Shown: one piece after another, positions 1-54,981 of the stretch
How the letters are laid out: each line of letters begins with the position of its first letter
Position numbering within the stretch: position 1 is the first letter of the stretch
Source: Selenomonas bovis DSM 23594
Lineage (GTDB): Bacteria; Bacillota; Negativicutes; Selenomonadales; Selenomonadaceae
Assembly (NCBI RefSeq): GCF_000381005.1
Contig: NZ_KB908383.1
Location: 1-54,981, forward strand
Reading direction: 5' to 3'
Length of the DNA: 54,981 nt
Made by a program: the position numbers and the translations under genes
Notes under the pieces: generated by a model
What the model saw: the letters and a program-made list of their open reading frames with translations, nothing else
What the model was told of the DNA's origin: nothing
Databases searched by the model: none

Positions 1-163
1 AGGAACCACTGATTAATTCGGCACCCTGCCTTTGCGTATCTGCACTGTCCTCTCGTCGTCGACAAATCCTCAGCGTAGCTCTGCTACGCCTCCGGTTTGT
101 CTCCTAGAGAGATACAGCGCATCTACGCAAATTCAGGGCACCTCATTTAATCAGCGGTTCCTT
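1..163. repeat. MITE-like element, copy A
   Basis: The ends are inverted repeats: the left end reads GGAACCACTGATTAA and the right end TTAATCAGCGGTTCC. A near-identical copy lies at 41539-41702. The middle carries a perfect short palindrome (GCGTAGC, three bases, GCTACGC). There is no coding capacity. The size of about 164 bp with short terminal inverted repeats fits a miniature inverted-repeat element mobilised in trans. The first base of the left end may lie outside the window. Confidence 0.75.
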
Positions 164-252
164 AACGATAACGACTATGAGATTTGAGCCATGCGGGATA
201 TGTGGATAATAGGAATATTTTCTTATCTAAATAATAGAAGGATATTACGGAA

Positions 253-2355
253 ATGATATTCGAAAAAAATGATAAATTGGAACATGGAACCGACAATATC
301 TCAATTGTGCTTAGGCAACTACAAACGAAAATATGCCAGGGACAGTATGATGATGTATATCTACAGATGCTGATTCGTGTGCGTAAGCTTGCCCCACAGG
401 CTGAATATTTTGCAGTATTCTATAGCCTATATGCTTTGGCACATGGAAATTATGAAGTAGCTTTATCCTGTGCAAGGGATGCATTCCATGTTCGCAAGGT
501 GAACCGGGTTATTTGGCACATTATGATAGACTGTTATAGCCATCTGAAACGGTATGATTATGCAGCCTATTTTCAGGGGCTCTGTAAAAAATTCTATGGC
601 GAACCGTTGAAGCTGAATCTGGATATGGAGCAAAAGGAACACATACTCAGCATGCTTTCTCTCGGCAATGGCATTGCTAATTATGCTCCGCTGTCTGCTG
701 GACGAGCATTTTTTGATGAGAATGGACTGAGATTTCAGGGGTCATTATTCACTGGTGAATATTTGCCAGAGATTCGACGTGAAGGCGTATTGCCGTATTT
801 CGTAGGTATATATCCGCACGGAACGGTATCATCACAGAATATGGATCATGTAGTAAAAAAATTGTCCAGTGATGAGGAATTCATAGCAAATTGTAGTGTG
901 GGCACCATATTCGATCTGATGCGCTCAAATAAAGCTAAAGAAGAATATTTCAATCCTGTTGGCACATACATCCTGCCGCTGGCCCCAACAGTCAATGGGC
1001 AGGCAATACAGTTTGATTTTGCGAATGAAAGCAGGAAAGTGTTGCTTTACGGTCGATTGAACTATAACTTTTATCGTATTGATGGTCAGACCAGAGTGAG
1101 TTCTAAGCAGGATATGGTTATCGGAAAGACAATTCGACTCGGGCATAGTCCGAAGCGTAAGAAACTGGTACTCAATATCTTGGCAGATGCCTTGGCTTGG
1201 GAATATGTACGGACGCGCTTCGACAAGCTTATGCCGCGAACGAAAGCGTTTTTCAGTCACGGTATGATTTTTGATAATCATTATTCGGTCAGCGAGTATA
1301 CATTTCCCTCATTGGCTACCATAGAGACAGGACTCTACCCAGCCGAGTCGCAGATATTTCATGAGAAGTGCGCTGTAGGAATCGATAATGAAGTGAAAAC
1401 GCTGTCGGAGCAGATGAATGCGCTGGGCTATTATTGTGTGAATATCATGAGTGATGGCAACGGTGTATATACAGGTGTCACGCGCGGCTATGACAGAATA
1501 ATTGTCAAATCATACGATAACAAAGCATATGAAGGTGTCAGCCGGACCATAGATCAGTTGGAGGCATTCTCAGAGTGCGACCAGTTCATATTTTTGCATA
1601 TAGATGATTCTCATCCCTGGCCTTTGCCAGATTATAGAGCACGACTCTCTACGCAGACGCATTTGCCACTTGATGACCGGCTTACGACGCAGCGTTATAA
1701 GGCAAGTGTCAATATCTATGGCCGTGTGCCGTTCTATATGAGAGCCTTGGATGATTATGTGCAGATGATGGATCGTAATTTAGGAGTGCTATATGACTAC
1801 CTTGAGGCAAATTACCACGATGATGAGTATGTAGTGCAGCTTTATTCTGATCATGGCACGGGAGTGTATGAGCTGGGGGCAAGCGGGAAAATTCCCATTC
1901 TCGTAGGAGATTATTCTACACATGCGGCACTCATGATGCGCGGTTGCGGTATTCCTGCGCGCGGCCTTGTGACAGATGAGCTGACCAGCACAGTGGATTT
2001 ATACAATATTATGGCGCATCATGCAGGCGGCAAATGGAAAACAAATGACAGCAATCTGCCTGCTGCACTTGGCGGCAAAAAGCGGGAGTATACTGTCAGC
2101 TATGTCATGTATCCGGGGCAAAAATTTGCTATGTGCATTCGTACCGGGATAGATGAGTTCGTATTAGAGAGCCAGGGACCATTATATAATGATGGCACAG
2201 TAAATTTAGATGATGCCTCCTGCCGCATTCTGCCTCGCGATGGCAGTGCGGGAGCAGATACGCCTGAGCGGCGTGCGTACTTTATGCAGATAGCGGGATA
2301 TTTAGTACGTCATATTCATAATCAGGGCATCAGCTGGGTGCAGGGGAGAGTCTGA
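253..2355 (+). CDS. Soluble alkaline-phosphatase-superfamily protein, candidate (phosphono)transferase
   Basis: The 700-residue protein has a helical, TPR-like N-terminal part (about 15-120) and a sulfatase/LTA-synthase-like domain from about 310. Visible motifs are EYTFPS with the presumed nucleophile Thr350, followed by TG at 359-360, then HIDDSHPW near 449-456, and the metal-binding SDHG at 532-535. Enzymes of this superfamily move or hydrolyse phospho-, sulfo- or phosphono-groups. Unlike LTA synthases it shows no signal peptide or membrane helices, so a cytoplasmic location is inferred. It starts a run of AEP biosynthesis genes and its stop lies two bases before the next start, so transfer of AEP from a nucleotide-activated donor to a glycan is a reasonable guess. 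A phosphatase or hydrolase remains possible. Confidence 0.7.
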   Translation: MIFEKNDKLEHGTDNISIVLRQLQTKICQGQYDDVYLQMLIRVRKLAPQAEYFAVFYSLYALAHGNYEVALSCARDAFHVRKVNRVIWHIMIDCYSHLKRYDYAAYFQGLCKKFYGEPLKLNLDMEQKEHILSMLSLGNGIANYAPLSAGRAFFDENGLRFQGSLFTGEYLPEIRREGVLPYFVGIYPHGTVSSQNMDHVVKKLSSDEEFIANCSVGTIFDLMRSNKAKEEYFNPVGTYILPLAPTVNGQAIQFDFANESRKVLLYGRLNYNFYRIDGQTRVSSKQDMVIGKTIRLGHSPKRKKLVLNILADALAWEYVRTRFDKLMPRTKAFFSHGMIFDNHYSVSEYTFPSLATIETGLYPAESQIFHEKCAVGIDNEVKTLSEQMNALGYYCVNIMSDGNGVYTGVTRGYDRIIVKSYDNKAYEGVSRTIDQLEAFSECDQFIFLHIDDSHPWPLPDYRARLSTQTHLPLDDRLTTQRYKASVNIYGRVPFYMRALDDYVQMMDRNLGVLYDYLEANYHDDEYVVQLYSDHGTGVYELGASGKIPILVGDYSTHAALMMRGCGIPARGLVTDELTSTVDLYNIMAHHAGGKWKTNDSNLPAALGGKKREYTVSYVMYPGQKFAMCIRTGIDEFVLESQGPLYNDGTVNLDDASCRILPRDGSAGADTPERRAYFMQIAGYLVRHIHNQGISWVQGRV

Positions 2356-2357
2356 CT

Positions 2358-3479
2358 ATGCAGGTAGATGATTTTCTTGCGATACTGGGAAGCGATTTCT
2401 ATGCGGGGGTGCCGGACTCCCAGCTGCGGCCTCTCTGTGATACGCTGCTGGCGCGCTATGGCGCGGCTGGAGCGCATCATCAGATATGCGCAAATGAGGG
2501 CAACGCGACAGCGGCAGCGGCAGGGTATTATCTGTCCACGGGACGCGTACCAGCCGTGTATTTGCAAAATAGCGGCATCGGTAATATAGTGAATCCTGTA
2601 GCCTCGCTGATGAATCGGCGCGTCTATGGCATACCGTGTATCTTTCTTGTGGGCTGGCGCGGTGAACCGGGCGTGAAGGATGCGCCGCAGCATGCCTTTC
2701 AGGGCGAGGTGTCGTATTCGCTGCTGCACGACTTAGGTATGCGCACATATATCTTTTATCGCGATACCACAGCCGCAGAGCTGAAGGAGATATTGCAGGA
2801 TGCTGCGGGTGAGCTGGCGGATGGGAAACAGGTAGCACTGCTCATACAGAAAGGGGCGCTGCAAGGCGAGAAGGTATCCTATCATAATGGTGATACCATG
2901 CAGCGCGAGACAGCTATACGGATACTGTTGCAGACGGCTCCGGCAGAGGATGTCTTCGTGGCAACGACAGGTAAGGCCAGCCGGGAACTCTATGAGATAC
3001 GTGAGCAGATGCAGCAGAGGCATGACCACGACTTTTTGCTCGTTGGGTCGATGGGGCATGCAAGTTCCCTGGCTATGGAAATAGCCCGTCAGAGACCAGA
3101 ATGCCATATCTGGTGTATCGATGGTGATGGAGCAGCCCTCATGCACATGGGCGCTATGGCCGTGCTGGGAACTAGCGGTCTCGGCAATATCACGCACGTG
3201 CTCATCAACAATGGTGCACATGAGTCGGTCGGAGGTCAACCGACAGTCGGGCACCTTATAGACTTCGGGCGGATAGCGGCGGGCTGCGGCTATCGGGCGG
3301 TATACAAGACCTCGACGGAGACGGACATGGCGAGCGCCGCCAGAGAGGCCTGTACGGCAGCAGGACCGGTATTCCTAGAGGTGCGCTGTGCCATCGGCTC
3401 GAGGCCCGATCTTGGACGACCTGGGGGTTCACTCATAGAGGCGAGGCAAGCCTTCATGTCGACGTTGCAGAAAAGATGA
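2358..3479 (+). CDS. aepY: Phosphonopyruvate decarboxylase
   Basis: This thiamine-diphosphate enzyme of 373 residues would decarboxylate phosphonopyruvate to phosphonoacetaldehyde, the step that makes the PEP mutase reaction irreversible. The catalytic glutamate sits in ANEG (about residue 47). The diphosphate/Mg motif begins with GDG at 256-258 and closes with NN at 284-285. The length is normal for the family. Translation starts at ATG 2358 behind GGGGAGAG, directly after the upstream stop, which suggests coupling. The substrate is assigned from the neighbouring PEP mutase and AEP transaminase genes; sequence alone would also allow sulfopyruvate decarboxylase. Confidence 0.9.
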   Translation: MQVDDFLAILGSDFYAGVPDSQLRPLCDTLLARYGAAGAHHQICANEGNATAAAAGYYLSTGRVPAVYLQNSGIGNIVNPVASLMNRRVYGIPCIFLVGWRGEPGVKDAPQHAFQGEVSYSLLHDLGMRTYIFYRDTTAAELKEILQDAAGELADGKQVALLIQKGALQGEKVSYHNGDTMQRETAIRILLQTAPAEDVFVATTGKASRELYEIREQMQQRHDHDFLLVGSMGHASSLAMEIARQRPECHIWCIDGDGAALMHMGAMAVLGTSGLGNITHVLINNGAHESVGGQPTVGHLIDFGRIAAGCGYRAVYKTSTETDMASAAREACTAAGPVFLEVRCAIGSRPDLGRPGGSLIEARQAFMSTLQKR

Positions 3480-3517
3480 ATAGATGGGGACGGTAGTAAA
3501 AAGCAGGAGGTAATCGG

Positions 3518-4213
3518 ATGGAGGTAGCGCGCGCAGTATTCCTGGCGGCGGGCAGGGGCAGCCGCATGGCGCCGGTGACTGATAAACTGCCGAAGCCGCT
3601 CGTGCCGGTGAATGGCAAGCGCATCATAACGACCTTGCTCGATGCCGTCGTAGCGGCGGGCATCCGCGAGATATATATCGTATGTGGCTACCGCCGGGAG
3701 CAGTTTGCTATGCTGCAACACGAATACCCTATGGTGACATTGCTCGACAATCCCTACTACAAGCAGGCAAATAACATATCCTCGATATACGTGGCCGGGA
3801 ATAGGGTACAGAATGCCTATATCATCGAGAGCGATTTGCTCCTAAGACGTGGCGCGCTCATATCGCCTGATCAGATGCGGTCGAATTATCTGGCGATACC
3901 GGTAGAAAAGACGGATGACTGGTGTTTTTTCACCGATTTGGATAATAAGATAAAGAAAATAATGGTGGGCGGTAAAAACTGCCAGCAGATGGTTGGCATA
4001 TCTTATTGGACAGCGGCCGATGGCAAGAGACTTGCGGAATGTACGAAGAAGTTATTTGCGGATAGACAGAATTGGCAGCTCTACTGGGATCAGGTAGCGC
4101 TGGAGTATTTCCTGGGAGAGTTTTCTGTATATACGCGGCCATGTGGTCACGAGGATGTTGTGGAGATTGACACCTTGGCTGAGCTGCAGGCGCTGGATAG
4201 CACATATAGGTGA
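3518..4213 (+). CDS. LicC-type nucleotidyltransferase (probable CTP:AEP cytidylyltransferase)
   Basis: The 231-residue protein opens with the nucleotidyltransferase signature LAAGRGSRM...PKPLVPVNGK (about residues 8-31), which binds the NTP and Mg. This is the LicC/phosphocholine cytidylyltransferase fold. In AEP operons such enzymes (PntC class) activate AEP as CMP-AEP for transfer to glycans; that role is inferred from context. It has a strong AGGAGG site nine bases before the ATG. The gene ends just ahead of the PEP mutase gene, which carries a second, unrelated nucleotidyltransferase domain. Confidence 0.8.
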   Translation: MEVARAVFLAAGRGSRMAPVTDKLPKPLVPVNGKRIITTLLDAVVAAGIREIYIVCGYRREQFAMLQHEYPMVTLLDNPYYKQANNISSIYVAGNRVQNAYIIESDLLLRRGALISPDQMRSNYLAIPVEKTDDWCFFTDLDNKIKKIMVGGKNCQQMVGISYWTAADGKRLAECTKKLFADRQNWQLYWDQVALEYFLGEFSVYTRPCGHEDVVEIDTLAELQALDSTYR

Positions 4214-4244
4214 AATGGAAATTGTCAATGGTGAGGTAAAGAGG

Positions 4245-5543
4245 ATGGCAAAGACTGTCTATGCATGCTTTTGTACTGATGTGATACATGAGGGACATCG
4301 CCATATCCTGCGCGAAGCCGCAAAGCTCGGGCGGGTGGTAGCAGGGGTGCTCTGCGACAGTGAAATGGTGCGTTACAACAGGTTTCCAACTATAACTCTG
4401 GATGAGCGCATCGAGCTGCTGCAGCGGGAACCTGAAGTGGACGAGGTCGTGGTGCAGCAGCAGATTATGTACAATCATATCATAGATGAGCTGCGGCCTG
4501 ATTTTGTCGTGCACGGAGATAACTGGCAGACCGGTCCAGAGAAGGCCATCCGTGATAATGTCGTAGCCTGTCTGACAAAATATGGCGGGCAGCTCATAGA
4601 AGTGCCATATACCTATAATGATACTGTGAAGAAGATAGACGACCGCATGCGCGAGAAGCTGGCTATGCCGGAATTTCGCCGCGGGCGGCTGCGCAAGCTC
4701 ATCGATATGGTGCCAGTCGTCAAGACGCTCGAGGTGCATAGCGGCCTTACAGGGCTCATCGCTGAGAAGACAGTCGTCGAGCATGACGGTGGTCTCGATC
4801 AGTTTGATGCGATGTGGATTTCGAGTCTTTGTGATTCTACGGCAAAGGGCAAACCGGATATCGAGCTTGTTGATATGTCTTCACGCATACGCACGATAGA
4901 CGACGTACTCGATGTGACAACGAAGCCCATCATCCTCGATGCCGATACCGGCGGTCTTATCGAGCATTTCGTCTATAATGTGCGCACCCTCGAGCGCATG
5001 GGGGTTTCGGCCGTCATCCTCGAGGATAAGACAGGACTCAAGAAGAACTCGCTTTTTGGCACAGAAGTCGAACAGACGCAGGATACCATCGAGCATTTCT
5101 GTCAGAAGATAGCGGCCGGCAAAGCCGTGCAGCGCACGGACGATTTCATGATCATCGCGCGCATAGAGAGCCTGATACTCGAGAAGGGACTGGGCGATGC
5201 ACTGAAGCGGGCGGAGGCCTACGTGAAAGCCGGAGCCGACGGCATAATGATTCACTCGCGTAAAAAGGAGCCCCGGGAGCTCTTTGATTTCTGTCGGTAT
5301 TTCCATCAATCATATCCCGATATACCGCTCGTAGTAGTACCGACATCATTTCCTCAGTATACCGAGCAGGAGCTCGCGCAGCATGGGGTGAAAATAGTCA
5401 TCTATGCGAATCAGCTCACGCGCAGCGCATTTCCGGCTATGGAGCGGACAGCCAAGAGCATCCTCGAGCATCACCGAGCGCTTGAGGCGTCAAAATACCT
5501 CATGCCGATCAGGGATATCATCACACTCATTGATGAACTGTGA
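4245..5543 (+). CDS. aepX: PEP mutase with N-terminal nucleotidyltransferase-like domain
   Basis: PEP mutase converts phosphoenolpyruvate to phosphonopyruvate, the C-P bond-forming step. In this 433-residue protein the mutase domain (about 145-433) has the diagnostic EDKxGxKxNS signature at 260-269, which separates mutases from isocitrate lyase relatives. Residues 1-130 form a TagD-like nucleotidyltransferase domain with HEGH (15-18) and a GDNW motif near 91. An open frame reaches back to 4143, but the ATG at 4245 has GTGAGG upstream and begins right at the domain start, so I chose it. The fused domain may bind or activate a nucleotide, or may be regulatory; its substrate is unknown. Confidence 0.92.
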   Translation: MAKTVYACFCTDVIHEGHRHILREAAKLGRVVAGVLCDSEMVRYNRFPTITLDERIELLQREPEVDEVVVQQQIMYNHIIDELRPDFVVHGDNWQTGPEKAIRDNVVACLTKYGGQLIEVPYTYNDTVKKIDDRMREKLAMPEFRRGRLRKLIDMVPVVKTLEVHSGLTGLIAEKTVVEHDGGLDQFDAMWISSLCDSTAKGKPDIELVDMSSRIRTIDDVLDVTTKPIILDADTGGLIEHFVYNVRTLERMGVSAVILEDKTGLKKNSLFGTEVEQTQDTIEHFCQKIAAGKAVQRTDDFMIIARIESLILEKGLGDALKRAEAYVKAGADGIMIHSRKKEPRELFDFCRYFHQSYPDIPLVVVPTSFPQYTEQELAQHGVKIVIYANQLTRSAFPAMERTAKSILEHHRALEASKYLMPIRDIITLIDEL

Positions 5544-5559
5544 AGCGGAGGAAAACATA

Positions 5560-5658
5560 ATGTTGAAATTGAGCTGTTATGCCTCTGCTATGCAGGAGGA
5601 TCGGAATAATCGCTATATCTATCATGTGATATTTACACGGCAGGAGGGGAAGCAATAA
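5560..5658 (+). CDS. Possible 32-residue small protein
   Basis: An ATG preceded by GCGGAGGAAA opens a short frame of 32 codons that ends one base before the phnW start. It begins MLKLSCYASAM and ends RQEGKQ. It has no recognisable family. It could be a real small protein, a translational coupler for phnW, or chance. The good ribosome site and the snug fit between two genes are the only support. Confidence 0.25.
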   Translation: MLKLSCYASAMQEDRNNRYIYHVIFTRQEGKQ

Positions 5659-5659
5659 A

Positions 5660-6784
5660 ATGGTGGAACGCAAGATACTATTGAATCCTGGACCGGCTAC
5701 AACTACTGATACAGTGAAAATGGCTCAAGTCGTGCCTGACATCTGTCCGCGAGAGGCAGAATTCGGGCAGGTCATGCGCGAGCTTGGGGAGGGGCTGCTG
5801 CACATAGTGCATGCTGCGCCGGAGAAATATAGTTGTGTGCTCTTCTGTGGCTCGGGCACGCTTGTCATCGAGGCCTGTGTGACCTCGCTTGTACCGGCGG
5901 GAAAGAAGATGCTGTTTATCAATAATGGCTCTTATACTTCGCGGGCCGTGGAGATAGCCGAGGCCTGTGGTGTACCGTATCTGGAGTTACGGCTCCCCAT
6001 AGATGAGCCAGCTGACATCGGGCGTGTTAAGCAGGCTTTGGAGTCTGATAAAGACATAGCTGTAGTCTACATCACGCATCAGGAGACTGGCACGGGGCTG
6101 CTGAATCCCATTCGCGAGATAGGGAGGATCGCCCATGCGCATGGCGCTTGGATGGTGGCGGATACGATATCTACGCTTGCGATGCGGCCTATAGATATCG
6201 AGCGTGACAATCTTGACTTCTGCATGAGCTCGGCGCAGAAGGGGATACAGGCCATGACAGGGCTGTCCTTCCTTATTGGCCGTACCGACTGCATAAAGGC
6301 TTCGCAAGTTTTTCCGTGCCACTCGTATTACAGCAATATCTACCTTCAGTACGACTCCTTCGAACGCAGCGGACAAATGCGCTTTACACCGCCTGTGCAG
6401 GTCATATATGCCGCACGTCAGGCCTTAAAAGAATACTTCGCTGAGGGTGAGAATGATAAATGGCGTCGTCATCAAAAGACCATGGCCGCCATACATGCGG
6501 GGCTCTCTGAGCTGGGCTTCCATGAGGTGCTGCCACATGATTATCAGGCCGGACTCGTGGCTGCTGTGCTATACCCTGATGATCCGAACTGGGACTTCGC
6601 GCAGGTGCACGACTATTGTTATGTGCGCGGATTTACCATATATCCCGGCAAGATGCAGCAGTTAGGCACATTCCGGATCTGTGCTCTCGGGGCTATCACA
6701 ACCAGAGATATCAGAGATTTCTTTGTCATATTCAGAGAAGCATTAGCCAATATTTCTGTAACGGTGCCTGTGAAATATGAATAA
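5660..6784 (+). CDS. phnW: 2-aminoethylphosphonate:pyruvate transaminase
   Basis: This PLP-dependent aminotransferase of 374 residues is expected to work in the biosynthetic direction here, aminating phosphonoacetaldehyde to AEP. The family hallmark LLNPGPATTT lies at 7-16 and the PLP lysine is in SSAQKG (Lys194). The length is typical. It starts at ATG 5660 behind AGGAGG. It is the last gene of the AEP operon; there is no phosphonatase (phnX) or C-P lyase nearby, which argues for synthesis rather than catabolism. Confidence 0.92.
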   Translation: MVERKILLNPGPATTTDTVKMAQVVPDICPREAEFGQVMRELGEGLLHIVHAAPEKYSCVLFCGSGTLVIEACVTSLVPAGKKMLFINNGSYTSRAVEIAEACGVPYLELRLPIDEPADIGRVKQALESDKDIAVVYITHQETGTGLLNPIREIGRIAHAHGAWMVADTISTLAMRPIDIERDNLDFCMSSAQKGIQAMTGLSFLIGRTDCIKASQVFPCHSYYSNIYLQYDSFERSGQMRFTPPVQVIYAARQALKEYFAEGENDKWRRHQKTMAAIHAGLSELGFHEVLPHDYQAGLVAAVLYPDDPNWDFAQVHDYCYVRGFTIYPGKMQQLGTFRICALGAITTRDIRDFFVIFREALANISVTVPVKYE

Positions 6785-6804
6785 CTTAGCAGGAAAACTG
6801 TGAG

Positions 6805-7018
6805 AATTCGACAAACATTGTCATACTGAGCTGCAACATTATAAAATATCTGCGATGCTTTCTTGCCAGCATCCGTCGCTATACTGTGGCTGGCATGGCT
6901 GTAGATAATGCCTCCAGTAGAAGCCCAGTGCGGTGACTGAGCGAGAAACAGGTGCGCAGCACGGATTTTCGAATAATGTCGACTTTCCGAAAGGCTGTAA
7001 TCAAGTAAATGAAATTGG
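6805..7018 (+). pseudogene. Remnant of a GT2 glycosyltransferase N-terminus
   Basis: Translation from 6805 gives a piece with STNIVILSCN, then LASIRRYTVAG, then DNASS. This mirrors the start of the GT2 protein at 10490 (TSIVILSYN, IASIRRYTKAG, ENASTDG). The frame stops, and after a shift the match resumes with NVDFPKGCNQ (the intact gene has NVGFPKGCNQ). A block of about seven codons is missing and no downstream catalytic part remains. It is a decayed paralogue lying between phnW and the next GT2 gene. Confidence 0.75.
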
Positions 7019-7056
7019 CATGAATCGTATAGGGAAAACGAAAGAGAGGAATTCAT

Positions 7057-9300
7057 TTGAAAAAGGTAAGTATTATCATAGTGAGCCACAATACAAAAGA
7101 ATATTTATCTTTTTGTATTGCAAGTATTCGCAGATATACTCGGAAAGACTTATACAGAATAATCGTTATAGATAATGCCTCCACAGATGGATTTGTTGAA
7201 GGGCTGCAGGAACAGGAAGATCTATCCTGCATAACGAATAAAGTAAATGTGGGCGCTTTAAAAGGACGCAATCAAGGAATCGCTTTAGTAGAAGATACAG
7301 ATGTATTACTTTTGAGTAGCGATACGATTGTTACACCGAATTGGTTGGATAATTTGCAGAATGCGTTATATTCTAATGAAAAAATAGGGATGGTTGGTTG
7401 TGTGACGAATCATATTTCCGATGATGCACAAGCAATGGTGCCTGGAAATTATCGTACCATAGAGGAACTGGAAGAATTTTCCGAAATGTATAATAAAAGC
7501 AATCCTTCCAAGTGGAAACGGCGCACTACCCTAGGGGATTTTTGCTGTTTAATCAAGCATGAAGTCATTGAAAAGGTCGGGATTTTTGATGAAGGTTTTT
7601 CATCGGAACGGTATGGGAACGATGATTATTCTTTACGCGTCCTGATTGCAGGATATGATGTACTTCTTTGCAAAGATACGTATATTCATTATTTCGGCAT
7701 AGAAGACCATATTCAAGGGGCGAATAAAGAAGAGCAGTGGCAGAATGCGAAAAAGTATAATATCTTACAGGATGAGAATAAAAAAATACTTGCAAATAAG
7801 TGGGGAATGAATGTATCATTAATATCTCATTACAAAGAAATGCAGCCAGACATCTGGAAAGCAGAATATTATTTTCTGCTAGGAGATTATGACAATGCAT
7901 TATCCTCTGCGTTCATTGCGATAGGAACAGATAATCCTCAGGCAACTCATACAGAAAAAATCTATCGAATCATATTAGAATCTATGATTGAATCCTATTA
8001 TGGACTCGAAGATGAAATAAGAATTTTGAAGAATGCGTTGAACTTGTACCCAGGCTCGGCTGTATTCCTTGGTTATGAAGGGTATTTTCTTGCAAAAAAT
8101 GAAGACTGGGACAAAGGAAAAGAACTCTTGGAACGAGCATTGATGTTCTATGAACAAAATGCAACAGAGGAACTTCCCTTCGCCCATGAGGAGAATAAAT
8201 TTAGGACAGCATTGGCAGAATGTTATTTCAGATTAGGGGAAAGAAATTTCGCTGCTGGACAATATGTACGCGTTTTGCAAGACGACCGGTGGTATTTGGA
8301 TGCTTTAGAGGGATACTACCTTCTCGGTCCCGATAAGAATCTGCTTTTACGGATTTATGCAAATAAGGACGATTGGAAACGGATGATTGGTGTATTGAAT
8401 TTGATGGGGATTTTTTCAGATGAATACGTTAATTATTGGGATTTAGATCCGAATATGAGAGAATTGGGAGACAATATTCAATTCTTGTTTGTTAGCATTT
8501 TGGGTAGAAATACAGATTTTTCTGATTCGATTGTCAGGAAACAGATGAAATTATTGCCTGCCTGTTTGCAGGAACTGGTGTATATTTATTATGGGAAGCA
8601 TGGAAATGGCAACTTGCCGTTGAATGCATATCGGGCAATGTCCGATACGGTGAATTTTCTAGGGACAGATGATGTGAAAAAAAGATATCAAAATATGATA
8701 TTAAATCAGAAAAATAGAGATGAAATAAAACGTGTATATTCGCCACAGGAAATTTATGCAAAGGCAGATTCTTTGGAGAATGATTGGCGGAAATTATCTG
8801 CAGATAAATATGACGCAAGTTTATTGCGGAATTTCTATAGAGCGTATGGTCAATTCAAAGAGATAGATTTTCGAAAACTTTTAAGTACATTGTATCAATT
8901 TAAATGCGATGGAAAATTCCTTCTGCAATCATTGAAAGATGTCGCCCCCAAGGATCTCCTTTTATCCTTTGCACAAGAGAGTGATATCTTATCAGATTTA
9001 GAAAGATATTGCTTGTTAGGAAAGTATGAACTTGCTGGTCATATTGCAGCAAAGAATATTTGGAATATTGCTTGTGAAATTTCTTGTATGCTGGTAGAAG
9101 ATGAACTTTATGGAGTAAAGAATCAAGAATTTAAGAAAAACATAAAGCCCATATTGCCGCAAATGTGTTACAAAACAGCATTTGAGAATATCCCTGAAAC
9201 AGATACGATCATGGGAAGAGCGATGATTCGTAAATTAAATAAATGGCATATCAGCGTGAGAGATAATCAATTTTTTAATAAAGAAGACTCAGGTATTTGA
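7057..9300 (+). CDS. GT2 glycosyltransferase with long TPR-like C-terminal region
   Basis: The first 270 residues of this 747-residue protein form a GT-A glycosyltransferase domain: SIIIVSHNT at 5-13, DNASTDG at 39-45 and SSDT at 87-90. SSDT stands where relatives, including the one at 10490, have NSDT. Residues about 280-740 look like helical TPR-type repeats (EYYFLGDYDNA, AECYFRLGERNFA). Translation begins at TTG 7057 behind GAGAGG. There is no signal peptide or membrane helix. The gene and its follower are far richer in A+T than the genes on either side, which suggests a separate origin. Sugar donor and acceptor cannot be read. Confidence 0.8.
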   Translation: MKKVSIIIVSHNTKEYLSFCIASIRRYTRKDLYRIIVIDNASTDGFVEGLQEQEDLSCITNKVNVGALKGRNQGIALVEDTDVLLLSSDTIVTPNWLDNLQNALYSNEKIGMVGCVTNHISDDAQAMVPGNYRTIEELEEFSEMYNKSNPSKWKRRTTLGDFCCLIKHEVIEKVGIFDEGFSSERYGNDDYSLRVLIAGYDVLLCKDTYIHYFGIEDHIQGANKEEQWQNAKKYNILQDENKKILANKWGMNVSLISHYKEMQPDIWKAEYYFLLGDYDNALSSAFIAIGTDNPQATHTEKIYRIILESMIESYYGLEDEIRILKNALNLYPGSAVFLGYEGYFLAKNEDWDKGKELLERALMFYEQNATEELPFAHEENKFRTALAECYFRLGERNFAAGQYVRVLQDDRWYLDALEGYYLLGPDKNLLLRIYANKDDWKRMIGVLNLMGIFSDEYVNYWDLDPNMRELGDNIQFLFVSILGRNTDFSDSIVRKQMKLLPACLQELVYIYYGKHGNGNLPLNAYRAMSDTVNFLGTDDVKKRYQNMILNQKNRDEIKRVYSPQEIYAKADSLENDWRKLSADKYDASLLRNFYRAYGQFKEIDFRKLLSTLYQFKCDGKFLLQSLKDVAPKDLLLSFAQESDILSDLERYCLLGKYELAGHIAAKNIWNIACEISCMLVEDELYGVKNQEFKKNIKPILPQMCYKTAFENIPETDTIMGRAMIRKLNKWHISVRDNQFFNKEDSGI

Positions 9301-9342
9301 AAAGAAAAGTATCTTTAAATGAGGAAAGGTAATGGAAAGAGA

Positions 9343-10317
9343 ATGAAGAAAAAATTTGTGATATGTAGTTTTAGAAGTACAAACGGAGGACCAATCGTAC
9401 TCGAGATGCTATGCAAACTCCTTATAGAAGCCGGCTGTGATGCGAGAATGTTTTATATGAAAGATGAAATGCCCAGGTATGTTCCTGTGTTTTCAGGTCA
9501 TAAGGCGTTTGAGTCTTATTATGAAGATTATCATAAATTTGAACAGAGAATGTTACGACGTTCGCACTATTGGGAAACAACTGGTGAAGGATATGAAGAG
9601 CAATATCAACCGTACATTTATCATCCGGCAGGGAAATTACCTGTATGGGAAAAAACGTATGTAGATAATGATACTATCGTAGTTTATCCTGAGGTGATTC
9701 CAGGTAATATTTTAGAGGCAAAGAATGTTGTTCGATGGCTTCTGTACTATTATAAATACTCAGATGGATTAGGGACTGCGTATCAAGATACGGATTTATT
9801 TATAGCGTATCGAGAAATTTATAATGACTGGAAATTGAATCCGAAAGGATATATTCTAAATATGATTTATTATAATAGCGATCTTTATCAAAATAAAGGT
9901 TATCCTAATCGTCAAGGAGAATGCTATATTATTCGGAAGGGAAATAAAAGGAAGGATTTGCCATCGTTGGATGGTAAATTGATTATTGATAATAAAATGG
10001 AATCGGAAATAGCAGATATTTTTAATAGGGTGAAACGGTGTATCTCGTATGATACGCAAACATTTTATTCGTCTTTAGCTGCTCTTTGCGGATGCGAATC
10101 GATCGTAGTGCCAGAGCCAGGAAAAAAACGGTCAGATTACAAAAAAGGCGAAGATGAAAGTTTTGGCATTGCTTTCGGAGATACCCCGGAGGAACTTTCC
10201 TATGCTAAAAGGACGCTTCCATTGTTGAAAGAAAATATTTTACAAAAAATGGAAGAAAATCGGAGACAGGTGAAAAATTTTCTTTCTTTATGCAATGAAT
10301 ATTTTAGTTCGAGATAA
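9343..10317 (+). CDS. Putative glycosyltransferase-like protein of unknown specificity
   Basis: The 324-residue soluble protein begins MKKKFVICSFRSTNGGP, a GT-B-like first strand and glycine loop. Its second half contains RCISYDTQTFYSSLAALCGC followed by VPEPGK, which resembles the nucleotide-sugar side of GT-B enzymes. I recognise the general look (WavQ-like surface-glycan proteins) but cannot name a family. An earlier ATG at 9319 has a poor ribosome site, whereas 9343 is preceded by GGAAAGAG. It is AT-rich like the gene before it and lies 42 bases after it. Confidence 0.5.
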   Translation: MKKKFVICSFRSTNGGPIVLEMLCKLLIEAGCDARMFYMKDEMPRYVPVFSGHKAFESYYEDYHKFEQRMLRRSHYWETTGEGYEEQYQPYIYHPAGKLPVWEKTYVDNDTIVVYPEVIPGNILEAKNVVRWLLYYYKYSDGLGTAYQDTDLFIAYREIYNDWKLNPKGYILNMIYYNSDLYQNKGYPNRQGECYIIRKGNKRKDLPSLDGKLIIDNKMESEIADIFNRVKRCISYDTQTFYSSLAALCGCESIVVPEPGKKRSDYKKGEDESFGIAFGDTPEELSYAKRTLPLLKENILQKMEENRRQVKNFLSLCNEYFSSR

Positions 10318-10489
10318 ATAACAATAGCGAGAGGGGCGAGTAAAACGGACAGTCTGTGCGCATTTTTCACCGTTGGAATACATGATGTACATCGCCGTAT
10401 CCGGCGTGCTGTTGTCAGCATCGCCCGCAATTTGTATATTGAGGGAAAAAGGCTTCCCAATAAAGAGAAAAAGGAAAGGATGTGATAAG

Positions 10490-11998
10490 TTGACCAGTAT
10501 CGTCATATTAAGCTATAACACATTGGAATATTTGCAGTTTTGTATTGCGAGTATCCGCCGTTACACAAAGGCTGGCAGTTATGAGATCATTATCATTGAA
10601 AATGCTTCGACGGATGGTTCGGCAGAGTGGCTGTGCGAAGAACAGACCGGTAGCACGGACCTTCGAGTGCTGTACAATCACACAAATGTCGGCTTTCCGA
10701 AAGGCTGCAATCAGGGCATGGAGATTGCTAGAGGGGATGAAATCCTACTGCTCAACAGCGATACCATCGTGACACCACGTTATCTCGAGCAAATGCTTAC
10801 AGCGCTTTATGCGGATGAGAGCAATGGTGCCGTGAGCTGCGCGGCGAACAATATATCGAATTTCCAACAGATTGAAACAGATGGTTATACAGATATTGCA
10901 GGGCTTGAACGTTTCGCGGAAGGCTATAATCATACAGATCCGTCAAAGTGGGAACAGCGCACGATGCTGGTCGGTTTCTGCTTTCTGCTGCGCCGCTCGA
11001 CGTATGAGCAGCTGGGAGGCTTCGATGAGGCATTTTCGCCGGGGAATTACGAGGATGCAGACTACTCCATGCGTCTCCTGCGGGCGGGGTATCATCTGAT
11101 TTATGCCGGAGATACTTTCATTCATCATTTTGGTAGCGCTTCCTTTGTCAAACGTAAGACGAAAAACGCAGGGAAAATGAATAAGAAATATGGAGGAATT
11201 CTGACGCGTAATCGCCGGCAATTCTTTGGCAAATGGGATGTGCCATGGTATTTTCGGCGCATGAGCGAACAGGATTTTCGTGCGATGCAGGCAGAGAAGC
11301 ATCCGGACGGGCATTGGCAGCTCGATGCACACAAGATCTGTTTCATCACTTGCGTCAATGATGTTGCACAGTACAACGAGTCGGTTGCCTATCTGCAGAG
11401 ACTCCATGTGCCGTCGGGCATGACGGTCGAGTCGCTTGTCGTGAGTGAGGCAGAATCAATGACAGCAGGTTACCAGCAGGCGATGGAGAGTTCCGATGCA
11501 AAGTACAAGATCTATCTGCATCAAGATGTCTGGATCACGGACAAAGATTTCCTTCTAATGCTCGTGCGAGAGTTCTGGCAGCATCCGGCGTATGGTCTCG
11601 CAGGTGTCGTGGGTGTGCGTCGTATGCCGCCGAGCGGCATCTGGTTGGAGGATGAGAAGATTGGTATGATTCGTGATAAGCTCACGGGAGCGTTCAGGGA
11701 TTATGTCTATCCGCATGACAGCAGACACAGTCAGCTTGCGGCGGCTGTCGATGGTCTGCTGCTTGCGACACAGTATGACGTGCCCTGGCGGACGGATCTT
11801 TTTACTGGCTGGCATTTCTATGATTTGTCGCAGGCCTATGAATTCCGGCGCCTGGGCTTCCAGACGGTAGTGCTGCCGCAGGGGACGCCACTCTGCGTCC
11901 ACAATAGCGAGAAGCCATCAGTAGAAGGATTCGAGACGAACAGGCAGAAATTCCTGCAGGAATATGCAGAGTGTATCGCAGAGGATGCTGCAAAATAG
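10490..11998 (+). CDS. Two-domain glycosyltransferase: GT2 followed by StrF-like domain
   Basis: The N-terminal domain is GT2: TSIVILSYNT, ENASTDGS, LLLNSDT and a HHFG motif that usually closes the fold. From about residue 280 a second domain begins with KICFITCVND and continues YKIYLHQDVWITDKDFL and GVVGVRRMP, the pattern of the StrF-like glycosyltransferase family. Translation most likely starts at TTG 10490 behind AAGGAAAGGA. The open frame extends upstream to 10373, but that part has no similarity to the family. The protein at 13904 has related domains in the opposite order. It probably acts in the cytoplasm on the same glycan as its neighbours. Confidence 0.82.
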   Translation: MTSIVILSYNTLEYLQFCIASIRRYTKAGSYEIIIIENASTDGSAEWLCEEQTGSTDLRVLYNHTNVGFPKGCNQGMEIARGDEILLLNSDTIVTPRYLEQMLTALYADESNGAVSCAANNISNFQQIETDGYTDIAGLERFAEGYNHTDPSKWEQRTMLVGFCFLLRRSTYEQLGGFDEAFSPGNYEDADYSMRLLRAGYHLIYAGDTFIHHFGSASFVKRKTKNAGKMNKKYGGILTRNRRQFFGKWDVPWYFRRMSEQDFRAMQAEKHPDGHWQLDAHKICFITCVNDVAQYNESVAYLQRLHVPSGMTVESLVVSEAESMTAGYQQAMESSDAKYKIYLHQDVWITDKDFLLMLVREFWQHPAYGLAGVVGVRRMPPSGIWLEDEKIGMIRDKLTGAFRDYVYPHDSRHSQLAAAVDGLLLATQYDVPWRTDLFTGWHFYDLSQAYEFRRLGFQTVVLPQGTPLCVHNSEKPSVEGFETNRQKFLQEYAECIAEDAAK

Positions 11999-12030
11999 AG
12001 AGAAAGCGGCTGGAAAGAAGGGAGTCAGGG

Positions 12031-13806
12031 GTGGAAGACTGCGCGCAGGAGGAAACGGAACAGCGAGCGCTTGAGGAGGCCTATGCCAGACATGATTGGG
12101 GGCAGGTCGCGCAGCTGGCAGAGCGAATCATTCTCCGACATTGGCCGGACTGTACAGCACCGAGCCTTTCCAAGGTTTATTATTATGCCGCGATGTCGCT
12201 CGTCATGCAGCAGGTGACGGAGGAGGAGGGACTCTCGCTGGCATCCTGGTGGATCGGGCAGGCACTCTCTCTGCCGCAGAGCCCGGCAGGGGAGATGCTG
12301 CTCTCGCGCGTGCTCGGCGACGTGAATATCTCGCGTCATGACTATGTGGCCGCCAGGGCAGCGCTCAAGCGCTGCCTGAACGCCTTTGATAAGATTGCGT
12401 TGCCGTCGGGAGATTGGCTCGAACGAGAACTCAAAGCGGGGACATTGATGGCGCTCGCTCATGTCGAGGGGTATCTTGGGGATAACACGGCAGGAAGAGA
12501 CCACTATCTCGCTGCTGCTCTACTCTTTGACAATCTGCCGCAACGCTATGCCGCCTATAGCTCGGCGCTGCACTCAGAGCATTTCTGCGCCTCTGGCACG
12601 GTGTACGGCGTACAGGTCATGAATGAGCTGCATCGAGGTGTCAATGCAATTTTTGCAGATATCAAGCCGTTGCCCGCAATGACGGCGGCGTCATTGCGCA
12701 AGCGGCAGCACAGGCGCCTGCGCATCGGCTATATCTCGGGGGATTTCCGCCAGCATGTTATGTACCAGTTCTATAGCGGTCTTTTGCGCGGTCACGATGC
12801 ACGGCGCTTCGAGCTCTATGCGTATTCTCTCGGGCAGGTGCATGATGGCTGTACAGATGCTGTGGCGGCAGCCGTCGAACATTTCATCGATATGGGAGAT
12901 GCGGCAGGCGACTATGCTGCCATCGCGCAGCGCGTGCGCGAGGATGAGATCGACATCCTGGTCGATCTGTCTGGGCACTGCACGTTATCCGGACTGCCCG
13001 TCCTGGTCTATCGTCCGGCGCCCATACAGCTCTCCGGCATCGGCTATATTCACCCGACGGGCATGGAGGCAGTAGATGGATTTCTGACGGATGGAGATAC
13101 TGCTCCCTGGGAATATCTGGCGGATTGGGAGAGCCTGCATGAAGCGCCAGTACGGCTGAGAAGTCAATTCTGCTATGTCAGGGATGCGGAACTGCCTTGT
13201 TCGACGGGAGCGCCATGCAGGAAAAATGGCTATATCACCTGGGGTGTATTCAACCGCTACGAGAAGATTACCGATGATATGTTAGACGCTTGGCAGGAAA
13301 TCCTGCGTGCTGTCCCCGAAAGCCGGTTATTGCTCAAGAACCTCATTGCCGCTTCTCCCAGCGGGCAGTGGCTCATGCAGAGACGATTACAGGAACATGG
13401 TATCGATAGTGCCCGCGTCCAGATAGAGAATGTATCGAGCAACTATATGGAGCGCTATCTCGATGTGGATATCGCGCTGGATACCTATCCCTATGTCGGC
13501 GGCGGCACCACCTGTGATGCGCTCTATATGGGCGTGCCCGTCATCACTCGTTATGGGCGGCGGTATGGCACAAGGCTGGGGCTGTCCATTTTGTGCAGTG
13601 CCGGCATCGGGGAGCTTGCGGCTGCGACGATGCAGGAATATATCGCGCGCGCTGTTCAGCTTGCACAGGATCAGGAGCTCCTGAATGCCCTGCATATCCG
13701 CTTGCGCCAGATGCTGCGTTCCTCGCCGCTCATGGATGTGACGCGCTATGTAGGAGAGATTGAGACGCTCTATGAGTGGCTTTGGCAGCAGAGGATAGTG
13801 AAATAA
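12031..13806 (+). CDS. OGT/SPINDLY-type (GT41) glycosyltransferase with helical N-terminus
   Basis: This protein of about 591 residues has a helical TPR-like N-terminal third followed by the GT41 catalytic region. Visible landmarks are LRIGYISGDFRQH, DEIDILVDLSGH, PAPIQLSGIGY, LKNLIAASPSGQ and DIALDTYPYVGGGTTCDALYMGVP. GT41 enzymes put a single sugar from a nucleotide donor on Ser/Thr of cytoplasmic proteins. GTG 12031 behind AGAAGGGA is the likely start; the frame also runs back into the previous gene. A paralogue lies at 19148. Flagellin is the likely acceptor by analogy with other bacterial GT41 loci, but that is inference. Confidence 0.87.
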   Translation: MEDCAQEETEQRALEEAYARHDWGQVAQLAERIILRHWPDCTAPSLSKVYYYAAMSLVMQQVTEEEGLSLASWWIGQALSLPQSPAGEMLLSRVLGDVNISRHDYVAARAALKRCLNAFDKIALPSGDWLERELKAGTLMALAHVEGYLGDNTAGRDHYLAAALLFDNLPQRYAAYSSALHSEHFCASGTVYGVQVMNELHRGVNAIFADIKPLPAMTAASLRKRQHRRLRIGYISGDFRQHVMYQFYSGLLRGHDARRFELYAYSLGQVHDGCTDAVAAAVEHFIDMGDAAGDYAAIAQRVREDEIDILVDLSGHCTLSGLPVLVYRPAPIQLSGIGYIHPTGMEAVDGFLTDGDTAPWEYLADWESLHEAPVRLRSQFCYVRDAELPCSTGAPCRKNGYITWGVFNRYEKITDDMLDAWQEILRAVPESRLLLKNLIAASPSGQWLMQRRLQEHGIDSARVQIENVSSNYMERYLDVDIALDTYPYVGGGTTCDALYMGVPVITRYGRRYGTRLGLSILCSAGIGELAAATMQEYIARAVQLAQDQELLNALHIRLRQMLRSSPLMDVTRYVGEIETLYEWLWQQRIVK

Positions 13807-13903
13807 CGATGCCATATCGTCTTTTGCAGGAGCTCCAGGTGTTGATGTGGAATATATGAAAAGAAATACGAAAGATTGTTCAGACTAGAAAAAGAGGGCT
13901 TCC

Positions 13904-15514
13904 ATGGAACAAAAAATGTATGACGATCACAAGATATTATTTGTGCTGAATGAAACCGAGGAACATGCAGAGAAAGCCGTCGTTTATCTGCAATCTTTGC
14001 AAATCCCAGAAGGATATACGGCGGAGGTTGCTCTGCCGGAGCAGGAGGTATCCGTTGCCGCGTATTACCATGCGGTACAGCAATCCAGCAATGCCAAGTA
14101 CAAGGTGTATTTGGATGAAGGCACGGTGATTCTCCAGAAGGATTTTCTCGAACAGGCACTCGGGGTGCTTTCTGCCAATCAGGAGATTGGTCTTCTCGGT
14201 GTGCTTGGCACAGATCAGCTGCTGACAAATGGCGTGCTGTATCTCGCACCGCACAAATGGGGACAGGTCATCATAGAGCGTGGACAGCGTATCGTAGGGG
14301 AGACAATTCCTGGAATCTGCCGAGATGCCAAGATTGTCGGCGGTGGGGTTCTCGTCACGCAGTATGATATTCCTTGGCGGTATGATCTTTTTAACAGCGC
14401 ACTGTTTCTCAGTGCATCTGCCTCGGTGGAATATCAGCGGGAGGGATTGCGTACGTCAGTACTCCGCACAGAGGAGGATGCCATCATGCTGCCAGATGCA
14501 GCAATGGAAATCGACGAAATCGATCAGACGCGATTCCTCGATGAATATTCCAGCGAGCTCTACCCTCTTGTGTCCATTGTTTTGCCGACTTATCAACGAC
14601 CGGAGTATTTCCGCCTGGCGCTCGAGAGCGCTGTGCATCAGACGTACCGCAATCTTGATATCTTCATCACGGACAACAGCCATAATACCGAGACGAAGGA
14701 AGTTTTCGAGAAGTATTTTGCAGAAGACCAGCGCATCTGTTACGAGCATCATCCGGACTTCGGGGAAAGGGAGAACTGGGAGAGGGCCATCGCCTATGAG
14801 AACCCGGAAGCCGACTACGTCAACTGGCTCATGGACGACGATGTCTTCATGCCGGATAAAATCGCCAAGATGATGGACTTCTTCATCACTTATCCAGATA
14901 TCATGCTGGTGACATCCTATCGACAGCGTATCGATGCTGATGGGAACATCATGCCGGACACACCGATGAATAAGCCGCCTGTTGACCATACGGCCCGCAT
15001 CAAGGGAGAGGATATGGGGCGTCATATCCTCATGATGATGAACAACTTCGTGGGTGAGCCGACGACAGCTCTGGCGAAGAAGTCCGGCATGCTCGAACAT
15101 CATCGGTTAGGCTGGACGGGGAACGAGGGGAAATACCGCATCTCGGATTTCCCTACTTGGCTCCGTCTGCTGACGCAGGGAGATGTGATTTATATCCGTG
15201 AGCCGCTCAGCCAGTTCCGGCAGCATCCCGGTCAGGAGCAGCATAATATCTTCACTTATATTGCGGGCAATATCTGCTGGGGACTCATGATGCGCGAGGC
15301 CATAGAGCAGAACGTGTTCCTAGTGACAGAGGACGAGCGCAGGACGGCGCTCGTCAGGTACCTCTACCACTTGGGCAGCGCCCTGCGTAAGCTGCTGCCG
15401 TATCCCGTGTGGCAGGATGAGCGGTTTCTCGATATGCTTACGGTGTATCAGGGCACGATCGAAGCGCTGAAGAACGGGTTTCGGTTCTCGTATGAGATTC
15501 ATACCGAAGGATAA
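13904..15514 (+). CDS. Two-domain glycosyltransferase: StrF-like domain followed by GT2
   Basis: Residues about 1-200 match the C-terminal half of the protein at 10490: KILFVLNETEEH, AKYKVYLDEG, GLLGVLGT and VTQYDIPWRYDLF. From about 222 a canonical GT2 domain follows: PLVSIVLPTYQRP, ITDNSHN and NWLMDDDVF, with DDD as the metal-binding motif. A later YIREPLSQFRQHPGQEQ block is typical of GT2 enzymes acting on amino or deoxy sugars. It starts at ATG 13904 behind AAAGAGGG. Having both domains in both orders in one locus points to domain shuffling. The substrate is unknown. Confidence 0.82.
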   Translation: MEQKMYDDHKILFVLNETEEHAEKAVVYLQSLQIPEGYTAEVALPEQEVSVAAYYHAVQQSSNAKYKVYLDEGTVILQKDFLEQALGVLSANQEIGLLGVLGTDQLLTNGVLYLAPHKWGQVIIERGQRIVGETIPGICRDAKIVGGGVLVTQYDIPWRYDLFNSALFLSASASVEYQREGLRTSVLRTEEDAIMLPDAAMEIDEIDQTRFLDEYSSELYPLVSIVLPTYQRPEYFRLALESAVHQTYRNLDIFITDNSHNTETKEVFEKYFAEDQRICYEHHPDFGERENWERAIAYENPEADYVNWLMDDDVFMPDKIAKMMDFFITYPDIMLVTSYRQRIDADGNIMPDTPMNKPPVDHTARIKGEDMGRHILMMMNNFVGEPTTALAKKSGMLEHHRLGWTGNEGKYRISDFPTWLRLLTQGDVIYIREPLSQFRQHPGQEQHNIFTYIAGNICWGLMMREAIEQNVFLVTEDERRTALVRYLYHLGSALRKLLPYPVWQDERFLDMLTVYQGTIEALKNGFRFSYEIHTEG

Positions 15515-15606
15515 CGGATGCAGATAGAAGATGTAGGTATGGATGAGGTAAAGAAGATTTCAAAAGCTGAGGAATTTCATGATGTTTATCGAAGGAGATT
15601 GCTGAA

Positions 15607-16776
15607 ATGAAAAAATTTATTCATACATTACAGAAGATATATGCGCATGACTTTTATCATGTTATTCAGGACTTGCAGAACAGCAAAAAAGAATGTTCGA
15701 TGTTTATTCCTTGCTCCGAAGAGATGTTCCAAAATCCGGAAATCCTTTCAAAATATTCTACGATGATATCGCAGCTGGTCGTGAACTATCAGTTGAACTT
15801 GACAGAATGCATTTTCCCTGATGGGGTCAATGTATCGAATATAGCGATTAATGGCTTGAAAAAAACAATCCAGATGGTTCATTTGAGCGATATCAAGGAT
15901 GGACATGATGACGGGAAGATTATCTGTTTTACGGGCGAAAGTCATAATGGGTTTTATAAATATTTCAAGGATCATGGTTTTACCCCGATTGTTATGATGA
16001 CGGGGCATGATTCGAATCACATCAAAAATCTGTATTTCAATCATCTCGATGACTTATATGAAGCATATTGCTGCCTCAATCCACATGACGGGTCACGAGA
16101 AGTTTTCTTGGCAAGTATCCTGGGAGATTGCTCTCATAAGCTAGACGATTATTTGTTCGCGAATTTCCCGCAATATCTGATGCCGGGATTCTTACCACAG
16201 GCAGGCGATATCCTGATCGATGGAGGCGCTTTTGATGGCGGAACCGGAAAGATGTTCAAAGACATGGGGTGCGAGGTTTATTCGTTTGAGCTTGATAGGA
16301 AAAATTATGAAAATGCGCGTCGAGTGGCAGATGAAAATGGCTTTGTGTTAGAGAACATGGGCTTGGGGAAAAAGGAAGAAGAAGTTTCCTATGTGGTCAA
16401 CAACGCTGGAAGCTGGATTGATGATAGAGGAAATGCAAGTTCGAAAATCATTGATATCGACACCTATGTAGCAAGAAAGCAGCTGCCGCAAGTGGATTTT
16501 ATCAAATTTGACATTGAAGGCTCAGAACTTGATGGCTTGCGCGGTGCAGAAAAGACGATTCGCGAATATAAACCGAAATTAGCGATCAGTATTTATCATA
16601 AACCAGAGGATATGTATACCTTGATTCGCTATATCAAGGCTATCCGTCCGGATTATGAAATCGCATTCCGTCATCATAAATGCGATTTTAGTCCGAATAT
16701 GAGCGAGATTGCCCGGCAATATCGTTTGGGAAACAGTTTCCCAACTTGCTGGGAAAAAGTGATTTATGCGCGGTGA
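15607..16776 (+). CDS. FkbM-family methyltransferase
   Basis: The C-terminal half of this 389-residue protein is a SAM-dependent FkbM methyltransferase: DILIDGGAFDGGTG is the SAM-binding loop, VYSFELD the acidic strand end, and VDFIKFDIEGSELDGLRGA the family signature. Enzymes of this family O-methylate sugars or other hydroxyls. The first 190 residues are specific to this protein and may bind the acceptor. It starts at ATG 15607 behind AAGGAGA. Its place among glycosyltransferases suggests methylation of the glycan cap. Confidence 0.87.
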   Translation: MKKFIHTLQKIYAHDFYHVIQDLQNSKKECSMFIPCSEEMFQNPEILSKYSTMISQLVVNYQLNLTECIFPDGVNVSNIAINGLKKTIQMVHLSDIKDGHDDGKIICFTGESHNGFYKYFKDHGFTPIVMMTGHDSNHIKNLYFNHLDDLYEAYCCLNPHDGSREVFLASILGDCSHKLDDYLFANFPQYLMPGFLPQAGDILIDGGAFDGGTGKMFKDMGCEVYSFELDRKNYENARRVADENGFVLENMGLGKKEEEVSYVVNNAGSWIDDRGNASSKIIDIDTYVARKQLPQVDFIKFDIEGSELDGLRGAEKTIREYKPKLAISIYHKPEDMYTLIRYIKAIRPDYEIAFRHHKCDFSPNMSEIARQYRLGNSFPTCWEKVIYAR

Positions 16777-16782
16777 GATGCG

Positions 16783-17559
16783 ATGGATGCGGAGAAAATC
16801 GGCAAAGGCATCAGTTTCCTGCGCAGAAGATACGGTTTCACCCAGCGACATCTTGCAGAATTGCTTCACATCAGCGACAAAGCTGTCTCGAAATGGGAGC
16901 GAGGACTCTCCGTACCGGATGTTTCTCTGCTTTCTCATCTGGCACAGATTTTTGATACGGATATCGAGAGCCTGCTCGAGGGGAATTTGGCAAATTTCCA
17001 ACAGGATTGGCAGGGAGAGCTCGTTCTCGATTATCCTCCCTCCATCCATGCTGATACTTTGATTTACGACAAGCCAGCGATATTTTATCAGTTGTCTTAT
17101 TTCATGCTCGCTGGAATCACATGTATATGTGTACTTGGTAATGAGGCAGAGGCAGCTCGTATGAAAGTACTGTTGAATCGGAATGCACAGTTTGGTCTTG
17201 ATATTGCCTATGGAGTAATGCACAATGAGGAAACATCATGCCATACTATGCGTGTCACAGGACTTCCTTTTATCTATGGCAAAGATTTTACAAAGATAAT
17301 GCGGCGGATTCTCTATGGAACAGAGGCTCAGACGAGGCTTACAGATGTGAAAAAAAATCCACTAGGGATAACTTTTATACGTGAGATATCGGACGGTTGG
17401 CATGATGTAGCACTAGAGCGTGGAACGATTGCCTTTACTATCAATAACTATGAAAAAATATTTGCTGCCGCCGGTATTGTATCAGTGCTGGCGAAAACGA
17501 TGGGAGAAAATATCGCTGATCTGAGGGAAATTGCTATAGCAAGAAACTTTTTAGTTTAG
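16783..17559 (+). CDS. XRE-family DNA-binding regulator with unknown sensor domain
   Basis: Residues 5-66 of this 258-residue protein form a classic helix-turn-helix: IGKGISFLRRRYGFTQ, then LLHISDKAVSKWERG and PDVSLLSHLAQIF. The rest (about 75-258) has no family I recognise and may bind a ligand or partner. It follows the FkbM gene by six bases, so it is probably co-transcribed with the glycan genes and could control them. The start has a weak ribosome site, consistent with translational coupling. Confidence 0.8.
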   Translation: MDAEKIGKGISFLRRRYGFTQRHLAELLHISDKAVSKWERGLSVPDVSLLSHLAQIFDTDIESLLEGNLANFQQDWQGELVLDYPPSIHADTLIYDKPAIFYQLSYFMLAGITCICVLGNEAEAARMKVLLNRNAQFGLDIAYGVMHNEETSCHTMRVTGLPFIYGKDFTKIMRRILYGTEAQTRLTDVKKNPLGITFIREISDGWHDVALERGTIAFTINNYEKIFAAAGIVSVLAKTMGENIADLREIAIARNFLV

Positions 17560-17851
17560 ATAAGCGACGGCTATCGAAGGTGTTTTGACAAGGGGATTAG
17601 CGAGTTATTGAAGATAACAGAAAACATGTCATAGTAGTCTGTGGGAAATAGATCTAGGCCATTGGTAGAGCGTATTTTTCAGCTAGTGCATCAATCTGTA
17701 CGTTACTTTCTGATTGATTAAAGATGTAGTTGTAAGCTCATCAGGGATATTGTTACTGTAATATCGGTACCTTTTTGTTTAATTCCTAGAACATAATGTC
17801 TATACTTGTTCTTTGCTGAATCAGAAAAGTTATGGAGGTAAGGTTAGGGCT
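17560..17851. other. Intergenic gap with no recognised element
   Basis: About 290 AT-rich bases lie between the regulator and the next glycosyltransferase. I see no convincing terminator, no promoter with both boxes and no repeat. The ribosome site GGAGGTAAGG at its right end belongs to the next gene. Confidence 0.5.
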
Positions 17852-19045
17852 ATGGAGGCAAAAGCCAGACGAGAGTTTTATAAATGTTATTTGGCTGGGG
17901 ATGCCATAGGCATGGCTGAAATTATCTATGAATGTAGAGACGATATCTTTATGGAATTTTCCAGCAGGGCATATAGGCGTGAAAAGGACTTTAGTGTTAT
18001 AGGGGGTGATATTCTAGCCCTGGTAGATTCGCGCGAAGCTTTGATACTGGCAGCAGAGGAGATGTTATTTCGGGAAGAACCAGCGCAGGCTGCAAGATGC
18101 ATGGAAGTATTGTTTGAGATTTGCACTGCCTCAAATCGCCCGATTTGGTGCCAATATCTGCAGGTATATGGACTTGCGAAGGCGGTAAAGGGAGAATATG
18201 AAGCGGCGTTGACATTGCTCAATGCCTATTTAGAGAGAGCACCACAGGATTTTAGGACAAGGGAATATATGAAAAAGTTACAAAAGGTGGCGGATGATCC
18301 CGCTGTTCCTTGTCTCAAGAAAAAGTATAGGGATCTGATGATGCATCCCCATGCAATGGAACTGCCGCATGGGCGTTGGCAGGAAATCCCGGTCTTTATC
18401 AATTCGCGCGATCGTATGAATGGTTTACGACCTTTGTTAGAGTGGCTGTTGCAGGCGGGGCATGAGAGGATCTACATCTTGGATAATGCTTCGACGTATC
18501 CGCCGCTTTTGGCGTATTATAGGCAAATGATGTGCGAGTTTGGTGATAGGGTAGAGGTCATTCACCTGCCTAATCTTGGTCATACGGCGCTTTGGGAGAT
18601 GGGAATATTGGATCGCTATGCGGCAGGGATGCCGTTCGTGTATACAGATTCCGATGTCGTACCCATTGATGAGTGTCCGATGAATCTGGTTGAGAAATTG
18701 TATGAGATTCTTGAGGAGCACCCTTATCTGGTAAAGGCAGGTCCGGATTTGAAATCTGACGATGTCACGTGTGATATTGCCCAGGAAGTGCAGTATGAGT
18801 GCAATCAGATGCGCAATGTGCCGATGGGGAAGGATAAGTATTTCTCTATCCTTGATACGACGTTCGCTCTTTATCGTCCACAGACGCCCTATGTACTATT
18901 TCCAGCGGTACGCACGAGTGAAAATATGATGGTCAGGCATATGCCTTGGTATATGAGTGCGGATAAAATCCCGCCAGATGAGAAATATTATATACGACAT
19001 GCTAATCAGTCTACGCATAGTAAGAATTATCTTGTGAAGCAGTAG
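17852..19045 (+). CDS. GT-A-like glycosyltransferase with helical N-terminal domain
   Basis: The protein has about 397 residues. The N-terminal 150 are helical and TPR-like. From about 170 a GT-A-type domain appears: IPVFINSRDR, IYILDNASTYPPLL and PFVYTDSDVVP, where DSD is the likely metal-binding motif. The final section KYFSILDTTFALYRP is typical of enzymes that transfer a sugar to another sugar. ATG 17852 has an excellent GGAGGTAAGG site; the open frame extends 13 codons further upstream without one. Donor and acceptor are unknown. Confidence 0.75.
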   Translation: MEAKARREFYKCYLAGDAIGMAEIIYECRDDIFMEFSSRAYRREKDFSVIGGDILALVDSREALILAAEEMLFREEPAQAARCMEVLFEICTASNRPIWCQYLQVYGLAKAVKGEYEAALTLLNAYLERAPQDFRTREYMKKLQKVADDPAVPCLKKKYRDLMMHPHAMELPHGRWQEIPVFINSRDRMNGLRPLLEWLLQAGHERIYILDNASTYPPLLAYYRQMMCEFGDRVEVIHLPNLGHTALWEMGILDRYAAGMPFVYTDSDVVPIDECPMNLVEKLYEILEEHPYLVKAGPDLKSDDVTCDIAQEVQYECNQMRNVPMGKDKYFSILDTTFALYRPQTPYVLFPAVRTSENMMVRHMPWYMSADKIPPDEKYYIRHANQSTHSKNYLVKQ

Positions 19046-19147
19046 AGGGCGGTGTGATAGAAGATGGATATTTGCTGGAATTTATTGAATATGCGTGTGA
19101 GCACTGACACATATTGAAAAAACAATGGTCAGCGCGGGAGTGGGACG

Positions 19148-20731
19148 ATGATGGACTCGGAGAATCAGGCATATCAGTATGCTCTGCAGCTTTGGAAAGG
19201 GAAAAAGCTGTTTGAAGCGGAAACTGTGCTGAAAAAAGTATGGGCAGATACGGGGCGGCGGTCGATTTATGGAACGCTGCTCATGGGCTATATTTTGCGT
19301 GATTCGCAGCGATATGTATCGGAAATCCGTTGGCTGCAGCAGATGATGACGGAGTTTGCAGATGCACCGGAAAGAAAGGTGCTGGCGGAGGCATGGAGTT
19401 TGCTCGGGACAGCGCTGCGAGAACTCGGTGAAGGTGCGGGAGCGGTAGAGGCGTTGTTGCATTCAGCGGAGGTTGAGCCGGACCTCCGTCAGAAAATTGT
19501 AGAGTGCAGCAACGCTATTTTCGCGGCGAATGCAGCGCCGGAGTATGGAGCAATAGAGATGCAGGCGCTCTATACAGAATATCGGGCACTCCTTGCAAGG
19601 CTTATGAAGGTCGGGAATGCGGTGCCGTATGATAGGCCTGTGTGGCGCCATGAGAGGATTCGTGTGGGCTACCTTTCGGCTGATTTGCATGCACATCCCG
19701 TAGGGAATTTTGTACATTCGCTCTTGGTACACTACGATGTGACGCAATTCGAGGTCTATGTTTACAATATCGGGCGGAAGCATGATCGGGTGACGCAGGC
19801 ATTGCATGATGTGCACGCCGTTTGGCGAAATGCAGCGGACTGGGTAGATCAAGGCGCATACAGTCGTTTGGCGGCACAGATTCGCGCAGATGAAATCGAT
19901 ATTCTTGTCGATCTTGGCGGCCATACGAAGGGGAACGCGTTGCCGGTTTTCGCGTGGCAGGCAGCGCCAGTGCAGATTTCAGGCATCGGCTATTTCAATA
20001 GTACAGGGCTTTATGAGACGACGGGATTCCTCTCTGATGTTTATTGCGCACCTGCGGCGCAGTCGCCATATTTCGTCGAGCCGCTTTTACAGCTGCCGCA
20101 CACGCATTTTTGCTATGAGCCGTTTGCGGATTTTCCTGTTCCAGGAGAGCCTCCATGCCTGACGAAGAAATATATCACGTTCGGTTGCTTCAATCATTTT
20201 GCAAAAGTAACGGATGAGATGTTGAGGCTTTGGCGACAGATCTTACAGGCATTGCCGACCGCACAGCTCGTGCTGAAGCACCGCTTGTTTGGCAGTCAGG
20301 AGGGCCTTGCCTATACGAAGCAGCGTTTGGCGCGGCTCGGTTTACCTCTGGAGCGCGTCGAGTTTCGTGGATTTTCGGCGGATTATCTGCAGGAGTATCA
20401 TGATATCGATATTGCGCTCGACACGAGTCCGTATCAGGGCGGTGCGACAACGTGCGAGGCGCTCTATATGGGCGTGCCGGTCGTGTCGCTTGCAGGAGAA
20501 CGGCACGGAGCGCGATTCGGCGTCAGCTTCCTGACGAATATCGGCCTGCCGGAGCTCGCTGCGCATACGCCGGAAAATTATCTCGGCATTGCCGTAGGCT
20601 TGGCTAACGACAAGGAGCTATTGTGTGCGCTTCATGCCAGACTGCGTACCATGATGGAAGAATCTCCGCTGATGGATGGGCAGCAGTATCTGATGGATAT
20701 GGAAACGATGTATCGAAGTTTAAGAAAATGA
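19148..20731 (+). CDS. OGT/SPINDLY-type (GT41) glycosyltransferase, second copy
   Basis: This 527-residue paralogue of the protein at 12031 has a short TPR-like N-terminus (about 1-130) and the GT41 core: RIRVGYLSADLHAHPVGNF, DEIDILVDLGGHTKGNALP, AAPVQISGIGYF, GCFNHFAKVTDEML and DIALDTSPYQGGATTCEALYMG. The GGHTKGN block is closer to classical OGT than the other copy. It begins with two adjacent ATGs (19148 and 19151) behind GGGAGTGGG. Two GT41 enzymes suggest two acceptor sets or two sugars. It is the last gene of the glycosyltransferase island. Confidence 0.88.
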   Translation: MMDSENQAYQYALQLWKGKKLFEAETVLKKVWADTGRRSIYGTLLMGYILRDSQRYVSEIRWLQQMMTEFADAPERKVLAEAWSLLGTALRELGEGAGAVEALLHSAEVEPDLRQKIVECSNAIFAANAAPEYGAIEMQALYTEYRALLARLMKVGNAVPYDRPVWRHERIRVGYLSADLHAHPVGNFVHSLLVHYDVTQFEVYVYNIGRKHDRVTQALHDVHAVWRNAADWVDQGAYSRLAAQIRADEIDILVDLGGHTKGNALPVFAWQAAPVQISGIGYFNSTGLYETTGFLSDVYCAPAAQSPYFVEPLLQLPHTHFCYEPFADFPVPGEPPCLTKKYITFGCFNHFAKVTDEMLRLWRQILQALPTAQLVLKHRLFGSQEGLAYTKQRLARLGLPLERVEFRGFSADYLQEYHDIDIALDTSPYQGGATTCEALYMGVPVVSLAGERHGARFGVSFLTNIGLPELAAHTPENYLGIAVGLANDKELLCALHARLRTMMEESPLMDGQQYLMDMETMYRSLRK

Positions 20732-20911
20732 TAGGCTGAATTTCGGTCGTGCTTGCTGGCTATGAGTCAATCATGGTGACAATCTGTATGGTGTTGTTTT
20801 TATATTAAAATTCCATGTTATAAGTGTCATTAGGTGATGTATTCCATGACAGTTCGCACTTAATCTATGTGAAAATGGAGCCTGTGACGGTGATGACATG
20901 TAGGGTGGTTG

Positions 20912-21190
20912 ATGAATGACTTTCGTACTTTTTCGCCGGATACGATGTACTATGCTCCGTTGTGTGAGGCAATGGATAGATATAAGGACAATCAGGTGGA
21001 GGTGCCTGCTATGTGTGATGAACTGGAAAAATGGTGCAAAGAAGAGCGCAATGAGGGCTACGCCTAGGGCCGCAAAAAGACTATTCTAGCGATGTTGAAG
21101 CATGGTATGCCGACGGATACCATAGCCCAGATTGTCGGCTGGACGAATGAAAAAGTTCGCGAACAGGGGAAAGTTCATGGGATTCTATGA
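20912..21190 (+). pseudogene. Fragment resembling the C-terminus of an Rpn-family nuclease
   Basis: Translation from ATG 20912 gives MCDELEKWCKEERNEGYA, an in-frame TAG at 21065, then GRKKTILAMLKHGMPTDTIAQIVGW. This charged, glycine-rich tail is typical of the recombination-promoting nuclease/transposase (Rpn, PD-(D/E)XK) group common in selenomonads. The nuclease core is absent, so it is a dead fragment if the family call is right. Confidence 0.45.
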
Positions 21191-21359
21191 AGGCTGGTTG
21201 ATGGTTGATGCTTGCATTGCAGTTGCGGCCTGTGCCTGTTTTGCAGGAGAATAGGATTTATTGATGAGAAAATTTGCTATAGAGGCTGGCCATCCGCGCA
21301 GATTCAATGGCAATGATAGGGAGATCATATTCTGGCGTAGAGATATTTAACGCCGGAAT

Positions 21360-21840
21360 ATGCCTTTTACTATATTCAAATTTCTCAGTTGTGAAACCGC
21401 TCATTTAGAAATTATTGAGATGTTAAAGTCCTCAAAAGAAGTGTTTGAACGGGAGAGGTGCCTGCATGTGTATCTTGGCCAGGTGAGCTGCCAACTGGTT
21501 GCCATGGCACTGACGCTTATGGATGACGCATTGTGGAAAAAGCATCAGAAAGAAAGAGCATGTTCGAAGCGCAAAGACTGGCGCACACTTGTGACCCTGT
21601 ATGGAGAAGTCAAGATCCGTCGCCGCCTTGTGCAGCTTGAGAATGGCGAGAATGATTATCCCGTGGACAAAATCATGGGATTTATCAAATAGTCATGCTT
21701 GAGATACTATCTGCAATACATCATTGTCGTGCTGGCGGCTAAAAGTGTTTATCGCGCAACGGCGCAAGCCGTGAAAATGCTGATCAATGCAACAGTAAAC
21801 CATACGCAGGTAGGCACAGTATTAGTTCACCGAGAAAAGC
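21360..21840 (+). pseudogene. ISLre2-family (UPF0236) transposase fragment
   Basis: The first 110 codons contain KRKDWRTLVTLYGEVKIRRR and NDYPVDKIMGF, close to the N-terminus of ISLre2-type transposases. After a stop near 21692 a second frame continues with YIIVVLAAKSVYRATAQAV and INATVNHTQV, again ISLre2-like. The catalytic part is missing. It is a truncated and frameshifted relic, followed immediately by the promoter of vapD. Confidence 0.65.
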
Positions 21841-21867
21841 TTGACACATACCTGGGAGGCTTTTGTG

Positions 21868-21896
21868 TTGACACACAAAAAAAAAAGTTGTATTAT
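21868..21896 (+). promoter_or_regulatory. Sigma-70/A promoter of vapD
   Basis: A perfect TTGACA (21868-21873), a 17-base spacer and TATTAT (21891-21896) lie 44 bases before the vapD start. The spacer contains an A-tract of about 12 bases. It follows the ISLre2 relic directly, so the gene carries its own promoter. Confidence 0.8.
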
Positions 21897-21939
21897 CAAA
21901 CTGATAAATTGAGATGTCTTATGAGAAAGGGTGAGACTG

Positions 21940-22236
21940 ATGAAATATGCAATTGCATTCGATCTGGATACAGAGGCTCTCAGTCGTGCATATGATCGCG
22001 CTAATTATACGAATGCTTATGGAGAAATTAAAAATATCCTCCTTAATGCTGGATTTGTTCATCAACAGGGGAGTGTCTATTTTGGGGACGAAACTGTTGA
22101 TGCCGTGAAAACAGTTATGGTAGTTCAGAAATTGGCAAGAAAATTACCATGGTTCGTGACTTGCGTGCGGGACATCCGAATGCTTCGGATTGAAGATGAT
22201 AATGACTTATTACCGGCAATTCAGAATAATGATTGA
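21940..22236 (+). CDS. vapD: VapD-family endoribonuclease (Cas2-like fold)
   Basis: VapD proteins are small Cas2-fold ribonucleases, known as toxins or stress RNases in Haemophilus and Helicobacter. In this 98-residue protein the family pattern is clear: KYAIAFDLDTE at the start, NAYGEIKNILLNAGF, QQGSVYFG, and LPWFVTCVRDIRMLRIED near the end. The conserved aspartate after AIAF is the probable catalytic residue. It has its own strong promoter and terminator. No VapX-like antitoxin gene is visible next to it, and no CRISPR array accompanies it, so it appears to be a solo copy inside a field of IS debris. Confidence 0.88.
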   Translation: MKYAIAFDLDTEALSRAYDRANYTNAYGEIKNILLNAGFVHQQGSVYFGDETVDAVKTVMVVQKLARKLPWFVTCVRDIRMLRIEDDNDLLPAIQNND

Positions 22237-22256
22237 AGAGCGAGCGAAGATGATTA

Positions 22257-22300
22257 ATTGAGGCCGCAACCGAGAAAATGGTTGCGGTCTCAATTGTTAT
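22257..22300 (+). terminator. Rho-independent terminator of vapD
   Basis: A 15-bp stem (ATTGAGGCCGCAACC with GGTTGCGGTCTCAAT, one G-U pair) with an eight-base loop is followed by TGTTATG. It starts about 20 bases after the vapD stop. Confidence 0.75.
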
Positions 22301-22420
22301 GTTTGTTGTCGCTTTTGCAGGAAGTATTGTAAGCGCCTAACAACTGACCGTCTTTAATCCATAAAATCATGAAGCTATAATGGAAGCATATTCCATGCCC
22401 GGAAGATTATAGTATGCCTC

Positions 22421-22536
22421 GTGAATATCCGGAAATGTCCGGGATACTCCGTACAGCTCCAGAGATGTCCGGAAAGGTCCGGTACGCTCCCAAAATCTCC
22501 AGAAATATCCAGAAAGGTCCGGAGGTATCCGGAAAG
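22421..22536. repeat. Tract with exact 10-bp periodicity
   Basis: About eleven consecutive 10-base units each end in TCC, usually followed by GG or AG; examples are GGAAATGTCC, GGAAAGGTCC and AGAAATATCC. The phase is kept without slippage over 110 bases although the first five bases of each unit vary. The tract lies between the left end of the IS66 element and tnpA. Confidence 0.8.
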
Positions 22537-22575
22537 CTGTAATCAGACAGTCTGCCCTATGGGAGGTAATGCTTC

Positions 22576-22923
22576 ATGACCACAATCAAGGAGGCTAAAC
22601 GAGCCTGCATGGGCCCGCATCATTAAGGATTGCCAGGTCAGTGCTCTTACTCAGGCTGAGTACTTCGAAAAAAATAACATCAGTAAAAACTCTTATTACT
22701 ACTGGCAACGTATCCTCCACTTGAAGATGCTTGAGAATCAGGACAGACCCTCTGCCCCCTCATCATCAACGTCTCAATTTGCCGAGGTCGATGTGACTAC
22801 TGGAAAAGCTATGAGAATCGTCTCCTGCTCCGCTATCATGGCTTTGAGCTGGAAATCACGGAATCGACGTCTCCTTCACTCCTGCGGAAGACTTTGGACG
22901 CTTTGAAAAGCGTGGGCCTATGA
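22576..22923 (+). pseudogene. tnpA: IS66 tnpA, frameshifted
   Basis: Translation passes through three frames: MTTIKEAKRAC, then WARIIKDCQVSALTQAEYF with KNSYYYWQR, then YENRLLLRYHGFELEI to the stop at 22921-22923. These are the helix-turn-helix N-terminus and end of IS66 TnpA. At least two frameshifts inactivate it. The stop overlaps the tnpB start as ATGA. Confidence 0.75.
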
Positions 22924-23279
22924 TGATGCTCAACCTGGATAGCATAGACAAGGTCTATATTGCCTGTGGCTATACGGATATGCGTAAGGCCGTCGATGGT
23001 CTCACCGCCATCGTACAAGAGAAGTTCCAGCTGGATCCGTTCACCCGGTCGCTGTTCCTCTTCTGTGGCAGGCGCCGCGACCGCATCAAGGCCCTGCTTT
23101 GGGAGGAGGATGGCTTCCTGCTCCGCTACAAGCGATTGGAGAACGGCCGTTTCAATTGGCCGAACTCAGAAGAGCAGGTCAGAGCCATAACCAGACGTCA
23201 GCTCGAGTGGCTGCTCGAAGGTCTTTCCATCAATCAGAAGAACGTCATCAAGCCTGCCTTCCCTCAGAAATGTATATGA
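22920..23279 (+). CDS. tnpB: IS66 accessory protein TnpB
   Basis: This intact 119-residue IS66 Orf2 shows the family pattern VYIACGYTDMRKAVDGL, then SLFLFCGRRRDRIKALLWEEDGF and LLRYKRLENGRF. TnpB is needed for IS66 transposition, but its biochemical role is not established. The start overlaps the tnpA stop. Because tnpA and tnpC are broken, the protein probably has no function here. Confidence 0.88.
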   Translation: MMMLNLDSIDKVYIACGYTDMRKAVDGLTAIVQEKFQLDPFTRSLFLFCGRRRDRIKALLWEEDGFLLRYKRLENGRFNWPNSEEQVRAITRRQLEWLLEGLSINQKNVIKPAFPQKCI

Positions 23280-23287
23280 GCGTAGAG

Positions 23288-23324
23288 CCTGAAAAGCCGT
23301 GTAATTACTGGCTTTTCAGGTTCT
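23288..23324 (+). terminator. Hairpin between tnpB and tnpC remnant
   Basis: A perfect 11-bp inverted repeat (CCTGAAAAGCC and GGCTTTTCAGG) with an 11-base loop is followed by TTCTTTT. It lies at the point where the tnpC N-terminus has been lost, so it may mark the deletion scar as well as end transcription. Confidence 0.5.
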
Positions 23325-23345
23325 TTTCCGCTCACGCGTGCAACC

Positions 23346-24254
23346 ATGGTCAACAGGATCATAGCTGCCTCGAAGTACTACTTCTCAGTATTGGCCGGAC
23401 ATATGAGGGAGCGCCTCATCGAGGAAGATGTGCCCCATGCTGATGAGACCTGTATACAGGTACATAAGGAGAAGGGCAAAGGCAATGCCACGAAATCCTA
23501 CATGTGGTGCTACTGCAGTAGCCCGCTCGGAGCCCGGCATGCCATCTGGCTGTTCCAGTATGAGAAAGGCCGCAAGGGCGCTTATGCCGAGGAATTCCTG
23601 AAAGGCTTCGACGGCATCCTGGTACGTGACCGGTTCGCTGGTTACAACCAGGAGCCCAGCGTCCGGCATGCCGGATGCTGGGCTCATCTCCGGCGGTATT
23701 TCGTGAACGCTATCCCGCCGAGGATGAAAGCTAGTCCGGAAAGACTGGCCGGGCAGGCAATCGCAAAGATCGATGAGATCTTCGCCATCGAGCGCGAGCT
23801 CAAAGAGGCTGCCGTCGAAGAACGGCAGAAACAGCGTCAGGAGCGGGAAAAGCCTCTGGTCGACGCTTTCTTCGCGTGGGCAGAATCGAGCCAGTCGAGT
23901 GCCGTGCCGAAATCCAAGATCGGCGCAGCCATCAACTATGCCATGAGTGCCCGAAAGACATTCTATACCTACCTCGACGATGGCCGTGTCAGCATAAGCA
24001 ATGCCACGGCTGAGAATGCCATACGCCCCTTCGTCATTGGGCGAAAGAACTGGATGTTATCCGATAGCCCCAGAGGGGCAGCAGACAGTGCTGCAATCTA
24101 CAGCCTGGTAGAGACCTGCAAGGCCAATGGCCTTGATCCAGCCAAGTACTTTGAGTCCATACTCACTCGGATGCCCAACGAGCCATTCTGGCAGAAGCCA
24201 GAACTCCTGGATGAATACATGTCCTGGAGTAAAGCGATGCAGGATAACTGCTGA
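23346..24254 (+). pseudogene. tnpC: IS66 transposase TnpC, N-terminally truncated
   Basis: 302 codons remain of the roughly 500 or more usual for TnpC. The catalytic region is present: ADETCIQV (first Asp), LVRDRFAGYNQ (second Asp), ATAENAIRPFVIGRKNW (Glu) and the C-terminal SLVETCKANGLDP. The zinc-finger and coiled-coil N-terminus and the segment leading to the catalytic core are missing. The first codon visible is not a genuine start. Confidence 0.8.
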
Positions 24255-24284
24255 ATATAGAATCGTGAATATTGATCTTCTTAA

Positions 24285-24310
24285 AGTCTAGCAGAAAAGC
24301 TAGGCTTTTT
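24285..24310 (+). terminator. Terminator at the right end of IS66
   Basis: An eight-base-pair stem (AGTCTAGC with GCTAGGCT, one G-U) around AGAAAA is followed by TTTTT, just inside the right inverted repeat. Confidence 0.65.
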
Positions 24311-24372
24311 CTATACGGTCAGTTGCTAGGCGCTTATGATGATTCTCTGGGATTTCACAAAAAAATACAAGA

Positions 24373-24419
24373 AGAGAGCAACATTGACATGAATTATTAT
24401 CAGTGGTTGCTCTCTTTTT
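24373..24419. terminator. Inverted repeat with T-tract, possibly bidirectional
   Basis: AGAGAGCAAC and GTTGCTCTCT form a perfect 10-bp stem with a 23-base loop, followed by TTTTT on the plus strand. On the minus strand the stem is followed by a T-rich stretch, so it could also end the minus-strand gene at 24535-24873. The remaining DNA to 24534 holds no supported gene. Confidence 0.5.
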
Positions 24420-24534
24420 GCCTGTGGATAACTCTTTTTTGTTTTATGCGGGCTTTTTCAGTGCCCTCCTATGCCGGGGGGATTTATTTAATAGGCCATT
24501 TTGTTACAGCCTATTCATGTGAATGCGATTAAAG

Positions 24535-24873
24535 TTAATCGCCGTTGCGCACACTTGAAGCACATATAACATAGCTCATATGATAATTTTGATTTTTATT
24601 CATATTCTTTACGCATATCCAATTTGCATCGCCATCATTTGGGCGCGCACATGTTCCATCATCCTTTTCGAAATCTGTCGTTTCTAAAAATAAATCTGGT
24701 AGGCAAACTTCCTTATAGACAGCATCAATAACAAACTTTTGGCCTCCATATGACAGATAACCTTCAAGCACAAGATGATATTTTGGAGCTAGATTTTGTG
24801 CTGCAATATCTTTGATTTCCTTCAACGAATATTGCTTATTCTGATCGAAATATTGGTCTCGTATGTTTGACAT
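24535..24873 (-). CDS. Hypothetical protein, 112 residues
   Basis: I do not recognise a family. The protein is soluble, with an N-terminal helical part (SLKEIKDIAAQNLAPKYH), a middle part with VLEGYLSYGGQKFVIDAVY and a polar end with NWICVKN. Support for a real gene comes from its own promoter with both boxes, an AAAGGA ribosome site seven bases before the ATG and normal codon use. It lies between two insertion sequences, so it may be cargo or the only survivor of the original locus. Confidence 0.6.
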   Translation of the reverse strand: MSNIRDQYFDQNKQYSLKEIKDIAAQNLAPKYHLVLEGYLSYGGQKFVIDAVYKEVCLPDLFLETTDFEKDDGTCARPNDGDANWICVKNMNKNQNYHMSYVICASSVRNGD

Positions 24874-24929
24874 TGTATCATTCCTTTTAGATAATTCTTC
24901 TATGATATATTCTATAATTCTATAATTCT

Positions 24930-24957
24930 ATTTTATCATCCTACCATAAAATGTCAA
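24930..24957 (-). promoter_or_regulatory. Promoter of the 112-residue gene
   Basis: On the minus strand TTGACA (24952-24957), a 16-base spacer and TAAAAT (24930-24935) with an upstream TG (extended -10) point at the hypothetical gene. The -35 box lies about ten bases from the stop of the IS256-type transposase, so the arrival of that IS could have supplied it. Confidence 0.65.
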
Positions 24958-24966
24958 TAACTAGGA

Positions 24967-26238
24967 CTAAAGGGCGTGCCAAGCATTTTGTGTAAAATCT
25001 TTATCGTATTGTTCCATTAGGCCTGCCATCCATTCGTCCATCAGCAACTGATTGCGGATGAGCGCCAAATTCGGAAGGTGGTGCTTACTCCATTTCTGGT
25101 AGAGTTCGAGGATGCGAAGATAGAAAATCTTGTAGACTGCCTCCTCGTTCGGAAACGAGCCTTTCTTTGTGACTTTCCGGAAGCTGGCGTTGACGCTCTC
25201 GATGGCGTTCGTCGTGTACATCACTTTGCGCACTGCGCTACCGTAATTGAAAAGCTGTTCGACGTGCTGGAAATTGTTCTCCCACACGGCAACGGCTCCC
25301 GGATAGTCTGCCCAGTCCTCCTTGAATTTGGAGAATGCTTTCCGCGCAGCTTCTGCTCTGACAGCGCCATAAACCGTTTTCATCTGTCTGGTGAAAGCGC
25401 TCCAGCTCTTGCGCGGGACGTAGCGGACAGAATTGTGGATGAGATGCACGATGCAGCGCTGGACGACCACCTCGGGAAAGATGGCTTTCGCACCTTCCTC
25501 CAAACCGCTCACGCCGTCCATAGAGAGGAAGCCGAGATCGCGGACGCCGCGCGCCTTGAGCTCATCGAAGATCTGCATCCAGGTATGCTTGCTCTCTGTC
25601 TCGTTGATCCAGAGACCGAGGACGTCCTTGTAGCCGCTGGCATCGTAGGACAGCATGGCGTAGACCGCCACCTGCTGCACGCCGCGTTCCGTGCGCACGG
25701 AGACGTAGATGCAGTCCACAAAAGCAAAAGGGTAGAACGACTTCAACGGGCGCGTGCGCCAGCGGTCCACTTCCTCCATGACGCAATCCGTGATATTGGA
25801 AATCTGCTCGTGCGACAGCTGGAAGCCATAGATGTCCTCGATGGTAGCGGCGATATCTCTCTGGCTCATACCGCGTGCGTACATGGCCAATACCTTGCCC
25901 TCGATGGAGGAGATATCCTTCTGGTGCTTCTTGATGACCTGTGGCTCGAAGGTGCCCTGACGGTCACGGGGAATCTTGAGCGGCAGCTCGCCCAATGATG
26001 TCCGAATGTTCTTCTTGGAATAGCCGTTGCGGTAGTTGTCGCTTTCGGCGGTACGCTCGTGCTTCTCATAGCACAGGTGATTCTCAAGCTCGCCCTTCAG
26101 CATGGACTCGAAGATGGGCGCGAAAATCTGCTTCAGGACATCCTGCACGTCCTGGGCATCCTTGATGTCATAGTTGGATAAAATCTGCTGAGCAATTTGC
26201 TCACCAGGCATATTGGGAGTGTTTTTCTTTCGTGCCAT
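24967..26238 (-). CDS. IS256-family (mutator-type) transposase
   Basis: This full-length DDE transposase of 423 residues has the family pattern NYRNGYSKKNIRTSLGELPLKIPRDR, FVDCIYVSVRTERGVQ (first Asp), SMDGVSGLEEGAKAIFP (second Asp), VQRCIVHLIHNSVRYV and TTNAIESVNASFRKVTKKG (Glu). The frame extends upstream to 26346, but the ATG at 26238 has AAGGA at the right distance and begins MARKKNTP as relatives do. The terminal inverted repeats are not evident to me, so the limits of the element are unset. It appears intact and possibly active. Confidence 0.93.
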   Translation of the reverse strand: MARKKNTPNMPGEQIAQQILSNYDIKDAQDVQDVLKQIFAPIFESMLKGELENHLCYEKHERTAESDNYRNGYSKKNIRTSLGELPLKIPRDRQGTFEPQVIKKHQKDISSIEGKVLAMYARGMSQRDIAATIEDIYGFQLSHEQISNITDCVMEEVDRWRTRPLKSFYPFAFVDCIYVSVRTERGVQQVAVYAMLSYDASGYKDVLGLWINETESKHTWMQIFDELKARGVRDLGFLSMDGVSGLEEGAKAIFPEVVVQRCIVHLIHNSVRYVPRKSWSAFTRQMKTVYGAVRAEAARKAFSKFKEDWADYPGAVAVWENNFQHVEQLFNYGSAVRKVMYTTNAIESVNASFRKVTKKGSFPNEEAVYKIFYLRILELYQKWSKHHLPNLALIRNQLLMDEWMAGLMEQYDKDFTQNAWHAL

Positions 26239-26558
26239 TGGTTCCATCCTTTTGATTATTTTTCCCAGTATGGGGCATGAAGCGTATTCTTGCAATTCCT
26301 GATTTACACAAACTATTTTACACTCCCACTCCTTCTGTTTCATCACACCATGTGGTATGGGATGGTACTAGGAAAAATGATTTCGTCATAAACTCTACGA
26401 TGGGTTTACATGAAAAGCAACGCAGATGAAAAAATACAGTGTATGTAGGGAAGGATGAGCTTATCTGTCGTATAGGGGTAAACCGTAGGGAGGTTATTCA
26501 GATAATGGAAAAAACGATAATAAAGATAGAGAAACGGAGATGAAGAGGGAGGCTGTTT
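26239..26558. other. Gap between IS256 transposase and the acyl/transketolase operon
   Basis: These 320 bases contain the upstream part of the IS256-type element and the leader of the next operon. GATAAT near 26495 could be a -10 box but has no good -35. A GAGGGAGG ribosome site at the right end serves the gene at 26559. I see no repeat or further gene. Confidence 0.5.
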
Positions 26559-27248
26559 ATGAAACGCGTTTTGGGTATCTATGGCTCGGGGGGGCTTGGC
26601 AGGTGTATTAATGAGCGTCTTCCTAAAGCGGAGCCAAGGTTCGCTGAGGTGGTATTCATTGACGATACGGTTCCGGAAGATATTTTCAGGAATCGGCGGA
26701 GGATGTCCTTTGCGTCGTTCTGCGAACGATATGCGCCGACGGAGGCGGATGTCATCATTGCGCAAGGGGAACCGGCACTTAGGGAGGATCTGTATTGCCG
26801 AGTGAAGAAGGCGGGGTATGCGCTTGCAACGATTTTGTCGGAGGGCGCATTTGTCAGTCCTTATGCACATGTAGGCGAAGGCGTTTTTATTTTCCCTGGT
26901 GCTGCCGTGGAAGATAATGCGGTGGTCGAGGATGATGTCTGCATTGCCGACCATGCGGTGGTCGCGCATGATGTCCACATCGGCAAGCATGTCTGTGTGG
27001 AGGCACAGTCTGTGGTTCCCGGGCATGTGGTTGTAGGCGAAGGAGCGTTCATCGGTATCGGGGCGCTGCTCCGCGACCGCGTGCGCGTCGGAGCGCATGC
27101 CGTGGTTGCCATGGGCGCCGTGGTCATGCGGGATGTGCCTGAGGCGGTAGAGGTGATGGGAAATCCCGCGCGCGCCTGCCGCAGGATTGATACATCGCAG
27201 CGTGTTTTTGCTGAGTATTACCATGGAACGGAAAGTGGAAAAGAGTAA
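26559..27248 (+). CDS. PglD/NeuD-type sugar O/N-acyltransferase (hexapeptide repeat)
   Basis: The first 80 residues of this 229-residue protein form the Rossmann-like domain of this family (MKRVLGIYGSGGLGR). The rest is a left-handed beta-helix built from hexapeptide repeats (HVGEGVFIFPGAAVEDNAVV, VVGEGAFIGIGALL) ending in VMGNPARACR. Enzymes of this group move an acetyl or other acyl group from CoA, or possibly ACP, to an amino or hydroxyl group of a nucleotide sugar. As first gene of the operon it may attach the acyl chain made by the genes that follow. Confidence 0.82.
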   Translation: MKRVLGIYGSGGLGRCINERLPKAEPRFAEVVFIDDTVPEDIFRNRRRMSFASFCERYAPTEADVIIAQGEPALREDLYCRVKKAGYALATILSEGAFVSPYAHVGEGVFIFPGAAVEDNAVVEDDVCIADHAVVAHDVHIGKHVCVEAQSVVPGHVVVGEGAFIGIGALLRDRVRVGAHAVVAMGAVVMRDVPEAVEVMGNPARACRRIDTSQRVFAEYYHGTESGKE

Positions 27249-27252
27249 TATC

Positions 27253-27696
27253 ATGGTGAGGTTAGATCGGAACGATTTTCCTGCCTATTTCCGGCAGACG
27301 CTGGATTATGTCTTTCTCGACGTGGTTGAGGTCGAGCCGGGAGAGCGCGCAGATGGATATTTGAAGCTCGTGCCTGAGGCTTGGTATTTCCCAATGCATT
27401 TCCCGGGGAATCCGGTCTTGCCTGGTGTTTTCCAGATGGAGTGTCTCCAGCAGACGGGAGGTCTGATCCTCAATACGATGGAGGGACGCAGGGAAGAGCG
27501 TCTTTACTTTTGTGCTTGCCAGGACGTCAGGATTCACCGGAAGGCGGTTCCCGGCGACTGCCTGCATTCAGAGGTCTCTTTGCTGCGGTTCCGCCGGGGG
27601 ATCGCGAAGTTTCAAGGAACGTTGTATGTGAATGATGCCGTTTCCTGTCAGATGCAGTTCGCGTTGGCAGATCCGGATGAGGTGAGTGTATTATGA
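27253..27696 (+). CDS. FabZ-like 3-hydroxyacyl-ACP dehydratase
   Basis: This hotdog-fold protein of about 147 residues carries the FabZ signature HFPGNPVLPGVF, with His49 as catalytic base and Glu63 in the following helix (FQMECLQQTGG). It differs from housekeeping FabZ in having MHFPGNPVLP in place of GHFPxxPVMP. It begins at ATG 27253, four bases after the previous stop; an in-frame ATG at 27223 inside the previous gene is an alternative. It overlaps the next gene by four bases. It would dehydrate a hydroxyacyl chain on the operon's own ACP. Confidence 0.78.
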   Translation: MVRLDRNDFPAYFRQTLDYVFLDVVEVEPGERADGYLKLVPEAWYFPMHFPGNPVLPGVFQMECLQQTGGLILNTMEGRREERLYFCACQDVRIHRKAVPGDCLHSEVSLLRFRRGIAKFQGTLYVNDAVSCQMQFALADPDEVSVL

Positions 27697-28469
27697 GTGA
27701 TTTACTGAGGGGACACTGCGCTGTGGTCACGGGGGCGCGCCGCGGTATCGGCCGCCAAACCGTCGAGGTGTTTGCGCGTGAGGGCGTCCGCGTCGTATAT
27801 GCCTGCGCACGCAAGGAGGATGACGCTTTTGCCGCTGACATGCGCAGTATCGCGGAGAAATATGGGGTGTCTGTGCGACCGGTTTATTTTGATATCTCGG
27901 ATGAAGCAGCCATTGTTCGAGGTGTTCGCGAGATTCGCTCACAGAAGGATGCGGTGCCGGATATCCTTGTCAATTGTGCGGGGATTTTATCTCGTCCCTG
28001 CCGGTTCAGCATGATGTCGATTCAGGAGGCGAAGCGTCTTTTCGATGTGGATTTTTGGGGACAGGTGATTCTCACACAGCATCTATCGAAGATATTCCAT
28101 CGGCAGCGGCGCGGCAGCATTGTCTTTGTGACTTCGATCGCCGGGATGGATGGATTCTTTGCCTCGCTGGACTACGTTGCGTGCAAGGCGGCGCTGAATG
28201 CTGCAGTCGTGCAGATGGCACGGGAACTCGGGGAGGTGCATGTGCGTGTGAACGGCATTGCGCCGGGGCTTACCAAGACGGACATGATCGCGCATCAGAA
28301 CCCGGCGGCTATGGAGATGTTGAAGCCCGCTATTATGCTCGGACGTTTCGGAAAAAAGCAGGAGATTGCAGAGGCAATCGCGTTTCTCGCCTCGGATGCC
28401 GCGTCCTATGTGACAGGACAGATTTTGCGTGTGGATGGCGGGACGCATCCGCCGAAAGCGAATTGGTGA
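27693..28469 (+). CDS. FabG-like short-chain dehydrogenase/reductase
   Basis: The 258-residue protein has the NAD(P) motif TGARRGIG at 13-20, NCAG at 94-97 and the catalytic set Ser148, Tyr161 and Lys165 (DYVACK). The C-terminus SYVTGQILRVDGG is typical of 3-oxoacyl-ACP reductases. It starts within the stop of the FabZ-like gene. It probably reduces a 3-oxoacyl-ACP or a ketose-type intermediate; the sequence does not decide which. Confidence 0.83.
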   Translation: MSDLLRGHCAVVTGARRGIGRQTVEVFAREGVRVVYACARKEDDAFAADMRSIAEKYGVSVRPVYFDISDEAAIVRGVREIRSQKDAVPDILVNCAGILSRPCRFSMMSIQEAKRLFDVDFWGQVILTQHLSKIFHRQRRGSIVFVTSIAGMDGFFASLDYVACKAALNAAVVQMARELGEVHVRVNGIAPGLTKTDMIAHQNPAAMEMLKPAIMLGRFGKKQEIAEAIAFLASDAASYVTGQILRVDGGTHPPKANW

Positions 28470-28474
28470 TAGAG

Positions 28475-29296
28475 ATGAAAACACGAGAAGAATTAGAAAA
28501 GATTGCTTATGAAATGCGGAAGGATATCTTGCAGATGGGCTTGCAGTCAGGGGTGAAGGGCGCGCATCTTGGCGGCGGTATGTCCATTGTAGAACTGCTG
28601 GCAGTGCTCTATGCGGACGTCATGCAGTATCGTGTAGAGGAGCCTGACTGGGATGGGCGTGATCGGTTTATCCTGAGTAAGGCACACAGCGCGATCGGGC
28701 TCTATGCGGCGCTTCATTTTGCGGGATTCCTGACGGATGAGGAGATTGCAGGAGCCTTTGTTCCGGGCAGTGTGCTTTATAAGCATCCGCGTCTGGATCT
28801 TGCCAGAGGGATCGAGTTCTCGGGGGGCAGCTTGGGACAGGGGCTTTCCCTGGCAGTTGGCTCCGCGCTTGCGTTGCGGCTGCGGAGAAATCCGGCGAGG
28901 ATTTATGTCGTGGCAGGCGACGGCGAATGTGATGAGGGTTCGCTTTGGGAAGCGGCGGCATCGATCGTCCATTTTGATTTGCGGCAGGTGGTTCTGGTGA
29001 TTGACAGGAATGGTCTGCAAAATGATGGAACGACGGAGGATGTCATGCGTCTGGGAGATCTCGGAGAGCGGTTCCGCTCGATGGGATTTGCTGTGTCTGA
29101 CGTCAATGGGCATGATGTGGTCGCGCTCCGAAAGGTACTCACAGAAGATGCTGATCGCCCAAGAGTTATCATCTCGCATACGGTCAAGGGGAAGGGTGTT
29201 CCTTTCGCTGAGAATCAGGTGGCATGGCACATCGGTTATCTGACGAAGGAGCTTTATCAAGAGGCAATGGAGAGTTTGTCATATGTTAGAGATTAA
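28475..29296 (+). CDS. Split transketolase, N-terminal (thiamine-binding) subunit, pair 1
   Basis: This 273-residue protein corresponds to the first third of transketolase. It has GAHLGGGMSIVE, FSGGSLGQGLS and the diphosphate/Mg motif GDGECDEGSLWEAA, closed by DRNGLQNDG. SKAHSA replaces the more usual SKGHxA found in the second copy. It starts at ATG 28475; the open frame upstream to 27974 runs through the FabG gene and is not coding. It overlaps the next gene by 14 bases, as expected for two halves of one enzyme that moves two-carbon ketol units. Confidence 0.88.
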   Translation: MKTREELEKIAYEMRKDILQMGLQSGVKGAHLGGGMSIVELLAVLYADVMQYRVEEPDWDGRDRFILSKAHSAIGLYAALHFAGFLTDEEIAGAFVPGSVLYKHPRLDLARGIEFSGGSLGQGLSLAVGSALALRLRRNPARIYVVAGDGECDEGSLWEAAASIVHFDLRQVVLVIDRNGLQNDGTTEDVMRLGDLGERFRSMGFAVSDVNGHDVVALRKVLTEDADRPRVIISHTVKGKGVPFAENQVAWHIGYLTKELYQEAMESLSYVRD

Positions 29297-30263
29297 TCGC
29301 AGGAACGCCAGAATCTGGTCGATGCTCGGCATGCGCCGAGTACTCGGGATGGCTCTTTCTGAGCTGGCGGAACAGGATGAGCGTTTCGTATTCGTCACAG
29401 CGGATGTAGCGCGCTATTTCGGCGCGGAGAAATTCGCGCAGGCATACCCGGATCGTTACATCGATGTGGGGATCGCAGAACAGAATATGGTCACGGTGGC
29501 GGCTGGTCTTGCCAAGGAGGGATATCATCCCCTGACGGCGACCTACGCGACATTCACTACGGCGCGCGCCTTGGATCAGGTGCGTGTGAGTCTTGCCTAC
29601 ATGGGGCTTCCTGTCTTGCTCGTGGGAGTCGGCGGCGGATTGGCCGAGGGGGATCTCAGTGCAACTCATATGGGACTTGAGGATGTGGCCGTGATGCGTG
29701 TGCTGCCGAAGCTCACCGTGATCGAGCCGGCAGATTGTGCGGAATTGTTGCTGGCTCTGCAGGCGCTGATTCGCGAGCCGCGTCCTGCCTATCTCCGCCT
29801 GACGGGGAAGACAGGGCAGCCGATGCTGTATCGTAATATGTTCGAGTATACGATAGGAAAGGCGAATTGTCTCCAGGGGGGGGACGGTTCCCTCGCTTTT
29901 CTCACTGCAGGTACCGTCACGGCGCAGGTGCTCAAGGCGGCGGAGTCTCTTGCCGATGCTGGCACGGTACATGCCTCTGTGTATGACATGCACACCATCA
30001 AGCCCTTGGATGCGGCACTTCTAGAGGAGCTCTCGCATTGCGGGCGGCTGGTCGTCGTGGAGGAGCATATGCAAAGCGGCGGTCTGGCGGGCGCCATAGC
30101 GGAGTTCTATGCTGAGCGCGCCCAAAGGCCGCGGATCCTTGCTCTCGGCGTGAAGGATGCCTATCCTGCAGCAAATGATTATGAGGAAATGCTCCGCTTG
30201 AGCGGACTGACGGCGGAGGGGATTGCGTCCTCTGTGCAACGATGGATGGAGGCAGAACAGTGA
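29283..30263 (+). CDS. Split transketolase, C-terminal subunit, pair 1
   Basis: This 326-residue partner of the preceding gene carries FVTADVARYFG, the cofactor-activating glutamate in DVGIAEQN, YATFTTARALDQVRV, and the C-terminal fold with HTIKPLD and VVEEH. It ends in a four-base GTGA overlap with the radical SAM gene. Being in the operon and different from pair 2, it is likely a specialised transketolase, not the pentose-phosphate enzyme. Confidence 0.87.
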   Translation: MLEINRRNARIWSMLGMRRVLGMALSELAEQDERFVFVTADVARYFGAEKFAQAYPDRYIDVGIAEQNMVTVAAGLAKEGYHPLTATYATFTTARALDQVRVSLAYMGLPVLLVGVGGGLAEGDLSATHMGLEDVAVMRVLPKLTVIEPADCAELLLALQALIREPRPAYLRLTGKTGQPMLYRNMFEYTIGKANCLQGGDGSLAFLTAGTVTAQVLKAAESLADAGTVHASVYDMHTIKPLDAALLEELSHCGRLVVVEEHMQSGGLAGAIAEFYAERAQRPRILALGVKDAYPAANDYEEMLRLSGLTAEGIASSVQRWMEAEQ

Positions 30264-31309
30264 GCGTCATGAAAAAACCTCTGGTTCTTGCGAAGATGCA
30301 TCGTTTTTTGAGAGATGTGCGCAAGAGAGGAAATAAGATCCAGGGGGGGGAGACTCCAAGACAACTTGTCATCGACTATGACAATACCTGCAATTTTCGC
30401 TGCAAGTTCTGTTATGAACAGGAGGACAGGGCGCACAACGGGGAGCATCTTTCCTTGGAAGAGATCGCGGACATCGCGGATCAGGCCTATGAGCTCGGCA
30501 TTTGGGAAATCATTTTTCAGGGCGGAGAACTGCTGGTGGATTATGAAGCATTCCGCAGACTCCTGAAGGCTGTCCGTCCGGAAAGGTTCCGCACGGTACT
30601 CGTGACGAATGGATATTTGCTCTCGAAGCAGCGTGCGGAGGAGCTGGCAGACGATGGCCTCGATTGCGTAGGCGTCAGTATTTCAGGGCTGGATGCGGAA
30701 AGCCATGATGCGGATCGCGCCGTCCCGGGCGCGCATCAAAGGGCGCTGGAGGCGCTTGATGCGGCAGCGTCCGCGGGGCTGACGACATGGGCGCAAGTGG
30801 TGTTCGGACATCACAATGCACATTCTAAGGATTTGTTTGCGCTGCTGGAGTATCTGAAGCAGAGACGTCTTGGCACGTATTTTATTCTAGCGATGCCGTA
30901 TGGAATTTACGAAGGTTCGACCTTGACGAGCGAGGATCTCGCCGTCTTTCAGAAGATCCGTCAGACGTATACCTGCTATTTTGATACGTGGGATATGTAT
31001 GATCCGGAGCGCAAACGTCTTACGGGATGCTGGGCGGCCGGCGGAGCGCGGCTCTTCATCACGCCGAAGGGGGATGTGCTCGCCTGTCCGTTCATCAATA
31101 TCCGTTTCGGCAATGTGAGGGAGAAGTCCCTGAAAGAAATCCATGACGCGATGACTTCCATCCGGTATTTCGGCTCGTATTCGCCGATCTGCCTGGCTGG
31201 TCAGGACAGGGCGTTCCGCAAGAAGTATCTGGATGGCATTGGCATGTCGATGTTCCAGCCGAAGGATGCTTGTGAGGTATTTAAGAATAAGGAGGATTTT
31301 TTACGATGA
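30260..31309 (+). CDS. Radical SAM protein with SPASM-like C-terminus
   Basis: The 349-residue protein has the CxxxCxxC iron-sulfur motif at Cys44, Cys48 and Cys51 (CNFRCKFC). IIFQGGELLVDY replaces the usual GGEP motif, and VTNGYLL follows. The C-terminal part GCWAAGGARLFITPKGDVLACPF resembles the SPASM/twitch region that binds an auxiliary cluster. GTG 30260 is chosen because GGAGG lies seven bases upstream and it overlaps the previous stop as GTGA. The reaction is unknown; in this setting it could modify the acyl or sugar intermediate. Peptide modification is less likely because no precursor peptide is visible. Confidence 0.82.
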   Translation: MSVMKKPLVLAKMHRFLRDVRKRGNKIQGGETPRQLVIDYDNTCNFRCKFCYEQEDRAHNGEHLSLEEIADIADQAYELGIWEIIFQGGELLVDYEAFRRLLKAVRPERFRTVLVTNGYLLSKQRAEELADDGLDCVGVSISGLDAESHDADRAVPGAHQRALEALDAAASAGLTTWAQVVFGHHNAHSKDLFALLEYLKQRRLGTYFILAMPYGIYEGSTLTSEDLAVFQKIRQTYTCYFDTWDMYDPERKRLTGCWAAGGARLFITPKGDVLACPFINIRFGNVREKSLKEIHDAMTSIRYFGSYSPICLAGQDRAFRKKYLDGIGMSMFQPKDACEVFKNKEDFLR

Positions 31310-31551
31310 ATGACAACATGAAAAAATATCTTGAGGTTTTTGAGACAATGTTCCAGGTGGATGAAGCGAAGGCGAAAACGCTGAACTATCAGGACGTGGT
31401 CGCTTGGGATTCCATCGGACATATGGATTTGATTGCGACGCTGGAGGATACGTTCGATATCGAGATGGAGACGAACGATATCATTGATTTCAGTTCCTTT
31501 GCAAAAGGCGTGGAGATTCTGAGGAAGTACGGAATCGATCTGGGAGAATAA
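31306..31551 (+). CDS. Acyl carrier protein
   Basis: The 81-residue acidic protein has the phosphopantetheine attachment site WDSIGHMDLI (Ser36), followed by a helix ending FDIEMETNDI as in ACPs. It overlaps the radical SAM stop by four bases (ATGA). A dedicated ACP inside the operon indicates that intermediates are carried as thioesters, loaded by the ligase at 33391 and probably unloaded by the LuxE/LuxC pair or by the acyltransferase at 26559. Confidence 0.9.
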   Translation: MNDNMKKYLEVFETMFQVDEAKAKTLNYQDVVAWDSIGHMDLIATLEDTFDIEMETNDIIDFSSFAKGVEILRKYGIDLGE

Positions 31552-31577
31552 GCTGACTTTTCTGGTGGAGGACTCAG

Positions 31578-32405
31578 ATGAAAGCATCTTTTGACGAAAA
31601 AGAAGTGCAGCGGCTGGCAGCGCGCATTCGGCTGGATTGTCTGAATATGACGTATGCACAGGGGACGGAGGGCGCTCACATCGGCGGCGCATTGTCACTT
31701 GCAGAAATTTTAGCGGTTCTCTATCACTCTGTCATGCGGGTGTCCCCTGATGGCAGGCGAGACGAACAAAGGGATCGCCTGATACTCAGTAAGGGGCATG
31801 GCGCCATGGCGCTATATGCGGCGATGAAAGAAGAAGGTGTCCTGCAAGAGGAGCTGGCCACTTATAAAAACGATGGTTCGCCGTTATCGGCGCATCCCTC
31901 CCGCGCGTCCATTCCGGGGGTGGAGTTTTCCAGCGGCAGTTTGGGGCAGGGGCTTTCCCTGGGCGTCGGGTGTGCTTTGGGGCTGCGGCGCAAAGGGAAT
32001 CAGGATGCCCGCGTCTTCGTCATTGTCGGCGATGGAGAGTGTGATGAGGGAGCGATATGGGAAGCTGCGCAGTCGGCGGCTCATTTTGGTTGCCGGAATC
32101 TCGTCGCCATTGTGGATCATAATCGCTTGCAATACGATGGCCCGACGGAGCAGGTGATGGCTCTTGCGCCGCAGCGTGAAAAATGGGAAGCGTTCGGATG
32201 GAAGGCACTGCAGATCGACGGCCATTCTGCGGAGGCGCTTTACGAAGCGCTGTCTATGCGGAGCAATCGGCCTCTCGTGGTCATTGCGGACACGGTGAAG
32301 GGGAAAGGTGTCTCTTTCATGGAAGGACACCCGGAGTGGCATAATCATGCACTGAGCGCGGAGGAGTTCGCGCAGGCTGTGAAAGAAATCGAGGCATCCT
32401 TATGA
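31578..32405 (+). CDS. Split transketolase, N-terminal subunit, pair 2
   Basis: This 275-residue paralogue of the gene at 28475 has GAHIGGALSLAE, SKGHGAMALYAA, FSSGSLGQGLS and GDGECDEGAIWEAA, with VDHNRLQYDG. The thiamine-binding residues are intact. It has a GGAGG site before ATG 31578 and overlaps its partner by four bases. The copy has diverged clearly from pair 1, so two distinct ketol transfers, or two donors, are plausible. Confidence 0.88.
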   Translation: MKASFDEKEVQRLAARIRLDCLNMTYAQGTEGAHIGGALSLAEILAVLYHSVMRVSPDGRRDEQRDRLILSKGHGAMALYAAMKEEGVLQEELATYKNDGSPLSAHPSRASIPGVEFSSGSLGQGLSLGVGCALGLRRKGNQDARVFVIVGDGECDEGAIWEAAQSAAHFGCRNLVAIVDHNRLQYDGPTEQVMALAPQREKWEAFGWKALQIDGHSAEALYEALSMRSNRPLVVIADTVKGKGVSFMEGHPEWHNHALSAEEFAQAVKEIEASL

Positions 32406-33376
32406 AATTTACGAAGTCAAAAGTCAGGATGATGTCGCACCTTGGTTCCTGCGGAGCCTACGGCTATGCGATGACGACACTTCCAGAGGCGGATGCGCGC
32501 GTCGTGGCATGTACGGCGGATCTGTGCTTCTATTCCGGCCTCGAGCGCTTCCAGCGCCTTTATCCGGAGTCGCTCTACAATGTGGGGATTGCGGAACAGA
32601 ATCTAGTCGGGATTGCAGCGGGATTGGCACATGAGGGCTATCGGCCATATGCTTCTACCTATGCGTCATTCGCTTGTACGCGGGCGCTGGATCAGGTCAA
32701 GGTCAATCTGGCATATATGCAGTTGCCGGTGCGGCTGATCGGTCTGAGTGCGGGGCTGGCTGCCGGTATTTTAGGCCCGACGCATATCTGCACGGAGGAT
32801 CTGGCTATTCTGCGCTCCTTGCCGAATCTCGTCATCGTGTCGCCGGCTGACGGCATGGAAATCGTGAAAGCACTGGAGGCCTCGCTGACTTTGGAGGCGC
32901 CGTTTTATTTGCGGCTGACGGGCGGGATGGAACTTCCTCCTGTCTATCAGGAGGATTACGACTTTGTCATTGGTAAAGCCGTCGAGCTCCGTTCAGGCGA
33001 GGATGTCGCGGTGATCGCGCAAGGATCGATGGTATCCTCCGCACTCAAGATGGCGGATCATCTGGAGCAAGCGCATGGCATCCGGTGCAAGGTGCTCAAT
33101 CTGCATACGCTCAAGCCGCTTGATGAAGAGGCGCTGGACGCGCTTCGCAGCTATCCCTTGGTCGTTACGATCGAGGAGCACAGCGTTTACGGCGGGCTGG
33201 GTAGCGCTGTCTCGGAGTTCTTTACCCGTAGATCGCAGGCACCGCGCGTCCTGCGGCTGGGCGTTTCGGATTTCTATCCGCATGCCGCGCGCTATGGAGC
33301 GCTTCTCGAAGAATGCGGTCTGACACCGGAGCGGATGGAGATACGTGTTTTGCAGGCGTGGCAAGAAGCGCGATAA
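32402..33376 (+). CDS. Split transketolase, C-terminal subunit, pair 2
   Basis: This 324-residue partner of the preceding gene contains VVACTADLCFYSGLERF, NVGIAEQNLVGIAAG with the catalytic glutamate, YASFACTRALDQVKV, LTGG and HTLKPLDEEALD. Pair 1 and pair 2 share layout but differ throughout, so they are not a recent tandem duplication. Confidence 0.88.
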   Translation: MKFTKSKVRMMSHLGSCGAYGYAMTTLPEADARVVACTADLCFYSGLERFQRLYPESLYNVGIAEQNLVGIAAGLAHEGYRPYASTYASFACTRALDQVKVNLAYMQLPVRLIGLSAGLAAGILGPTHICTEDLAILRSLPNLVIVSPADGMEIVKALEASLTLEAPFYLRLTGGMELPPVYQEDYDFVIGKAVELRSGEDVAVIAQGSMVSSALKMADHLEQAHGIRCKVLNLHTLKPLDEEALDALRSYPLVVTIEEHSVYGGLGSAVSEFFTRRSQAPRVLRLGVSDFYPHAARYGALLEECGLTPERMEIRVLQAWQEAR

Positions 33377-33390
33377 GGGGGCGTGTTCTG

Positions 33391-34812
33391 ATGTTTCATT
33401 GGAATGGAAGGGGGGATCGCCCCGCACTGCTGACGGAGAAGGATGTCTGGAGCTATGAGAGGCTGACTGAGGAAGCAGATGGAATTGCAGCGCATGTCGG
33501 TAGGCGCTGCCTTGTTTTCCTTTTGACGAAGAATGTCCCAGAGGCAATTGCCGGATATGTCGGTTTCCTTTCGCATGGCATTGTTCCGGTAATGGTGGAT
33601 GCGGCACTTGATGCAGAGCTTTTAGCAGAGCTGGTTGTGAGGTATCGCCCATCGTTTATTTGGACGCCGCAGGCAAGGAAAGCGGAGTTCGTTGGAGCGG
33701 AGGGGGCATTTTCTCTCGGCGACTATGTATTGCTTGACCGCAGGGAGACTGCGCCGTTCCCTCTCGCAGAGGAGCTTGCACTCCTCATGACGACGTCCGG
33801 TTCGACGGGGAGTCCGAAGCTGGTGCGGCAGAGCTATGCGAATCTGGAGGCAAACACGGCGTCCATCATAGAGTATTTGCACATCACGCCGGAGGAACGG
33901 GCCATCACGAATTTGCCGTTGCACTACGTGTATGGGCTCTCGATTCTGAATACGTATCTGACGGCAGGGGCTTCTCTTGTTGTGACGGAGAAGTCGTTTT
34001 TCTCGCGGGAGTTCTGGCGCTTGATGCGGGAGCAGCGCGTGACTTCGCTCGGCGGAGTGCCTTATACGTATGCGATGCTGAAGCGTCTGCGGTTTTTCCA
34101 GATGGATTTGCCGGCGCTCAGGACGCTGACACAGGCTGGTGGCAAGCTCGATCCGGAGCTGCATGCTGCTTTCGCTGAGGATTGCGCCCAAAAAGGACGA
34201 CGCTTTTTCGTGATGTATGGCGCTGCTGAGGCGACGGCGCGCATGGGGTATCTGCCAGCTGAACTTGCCTGCGCGAAGGTCGGCTCGATGGGGAAGGCGA
34301 TTCCTGGCGGCAGGTTCGAGTTGCTCGATGATGCTGGCAAGATTGTTACAGAAGCAGGACGTATCGGCGAGTTGGTCTACTATGGCGACAATGTGACGAT
34401 GGGCTATGCGACATCGGGGAAGGATCTCAGTCGGGGGGATGAGCGGCAGGGGCGTTATGTGACGGGCGACTTGGCGCAGTTTGATGCGGATGGCATCTAT
34501 ACGATTGTCGGCCGGAAAAAGAGATTCTTGAAGATTTTCGGCAAGCGTACGAATCTCGAGGAAGTGGAGCATATCCTGCGGCGGTGGCTGGCTGAGACAG
34601 GAAGTAGTGCTGAGGTAGCCTGCGCAGGCGTAGACGATCATCTCTATGTGTTTGTGACCGATGGGGCAATGGCTGGAAAGGTCGTTCCATATCTTAGCAG
34701 CAAGCTGGGGCTGCATTTTTCGGCGTTTGCGGCGAAGTTCATCCCCGCTCTGCCGAAGAGTGCGTCAGGTAAGACGCTGTATCGCGAGTTGGAGCAATAT
34801 TATGACGTATGA
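33391..34812 (+). CDS. AMP-forming acyl ligase (acyl-ACP/CoA synthetase-like)
   Basis: The 473-residue adenylate-forming enzyme has the AMP-binding loop TTSGSTGSPK at 134-143, a YGAAEATARMGYLP motif, YVTGDLAQFD and the C-terminal catalytic lysine in PKSASGKTL. It is somewhat short for the family. It starts at ATG 33391 behind AAGGGGGC; the frame upstream lies inside the previous gene. It would activate a free carboxylic acid as acyl-AMP and pass it to the operon's ACP or to CoA. It overlaps the LuxE gene by 11 bases. Confidence 0.85.
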   Translation: MFHWNGRGDRPALLTEKDVWSYERLTEEADGIAAHVGRRCLVFLLTKNVPEAIAGYVGFLSHGIVPVMVDAALDAELLAELVVRYRPSFIWTPQARKAEFVGAEGAFSLGDYVLLDRRETAPFPLAEELALLMTTSGSTGSPKLVRQSYANLEANTASIIEYLHITPEERAITNLPLHYVYGLSILNTYLTAGASLVVTEKSFFSREFWRLMREQRVTSLGGVPYTYAMLKRLRFFQMDLPALRTLTQAGGKLDPELHAAFAEDCAQKGRRFFVMYGAAEATARMGYLPAELACAKVGSMGKAIPGGRFELLDDAGKIVTEAGRIGELVYYGDNVTMGYATSGKDLSRGDERQGRYVTGDLAQFDADGIYTIVGRKKRFLKIFGKRTNLEEVEHILRRWLAETGSSAEVACAGVDDHLYVFVTDGAMAGKVVPYLSSKLGLHFSAFAAKFIPALPKSASGKTLYRELEQYYDV

Positions 34813-35881
34813 CGAAATCTTGAATCTGGAGCCGTTTGCCATAGGGCGAGAGGAAAAACGTCGGCTGATGACGGCGGGGCTGTCAGAACTTACAAGGCAT
34901 CACCAACAACAATGTTCTTTGTATGGGAGAATGCTGGACACCATCGGCTATCAAGAGTCGGCCGTGAAAGAGTTGGAAGATATGCCGTTCCTCCCCGTTC
35001 GTCTGTTCAAGGAGCTGGAACTAAAGAGCATTCCGCAGGAGGATGTGTTCAAGGTGATGACGTCCTCTGGGACAAGTGGTCAGCAGGTATCGCGTATTTT
35101 CCTCGACCGCGAGACAGCGGGCAATCAGCAGAAGACGCTGGTGCGCATTTTTGAGAGCATGACGGGAGCGAAGCGCATGCCGATGATAATTGTTGACTGC
35201 CCTTCAGTGGTGAAGAACCGTGCGATGTTTTCGGCGCGCGGGGCTGGTATTCTGGGGTTTTCGATGTTCGGACGCAAACGGATCTATGCGCTTGACGATG
35301 ACATGCATCTGCAGCTGGATGCTGTCAGGGCATTCATTGATGAGCATGCTGGGGAGAGAATCTTCCTGTTTGGCTTCACGTTCATGATATGGCAGCATTT
35401 CTACAGGGCGTTAAAGGAGAGCGGAGTGCATCTCGATCTCCGTAATGCTGTGCTCGTGCATGGTGGCGGCTGGAAGAAGCTCGAGCAGGAGGCAGTTTCA
35501 CCGGAGGAGTTCCGCTCGGCGCTCCGCGAGGTGACGGGTATTCCGCGCGTCGTCAATTACTATGGCATGGTAGAGCAGACAGGCTGCATCTACATGGAGT
35601 GCGAGGCAGGTCATCTGCATGCGAGTACGTACTCGGATGTTATAGTACGTCGAGGAAATGATTTTTCACCTGCTGCGATTGGTGAAAAGGGCATCCTTCA
35701 GGTGGTTTCGCTTTTGCCGCATTCCTATCCGGGGCATTCGATGCTGACGGAGGACGAGGGCGTCTTGCTCGGTGAGGATGATTGTCCGTGTGGACGCAAG
35801 GGGAAGTATTTCAAGGTTCTTGGCCGGCTCAAGAATGCAGAGCTCAGGGGGTGCAGCGATACCTATGCAGCAAGATTTTGA
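34802..35881 (+). CDS. LuxE-like acyl-protein synthetase
   Basis: The 359-residue protein resembles LuxE, the part of fatty acid reductase that activates a carboxylate and hands it to LuxC. Landmarks are LPVRLFKELELKS, the ATP-binding loop TSSGTSG at 87-93, VNYYGMVEQTGCIY and a CPCGRKGKYFKVLGR end. ATG 34802 lies inside the end of the ligase gene, and the stop lies 17 bases beyond the LuxC start. No luxAB genes are present, so bioluminescence is not implied; an aldehyde for another use is. Confidence 0.84.
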   Translation: MTYDEILNLEPFAIGREEKRRLMTAGLSELTRHHQQQCSLYGRMLDTIGYQESAVKELEDMPFLPVRLFKELELKSIPQEDVFKVMTSSGTSGQQVSRIFLDRETAGNQQKTLVRIFESMTGAKRMPMIIVDCPSVVKNRAMFSARGAGILGFSMFGRKRIYALDDDMHLQLDAVRAFIDEHAGERIFLFGFTFMIWQHFYRALKESGVHLDLRNAVLVHGGGWKKLEQEAVSPEEFRSALREVTGIPRVVNYYGMVEQTGCIYMECEAGHLHASTYSDVIVRRGNDFSPAAIGEKGILQVVSLLPHSYPGHSMLTEDEGVLLGEDDCPCGRKGKYFKVLGRLKNAELRGCSDTYAARF

Positions 35882-37055
35882 TGTAGAATATGTAATAGGG
35901 TCTCCAAAGGTAGAGGCGGCTTTGTCTGAGGCAGCGGCATTGCCGCCGTTTTCGGAACAGGCGTTGCAGTTCTTATCGGTTCTTTCCGGGTTGGCTCTGA
36001 AAGATGCGGAGGGACATGTCTATCCGGATGTCGTGACATTCGGCTTTTGGTGTCGTAAGGCGTCATTGATGAAGCAGCGAGCGATGTATGATGATTTGTC
36101 CGTGCGCCTGGGGCGCGGTGTTGTTTTCCATGTGGCACCGTCCAATGTGGCTGTGAATTTTGCCTATTCCTGTGTAGCGGCATTTCTTGCAGGGAATGCA
36201 AGCGTAGTACGCTTGCCATCCAAGAAATTCCCGCAGGTTGATATTTTCTGCCGTCTATGGCGTGAGGCACTGGCGCAGGTGCCGGAACTGCAGCAGTATT
36301 TCCTCTTTGTGCGTTATGGGCATGAGGACGAGGTGAATGCGCGATATTCGTCGCTGGCCGATACCAGGGTGATCTGGGGCGGCGATGAGACGATCAGGAG
36401 GTTTCGTCAGTATCCTTTGAAGCCGCGGGCGAATGAGGTTACCTTTGCGGACAGATTTTCGCTGGCGGTCATCGAGGCTGATCGATATATGGCGAGCGAA
36501 GGAAAGGATGCTTTGGCGCAGGCATTCTATAATGATACGTATCTGTCTGATCAGCAGGCTTGTACATCACCACATCTGGTTGTTTGGTTCGGGGAGCGAA
36601 CGGCTGAGGCGCGCAGGGCGTTCTGGGAGCGGCTGCATGACCTTGTGGCGAAGGAATATGATTTTTCTGCAGTGCAAGCAGTAGACAAATATGATGCGTT
36701 GCTGCGGCTTGGTGCGGAGATGAAGCTGCGACAGGTGAAGATGGAAGATCAACTCGTAGTGCGGGCAGAGGCGGAGAAGCTGACGCCGCGCCTGATGGAG
36801 GTGCGGACAGGAAGTGGTTTCTTCGTCGAATATATTGCGGATGATCTTGCGGAACTGTATCCGGTATGGGGGACGATGACGCAGACCGTTTCCTATTTCG
36901 GATTTACATCGAAAGAGATACAGGCAACCGTCATGGCGGGATGTCCTCGCGGTGTTGACCGCATTGTGCCGATAGGCCATACGCTTGATTTTTCACTTTT
37001 CTGGGATGGCTATGACCTGATTCGCAGTATGAGTCGTGTGGTTGGTGTAGTGTGA
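35865..37055 (+). CDS. LuxC-like acyl-CoA/acyl-protein reductase
   Basis: This 396-residue member of the aldehyde-dehydrogenase-like LuxC family forms an acyl-thioester on a cysteine and reduces it with NADPH to the aldehyde. The active cysteine is Cys233 in SDQQACTSPH, preceded by a nucleotide-binding segment (FHVAPSNVAVNFAYS). ATG 35865 begins MQQDFDVEY; the open frame upstream overlaps LuxE. LuxE followed by LuxC with overlap strongly suggests a two-part carboxylate reductase. The product aldehyde is an obvious acceptor for transketolase. Confidence 0.85.
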   Translation: MQQDFDVEYVIGSPKVEAALSEAAALPPFSEQALQFLSVLSGLALKDAEGHVYPDVVTFGFWCRKASLMKQRAMYDDLSVRLGRGVVFHVAPSNVAVNFAYSCVAAFLAGNASVVRLPSKKFPQVDIFCRLWREALAQVPELQQYFLFVRYGHEDEVNARYSSLADTRVIWGGDETIRRFRQYPLKPRANEVTFADRFSLAVIEADRYMASEGKDALAQAFYNDTYLSDQQACTSPHLVVWFGERTAEARRAFWERLHDLVAKEYDFSAVQAVDKYDALLRLGAEMKLRQVKMEDQLVVRAEAEKLTPRLMEVRTGSGFFVEYIADDLAELYPVWGTMTQTVSYFGFTSKEIQATVMAGCPRGVDRIVPIGHTLDFSLFWDGYDLIRSMSRVVGVV

Positions 37056-37134
37056 AGATAGTGGGAGATATTGTAGGCTGCTGTTTTTGTGACGCAGTCA
37101 TCGATGCCGTTGGTTACTATATGTGGAGGTAGGA

Positions 37135-38231
37135 ATGTATTGCTGGATACATAAGGGCGATTCATTAGCGAGATCTCTTTTGAAAGATGATATAGAAATA
37201 CGGTATATAGAAGAATCAAAGAAATTTAGTCCATCTCCGGTTGATGTTCTGGTTGTACCAAAAGGAGATATTATTGCAAGTCTGATAGAAAATAAAAAAG
37301 CTGTCGAGTATCTTATTATGATGCATATGTAGAAAATGTTTTCAATCATATGTCAGGAGTTAATACATATGACTATATGTATTTGAATTATCATTTGCAT
37401 AATAAAGCAGTAAGTACTGTTTTTATTGGTTCGTCGTATATGAATTTTGGCATAGATGTGTCTTTAGTTGATAAGGCGGCGAATCTTGCTCTAGCTTCAC
37501 AAGATATATACTATAGCGTGATGCTTGCAAAAAAACTTTATAATCATACTAAATATAAAAAAGTATTTTTGGGCGGTTATTATTATACTATTTTTAGCGA
37601 TTTGTCTATGACGAAGGATCATGCTGAACTGGCGAAAATATCTGATATATATAGCCGTATTTTCTCTGGCGCTGAGGGATTTCATCATGCAATATGTCTT
37701 CCAGATAGAAGTGAACCAGATAGAGTAAATGGGATATATGATAAAAAGCGCATTGATAACTATCTATCAAAAAAAATATTCGGAGCGACAGATGGTAATT
37801 ATTGGGGAAGTATAAACCGCGAGATGCATCGTATGTATCCTAAATCATGGGGAGATTATACAGACGAGGAAAAGCAGGAATTGGGAAAGTGGCGAGCGAA
37901 TTGTCATAATAAAAGCATACGATATAAGTCAAGCTTTAAGGAAAATTTGGATATCTTATGCGCATTTATGACTTGGTGTGAAACGCATGAAATAGAGCTT
38001 AATATCATTAATTTCCCTGTGACTAAGTTCTATCGTAGATATTTTTCAGATGAGTTTTCGCAGATATATTATGAATGCTTGGAGAGGATGCGAATGGATG
38101 GATTGAAGTTTAATCTTTATGATTTTGAGAGTGTTCCCTTTGATGATAGCGATTTTGTTGATACTGATCACTTGAATGACTGCGGTGCAAGAAAATTGAC
38201 GAGTATCATTTTGGATATGGCTAGGTGTTAG
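37135..38231 (+). pseudogene. AT-rich gene split by a frameshift, SGNH/GDSL-like
   Basis: The first frame starts at ATG 37135 behind GGAGGTAGG and runs 65 codons to a stop near 37332. A second frame, readable from before 37320 (YDAYVENVFNHM), continues to 38231 and contains VFIGSSYMNFGID and, near the end, DTDHLNDCGARKL. These recall the GxS and DxxH motifs of SGNH-type esterases or O-acetyltransferases. A single base change near the A-run at 37291-37302 or at 37310-37325 would join them. The composition is much more AT-rich than its neighbours. Two separate genes, programmed frameshifting or a sequencing error are alternatives. Confidence 0.55.
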
Positions 38232-38292
38232 TTTGTTGTTAGATTAAGCTGATATATGCGAAAGATATATTTTAAGAGTAGGTGAATACACG

Positions 38293-39405
38293 ATGGGGAA
38301 GATCCTAGTAACGCGATCATCCATGCCGCTGTTCGAGGAGTATGTAGATGAGATTCGTGATTTGTGGGAGTCGCGTTGGCTCACAAATATGGGGGCAAAG
38401 CATCAGGCGTTCGTCAAGGCACTGGAAGAGTATATGGGTGTTGAGCGCATTGATTTGCTGGTGAACGGCCACATGGCGCTCGAGATGACGCTGCAGGCGA
38501 TGAATCTGCACGGCGAGGTCATCACGACGCCGTTTACCTTTGCCTCGACGACGCATGCGATCGTGCGCAACGGGCTCACGCCTGTGTTTTGCGATATCGA
38601 TCCTGAGGATTATACGCTGGATACGGCGAAGCTGGAGGCGTTGATCACGGATCGCACCTGCGCCATCGTGCCGGTGCATGTCTATGGTCATGTCTGCCAT
38701 ATCGAGGAGATTCAGCGCATCGCGGACAAGTACGGCCTGCGCGTGCTCTATGACGCGGCGCATACGTTCGGCGAGACGTACCGGGGCCGGGCCGTCGCGG
38801 ACTACGGGGACGCCTCATGCCTGAGCTTCCACGCGACGAAGGTGTTCCATACCATCGAGGGCGGCGCTGTGGTCTTCCATGATGAGGAGCTGGGCAAACG
38901 CATCTGGGATCTGAAGGATTTCGGTATCCATGGGCCGGAGAGCGTGGAGGCGGTTGGCGCCAATGCGAAGATGAACGAGTTCTGCGCGGCGATGGGGCTT
39001 TGCAATCTCCGCCATGTGGATGAGGAGATCGCGAAGCGCGGTAAGATCGTCGCACGTTACCGCGAGCGTCTTGAAGGCGTGGAGGGCATCAAGCTCAGTC
39101 CGCAGCAGCGGGATGTGAAGCCGAACTATGCGTATTTCCCCGTGGTGTTCGACGAGAAGGTGTTCGGTGCGACGCGCAATGAGGTCGCATACCACCTGGC
39201 AGAGCACGACATCATGGCAAGGAAATATTTCTATCCGCTCGTGAATGACTTCGACTGCTACCGCAGCCAGTATGACTCCAAGGATACGCCTGTGGCGCTT
39301 TCCATAGCGAAGCGCGTGCTGACGCTGCCGCTCTATGCGGAGCTGGGGCTCGACGAGGTGGACGAGATTTGTCGACTGGTTTTGGAGTCGCGGGCTGCGG
39401 TTTGA
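38293..39405 (+). CDS. DegT/DnrJ/EryC1/StrS-family sugar aminotransferase
   Basis: These PLP enzymes aminate keto-sugars on nucleotide carriers. In this 370-residue protein the family motifs are visible: TTPFTFASTTHAIVRNG, VHVYGHVC, DAAHTFG and the PLP lysine Lys183 in FHATKVFHTIEGG. It resembles the VioA/FdtB group acting at C4 or C3 of dTDP-sugars, but the exact substrate cannot be read. It follows the frameshifted gene and ends the operon-like run. It could aminate a ketone made by the transketolases or a standard 4-keto-sugar. Confidence 0.88.
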   Translation: MGKILVTRSSMPLFEEYVDEIRDLWESRWLTNMGAKHQAFVKALEEYMGVERIDLLVNGHMALEMTLQAMNLHGEVITTPFTFASTTHAIVRNGLTPVFCDIDPEDYTLDTAKLEALITDRTCAIVPVHVYGHVCHIEEIQRIADKYGLRVLYDAAHTFGETYRGRAVADYGDASCLSFHATKVFHTIEGGAVVFHDEELGKRIWDLKDFGIHGPESVEAVGANAKMNEFCAAMGLCNLRHVDEEIAKRGKIVARYRERLEGVEGIKLSPQQRDVKPNYAYFPVVFDEKVFGATRNEVAYHLAEHDIMARKYFYPLVNDFDCYRSQYDSKDTPVALSIAKRVLTLPLYAELGLDEVDEICRLVLESRAAV

Positions 39406-39533
39406 GACGGAGCGCCCGGGGCAGGAGAATGATCAGGGCGCCGTGGTCATGAATTATCGGTGCGGCAGCAACTGGAAGGATAAGGGCGAAAGCTGCCGCG
39501 GATGGATATGCCTCGGCGCAGGACGGTTTCCTG

Positions 39534-39542
39534 TGCTATAAT
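39534..39542 (+). promoter_or_regulatory. Possible extended -10 promoter
   Basis: TGCTATAAT is a perfect extended -10 element 35 bases before the likely start of the AAA-ATPase gene. No good -35 box lies 16-18 bases upstream. Confidence 0.4.
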
Positions 39543-39576
39543 GGAAAAGATACATTGGCACGGAACGGAGGCGGAG

Positions 39577-41151
39577 ATGGTGGGCATTTATCTGAATCCC
39601 GGGGCGGGGCGGTTCTTGACGGCGCGGTCGTCGAAGATTTATGTGGACAAGACGGCGCTGCTCGGGGAGCTCGATGCGGTCTTCGGTACGGAGCAGCGGT
39701 TTGTCTGCGTAAGCCGTCCGCGGCGGTTCGGCAAGACGATGGCGGCGAATATGGTCTGCGCGTACTATGACCGCACGGTGGCGGTTGATGTGTTCTCTGG
39801 ACTTGCGATTGCCCGGGGAGAGGGCTTTTCAGACAAGCGCGGCGCATGTGATGTGCTGCGCATCAATATACAGGAATTTTTGAGCGAGGCGCAGAATATC
39901 GAGGATCTGCTGCAGGAACTTCAAGAGGCACTGCTTTGGGAGCTGTTGGGAGAGTATGCATTGCTGTGCTATCGGCGGAAGGATAAACTGAGGCTGGTCA
40001 TGCAGACGATTTACGCGGCGACGCAGCGCCCCTTCGTCATCGTCATCGACGAGTGGGACTGCATCTTCCGCGAGTATCCGCACGATACAAAGGCGCAGCG
40101 CCAATATCTCGACTTTCTGCGGGACTGGCTGAAGGATAAGGAGTATGTCGGTCTCGCCTATATGACGGGCATCCTGCCTGTCAAAAAATACGGCACACAC
40201 TCAGCGCTCAATATGTTTACGGAATACTCCATGGAGAATCCTGGCCCGCTCGCGCCGTATGTCGGTTTTACGGAGGATGAAGTACGCCGCCTTTGCGAGG
40301 TATATGATATGGATTTCGGGGAATGCTGTGCCTGGTATGACGGCTATGCTTTCCCGAATTGCAGTCATGTCTTTAGTCCGAAAAGCGTGGTCGAGGCCAT
40401 GCTGCGGCGGGAGTATGACGATTACTGGACGAAGACGGAGACGTATGAAGCGCTCAAAGTCTATATCGACCTCAACGAGGGCGGGCTGCGTGATGCCATT
40501 GTCAAAATGATGGCTGGCGGGCGGCAGAAAATCAATACCCTGACCTTCACGAATGACATGACGACCTTCACCTCGGCGGACGATGTCATGACGCTCCTGG
40601 TGCACCTCGGCTACCTCGGCTATGACCGCCGGGAAGAAGAGGTCTTCATTCCGAACAACGAGATTCTGCGCGAATACATCGCGGCGACGAAACAGGGCGA
40701 GGAATGGAAGATCGTGAGCCGTGCCGTTCAGGCTTCGGATACTCTGCTCACGGCAGTCTTCGAGAAAGACGCCACCGCTGTGGCCGCAGGCGTGGAAAAG
40801 GCGCATCTCGAGACGAGCCAGATTCAGTACAACGACGAAAACGCACTCTCCTATACGCTGTCCTTGGCCTTTTACAGCGCGCGGCGGTTCTACAACATCG
40901 TGCGCGAGCTGCCGGCGGGCAAGGGCTTCGCCGACCTCGTGTTCCTGCCGCGTCCGCAGCACGCGGAGAAGCCCGCGCTCGTCATCGAGCTCAAGTGGGA
41001 CAGGACGGCGCAGACGGCCATCCGGCAGATCAGGGAAAAGGAGTATGCGGGAGCGCTCGCGGGCTACGCTGGCGAGGTGCTGCTCGTCGGCGTGAGCTAC
41101 GACAAGAAGACGCGGCAGCATGAGGCAGTCATCGAGGAATGGCGGCAGTGA
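39577..41151 (+). CDS. AAA-ATPase-like / PD-(D/E)XK nuclease-domain protein
   Basis: Residues about 20-280 of this 524-residue protein form the AAA-ATPase-like domain with RPRRFGKT as Walker A and VIVIDEWD as Walker B. The C-terminus carries a PD-(D/E)XK-type core (FADLVFLPRP then LVIELKW). Such proteins occur in many copies in selenomonads, clostridia and Bacteroidetes and are thought to be mobile or selfish, although their function is unproven. ATG 39577 has GGAGG five bases upstream; the in-frame ATG at 39541 is less well placed. It marks the edge between the accessory island and the core genome. Confidence 0.85.
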   Translation: MVGIYLNPGAGRFLTARSSKIYVDKTALLGELDAVFGTEQRFVCVSRPRRFGKTMAANMVCAYYDRTVAVDVFSGLAIARGEGFSDKRGACDVLRINIQEFLSEAQNIEDLLQELQEALLWELLGEYALLCYRRKDKLRLVMQTIYAATQRPFVIVIDEWDCIFREYPHDTKAQRQYLDFLRDWLKDKEYVGLAYMTGILPVKKYGTHSALNMFTEYSMENPGPLAPYVGFTEDEVRRLCEVYDMDFGECCAWYDGYAFPNCSHVFSPKSVVEAMLRREYDDYWTKTETYEALKVYIDLNEGGLRDAIVKMMAGGRQKINTLTFTNDMTTFTSADDVMTLLVHLGYLGYDRREEEVFIPNNEILREYIAATKQGEEWKIVSRAVQASDTLLTAVFEKDATAVAAGVEKAHLETSQIQYNDENALSYTLSLAFYSARRFYNIVRELPAGKGFADLVFLPRPQHAEKPALVIELKWDRTAQTAIRQIREKEYAGALAGYAGEVLLVGVSYDKKTRQHEAVIEEWRQ

Positions 41152-41225
41152 GGATGGGAAAAGTCATCGGTATGCGCATCACATGTCCTGCCTGCAACAT
41201 GGCATATCCCTGTCACAAATATTAT

Positions 41226-41254
41226 TTGAAATCGCTGTTCCGCTATGCTAAAAT
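41226..41254 (+). promoter_or_regulatory. Promoter of the T-box/ileS transcript
   Basis: TTGAAA (41226-41231), a 17-base spacer and TAAAAT (41249-41254) with TGC in front (extended -10). Transcription would start near 41261, at the first bases of the T-box leader. Confidence 0.78.
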
Positions 41255-41260
41255 AAGGAG

Positions 41261-41502
41261 CGTCAAGATGTAAATGCGATGACGGAGAGAGTACCGCAAG
41301 GGGAAACCGTAAGCGAGCCGGGGGAGGTGAGAGCCGGCGGGGAGTAGCCTGGCGCGAAGATCGCTCCTGAGTAGCGGGCTGAACGAGGAGTAGGCTTCGC
41401 CGTGTTTCCGCGTTAGGGAATAACAGATGCTGGTCTGTGAAATAGGTGGTTGATTGATGTGCGTAGGAGCCTTCATCCTGTTTTGGGATGAAGGCTTTTT
41501 TT
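41261..41502 (+). promoter_or_regulatory. T-box riboswitch, isoleucine-specific, for ileS
   Basis: The leader has the T-box layout: GGAGAGAGTACC at the base of stem I, a GCCGG/CCGGC-type arm with GGTGAGAGCC, and the specifier loop GAAGATCGCTCCTGAG with specifier ATC (41360-41362), an isoleucine codon. An atypical antiterminator region (AATAGGTGGTTG...GTGCG) follows, then a terminator with stem AGCCTTCATCC/GGATGAAGGCT and seven Ts (41468-41502). Uncharged tRNA-Ile should favour read-through into ileS. The specifier agrees with the downstream gene, although some 450 bases of repeats now separate them. Confidence 0.85.
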
Positions 41503-41538
41503 AGGGACCGCTGATTAATAGAAGCCACGCATTCACTT

Positions 41539-41702
41539 AAGGAACCACTGATTAATTCGGCACTCCGTCTTCACGCGTCTGCACTGTCCTCCCGTCGTCG
41601 ACAAATCCTCAGCGTAGCCCGCTACGCTTCCGGTTTGTCTCCTAGGGAGATACAGCGCATCCGCGCAAATCCGTAGCACCTCATTTAATCAGCGTTTCCT
41701 TA
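41539..41702. repeat. MITE-like element, copy B
   Basis: This copy has the same length and almost the same sequence as 1-163, including AAGGAACCACTGATTAA at the left, its inverted form at the right, and the internal GCGTAGC/GCTACGC palindrome. Differences are scattered single bases, so the copies are related by descent, not recent duplication. Confidence 0.8.
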
Positions 41703-41703
41703 A

Positions 41704-41874
41704 CCTTCCCCTCAGGGGGCGCGTTAGCGCGGGATGCCAGTGGCATCCCCGGGAGTGCCGAGCGTAGCGAGGCGGAAGAGGTGTTTTGCCTCGGATTTAG
41801 GTTTTTCGGCGCATTCCCTCGCCGTGCAGCACCTCTTCCACCGCTACGCGGTCCCCCTTCTCCTGAGGAGAAGG
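41704..41874. repeat. Inverted pair of the DUF559-associated repeat
   Basis: The left arm CCTTCCCCTCAGGGGGC followed by GCGGGATGCC is the reverse complement of 54361-54425. The right arm CACCTCTTCC...CTCCTGAGGAGAAGG resembles 54911-54957. The two arms face each other and enclose about 60 bases with no gene, like a non-autonomous version of the unit that holds the DUF559 gene. Confidence 0.7.
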
Positions 41875-41953
41875 TATGTTCTCATCTACCCAGCAGTAAG
41901 TGGTAAAATTCTTGCATTAATCAGTGGTTCCTTAATGATAAGGAGGAGTTCGT

Positions 41954-44900
41954 TTGTATCAGAAAGTCGATACGAACCTCAATTTCGTGGACAGGGAAAA
42001 AGAGGTTCTGAAATTCTGGAAGGAGCATGACATCGCGCAGAAGGCCATCGACCAGCGCGAGGGCAGCGATACGTTCACGTTCTACGACGGCCCGCCGACG
42101 GCGAACGGCAAGCCGCACATCGGTCATGTGCTGACGCGCGTCATCAAGGATATGCTGCCGCGTTTCGCCTCGATGAAGGGCAAGAAGGTTTTGAGGAAGG
42201 CGGGCTGGGACACGCACGGCCTGCCCGTCGAGCTCGAGGTCGAGAAGGCCATCGGCATCAACGGCAAGGAGCAGATCGAGGCGTACGGCATCGAGCCGTT
42301 CATCAAGAAGTGCCGCGAGTCCGTCTGGAAGTACAAGGGTATGTGGGAGGAGTTCTCCGATGTCGTCGGTTTCTGGGCGGACATGGAACATCCCTACATC
42401 ACCTATGAGAACGACTTCATCGAGTCCGAGTGGTGGGCGCTCAAGGAGATCTGGAAAAAGGGCCTGCTCTACGAGGGCTACAAAGTCGTCCCGTACTGCC
42501 CGCGCTGCGGCACGCCGCTCTCCTCGCACGAGGTCGCGCAGGGCTACAAGGATGTCACGGAGCGCTCGGCGATGGTCGAGTTCGGCGTGAAGGGCGAGCC
42601 CGATACCTGCTATCTCGCCTGGACGACGACGCCCTGGACGCTGCCGTCGAACCTCGCGCTCTGCGTGAATCCTGAGGTCGACTATGTGAAGGTGCAGGTC
42701 GGGGAGAAGAAATACATCCTCGCCGAGGCTCTCGTCGACAAAGTGTTCGAGGACGTGCCGGGCGAGCGCACGGTGCTCGCGCGCTGCAAGGGCAGGGAAC
42801 TCGTCGGCCGGGAGTACGAGCCGCTCTATCCCTACGCTGTCGGCAAGATGAAGCCGGGCAAGAAATCGTTCCTCGTCCTCGCGGATGACTATGTCACGAC
42901 GGAGGACGGCACGGGCATCGTTCATCTGGCGCCGGCCTTTGGTGAGGACGATAACCGTGTCTGCATGGCGAACGGCATCGGCTTCGTGAACTTCGTCAAC
43001 AGCAAGGGCGAGCTCACGGAGGATACGGACTGGCCGGGCGTCTTCGTCAAGAAGGCCGATCCGCTGATCCTCAAGGATCTCGAGGAGAAAGGCAAGCTCT
43101 TCAAGGCGCCGGAGTTCACGCATAGCTATCCGCACTGCTGGCGCTGCGATACGCCGCTCCTCTACTACTCGTTCCCGACCTGGTTCATCAAGATGACGGC
43201 GGTCAAGGACGAGCTCGTCGCGAACAACAACACCGTCAACTGGATCCCGAAGTCCATCGGCCAGGGCCGCTTCGGCAACTGGCTCGAGCACGTGCAGGAC
43301 TGGGGCCTCTCGCGCAACCGCTACTGGGGCACGCCGCTTCCTGTCTGGGTCTGCCCCGACTGCGGCGAGCAGCACGTCATCGGCTCCATCGCCGAGCTCA
43401 AGGAGATGAGCGACAACTGCCCGGACGATATCGAGCTGCACCGTCCGTACATTGATAACGTCACGATCAAATGCCCGAAGTGCGGCAAGGAGATGCACCG
43501 CGTCAAGGAAGTCATCGACTGCTGGTTTGACTCCGGCTCCATGCCGTTCGCGCAGTGGCATTATCCGTTCGAGAATAAAGAAATCTTCGAGAAGCGCTTC
43601 CCCGCGGACTTCATCTCCGAGGCCGTCGATCAGACACGCGGCTGGTTCTACTCGCTCATCGCGATTTCGACGCTGCTCTTCCACAAGGCGCCCTACAAGA
43701 ACGTCATCGTGCTCGGCCATGTGCAGGACAAGGAAGGCCGCAAGATGAGCAAGTCGAAGGGCAACGCCGTCGACCCGATGGACGCGCTCAGGAAGCACGG
43801 TGCCGATGCCATCCGCTGGTATTTCTACGAGAACAGCGCGCCCTGGCTGCCGAACCGCTTCCACGACGACGCCGTGCAGGAGGGCCAGCGCAAGTTCATG
43901 GGCACGCTCTGGAACACCTACGCGTTCTTCGTGCTCTACGCGAATATCGACAAGTTCGACGCGACGCAGCACACGCTCGACTATGAGAAGCTCTCCGTCA
44001 TGGACAAATGGTGCCTCTCGCGCCTCAACACGATGGTCAAGGAAGTCGACAGCGACCTCTCACACTACCGCGTGACCGAGGCCGCGAAGGCACTCGAGAC
44101 GTTCGTCGACGAGCTCTCGAACTGGTATGTGCGCCGCTGCCGCAGCCGCTTCTGGGCCAAGGGCATGGAGCAGGACAAGGTGAACGCCTACATGACGCTC
44201 TACACCGCGCTCGTCACGACGGCCAAGGCCGCCGCGCCGATGATCCCCTTCATGACGGAGTCCATCTATCAGAACCTCGTGCGCTCCATCGACAAGGACG
44301 CGCCCGAGTCCGTCCATCTCTGCGACTTCCCGCAGGCGAACGAGGCGCACATCGACGCGGCGCTCGAGAAAAACATGGGCGAGGTTCTCGAGATCGTCGT
44401 GCTCGGCCGCGCCGCGCGCAACGAATCAAACATCAAGAACCGCCAGCCCATCGGCACGATGTACGTCAAGGCCGAGACCGTCCTGCCGGAGTATTTCCGT
44501 CAGATCGTCGAGGGCGAGCTCAACGTCAAGCACGTTGAGTTCAAGGATGATATGGAGGCCTATCTCACCTACACGCTCAAGCCGCAGTTCCGCGTGCTCG
44601 GGCCGAAGGTCGGCAAGAAGATGGGCGCCATCCAGAAAGCGCTCAAAGGACTCAGCGGCCACGCGGCCAAGGAGGAGCTCGACAGCACGGGGAAACTCGT
44701 GCTCCATCTTGCGGACGGCGACGTCACGCTCACGCCTGAGGACGTCGAGATCACGATGGCGCAGACGGAGGGCTACAACTGCCAGCGCTACGGCGGCGTG
44801 ACCATCGCGCTCGAGACGACGCTCTCCCCTGAGCTCATCGAGGAGGGCTTCGTGCGCGAAATCATCAGCAAGCTCCAGACCATGCGCAAGGAAAACGGCT

Positions 44901-45085
44901 ACGAGGTCACCGACCACATCGCCGTCTCCCTCGCAGGCAACGAAAAGCTCGAGGCTCTCGTGAAGAAGAACGAGGCAGAGCTCAAGCGCGTCACGCTCGC
45001 CGACAGCGTCAGCTACGGTGAGCTCGACGGCCATCAGAAGGAATGGAACATCAACGGCGAGACCGTCACGCTCGCCATCCAGTGA
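41954..45085 (+). CDS. ileS: Isoleucyl-tRNA synthetase
   Basis: The 1043-residue class I synthetase charges tRNA-Ile and edits valine. The HIGH motif is in KPHIGHVLTRV (about residues 55-59) and KMSKS in GRKMSKSKGN (about 597-601). CPRCG and CPKCG pairs in the middle suggest zinc binding. The length fits the longer, eukaryote-like IleS type, not the roughly 930-residue bacterial type. It starts at TTG 41954 with AGGAGG seven bases upstream. It is controlled by the isoleucine T-box at 41261. Confidence 0.96.
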   Translation: MYQKVDTNLNFVDREKEVLKFWKEHDIAQKAIDQREGSDTFTFYDGPPTANGKPHIGHVLTRVIKDMLPRFASMKGKKVLRKAGWDTHGLPVELEVEKAIGINGKEQIEAYGIEPFIKKCRESVWKYKGMWEEFSDVVGFWADMEHPYITYENDFIESEWWALKEIWKKGLLYEGYKVVPYCPRCGTPLSSHEVAQGYKDVTERSAMVEFGVKGEPDTCYLAWTTTPWTLPSNLALCVNPEVDYVKVQVGEKKYILAEALVDKVFEDVPGERTVLARCKGRELVGREYEPLYPYAVGKMKPGKKSFLVLADDYVTTEDGTGIVHLAPAFGEDDNRVCMANGIGFVNFVNSKGELTEDTDWPGVFVKKADPLILKDLEEKGKLFKAPEFTHSYPHCWRCDTPLLYYSFPTWFIKMTAVKDELVANNNTVNWIPKSIGQGRFGNWLEHVQDWGLSRNRYWGTPLPVWVCPDCGEQHVIGSIAELKEMSDNCPDDIELHRPYIDNVTIKCPKCGKEMHRVKEVIDCWFDSGSMPFAQWHYPFENKEIFEKRFPADFISEAVDQTRGWFYSLIAISTLLFHKAPYKNVIVLGHVQDKEGRKMSKSKGNAVDPMDALRKHGADAIRWYFYENSAPWLPNRFHDDAVQEGQRKFMGTLWNTYAFFVLYANIDKFDATQHTLDYEKLSVMDKWCLSRLNTMVKEVDSDLSHYRVTEAAKALETFVDELSNWYVRRCRSRFWAKGMEQDKVNAYMTLYTALVTTAKAAAPMIPFMTESIYQNLVRSIDKDAPESVHLCDFPQANEAHIDAALEKNMGEVLEIVVLGRAARNESNIKNRQPIGTMYVKAETVLPEYFRQIVEGELNVKHVEFKDDMEAYLTYTLKPQFRVLGPKVGKKMGAIQKALKGLSGHAAKEELDSTGKLVLHLADGDVTLTPEDVEITMAQTEGYNCQRYGGVTIALETTLSPELIEEGFVREIISKLQTMRKENGYEVTDHIAVSLAGNEKLEALVKKNEAELKRVTLADSVSYGELDGHQKEWNINGETVTLAIQ

Positions 45086-45221
45086 TTATGTAAGAACACG
45101 GTGCGGAGCATTGAACCGCGCTGCGGTATGGGAATATGTTTCCGTAGCGCAGTGATTTCAGACAAGAAAAAGCGCCAATTCATTTCGACGCGCGCAGCGG
45201 TGCATTCGGGAGGTGTGCAGT

Positions 45222-45566
45222 ATGGAAGCGAAAGATGAGGGAACAAACGCAGCGCAGGGGGACGCCCATCGCCACACGCAGGGCCATCCCCATGGCCATG
45301 TGCATTCCCATACCCAGACTAAGGCCGTGCTCAACCGCATGGCGCGCCTCATCGGCCACCTCGAATCCATCCGCAAGATGGTCGAGGACGGCCGCGACTG
45401 CAGCGACGTCCTCGTCCAGCTCGCCGCCGTCGACAGCGCCATCAAGGGCGTCGGCCGCCTCATCCTCAAGGACCACATCAGCCACTGCATCGTCCATGCC
45501 GTGGAGGACCACGACGAGGAAGCCATCGCGCACCTCAACAAGGCCATCGACCAGTTCTTGAAATAG
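45222..45566 (+). CDS. CsoR/RcnR/FrmR-family repressor with His-rich N-terminus
   Basis: This family of all-helical tetramers represses metal or aldehyde resistance genes. The core of this 114-residue protein shows RMARLIGHLESIRKMVEDGRDCSDVLVQLAAVDSAI, with Cys in the usual sensing position, and HISHCIVHAV, with a second His-Cys pair. The N-terminal 30 residues are rich in histidine (HRHTQGHPHGHVHSHTQ), which hints at nickel, zinc or copper binding. ATG 45222 follows GGGAGG. No metal transporter gene is adjacent, so the target is unknown. Confidence 0.85.
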   Translation: MEAKDEGTNAAQGDAHRHTQGHPHGHVHSHTQTKAVLNRMARLIGHLESIRKMVEDGRDCSDVLVQLAAVDSAIKGVGRLILKDHISHCIVHAVEDHDEEAIAHLNKAIDQFLK

Positions 45567-45586
45567 CGGCAACGCATGAATCAACA

Positions 45587-45650
45587 AGCCAGCTTGCCTA
45601 CCCAGAATGATGATGAGAAACTCCAATCATCGCGGTAGGTAGCTGGCTTA
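45587..45650 (+). terminator. Long imperfect hairpin after the CsoR-type gene
   Basis: AAGCCAGC and CCTACC pair with GGTAGG and GCTGGCTT; a further GATGAT/ATCATC pair can form inside. The stem is strong, but only ATTTACT follows, so it may be a weak terminator or an RNA stabiliser. Confidence 0.5.
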
Positions 45651-45762
45651 TTTACTGCAAGGACGGGCGCACGATGTCCACGAAGTGGACGTTTGTGCGG
45701 TGAGTTTACTTTGTAAAGCCCCAAGAACGAAAGCCGCAGGCGCAGTGGGGGCGGGTCGCTTC

Positions 45763-45791
45763 TTGAAATTTTCCGAAGGAAATGATAAAAT
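45763..45791 (+). promoter_or_regulatory. Promoter before the FAD oxidoreductase
   Basis: TTGAAA (45763-45768), a 17-base spacer and TAAAAT (45786-45791) with TG upstream. The expected start point (about 45798) falls inside the 5' arm of the hairpin at 45795-45826, so the two signals overlap. Confidence 0.65.
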
Positions 45792-45794
45792 ATA

Positions 45795-45826
45795 AGCGCA
45801 GGCAGATTGCGTTCTGCGCTTTTTTT
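45795..45826 (+). terminator. Terminator-like hairpin just before the FAD oxidoreductase gene
   Basis: AGCGCAG and CTGCGCT form a 7-bp stem with a 12-base loop and a run of seven Ts, 20 bases before the gene. It would stop read-through from upstream while the overlapping promoter starts a new transcript. Confidence 0.6.
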
Positions 45827-45846
45827 ATGCTTTGAGGAGGGCTTTT

Positions 45847-47226
45847 ATGGAAAAGTATGATGTAGTTGTCGTGGGCGGCGGCCCGGCGGGGGTGATGACG
45901 GCGTATGAGCTCATCGAGAAGAAGCCGTCGCTCCGGATTCTCGTGCTCGAGAGCGGCAAGGATATCTATCATCGCGTCTGTCCGATTTCCGCGGGCCAGG
46001 TGAAGAGCTGCATCGGCTGCAAGCCCTGCAGCATCATGCGCGGTTTCGGCGGCGCGGGCGCGTTCTCCGACGGCAAGTACAATTTCACGACGAAGTTCGG
46101 CGGCTGGCTCAACGAGTATCTCGACGACGCGACGGTCATGGATCTCATCCACTATGTCGATGCGATCAACTGCAAGCACGGCGCGCCCGTGAAGGTCTTC
46201 ACGACGAAGGGCTCATCGCTCGGCAAGCGGGCGCTCGAGCACGATCTGCATCTGCTCGAGGCGAGCGTGCGTCATCTCGGCACGGAGAACAACCTCAAGA
46301 TGCTCGAGGCGACGTATGAATATCTGAAGGAAAAGGTGACGTTCCGCTTCGAGTGTCCCGTGGCGCATCTGTGTTCCGACGGCAAGGGGGAAAACGCCGT
46401 CGAGCTCGAGAGCGGCGAGCGCATCGCGGCGGAGTATCTCGTCGTCGCGCCGGGGCGCGCGGGCGCGGAGTGGTTCAGCAACGAGTGCGACCGGCTCGGA
46501 CTCCGGCAGGAGAACAACCGCGTCGATGTCGGCGTGCGCGTCGAGGTGCCGGACGAGGTCTGGAACGATATCACCTCGCAGGTCTACGAGGCGAAGCTCG
46601 TCTACCGCACGAAGCAGTACGGCGATTTCGTGCGGACGTTCTGCATGAATCCGCACGGCCATGTGGTCATGGAGAATACGGACGGCATCGTGACGGTCAA
46701 CGGCCATTCGTACAGCGATCCGAAGCTGCAGAGCCGCAATACGAATTTCGCGCTGCTCGTCTCGAACCATTTCACGGAGCCGTTCAAGGAACCGCATCAG
46801 TACGGCAAGCGCATCGCGTCGTTCTCGAATATGCTCGGCGGCGGCATCATCGTGCAGCGCTACGGCGATCTCATCAAAGGACGGCGCACGAACGCGCACC
46901 GCATGGCGAAGAGTTTCACGCGGCCAACGCTCGCGGCGACGCCGGGCGACCTCTCGCTCATCCTGCCGAAGCGCCATCTCGACAACATCATCGAGATGAT
47001 CCAGCAGCTCAACTACGTCGCGCCCGGCATGACGAATGACGATACGCTGCTCTACGGCGTCGAGGTGAAGTTCTACAGCTCGCGCGTCGTGCTGAGCAAT
47101 CAGCTCGAGACGAAGCTGCCGAATGTCTTCGCCATCGGCGACGGCGCGGGTGTCACGCGCGGCCTGTCGCAGGCGGGCGCGAGCGGCGTCTACGTCGCTC
47201 GCACGATCCTCAGCCGCCTCGGCTGA
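45847..47226 (+). CDS. NAD(P)/FAD-dependent oxidoreductase (COG2509-like dehydrogenase)
   Basis: The 459-residue flavoprotein has the FAD-binding GGGPAGVMTAYEL at the N-terminus, a cysteine-rich segment VCPISAGQVKSCIGCKPC, a FGGAGAFSDGKYN loop and the C-terminal second FAD motif NVFAIGDGAGVTRGLSQAGASG. It belongs to an uncharacterised but widely conserved flavoprotein group. Substrates are unknown; the cysteines might bind a metal or iron-sulfur centre. ATG 45847 follows GAGGAGGGC. Confidence 0.83.
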   Translation: MEKYDVVVVGGGPAGVMTAYELIEKKPSLRILVLESGKDIYHRVCPISAGQVKSCIGCKPCSIMRGFGGAGAFSDGKYNFTTKFGGWLNEYLDDATVMDLIHYVDAINCKHGAPVKVFTTKGSSLGKRALEHDLHLLEASVRHLGTENNLKMLEATYEYLKEKVTFRFECPVAHLCSDGKGENAVELESGERIAAEYLVVAPGRAGAEWFSNECDRLGLRQENNRVDVGVRVEVPDEVWNDITSQVYEAKLVYRTKQYGDFVRTFCMNPHGHVVMENTDGIVTVNGHSYSDPKLQSRNTNFALLVSNHFTEPFKEPHQYGKRIASFSNMLGGGIIVQRYGDLIKGRRTNAHRMAKSFTRPTLAATPGDLSLILPKRHLDNIIEMIQQLNYVAPGMTNDDTLLYGVEVKFYSSRVVLSNQLETKLPNVFAIGDGAGVTRGLSQAGASGVYVARTILSRLG

Positions 47227-47283
47227 GTCTGCGGCGCTGGCGCTGTGCCAGTTTGGCACGCGTTTTGCTGCTGAAACTTTTCC

Positions 47284-47315
47284 TTGACAAAGCGCGCGGG
47301 CAAGACTACTATAAT
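47284..47315 (+). promoter_or_regulatory. Promoter of the Amt-PII transcript
   Basis: TTGACA (47284-47289) is followed by TACTATAAT. TACTAT at 47307-47312 gives the ideal 17-base spacer, while the better TATAAT at 47310-47315 gives 20. The transcript would carry a leader of about 200 bases before the gene. Confidence 0.65.
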
Positions 47316-47368
47316 GGACAAGAGGTTTTACCTGCAGGATAGCCTTTACAAAGGAATCATCGACAAGG

Positions 47369-47406
47369 GCGTCGATTTCGCGATATGCGGAGTCGGCGCT
47401 TTTTTT
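47369..47406 (+). terminator. Terminator in the leader of the Amt-PII gene
   Basis: GCGTCGATTTCGC and GCGGAGTCGGCGC form a 13-bp stem with G-U pairs, a GATAT loop and seven Ts. It lies about 50 bases after the predicted start of transcription and 110 bases before the gene, so it could attenuate expression or end a small RNA of about 85 bases. A short frame starting at ATG 47314 (MDKRFYLQDSLYKG) runs across it. Confidence 0.7.
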
Positions 47407-47515
47407 GTTCTTTCGTCAGGAGACGGGACGTGCGAGGAAGCGCGGCGCCCGCCCTCACGAAAGGGGCGGGCACGCCTGTGCCTGCCGGTGGAATGATGAG
47501 AAAGGGTGAGACATT

Positions 47516-49315
47516 ATGTTTTCACGCAGAAGCAAAATCGCCGGTGCGGCGGCGCTGGGCCTCGGGCTCGCGACGGCTGCGCCGCATGCCTTGGCTGCGG
47601 AGGCGGCTGACGCCGGGCGCTTCGTGGCAGTAGATACCATCTGGGTGCTCCTCGGCGCGGCGCTCGTCTTCTTCATGCAGCCTGGTTTCGCGATGGTCGA
47701 GACGGGCCTCACGCGGGCGAAGAACGCCGGCAATATCGTCATGAAGAATGTCATGGATTTCGCGCTCGGCACGGTGGTATTCTGGGTCATCGGCTTCGGA
47801 CTGATGTTCGGCGATGACATCAGCGGCATCATCGGCGCGCCGGATTTCTTCATCCAGAATTGGCAGGTCGCGGACGACGCGGGCTATCCGACGATGGCGT
47901 ATGTGATTTTCCAGACGGTGTTCTGCGCGACATCGGCGACGATCGTCTCCGGCGCGATGGCAGAGCGCACGAAGTTCTCCGCTTACTGCATTTACAGCAT
48001 CCTCATCAGCATGATCATCTACCCGGTCACGGGTCATTGGATCTGGGGCGGCGGCTGGCTCGGCGAGATGGGCTTCCATGATTTCGCCGGTTCCACGGCC
48101 GTCCACATGGTCGGCGGCATCTGCGCGTTCGTCGGCGCCTACATGCTCGGCGCGCGCATCGGCAAGTACAACAAGGACGGCTCCGTCAACGCCATCCCGG
48201 GCCACAGCCTGACGCTCGCGGCGCTCGGCGTGTTCATCCTCTGGTTTGCATGGTTCGGGTTCAACGGCTGCTCGACGGTCTCGATGTCCGGCGATGAGAC
48301 GCTCGTCTCGGCTGCGTCGATTTTCGTCACGACGAACCTCGCGGCCGCGACGGCGACGGTCACGGTCATGGTGCTCACGTGGCTGCGCTACGGCCATCCG
48401 GATGTCTCGATGACGCTCAACGGCTCGCTCGCAGGTCTCGTCGCGATCACCGCGGGCTGCGATGCCGTGAGCCCTGCAGGCTCGTTCTTCATCGGCCTCA
48501 TCGCCGGTATCGTCGTCGTCTTTGCCGTTGAGTTCATCGATCAGAAGCTCAAGGTCGATGATCCGGTCGGTGCGGTCGCTGTCCACGGCGTCTGCGGTGC
48601 GCTCGGCACAATCCTCACAGGTCTTTTCGCTGTGAAGGACGGCCTGCTCTACACGGGCGAGGCGCATTTCTTCCTCGTGCAGGTGCTCGGCGTTGTCGCC
48701 GTCGCCATCTATGTCGCTGTCGTCATCTCGATCGTTTTCAGCATCCTCAAGGCCACGATTGGTCTGCGCGTCTCGGCGAAGGAGGAGATCTCGGGCCTCG
48801 ACTTCGAGGAGCACGGCCTCGCGTCCGCCTATGCGGACTTCATGCCGGTGCCCGAGGTGCCCGGCTCGACGTCGGCGCCGACGCCGATCGACAGCGCGGA
48901 GGCGCCGGAGCCTGTGACGGTCACGCAGACGGTGACGCCGGGCGGCAAGCCCATCACCTGCGTCTCTATCGTCACGGCGCGCGAGCGCTTCGAGGCGCTT
49001 AAGAATGCGCTCGAGGGCATCGGTATCACGGGCATGACGGTCACGCCGGTCTCGGGCTACGGCCTGCAGAAAGGTCACAGCGAGATGTACCGCGGCGCGC
49101 AGGTCGCGTCGAAGCTTATCCCGAAGATCCAGGTGAAGGTCGTCGTCTCCGCGATTCCACCGCAGACGGTCATCGACACGGCGAAGAAAGTCCTGCATAC
49201 GGGCCATTACGGCGACGGCAAGATCTTCGTCACGCCGGTCACGAATGTCGTCAAGATCCGCACGGGTCAGGAGGGCTTCGATGCTTTGCAGGATTTCCCC
49301 GCAAAGGATGAGTAA
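47516..49315 (+). CDS. amt: Ammonium transporter fused to a PII signalling domain
   Basis: Residues 1-28 of this 599-residue protein look like a signal peptide (RRSKIAGAAALGLGL...ALAAEA). About 38-430 is the 11-helix Amt channel, with MVETGLTRAKN, GHWIWGGGWLGEMGFHDFAGSTAVHMVGG and WFGFNGCST. After a proline- and threonine-rich linker (about 440-475), a complete PII domain follows, with the T-loop YGLQKGHSEMYRGAQ and its conserved tyrosine. In separate systems GlnK blocks AmtB; here the plug is tethered. ATG 47516 follows AAAGGGTGAG. The terminator in the leader suggests regulated expression, presumably by nitrogen. Confidence 0.93.
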   Translation: MFSRRSKIAGAAALGLGLATAAPHALAAEAADAGRFVAVDTIWVLLGAALVFFMQPGFAMVETGLTRAKNAGNIVMKNVMDFALGTVVFWVIGFGLMFGDDISGIIGAPDFFIQNWQVADDAGYPTMAYVIFQTVFCATSATIVSGAMAERTKFSAYCIYSILISMIIYPVTGHWIWGGGWLGEMGFHDFAGSTAVHMVGGICAFVGAYMLGARIGKYNKDGSVNAIPGHSLTLAALGVFILWFAWFGFNGCSTVSMSGDETLVSAASIFVTTNLAAATATVTVMVLTWLRYGHPDVSMTLNGSLAGLVAITAGCDAVSPAGSFFIGLIAGIVVVFAVEFIDQKLKVDDPVGAVAVHGVCGALGTILTGLFAVKDGLLYTGEAHFFLVQVLGVVAVAIYVAVVISIVFSILKATIGLRVSAKEEISGLDFEEHGLASAYADFMPVPEVPGSTSAPTPIDSAEAPEPVTVTQTVTPGGKPITCVSIVTARERFEALKNALEGIGITGMTVTPVSGYGLQKGHSEMYRGAQVASKLIPKIQVKVVVSAIPPQTVIDTAKKVLHTGHYGDGKIFVTPVTNVVKIRTGQEGFDALQDFPAKDE

Positions 49316-49358
49316 AGACCTGCCCCAGCAGCGATAGCATACCGCTTGACATAGGAAG

Positions 49359-49418
49359 AAAGCGCCTGCCTCGGCGCGGGTTTCCTTTCCCGGAAACCTG
49401 CGGAGGCAGGCGCTTTTG
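49359..49418 (+). terminator. Terminator of the Amt-PII gene
   Basis: A long stem (AAGCGCCTGCCTC with GAGGCAGGCGCTT, plus an inner GGTTTCC/GGAAACC) ends in TTTTGTTG, 45 bases after the stop. Confidence 0.8.
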
Positions 49419-49479
49419 TTGTGCGGCGAACCTGGTAGGTGCTGGCGCTCCCACGTTTGTGAAGGGGCGTGAGATGCGG

Positions 49480-49503
49480 CGGTGTGCAATATATTGCACA
49501 CCG
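49480..49503. repeat. Perfect 24-bp palindrome
   Basis: CGGTGTGCAATA is followed directly by its reverse complement TATTGCACACCG. It has no loop, so it looks more like a dimeric protein-binding site than an RNA hairpin. It lies between the convergent ends of the Amt-PII and lysA genes. Confidence 0.7.
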
Positions 49504-49545
49504 GAGGAGCGCGCAGCTGATGTCATGGCGACAGGCCGGAGCATC

Positions 49546-49568
49546 AAGGAAGCGCTGATTCATGCAAG
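49546..49568. repeat. Solitary end of the ileS-leader repeat family
   Basis: AAGGAAGCGCTGATTCATGCAAG matches, with four differences, the inverted right end of the composite element (AAGGAACCACTGATTAATGCAAG at 41911-41933). No partner end is found nearby, so it is a relic. Confidence 0.5.
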
Positions 49569-49644
49569 GAGTTTACTACTTCATGGAGATGCCGGGCATT
49601 CATGTTCGTAGTCTCAGCGATTTTTGAAGATACCACAAATGAAA

Positions 49645-49674
49645 GCGCCCCCTTCCCGTTTGGGAAAGAGGGCG
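49645..49674 (-). terminator. Terminator of lysA
   Basis: On the minus strand CGCCCTCTTTCCC pairs with GGGAAGGGGGCGC around AAAC and is followed by TTTCATTTG. It lies 17 bases after the lysA stop. Confidence 0.75.
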
Positions 49675-49690
49675 ACTGCCAGGTGCTGGG

Positions 49691-50950
49691 TTATTTGATG
49701 ACGGAGCCAGGATATTTCAGCGTGGCGAAGTAGTCGTCGAGCGTTTCGGCGCGGCGGATGAGCTCGATGCTGCCGTCCTCGCGGAGCAGGAGCTCGGCGC
49801 ACCAGAGCTTGCCGTTGTAGTTGAAGCCCATCGCACTGCCGTGCGCGCCGGTGTCATGGATGATGACGAGGTCGCCGATGTCGATTTTCGGCAGCATGCG
49901 GTCGATGGCGAATTTGTCGTTGTTCTCGCAGAGCGAGCCCGTGACGTCGTATTTGTGGTCGCAGGGCGCCGTTTCCTTGCCGGCGATTGTGATGTGATGG
50001 TAGGCGCCGTACATCGCGGGGCGCATGAGGTTCGCCATGCAGGAGTCGAGGCCGATGTAGTCCTTGTAGGTCTTTTTCTCATGGATGGCCGTCGAGACGA
50101 GCCAGCCGGCGGGGCCGGTGATGGCACGGCCGCTCTCGGTGAGGATCGCGACGTCGCCGAGGCCGGCGGGAACCATGAGCTCATCGTAGAGCTTGTGGAT
50201 GCCTTCGCCAATCTCCATGAGGTCGAGCGGCTCCTCCTCGGGGCGGTAGGGGATGCCGAAGCCGCCGCCGAGATTCACGAACTCGACGTGGATGCCGAGG
50301 CGCTCCTTGAGCTCACGCGCGAGTGTGAACATGAGCTTCGCCGTGAAGAGGAACGCCTCCGTGCGGCGCTCGTTCGAGGCGACCATTGTGTGCAGGCCGA
50401 AGCGCTTGACGCCCTTTTCCTGCGCCATCCGATAGGCCTCGAAGAGCTGGTCGCGCGTGAGACCGTATTTCGCCTCGGTCGGCTTGCCGATGATGTCATT
50501 GCCCTCCATGAGGTCGCCGGGATTGTAGCGGAAGCAGAGGCACTGCGGCAGGCCGGCGTTCTGCTCGAGGTAGTCGAGGTGGCTGATGTCGTCGAGGTTG
50601 ATGATGGCGCCGAGCTCGATGGCTTTCTGGAACTCATCGGCGGGCGTATCGTTCGAGGTGAGCAGGATCTCCTCGCCCTTGACGCCGGAGACGTCGGAGA
50701 GCACGAGCTCGGCGAGGCTGCTGCAGTCCGTACCGGCGCCCTCCTCGTGAAGAATCTGGATGATACGCGGGTTCGGCAGCGCCTTGACGGCGAACTGCTC
50801 GCGGAAGCGCGGCGCCCAGGCGAAGGCCTTCTGCAGCGCGCGGATGCTCGCGCGGATCTTTTTCTCGTCGTAGATGTGGAACGGTGTGGGATATTTCTTG
50901 ACGACCTCGCGCAGCTCGGCGAGCGTCAGCGGGAATGTTTTTTCGGACAT
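49691..50950 (-). CDS. lysA: Diaminopimelate decarboxylase-like protein (atypical clade)
   Basis: This PLP-dependent decarboxylase of 419 residues would make lysine from meso-diaminopimelate. The PLP lysine is in FAVKALPNPRIIQIL, followed by GTDCSSLAELVLS, LLTSNDTPADEF, FVNLGGGFGIPY and the C-terminal SLCENNDKFAIDR and DTGAHGSAMGFNYNG. The CSSLAEL and SNDTPA wording is that of a LysA branch seen in anaerobes. Carboxynorspermidine decarboxylase or another diamino acid decarboxylase is the alternative. ATG 50950 has GGAGG; the frame upstream to 51034 is noncoding leader. Confidence 0.82.
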   Translation of the reverse strand: MSEKTFPLTLAELREVVKKYPTPFHIYDEKKIRASIRALQKAFAWAPRFREQFAVKALPNPRIIQILHEEGAGTDCSSLAELVLSDVSGVKGEEILLTSNDTPADEFQKAIELGAIINLDDISHLDYLEQNAGLPQCLCFRYNPGDLMEGNDIIGKPTEAKYGLTRDQLFEAYRMAQEKGVKRFGLHTMVASNERRTEAFLFTAKLMFTLARELKERLGIHVEFVNLGGGFGIPYRPEEEPLDLMEIGEGIHKLYDELMVPAGLGDVAILTESGRAITGPAGWLVSTAIHEKKTYKDYIGLDSCMANLMRPAMYGAYHHITIAGKETAPCDHKYDVTGSLCENNDKFAIDRMLPKIDIGDLVIIHDTGAHGSAMGFNYNGKLWCAELLLREDGSIELIRRAETLDDYFATLKYPGSVIK

Positions 50951-50966
50951 GGTCAGGTAGCCTCCT

Positions 50967-50988
50967 AAAAAGAAGCGGCAGGCGCCGC
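50967..50988 (-). terminator. Terminator-like hairpin touching the lysA ribosome site
   Basis: On the minus strand GCGGC-GCCT-GCCGC is followed by TTCTTTTT and then immediately by the ribosome site AGGAGG (50961-50966). The stem is short but GC-only. It could attenuate lysA or control translation; with the promoter at 51072 it makes a leader of about 115 bases. Confidence 0.5.
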
Positions 50989-51071
50989 GTCGACGGCAGG
51001 CTCCGGCAGGCATCGCGCGGTGCCCACGTGGCAATCGCGCGGCTTGCTTTTGCCTGTAAAAATGTAAATCA

Positions 51072-51101
51072 ATTATAACAAAATATACATACCTGTGTCA
51101 A
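51072..51101 (-). promoter_or_regulatory. Consensus promoter of lysA
   Basis: On the minus strand TTGACA (51096-51101), an 18-base spacer and TATAAT (51072-51077), both perfect. This is the strongest promoter match in the core region. Confidence 0.85.
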
Positions 51102-51240
51102 TTTCTATTCCATGAAAGTTGTATCAGAGAGCGCGCTGCGGCGAAGTGTGGCGGAGGGCTGCGCCTGCGGCTTGCGCTCTTGGGGATTTACGTAATATAA
51201 TAGGGGAAATCATGATGTGTTGGCAAAAAGGAGGCGCGGC

Positions 51241-51609
51241 ATGCGGAGGATTGTTTCATTTCTGAAGTTTTTCCGGCGGGATCTCGCGGTGCTGCTCATG
51301 GCAGCGAAGCAGCCGGAGACACCGGGGCGTGTGCGCGTGCTCTTCCTGCTCGCAGTCCTTTATCTCCTGAGCCCCATCGATCTCATCCCCGATACGATAC
51401 CCGTCGTCGGTGTGCTCGATGATGCGGTGCTCGTGCCGTCGGCGGTCTGCGCGCTCCTGCGTCTGTTGCCGCCGGCGGTGCGGCAGCGGTCGGAGCACGA
51501 GGCGGATCTCCTGCTGCGTCACGGCGGGGCCATTCTCGCTGTCGCCGGGCTCCTCGTCCTGCTCTGGCTCGCGCTCATCATCTGGGGAATATGTCATTTG
51601 TTCGCGTGA
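51241..51609 (+). CDS. YkvA-like (DUF1232) small membrane protein
   Basis: The 122-residue protein has the DUF1232 signature LLAVLYLLSPIDLIPDTIPVVGVLDDAVL, a hydrophobic hairpin with the conserved SPIDLIPD, and a second membrane segment near the C-terminus (GAILAVAGLLVLLWLALIIWG). The family has no established function. ATG 51241 with AAGGAGG is the likely start; an in-frame TTG lies at 51217. A TATAAT box is visible near 51200. Confidence 0.85.
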   Translation: MRRIVSFLKFFRRDLAVLLMAAKQPETPGRVRVLFLLAVLYLLSPIDLIPDTIPVVGVLDDAVLVPSAVCALLRLLPPAVRQRSEHEADLLLRHGGAILAVAGLLVLLWLALIIWGICHLFA

Positions 51610-51745
51610 GCAAGGGACGAGCGGAGGCGCGCTGCCGCCGTGACGCGACGGGGATGGCGCGCTGCGGCGTATGCGGGGCTGCCTGTGGATGCCGCGGCGA
51701 GGGAACATTTGCCAGGTTCGCTAATATTATAGAAGGAAATGGGAA

Positions 51746-51771
51746 AGCGCCTTGTCCGGGCGCTGTTTTTT
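51746..51771 (+). terminator. Terminator-like hairpin just before topB
   Basis: AGCGCC and GGCGCT form a stem around TTGTCCG and are followed by GTTTTTT, then at once by the GAGAGG ribosome site of topB. TATTAT at 51725-51730 may be a -10 box, but a -35 box is lacking. Confidence 0.55.
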
Positions 51772-51785
51772 GAGAGGTGTGCGTG

Positions 51786-54338
51786 TTGCGTTTGTATATT
51801 GCCGAGAAGCCGAGCATGGGGCGGGAGATCGCGAAGTGCCTGAAGGGGCCGGTCGCGCGCCATGACGGCTATCTCGTGACCGGCGAGGGCATCGTGACGT
51901 GGCTCTTCGGTCACATCCTGCGCCAGGCGGAGCCACAGGAGTACGATGCGCGCTACAAGCGGTGGCGCGCAGAGGATCTGCCCATCTTGCCGCAGGCGTG
52001 GAAGCTCTATGTCGCGAAGGGCAGCGAGAAGCAGTTCGCCGTCGTGAAAAATCTCATCGCCAAGGCAGACGAGATCGTCCATGCGGGCGACCCGGACCGC
52101 GAGGGCCAGCTGCTCGTCGACGAGGTACTCGACTATCTTGGCAACGAGAAGCCCGTGAAGCGCATCCTGCTCAACGCACTCGACGAAAAGAGTATCAAGA
52201 GCGCGAACGCGCACCTGCGCGACAATGCGGCGTTCTATCCGCTCAAGCAGTCGGCGCTCGCTCGCGCCCGCGCGGACTGGCTCATCGGCATGAATCTCTC
52301 GCGCGCCTACACGCTCGCGGCGCGGCGCGCGGGCCACGCGCGGCTCGTGCTGCCCGTCGGCCGCGTCAAGACGCCGACGCTCGCGCTCGTCGTGCGGCGC
52401 GAGCGGGAGATCGAGCATTTCAAGCCCGTCGATTACTACACGATCAAGGCGACGTTCGCGCATGCGAACGGCAGCTTCATCGCGCAGTGGAAGCCGCGCG
52501 ACACCATCGCGGGGCTCGACAGCGAGAACCGCCTCATCGACAAGGCGGTGGCGGAGCAGATGCTCCATACGTTTTCCGAAGCGCCGCGTGAGGGCACCGT
52601 CACGGGCTACACGCGCGCGAAGAAGCAGGAGAGCGCGCCGTTGCCCTTTTCCCTCTCGAGTCTGCAGGTGCTCGCGGGCAAGCGGTTCGGCTACGAGCCA
52701 CAGCTCGTGCTCGATACGGCGCAGAAGCTCTACGAGAAGAAGCTCACGACGTACCCGCGCTCGGACTGCGAGTATCTGCCGCTCAACCAGTTCGGCGAGG
52801 TGAAGACCATCCTCGCGAATCTGCGGCAGGCGGAGGGGACGGAGCTTGCGGCCTGGGCAGCGGGCGCGGACCCGGCGCGCAAGAGCCGCGCCTGGAACGA
52901 TAAGAAAATCTCCGCGCACCATGCCATCATCCCGACGACAGTGCGCGTGAACCCGGAGACGCTACCCGCGACGGAGCGCAACCTCTACACGCTCATCGCG
53001 CGCGGCTACCTCGCGCAGTTCTACCCGAACCATGTCTACGACCAGACAAAGGTCGAGGTCACCTATAAAGACGAGCTCTTCACCGCGAGCGGCCGCACGG
53101 AGCGCGATCCCGGCTGGAAGGTCATGTACCAGGCGAAAGCGCGGCAGGCCGCAGGCGAGGAGAAAGACGAGGCGGAGGAAAAGCGCGAGGCGGATGAGAC
53201 AGACGGTACGCTGCCCGCGATGAAGAAGGGCGACGGCGTCACCTACACGCAGGGCGAGATCAAGCAGAGCGTCACGAAGCCGCCCACGCGCTTCACGCCT
53301 GCGACGCTGCTCGCTGGCATGAAGGAAATCCATAAATACGTCAAAAATCCCGAGGCGAAGAAGCAGCTCAAGGATGTCTACGGCATCGGCACAGAGGCGA
53401 CGCGCGCGACCATCATCGACGATCTCATCAAGCGGCGCTTCCTGCGCCCGCATGGGAAGAAGAAATACCTCATCCCCGAGCCGTCCGCCTATCTGCTCAT
53501 CGACGCGCTGCCCGACGAGATGACGTACCCGGACTCCACAGCCATCTGGGAGGATCGCCTGCACTCGCTGTCGGAGGGCGAGGGCACGCTCGAGGAATTC
53601 CTCGCGGCGCAGATCGCGTTCACGAAAAAGCTCTGCGAAAAGGCGCTCGACCTCAAGCTGGAGGTCAAGGGCGAGAACGTCTGCCCGCGTTGCCACAAGG
53701 GCGTCCTCCAGCAGCGCAAGGGCAAGAACGGCATCTTCTGGGGCTGCAGCAACTACCCGCGCTGTCGCCTGACCTGCAGCGACAAGGACGGCAAGCCGGA
53801 TCTCGCGGAAGCCAAAGCGCGCGCAGCGGGCGGCTGGCAGGGCGCGGCAAGCGGCTGGCAGAGTGGCGCGGAGCGCGGAGACGCTGCGCCTGCCTCGCCG
53901 TGGCGCAGCGCGCGTGCTGCCGCCTACCAGGCCGGGCAGGGCGGTGCGGCGGCTGCTCAGCGGCAGGGGAGCGGTGCGGCCGCGCAGGCGCGCGGCGCGG
54001 CAAATGCCTCTTCGCAGCAGCCTGCCGCGGACACTTCCGCAGCCTCCGCCGCGCCGACGGCCGCCGACTGGGCGGAGCTCAACGACCTCTTCGGCCCGCC
54101 CGTCCCCTTCGCAGGCAAAGGGCGCGGCTACGGGGACAAGCCGAAATACTCCGCGAGCCCGCTCGAAAAGATGGCGCAGGAAAAAACGCCCGCGCCGGAC
54201 GCCGTCCTCTGCCCGCACTGCCGCGAGGGACACCTGCGGCGCGTGCGCGGCAAGAACGGCTACTTCTGGGGCTGCAGCAACTACCCGCGCTGCACCGCCA
54301 CCTTTGACGACAATCACGGAAAGCCGGCACTCGGCTGA
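51786..54338 (+). CDS. topB: DNA topoisomerase III with two C-terminal zinc ribbons
   Basis: This type IA topoisomerase of about 850 residues has the Toprim start LRLYIAEKPSMGREIA with the catalytic glutamate, HAGDPDREGQLL for metal binding, VGRVKTPTLALVV and the active tyrosine in LTTYPRSDCEYL. The C-terminus has two near-identical four-cysteine zinc ribbons (CPRCHKGVLQQ...GCSNYPRC and CPHCREGHLRR...GCSNYPRC), separated by about 140 residues of Ala/Gly/Gln-rich low-complexity linker. TTG 51786 matches relatives that begin MRLxIAEKPS; GTG 51777 and 51783 are alternatives. It relaxes and decatenates DNA during replication or recombination. Confidence 0.93.
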   Translation: MRLYIAEKPSMGREIAKCLKGPVARHDGYLVTGEGIVTWLFGHILRQAEPQEYDARYKRWRAEDLPILPQAWKLYVAKGSEKQFAVVKNLIAKADEIVHAGDPDREGQLLVDEVLDYLGNEKPVKRILLNALDEKSIKSANAHLRDNAAFYPLKQSALARARADWLIGMNLSRAYTLAARRAGHARLVLPVGRVKTPTLALVVRREREIEHFKPVDYYTIKATFAHANGSFIAQWKPRDTIAGLDSENRLIDKAVAEQMLHTFSEAPREGTVTGYTRAKKQESAPLPFSLSSLQVLAGKRFGYEPQLVLDTAQKLYEKKLTTYPRSDCEYLPLNQFGEVKTILANLRQAEGTELAAWAAGADPARKSRAWNDKKISAHHAIIPTTVRVNPETLPATERNLYTLIARGYLAQFYPNHVYDQTKVEVTYKDELFTASGRTERDPGWKVMYQAKARQAAGEEKDEAEEKREADETDGTLPAMKKGDGVTYTQGEIKQSVTKPPTRFTPATLLAGMKEIHKYVKNPEAKKQLKDVYGIGTEATRATIIDDLIKRRFLRPHGKKKYLIPEPSAYLLIDALPDEMTYPDSTAIWEDRLHSLSEGEGTLEEFLAAQIAFTKKLCEKALDLKLEVKGENVCPRCHKGVLQQRKGKNGIFWGCSNYPRCRLTCSDKDGKPDLAEAKARAAGGWQGAASGWQSGAERGDAAPASPWRSARAAAYQAGQGGAAAAQRQGSGAAAQARGAANASSQQPAADTSAASAAPTAADWAELNDLFGPPVPFAGKGRGYGDKPKYSASPLEKMAQEKTPAPDAVLCPHCREGHLRRVRGKNGYFWGCSNYPRCTATFDDNHGKPALG

Positions 54339-54360
54339 GGCGAAAGACTTGGGCTAGAGG

Positions 54361-54425
54361 GACACTCCTCCGCCATCGCTAGGGATGCTGCCGGCATCCC
54401 GCGCTGACGCCCCCTGAGGGGAAGG
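54361..54425. repeat. DUF559-associated repeat, left copy
   Basis: CTCCTCCGCCATCGCTAGGG...CCCCCTGAGGGGAAGG lies directly upstream of the DUF559 gene. It contains GGATGC/GGCATCC and CCCCTGAGGGG palindromes. Its reverse complement forms the left arm of the repeat at 41704-41874. Confidence 0.75.
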
Positions 54426-54442
54426 ATCAAGGAGGGAGTCAA

Positions 54443-54814
54443 ATGATTCATTATCGTCATGACCTTCACCAAAAGTCAAAGGCACTGCGCGCTCATATGA
54501 CCAAGGAGGAGCGCCTCCTTTGGTACCGCTTCCTCCATGATTATCCCATTCGGTTCCGCAGACAAAAACCGTTGGCAAACTACATCGTTGACTTTTATTG
54601 TGCGAAAGCGCGCTTGGCCGTAGAATTAGACGGAAGTCAACATTATGATGAAAGGGGCCTCCAATATGATGCGGAGCGAACGAAGGTCTTGGAGGGACGT
54701 GGCATCTATGTGTTGCGCTTTACGAATCTTGACGTTCATCGAAATTTCAGGGCGGTATGCGAACGGATTATACAGGTTGTGGAGGAACGATGCGGTCATC
54801 TTCCTCAAACATGA
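54443..54814 (+). CDS. DUF559 (Vsr-like) endonuclease-domain protein
   Basis: The 123-residue protein has the DUF559 pattern RAHMTKEERLLWYRFL, FRRQKPLANYIVDFYCAKARLAVELDGSQHYD and VLRFTNLDVHRNF. This is a small restriction-endonuclease-like fold related to Vsr mismatch nuclease; the Asp of IVDFYC and the Glu and Asp of VELDGSQH are the probable catalytic residues. ATG 54443 has AAGGAGGGAG. The gene stands alone between two copies of a repeat in the same orientation, which suggests that gene and repeat travel or work together. Its biochemical role in bacteria is unknown. Confidence 0.85.
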   Translation: MIHYRHDLHQKSKALRAHMTKEERLLWYRFLHDYPIRFRRQKPLANYIVDFYCAKARLAVELDGSQHYDERGLQYDAERTKVLEGRGIYVLRFTNLDVHRNFRAVCERIIQVVEERCGHLPQT

Positions 54815-54910
54815 GGAGCGGGCATCTTTTGTGTTTGCTGCTCAGCCTCTTCGGAGATGTCAGCAGGCAGGACAGGGAAATGTGCTGGAAAAAATCATTC
54901 GAGGCCAAAC

Positions 54911-54957
54911 ACCTCTTCCGCCATCGCTGCGCTCGGCACCTTCCCCTGAGGGGAAGG
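54911..54957. repeat. DUF559-associated repeat, right copy
   Basis: ACCTCTTCCGCCATCGCTGCGCTCGG followed by CACCTTCCCCTGAGGGGAAGG. It has the same orientation as the left copy and ends in a perfect CCTTCCCCTGAGGGGAAGG palindrome. It lies about 100 bases after the DUF559 stop; the bases between, and those to the window end, hold no supported gene. Confidence 0.75.
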
Positions 54958-54981
54958 CAGGGGTGTGGCAGGACAGGGAAA

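Follow-up and report, generated by a model that had tools for sequence, protein, structure and literature searches.

The perosamine of Vibrio cholerae O1 is N-acylated with tetronate, a C4 acid. The cited sections of three papers (PMC3441752, PMC12208996, PMC4772473) describe RfbL as activating 2,4-dihydroxybutanoate for CoA or for the carrier RfbK, and RfbN as carrying a LuxE domain; AMP ligase and carrier together activate a dihydroxy acid that becomes the N-acyl group of an amino sugar. Flagellin glycosylation islands hold related gene families. In the cited part of PMC4875605, acyl carrier protein (ACP), LuxE, LuxC, ligase and FabG genes occur in islands of two to four types in 71-80 strains of Enterobacteriaceae. 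In the polar flagellin island of Aeromonas group II, the same core (orf1, ACP; orf2, FabG; orf3, ligase; luxE; luxC) lies downstream of pseH, and its authors interpret it as making a fatty aldehyde or a liposugar (PMC7874193, cited section). Transketolase (TK) is mentioned neither in PMC4875605 nor in the main text of PMC7874193, whereas a TK-bearing set lies between fliA and fliC of Dickeya. The cited sections on this set (PMC7575072, PMC4522980, PMC6206727) assign it only to fatty acid and sugar biosynthesis, and its flagellar role is doubted in PMC4522980.

Here, we describe a more elaborate gene set in a 54,981-nucleotide stretch of Selenomonas bovis DSM 23594 (the window; Table 1). We slightly favor the reading that this operon produces an acyl group that is short and polyhydroxylated, carries it on a private ACP and joins it to an amino sugar in a glycan of flagellin or of the cell surface. 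ORF calls and profile searches place twelve genes at 26559-37055, all on the + strand and in the order given in a preliminary description of this DNA. The enzyme families named there are confirmed, with their catalytic motifs present. With the start codons chosen, six of the eleven neighboring pairs overlap, four are spaced by 4-14 nt and the ACP and TK2 genes by 26 nt, in agreement with the described overlapping or nearly touching ends. The functional unit probably extends as far as the aminotransferase at 38293. The Pfam matches of proteins from the operon include neither a ketosynthase nor a luciferase family, as the earlier statement that luxAB and a ketosynthase are absent implies; by these matches, the ketosynthase that would mark a type II fatty acid synthase cluster is not seen. 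The ACP also matches NCBIfam acyl carrier protein models, all below cut-off. None of the six flagellin (PF00669) matches in the genome lies on the contig of the window, so that flagellar adjacency is not seen in this search; five of the 27 genomes searched (in which G029 and G191 are one genome) gave no flagellin match.

Table 1. Genes of the operon and its downstream neighbors in the window, with the supporting profile matches and motifs.
Feature	Position	Strand	Evidence
NeuD/PglD-type hexapeptide sugar N-acyltransferase	26559..27248	+	TIGR03570 166.0 bits (cut-off 160.8); PglD_N, Hexapep
FabZ/FabA-fold dehydratase-like protein	27253..27696	+	PF07977 3e-16; motif HFPGNPVLPGVFQME
SDR (FabG-like) reductase	27693..28469	+	PF13561 5e-52; GARRGIG, YVACK
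Split transketolase 1 (TK1) N subunit (ThDP domain)	28475..29296	+	PF00456 3.2e-34
Split transketolase 1 (TK1) C subunit	29283..30263	+	PF02779, PF02780; residue map
Radical SAM/SPASM enzyme	30269..31309	+	PF04055 6e-24, SPASM 2e-7; CNFRCKFC
Private acyl carrier protein	31306..31551	+	PF00550 0.0021, 18.7 bits (cut-off 20.8); Ser in DSI
Split transketolase 2 (TK2) N subunit	31578..32405	+	PF00456 2.3e-40
Split transketolase 2 (TK2) C subunit	32402..33376	+	PF02779, PF02780; residue map
AMP-forming acyl ligase	33391..34812	+	PF00501 1.3e-46
LuxE-type acyl-protein synthetase	34802..35881	+	PF04443 1.5e-56; SSGTSG, Cys351 (RGC)
LuxC-type acyl reductase	35865..37055	+	PF05893 1.9e-19; DQQACTSP
Protein encoded between LuxC and DegT, uncertain member of the unit	37350..38231	+	No Pfam family at E 0.01
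DegT/DnrJ aminotransferase	38293..39405	+	PF01041 1.5e-96; HATK; nearest model DesI

Compared by the families named in the papers, not by sequence, the complete tetronate-type set (ACP, AMP ligase, LuxE, acyltransferase and aminotransferase) is found in 26559-39405. RfbN of V. cholerae also has a LuxC part, and we know of no transketolase in the tetronate pathway; the window adds two TK pairs, the FabZ-like protein and the radical SAM enzyme, and a longer chain is predicted. The Dickeya set shares the core families, a TK pair, an acyltransferase that by its name (maa) is of the hexapeptide type, and an aminotransferase with the window, but it has a single TK pair, and neither a radical SAM nor a FabZ protein is named in the sections cited above (PMC7575072, PMC4522980, PMC6206727). 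The set is therefore not wholly new, as its core is printed for the Aeromonas and enterobacterial islands and its TK-bearing version for Dickeya. The earlier remark that no pathway with this exact set was known has to be corrected, near sets having been published, although within those sections they include no radical SAM enzyme or second TK pair.

At least 560 relatives of LuxE were found, 80 loci were fetched, and co-occurrence was counted over the 63 full loci. The module is widespread. A ligase of the window kind is present in 62 of the 63 loci and TK in 33, the remainder having NeuB-like and/or AHAS-like enzymes or neither; TK is thus an exchangeable part of the module. For 31 of the 44 cassette genes that encode TK N subunits, the gene recognized in the 300 nt on the 5' side is an SDR. 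The radical SAM gene is rare (5/63), and all five of these loci have a FabZ-like gene and four have TK. Gene order, proposed earlier as a test of the set, is partly conserved among related loci. Acyl- or aminotransferase genes occur in 44 and a glycan marker in 49 of the 63 loci (raw counts, no control rate). A link to glycan genes is supported, by the printed glycan islands as well, but it does not always apply: 14 loci have none of the markers, which counts against a glycan role. In one locus, from Deinococcus, the end of LuxC overlaps with the gene of a PglD-type transferase, in Kosakonia (L101) a TK-bearing cassette adjoins fliZ-fliA, and a Rhizobium plasmid repeats TK (with G461 and L469), NeuD-type transferase, ACP, ligase, DegT, LuxE, LuxC, SDR and FabZ. 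Thioesterase (16/63) and MBL (9/63) genes also occur; they fit a lux-like flow from acyl-ACP through free acid to aldehyde as well, and in this respect speak against the pathway proposed below.

The window LuxE and LuxC score 192.4 and 70.3 bits, above the curated cut-offs of PF04443 and PF05893, and their cysteine motifs (RGC and QQACTSP, respectively) place them in the LuxE/LuxC superfamily. Cys351 of LuxE is invariant across 16 aligned sequences and aligns with a cysteine of the solved LuxE 7xc6. Because these motifs are kept and LuxE and LuxC are fused in six of the 80 related loci, an aldehyde is the expected product, as was previously suggested. The families and the reductase logic are shared with the fatty acid reductase of bioluminescence, but the operon has no luciferase family among its Pfam hits and scores far below the luminescence equivalogs NF052251 (33.7 bits, cut-off 750) and NF052244 (64.0 bits, cut-off 550).

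Both TK pairs have the complete set of residues for ThDP binding and ketol transfer (E. coli H26, H66, H100, D155, N185, H261, E411 and H473). In the N subunits, His31, His71, His104, Asp149 and His252 of TK1 and His34, His74, His106, Asp152 and His255 of TK2 align with H26, H66, H100, D155 and H261; in the C subunits, E411 and H473 are kept as Glu66 and His129 (TK1) and Glu65 and His128 (TK2). The loss of LuxC or TK catalytic residues, named at the outset as a possible objection, is thus not observed. S385, H461 and D469 are replaced by Tyr45, Gly117 and Leu125 in TK1 and by Tyr44, Ser116 and Leu124 in TK2, so that both pairs lack the H461/D469 signature of ordinary pentose-phosphate transketolases, two residues that we take to be the phosphate clamp and alpha-hydroxy acceptor residues.

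This replacement is general. Across 57 distinct cassette TK pairs, neither H461 nor D469 is kept in any, while H26 (57), H66 (55), N185 (57), H261 (56), D381 (57), E411 (57) and H473 (55, missing in L104 and L126) are maintained. Less favorable to our reading, Asn occupies the D155 metal site in ten pairs, 24 retain the Ser of S385 and 34 the Arg of R358. Among 17 C chains of non-cassette split TKs from the same genomes, 12 have both H461 and D469, and none of the 11 non-cassette TKs examined from Treponemataceae lost both. A further point against is that both are absent in 4 of 28 non-cassette C chains (L167, L169, L174 and L184), of which L184 falls among the cassette TKs in the tree. In this tree, 56 of the 57 cassette TKs form one branch, separate from most ordinary split TKs. 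Judged by sequence, the cassette TKs are a family of their own with an altered acceptor side. The genome encodes a separate full-length transketolase elsewhere (472 bits, 667-aa frame); the two split pairs are therefore extra.

The engineered E. coli TK S385Y/D469T/R520Q has shifted from phosphorylated acceptors to polar, aliphatic and aromatic aldehydes that bear no phosphate (PMC5073344, cited part). TK1 and TK2 match it partly, both having Tyr385 and Leu469; R520 is unusable as a marker, since ordinary split TKs align Gly there too. The nearest solved relative of the TK1 N and C chains is the split ThDP transketolase of Carboxydothermus hydrogenoformans (6yak, 6yaj), which accepts several aldehydes with hydroxypyruvate. 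Its C chain keeps the residues aligned with H461/D469 (alignment read by eye), unlike the cassette TKs, and D469E is named as not present in it (PMC7661550). As the ketol-transfer residues are kept and H461/D469 are lost, the earlier proposal of ketol transfer to an aldehyde is well motivated for a LuxC-type product, the lost residues being those suited to phosphorylated, alpha-hydroxylated acceptors.

Around the computed gene content, motifs, altered TK acceptor side and co-occurrence, we infer an acid, an order of steps, a product and roles for TK1, the FabZ-like and the radical SAM proteins. LuxE would adenylate the carboxyl of a small acid, for which a C4 dicarboxylate like malate is the simplest choice, and its C-terminal cysteine would take the acyl group and pass it to LuxC, giving the (semi)aldehyde. 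A TK pair would add a C2 ketol to this non-phosphorylated aldehyde (R-CHO to R-CHOH-CO-CH2OH), the SDR would reduce the new ketone to a vicinal triol end, and the AMP ligase would load the remaining carboxylate onto the ACP. The FabZ-like protein, the radical SAM enzyme and the second transketolase may tailor or extend the chain. DegT would provide a 4-amino-6-deoxy sugar nucleotide, to the nitrogen of which the NeuD-type transferase would transfer the acyl group from the ACP. The C6 chain of this scheme would have its model in the structure reported for Treponema denticola, described as a 'novel 450.2 Da glycan'. A TK match at 1e-45 was found in 23 of 274 Treponemataceae genomes, and since only two (G290, G394) of the 11 inspected carry the cassette and nine carry ordinary TKs, this structure may arise otherwise.

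TK1 and TK2 may also serve different aldehydes, for two glycan acyl groups or for one chain extended twice, which is compatible with the main reading but unlikely. The two are 43 percent identical; TK1 branches with the TKs of L129, L113 and L107 (SH-aLRT 100), which belong to the five full loci that have at least two TK pairs, and TK2 is sister to the L069 TK and lies mostly among single-pair TKs. The operon, however, has LuxE/LuxC, ligase and ACP only once each, and the TK product would end in CH2OH, so that a second extension would need an oxidation.

The preliminary description had suggested that LuxE/LuxC free acyl chains from the ACP in the form of aldehydes, which TK converts to hydroxyketones or unusual ketoses and the aminotransferase aminates to a new amino sugar-like unit. 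We consider this improbable, and amination of the ketol product is not favored. Aldehyde acceptors do suit the TK active site, the thioesterase and MBL hydrolase genes of some loci mimic a LuxD-LuxE-LuxC flow, and DegT is found in 32 of the 63 full loci, with strong matches (508-604 bits) in 10 of the 30 loci taken from relatives and in the Rhizobium locus (297 bits). Nevertheless, the window DegT is nearest to DesI, a sugar-nucleotide 4-aminotransferase, although below cut-off (296.4 bits, cut-off 650), and RmlB, encoded in the genome, could feed such an enzyme. The aminotransferases beside the conserved LuxE vary widely: LuxE remains 60-75 percent identical, yet many of the 80 loci give only a weak DegT match (46-120 bits) or none. 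Amination also gives no role to the ligase and ACP, which are nearly universal, or to the N-acyltransferases, which are frequent. Private ACP, ligase and N-acyltransferases rather indicate that an acyl group is placed on an amino sugar, following the tetronate precedent.

That ordinary fatty-acid genes place a lipid on the glycan, as proposed in the cited parts of PMC7874193 and PMC4875605, agrees with the FabG, FabZ and ACP homologies of the operon but is quite improbable. Condensing enzymes are absent among its Pfam hits, KSIII genes occur in only 11 of the 63 full loci, and LuxE (64 of 550 bits) and LuxC (34 of 750) fall well short of the models for long-chain fatty acids. To our knowledge, transketolase has no place in lipid synthesis. 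In support of the acyl-group reading, the linking sugar of Aeromonas AH-3 (376.14 Da) has the mass expected of Pse5Ac7Ac in which dihydroxybutanoyl takes the place of one acetyl (376.148), and by mass calculation the 102 Da unit of this glycan fits C4H6O3. The linking sugar exceeds Pse5Ac7Ac by only 60 Da, which leaves no room for a fatty acyl chain. A cluster for a secreted antibiotic or signal is highly improbable, despite the GMC oxidoreductase and methyltransferase added in the Rhizobium locus, near a TonB receptor gene, and a weak similarity, under the cut-offs, to the models AmcB, AmcE and AmcH for cispentacin, because phosphonate, GT2, GT41 and FkbM genes adjoin the window operon, the printed relatives occupy flagellin glycosylation islands in the sections cited, and no resistance or export family is among the operon's Pfam hits.

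More tentatively, bacteria of several phyla may share a modular line for polyhydroxylated acyl side chains, in which interchangeable C-C enzymes (re-shaped split TKs, or NeuB-like synthases and AHAS-like ThDP enzymes) lengthen a LuxE/LuxC aldehyde and a private ACP carries the chain until it is transferred to glycan amino sugars; the window version, with its two TK pairs and radical SAM enzyme, would then yield a chain type not yet described. New here are the wide spread of the module, its own TK family without H461/D469 and the exchangeability of TK. If the acyl-group reading is correct, the 'fatty acid/liposugar' label on a widespread glycan-island cassette would be replaced by concrete chemistry, natural transketolases would partly match a laboratory-evolved substrate switch, and the masses of glycan substituents would become predictable, such as the +60 Da that Aeromonas adds to pseudaminic acid. 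The cassette would also provide enzymes for polyhydroxy acids and new sugars.

The operon and its relatives in other genomes form a real module whose motifs are intact and whose distribution is patchy. Of the 11 neighbouring gene pairs in the window, six overlap, four are separated by 4-14 nt and one by 26 nt. Characteristic motifs are present in the ACP (DSI), the SDR (GARRGIG and YVACK), the radical SAM protein (CNFRCKFC), the FabZ-like protein (HFPGNPVLPGVFQME), LuxE (SSGTSG and RGC), LuxC (DQQACTSP) and the downstream DegT aminotransferase (HATK). Cys351 of LuxE is invariant across 16 aligned sequences and aligns with one cysteine of the solved LuxE 7xc6. Luminescence was rejected on the LuxC and LuxE scores and on the operon having no luciferase family. 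The promoter scan returned 16 sites (10.6 +/- 3.5 in shuffles) and the terminator scan 23 sites (11.7 +/- 3.6 in shuffles), none of which marks a clear operon boundary; an Rfam scan of the whole window gave zero matches. GT2-type, GT41-like and FkbM genes lie upstream of the operon, and the phosphonate set suggests aminoethylphosphonate on the same glycan. The RmlB-type dehydratase of the genome (492.9 bits) is located on a different contig.

Features of the operon and its surroundings in the window
Feature	Position	Content and context
Phosphonate set	2358-6784	ThDP enzyme (phosphonopyruvate decarboxylase-like by context), NTP transferase, PEP mutase-cytidylyltransferase fusion, class V aminotransferase; adjoins glycosyltransferases
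Transposases	22920-26346	IS66-like pieces (by eye) and Mutator-family transposase; immediately upstream of the operon
Operon	26559-37055	Twelve genes, all on one strand; order by family matches: NeuD/PglD acyltransferase, FabZ-like, SDR, TK1 N, TK1 C, radical SAM/SPASM, ACP, TK2 N, TK2 C, AMP ligase, LuxE, LuxC
AT-rich gene	37350-38231	Between LuxC and DegT; no match to a Pfam family; visual inspection alone suggests SGNH-hydrolase-like motifs
DegT aminotransferase	38293-39405	Downstream of LuxC
AAA-ATPase_like/PDDEXK_9 protein	39502-41151	Downstream of the aminotransferase

Within the order Selenomonadales, LuxC was matched in 30 of 189 genomes (window genome counted), and at least one N/C pair of split transketolase (TK) was found in 13 of the 30 loci fetched from them, several of which end at contig edges. 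A LuxE scan of named genomes yielded at least 560 relatives. The best 80 were taken as loci, at least two of which (L053 and L055) were also found in the order search; their origins include Bacillota, Bacteroidota, Spirochaetota, Synergistota, Pseudomonadota, Thermodesulfobacteriota and Melainabacteria. A TK-less core is present on a Deinococcus plasmid. The plant endophyte Kosakonia oryzendophytica also carries the cassette. One 3.9 kb Kosakonia cassette stretch had no match in 5,426 genomes at blastn sensitivity, and spread of the cassette into E. coli was therefore dropped. A flagellum-only role was rejected, as five of 27 genomes have no flagellin match.

Sixty-three of these best 80 of at least 560 relatives were retained as full loci (LuxE flanked by ≥ 6 kb on its upstream side and ≥ 4 kb on its downstream side). 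They comprise a ligase (62), ACP (59), LuxC (59), SDR (50), TK pair (33; two or more pairs in five loci), NeuB-like synthase (17), FabZ-like protein (17), AHAS-like ThDP enzyme (12), KSIII (11) and radical SAM protein (5, all five with a FabZ-like protein). For 31 of the 44 TKN genes, the gene recognised in the 300 nt on the 5' side encodes an SDR. Across the same best 80 of at least 560, LuxE and LuxC are fused in a single frame of 774-795 aa in six loci (L083, L085, L098, L106, L111 and L125), and genes for type II thioesterases and lactate/malate dehydrogenase-type proteins occur in 19 and 11 loci, respectively. The one protein of the latter type that was scored matches L-lactate dehydrogenase above cut-off. 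Two LuxE genes, mostly each with its own LuxC, are found in L024, L026, L034, L096, L104, L111, L119, L131 and L132, as if two reductions were needed.

TK and the AHAS-like ThDP enzyme never co-occur in the 63 full loci from the best 80 of at least 560 relatives (TK only 33, ThDP enzyme only 12, neither 18; Fisher p 3e-5, kinship ignored), and TK and NeuB are found together in four of them (Fisher p 0.009, kinship ignored). Mapped onto a 64-row LuxE tree, the TK label requires at least 17 changes versus a shuffled mean of 21.5 and therefore changes often. The alternation of TK with NeuB or the ThDP enzyme is a trend, because the tree holds four supported independent pairs with a median p of 0.125. 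A NeuB-like synthase and an AHAS-like ThDP enzyme replace TK in L028 (= L055), L029, L031, L060, L085, L094, L102, L109 and L112, several with paired KSIII.

The 57 distinct cassette TK pairs (E. coli TktA numbering) largely retain H26 (57), H66 (55, two gaps), N185 (57), H261 (56, one gap), D381 (57), E411 (57) and H100 (51). H473 is kept in 55 and replaced by Leu in L104 (L104_2850) and L126 (L126_6780), and position 155 holds Asp in 47 pairs and Asn in the other 10. None of the 57 retains H461 or D469, the residues that bind the phosphate and the acceptor alpha-hydroxyl; Ser385 is found in 24 and Arg358 in 34. Positions 461, 469 and 385 are Gly, Leu and Tyr in TK1 and Ser, Leu and Tyr in TK2 of the window. 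As a control, non-cassette split TKs from 15 module-bearing genomes were examined (30 loci fetched out of the listed matches; L157 excluded as a weak match of 48 bits): 12 of 17 C chains have both H461 and D469, the exceptions being L167, L169, L170, L174 and L184. All 11 further Treponemataceae TK stretches, from nine genomes, encode ordinary TKs, none with loss of both residues. In a quick-search TK tree, with SH-aLRT as sole support measure, one branch (support 100) unites L184 and the two window TKs with 56 of the 57 cassette TKs; L110 and two ordinary pairs (L169 and L174) fall just outside it. A housekeeping pentose-phosphate role for the window TKs was rejected, given a separate full-length TK in the genome and the altered acceptor-side residues. 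According to PMC5073344, the stepwise evolution of an E. coli TK (S385Y/D469T/R520Q) shifted it towards aldehydes that are not phosphorylated, whether polar, aliphatic or aromatic. TK1 and TK2 resemble it at positions 385 and 469, whereas 520 is not a safe column: Gly aligns there in ordinary split TKs too, and R520 was rejected as a marker for this reason.

Much of the gene set is already in print. Passages of PMC7874193 place ACP, FabG, ligase, LuxE and LuxC 3' of pseH in Aeromonas group II islands, and PMC4875605 gives counts of Enterobacteriaceae islands with LuxE, LuxC, ACP and ligase; in the text of these and other sources, such relatives are labeled fatty acid biosynthesis, sugar biosynthesis or liposugar. 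A passage of PMC4522980 judges a flagellar role unlikely. The nearest assigned function is the tetronate pathway of V. cholerae O1, whose perosamine bears 3-deoxy-L-glycero-tetronate and whose O1 antigen is lost upon wbeL deletion (passages of PMC3441752). RfbL is described as activating 2,4-dihydroxybutanoate (in PMC12208996) and RfbN as containing a LuxE domain (in PMC4772473). No passage linking transketolases with LuxE/LuxC in one mechanism was found in the open-licence papers searched.

Mass arithmetic is compatible with such acyl groups, although other formulas can match. Replacing an acetyl of the Pse5Ac7Ac residue (316.127) by dihydroxybutanoyl gives a calculated 376.148; the linking sugar of Aeromonas AH-3 is reported at 376.14 Da, with an extra unit of 102 Da that C4H6O3 (102.032) fits. 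With 2-methoxy-4,5,6-trihydroxyhexanoyl, presumably the acyl group of the T. denticola glycan, the calculated mass is 450.185, and the flagellin glycan of that species is reported at 450.2 Da. Five Treponemataceae loci (L133-L137) all encode ACP, MBL and LuxE, with LuxC matched in three; the fetched 19.9 kb contained no TK, and one protein looks by eye like a CoA-transferase.

A ketose rather than an acyl group as product is not favoured. Against it, ligase (62/63) and ACP (59/63) are near-universal in the full loci from the best 80 of at least 560 relatives, of which 44 carry acyltransferase or aminotransferase genes and 49 some glycan marker (no control rate for either). The commonest Pfam families in 114 flanking genes are hexapeptide (9), lactate/malate dehydrogenase (7) and GNAT (7), a PglD-type gene overlaps LuxC in Deinococcus, and a Rhizobium plasmid carries the same families with a G461/L469 TK. 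This locus, L200, lies on the symbiont plasmid of Rhizobium anhuiense T24 (NZ_CP098804.1, 183330-202316) and also encodes a GMC oxidoreductase and a methyltransferase.

For an acyl product, we propose a mechanism that is a testable, unproven prediction. A C4 acid would be converted to an aldehyde by LuxE/LuxC, onto which TK would transfer a ketol unit, and the SDR would reduce the TK product. The ligase and ACP would load the acyl chain, and NeuD would transfer it to an amino sugar made by DegT. Where a locus has neither TK nor another carbon-carbon enzyme, the pathway would end at a C4 dihydroxy acid, comparable to tetronate.
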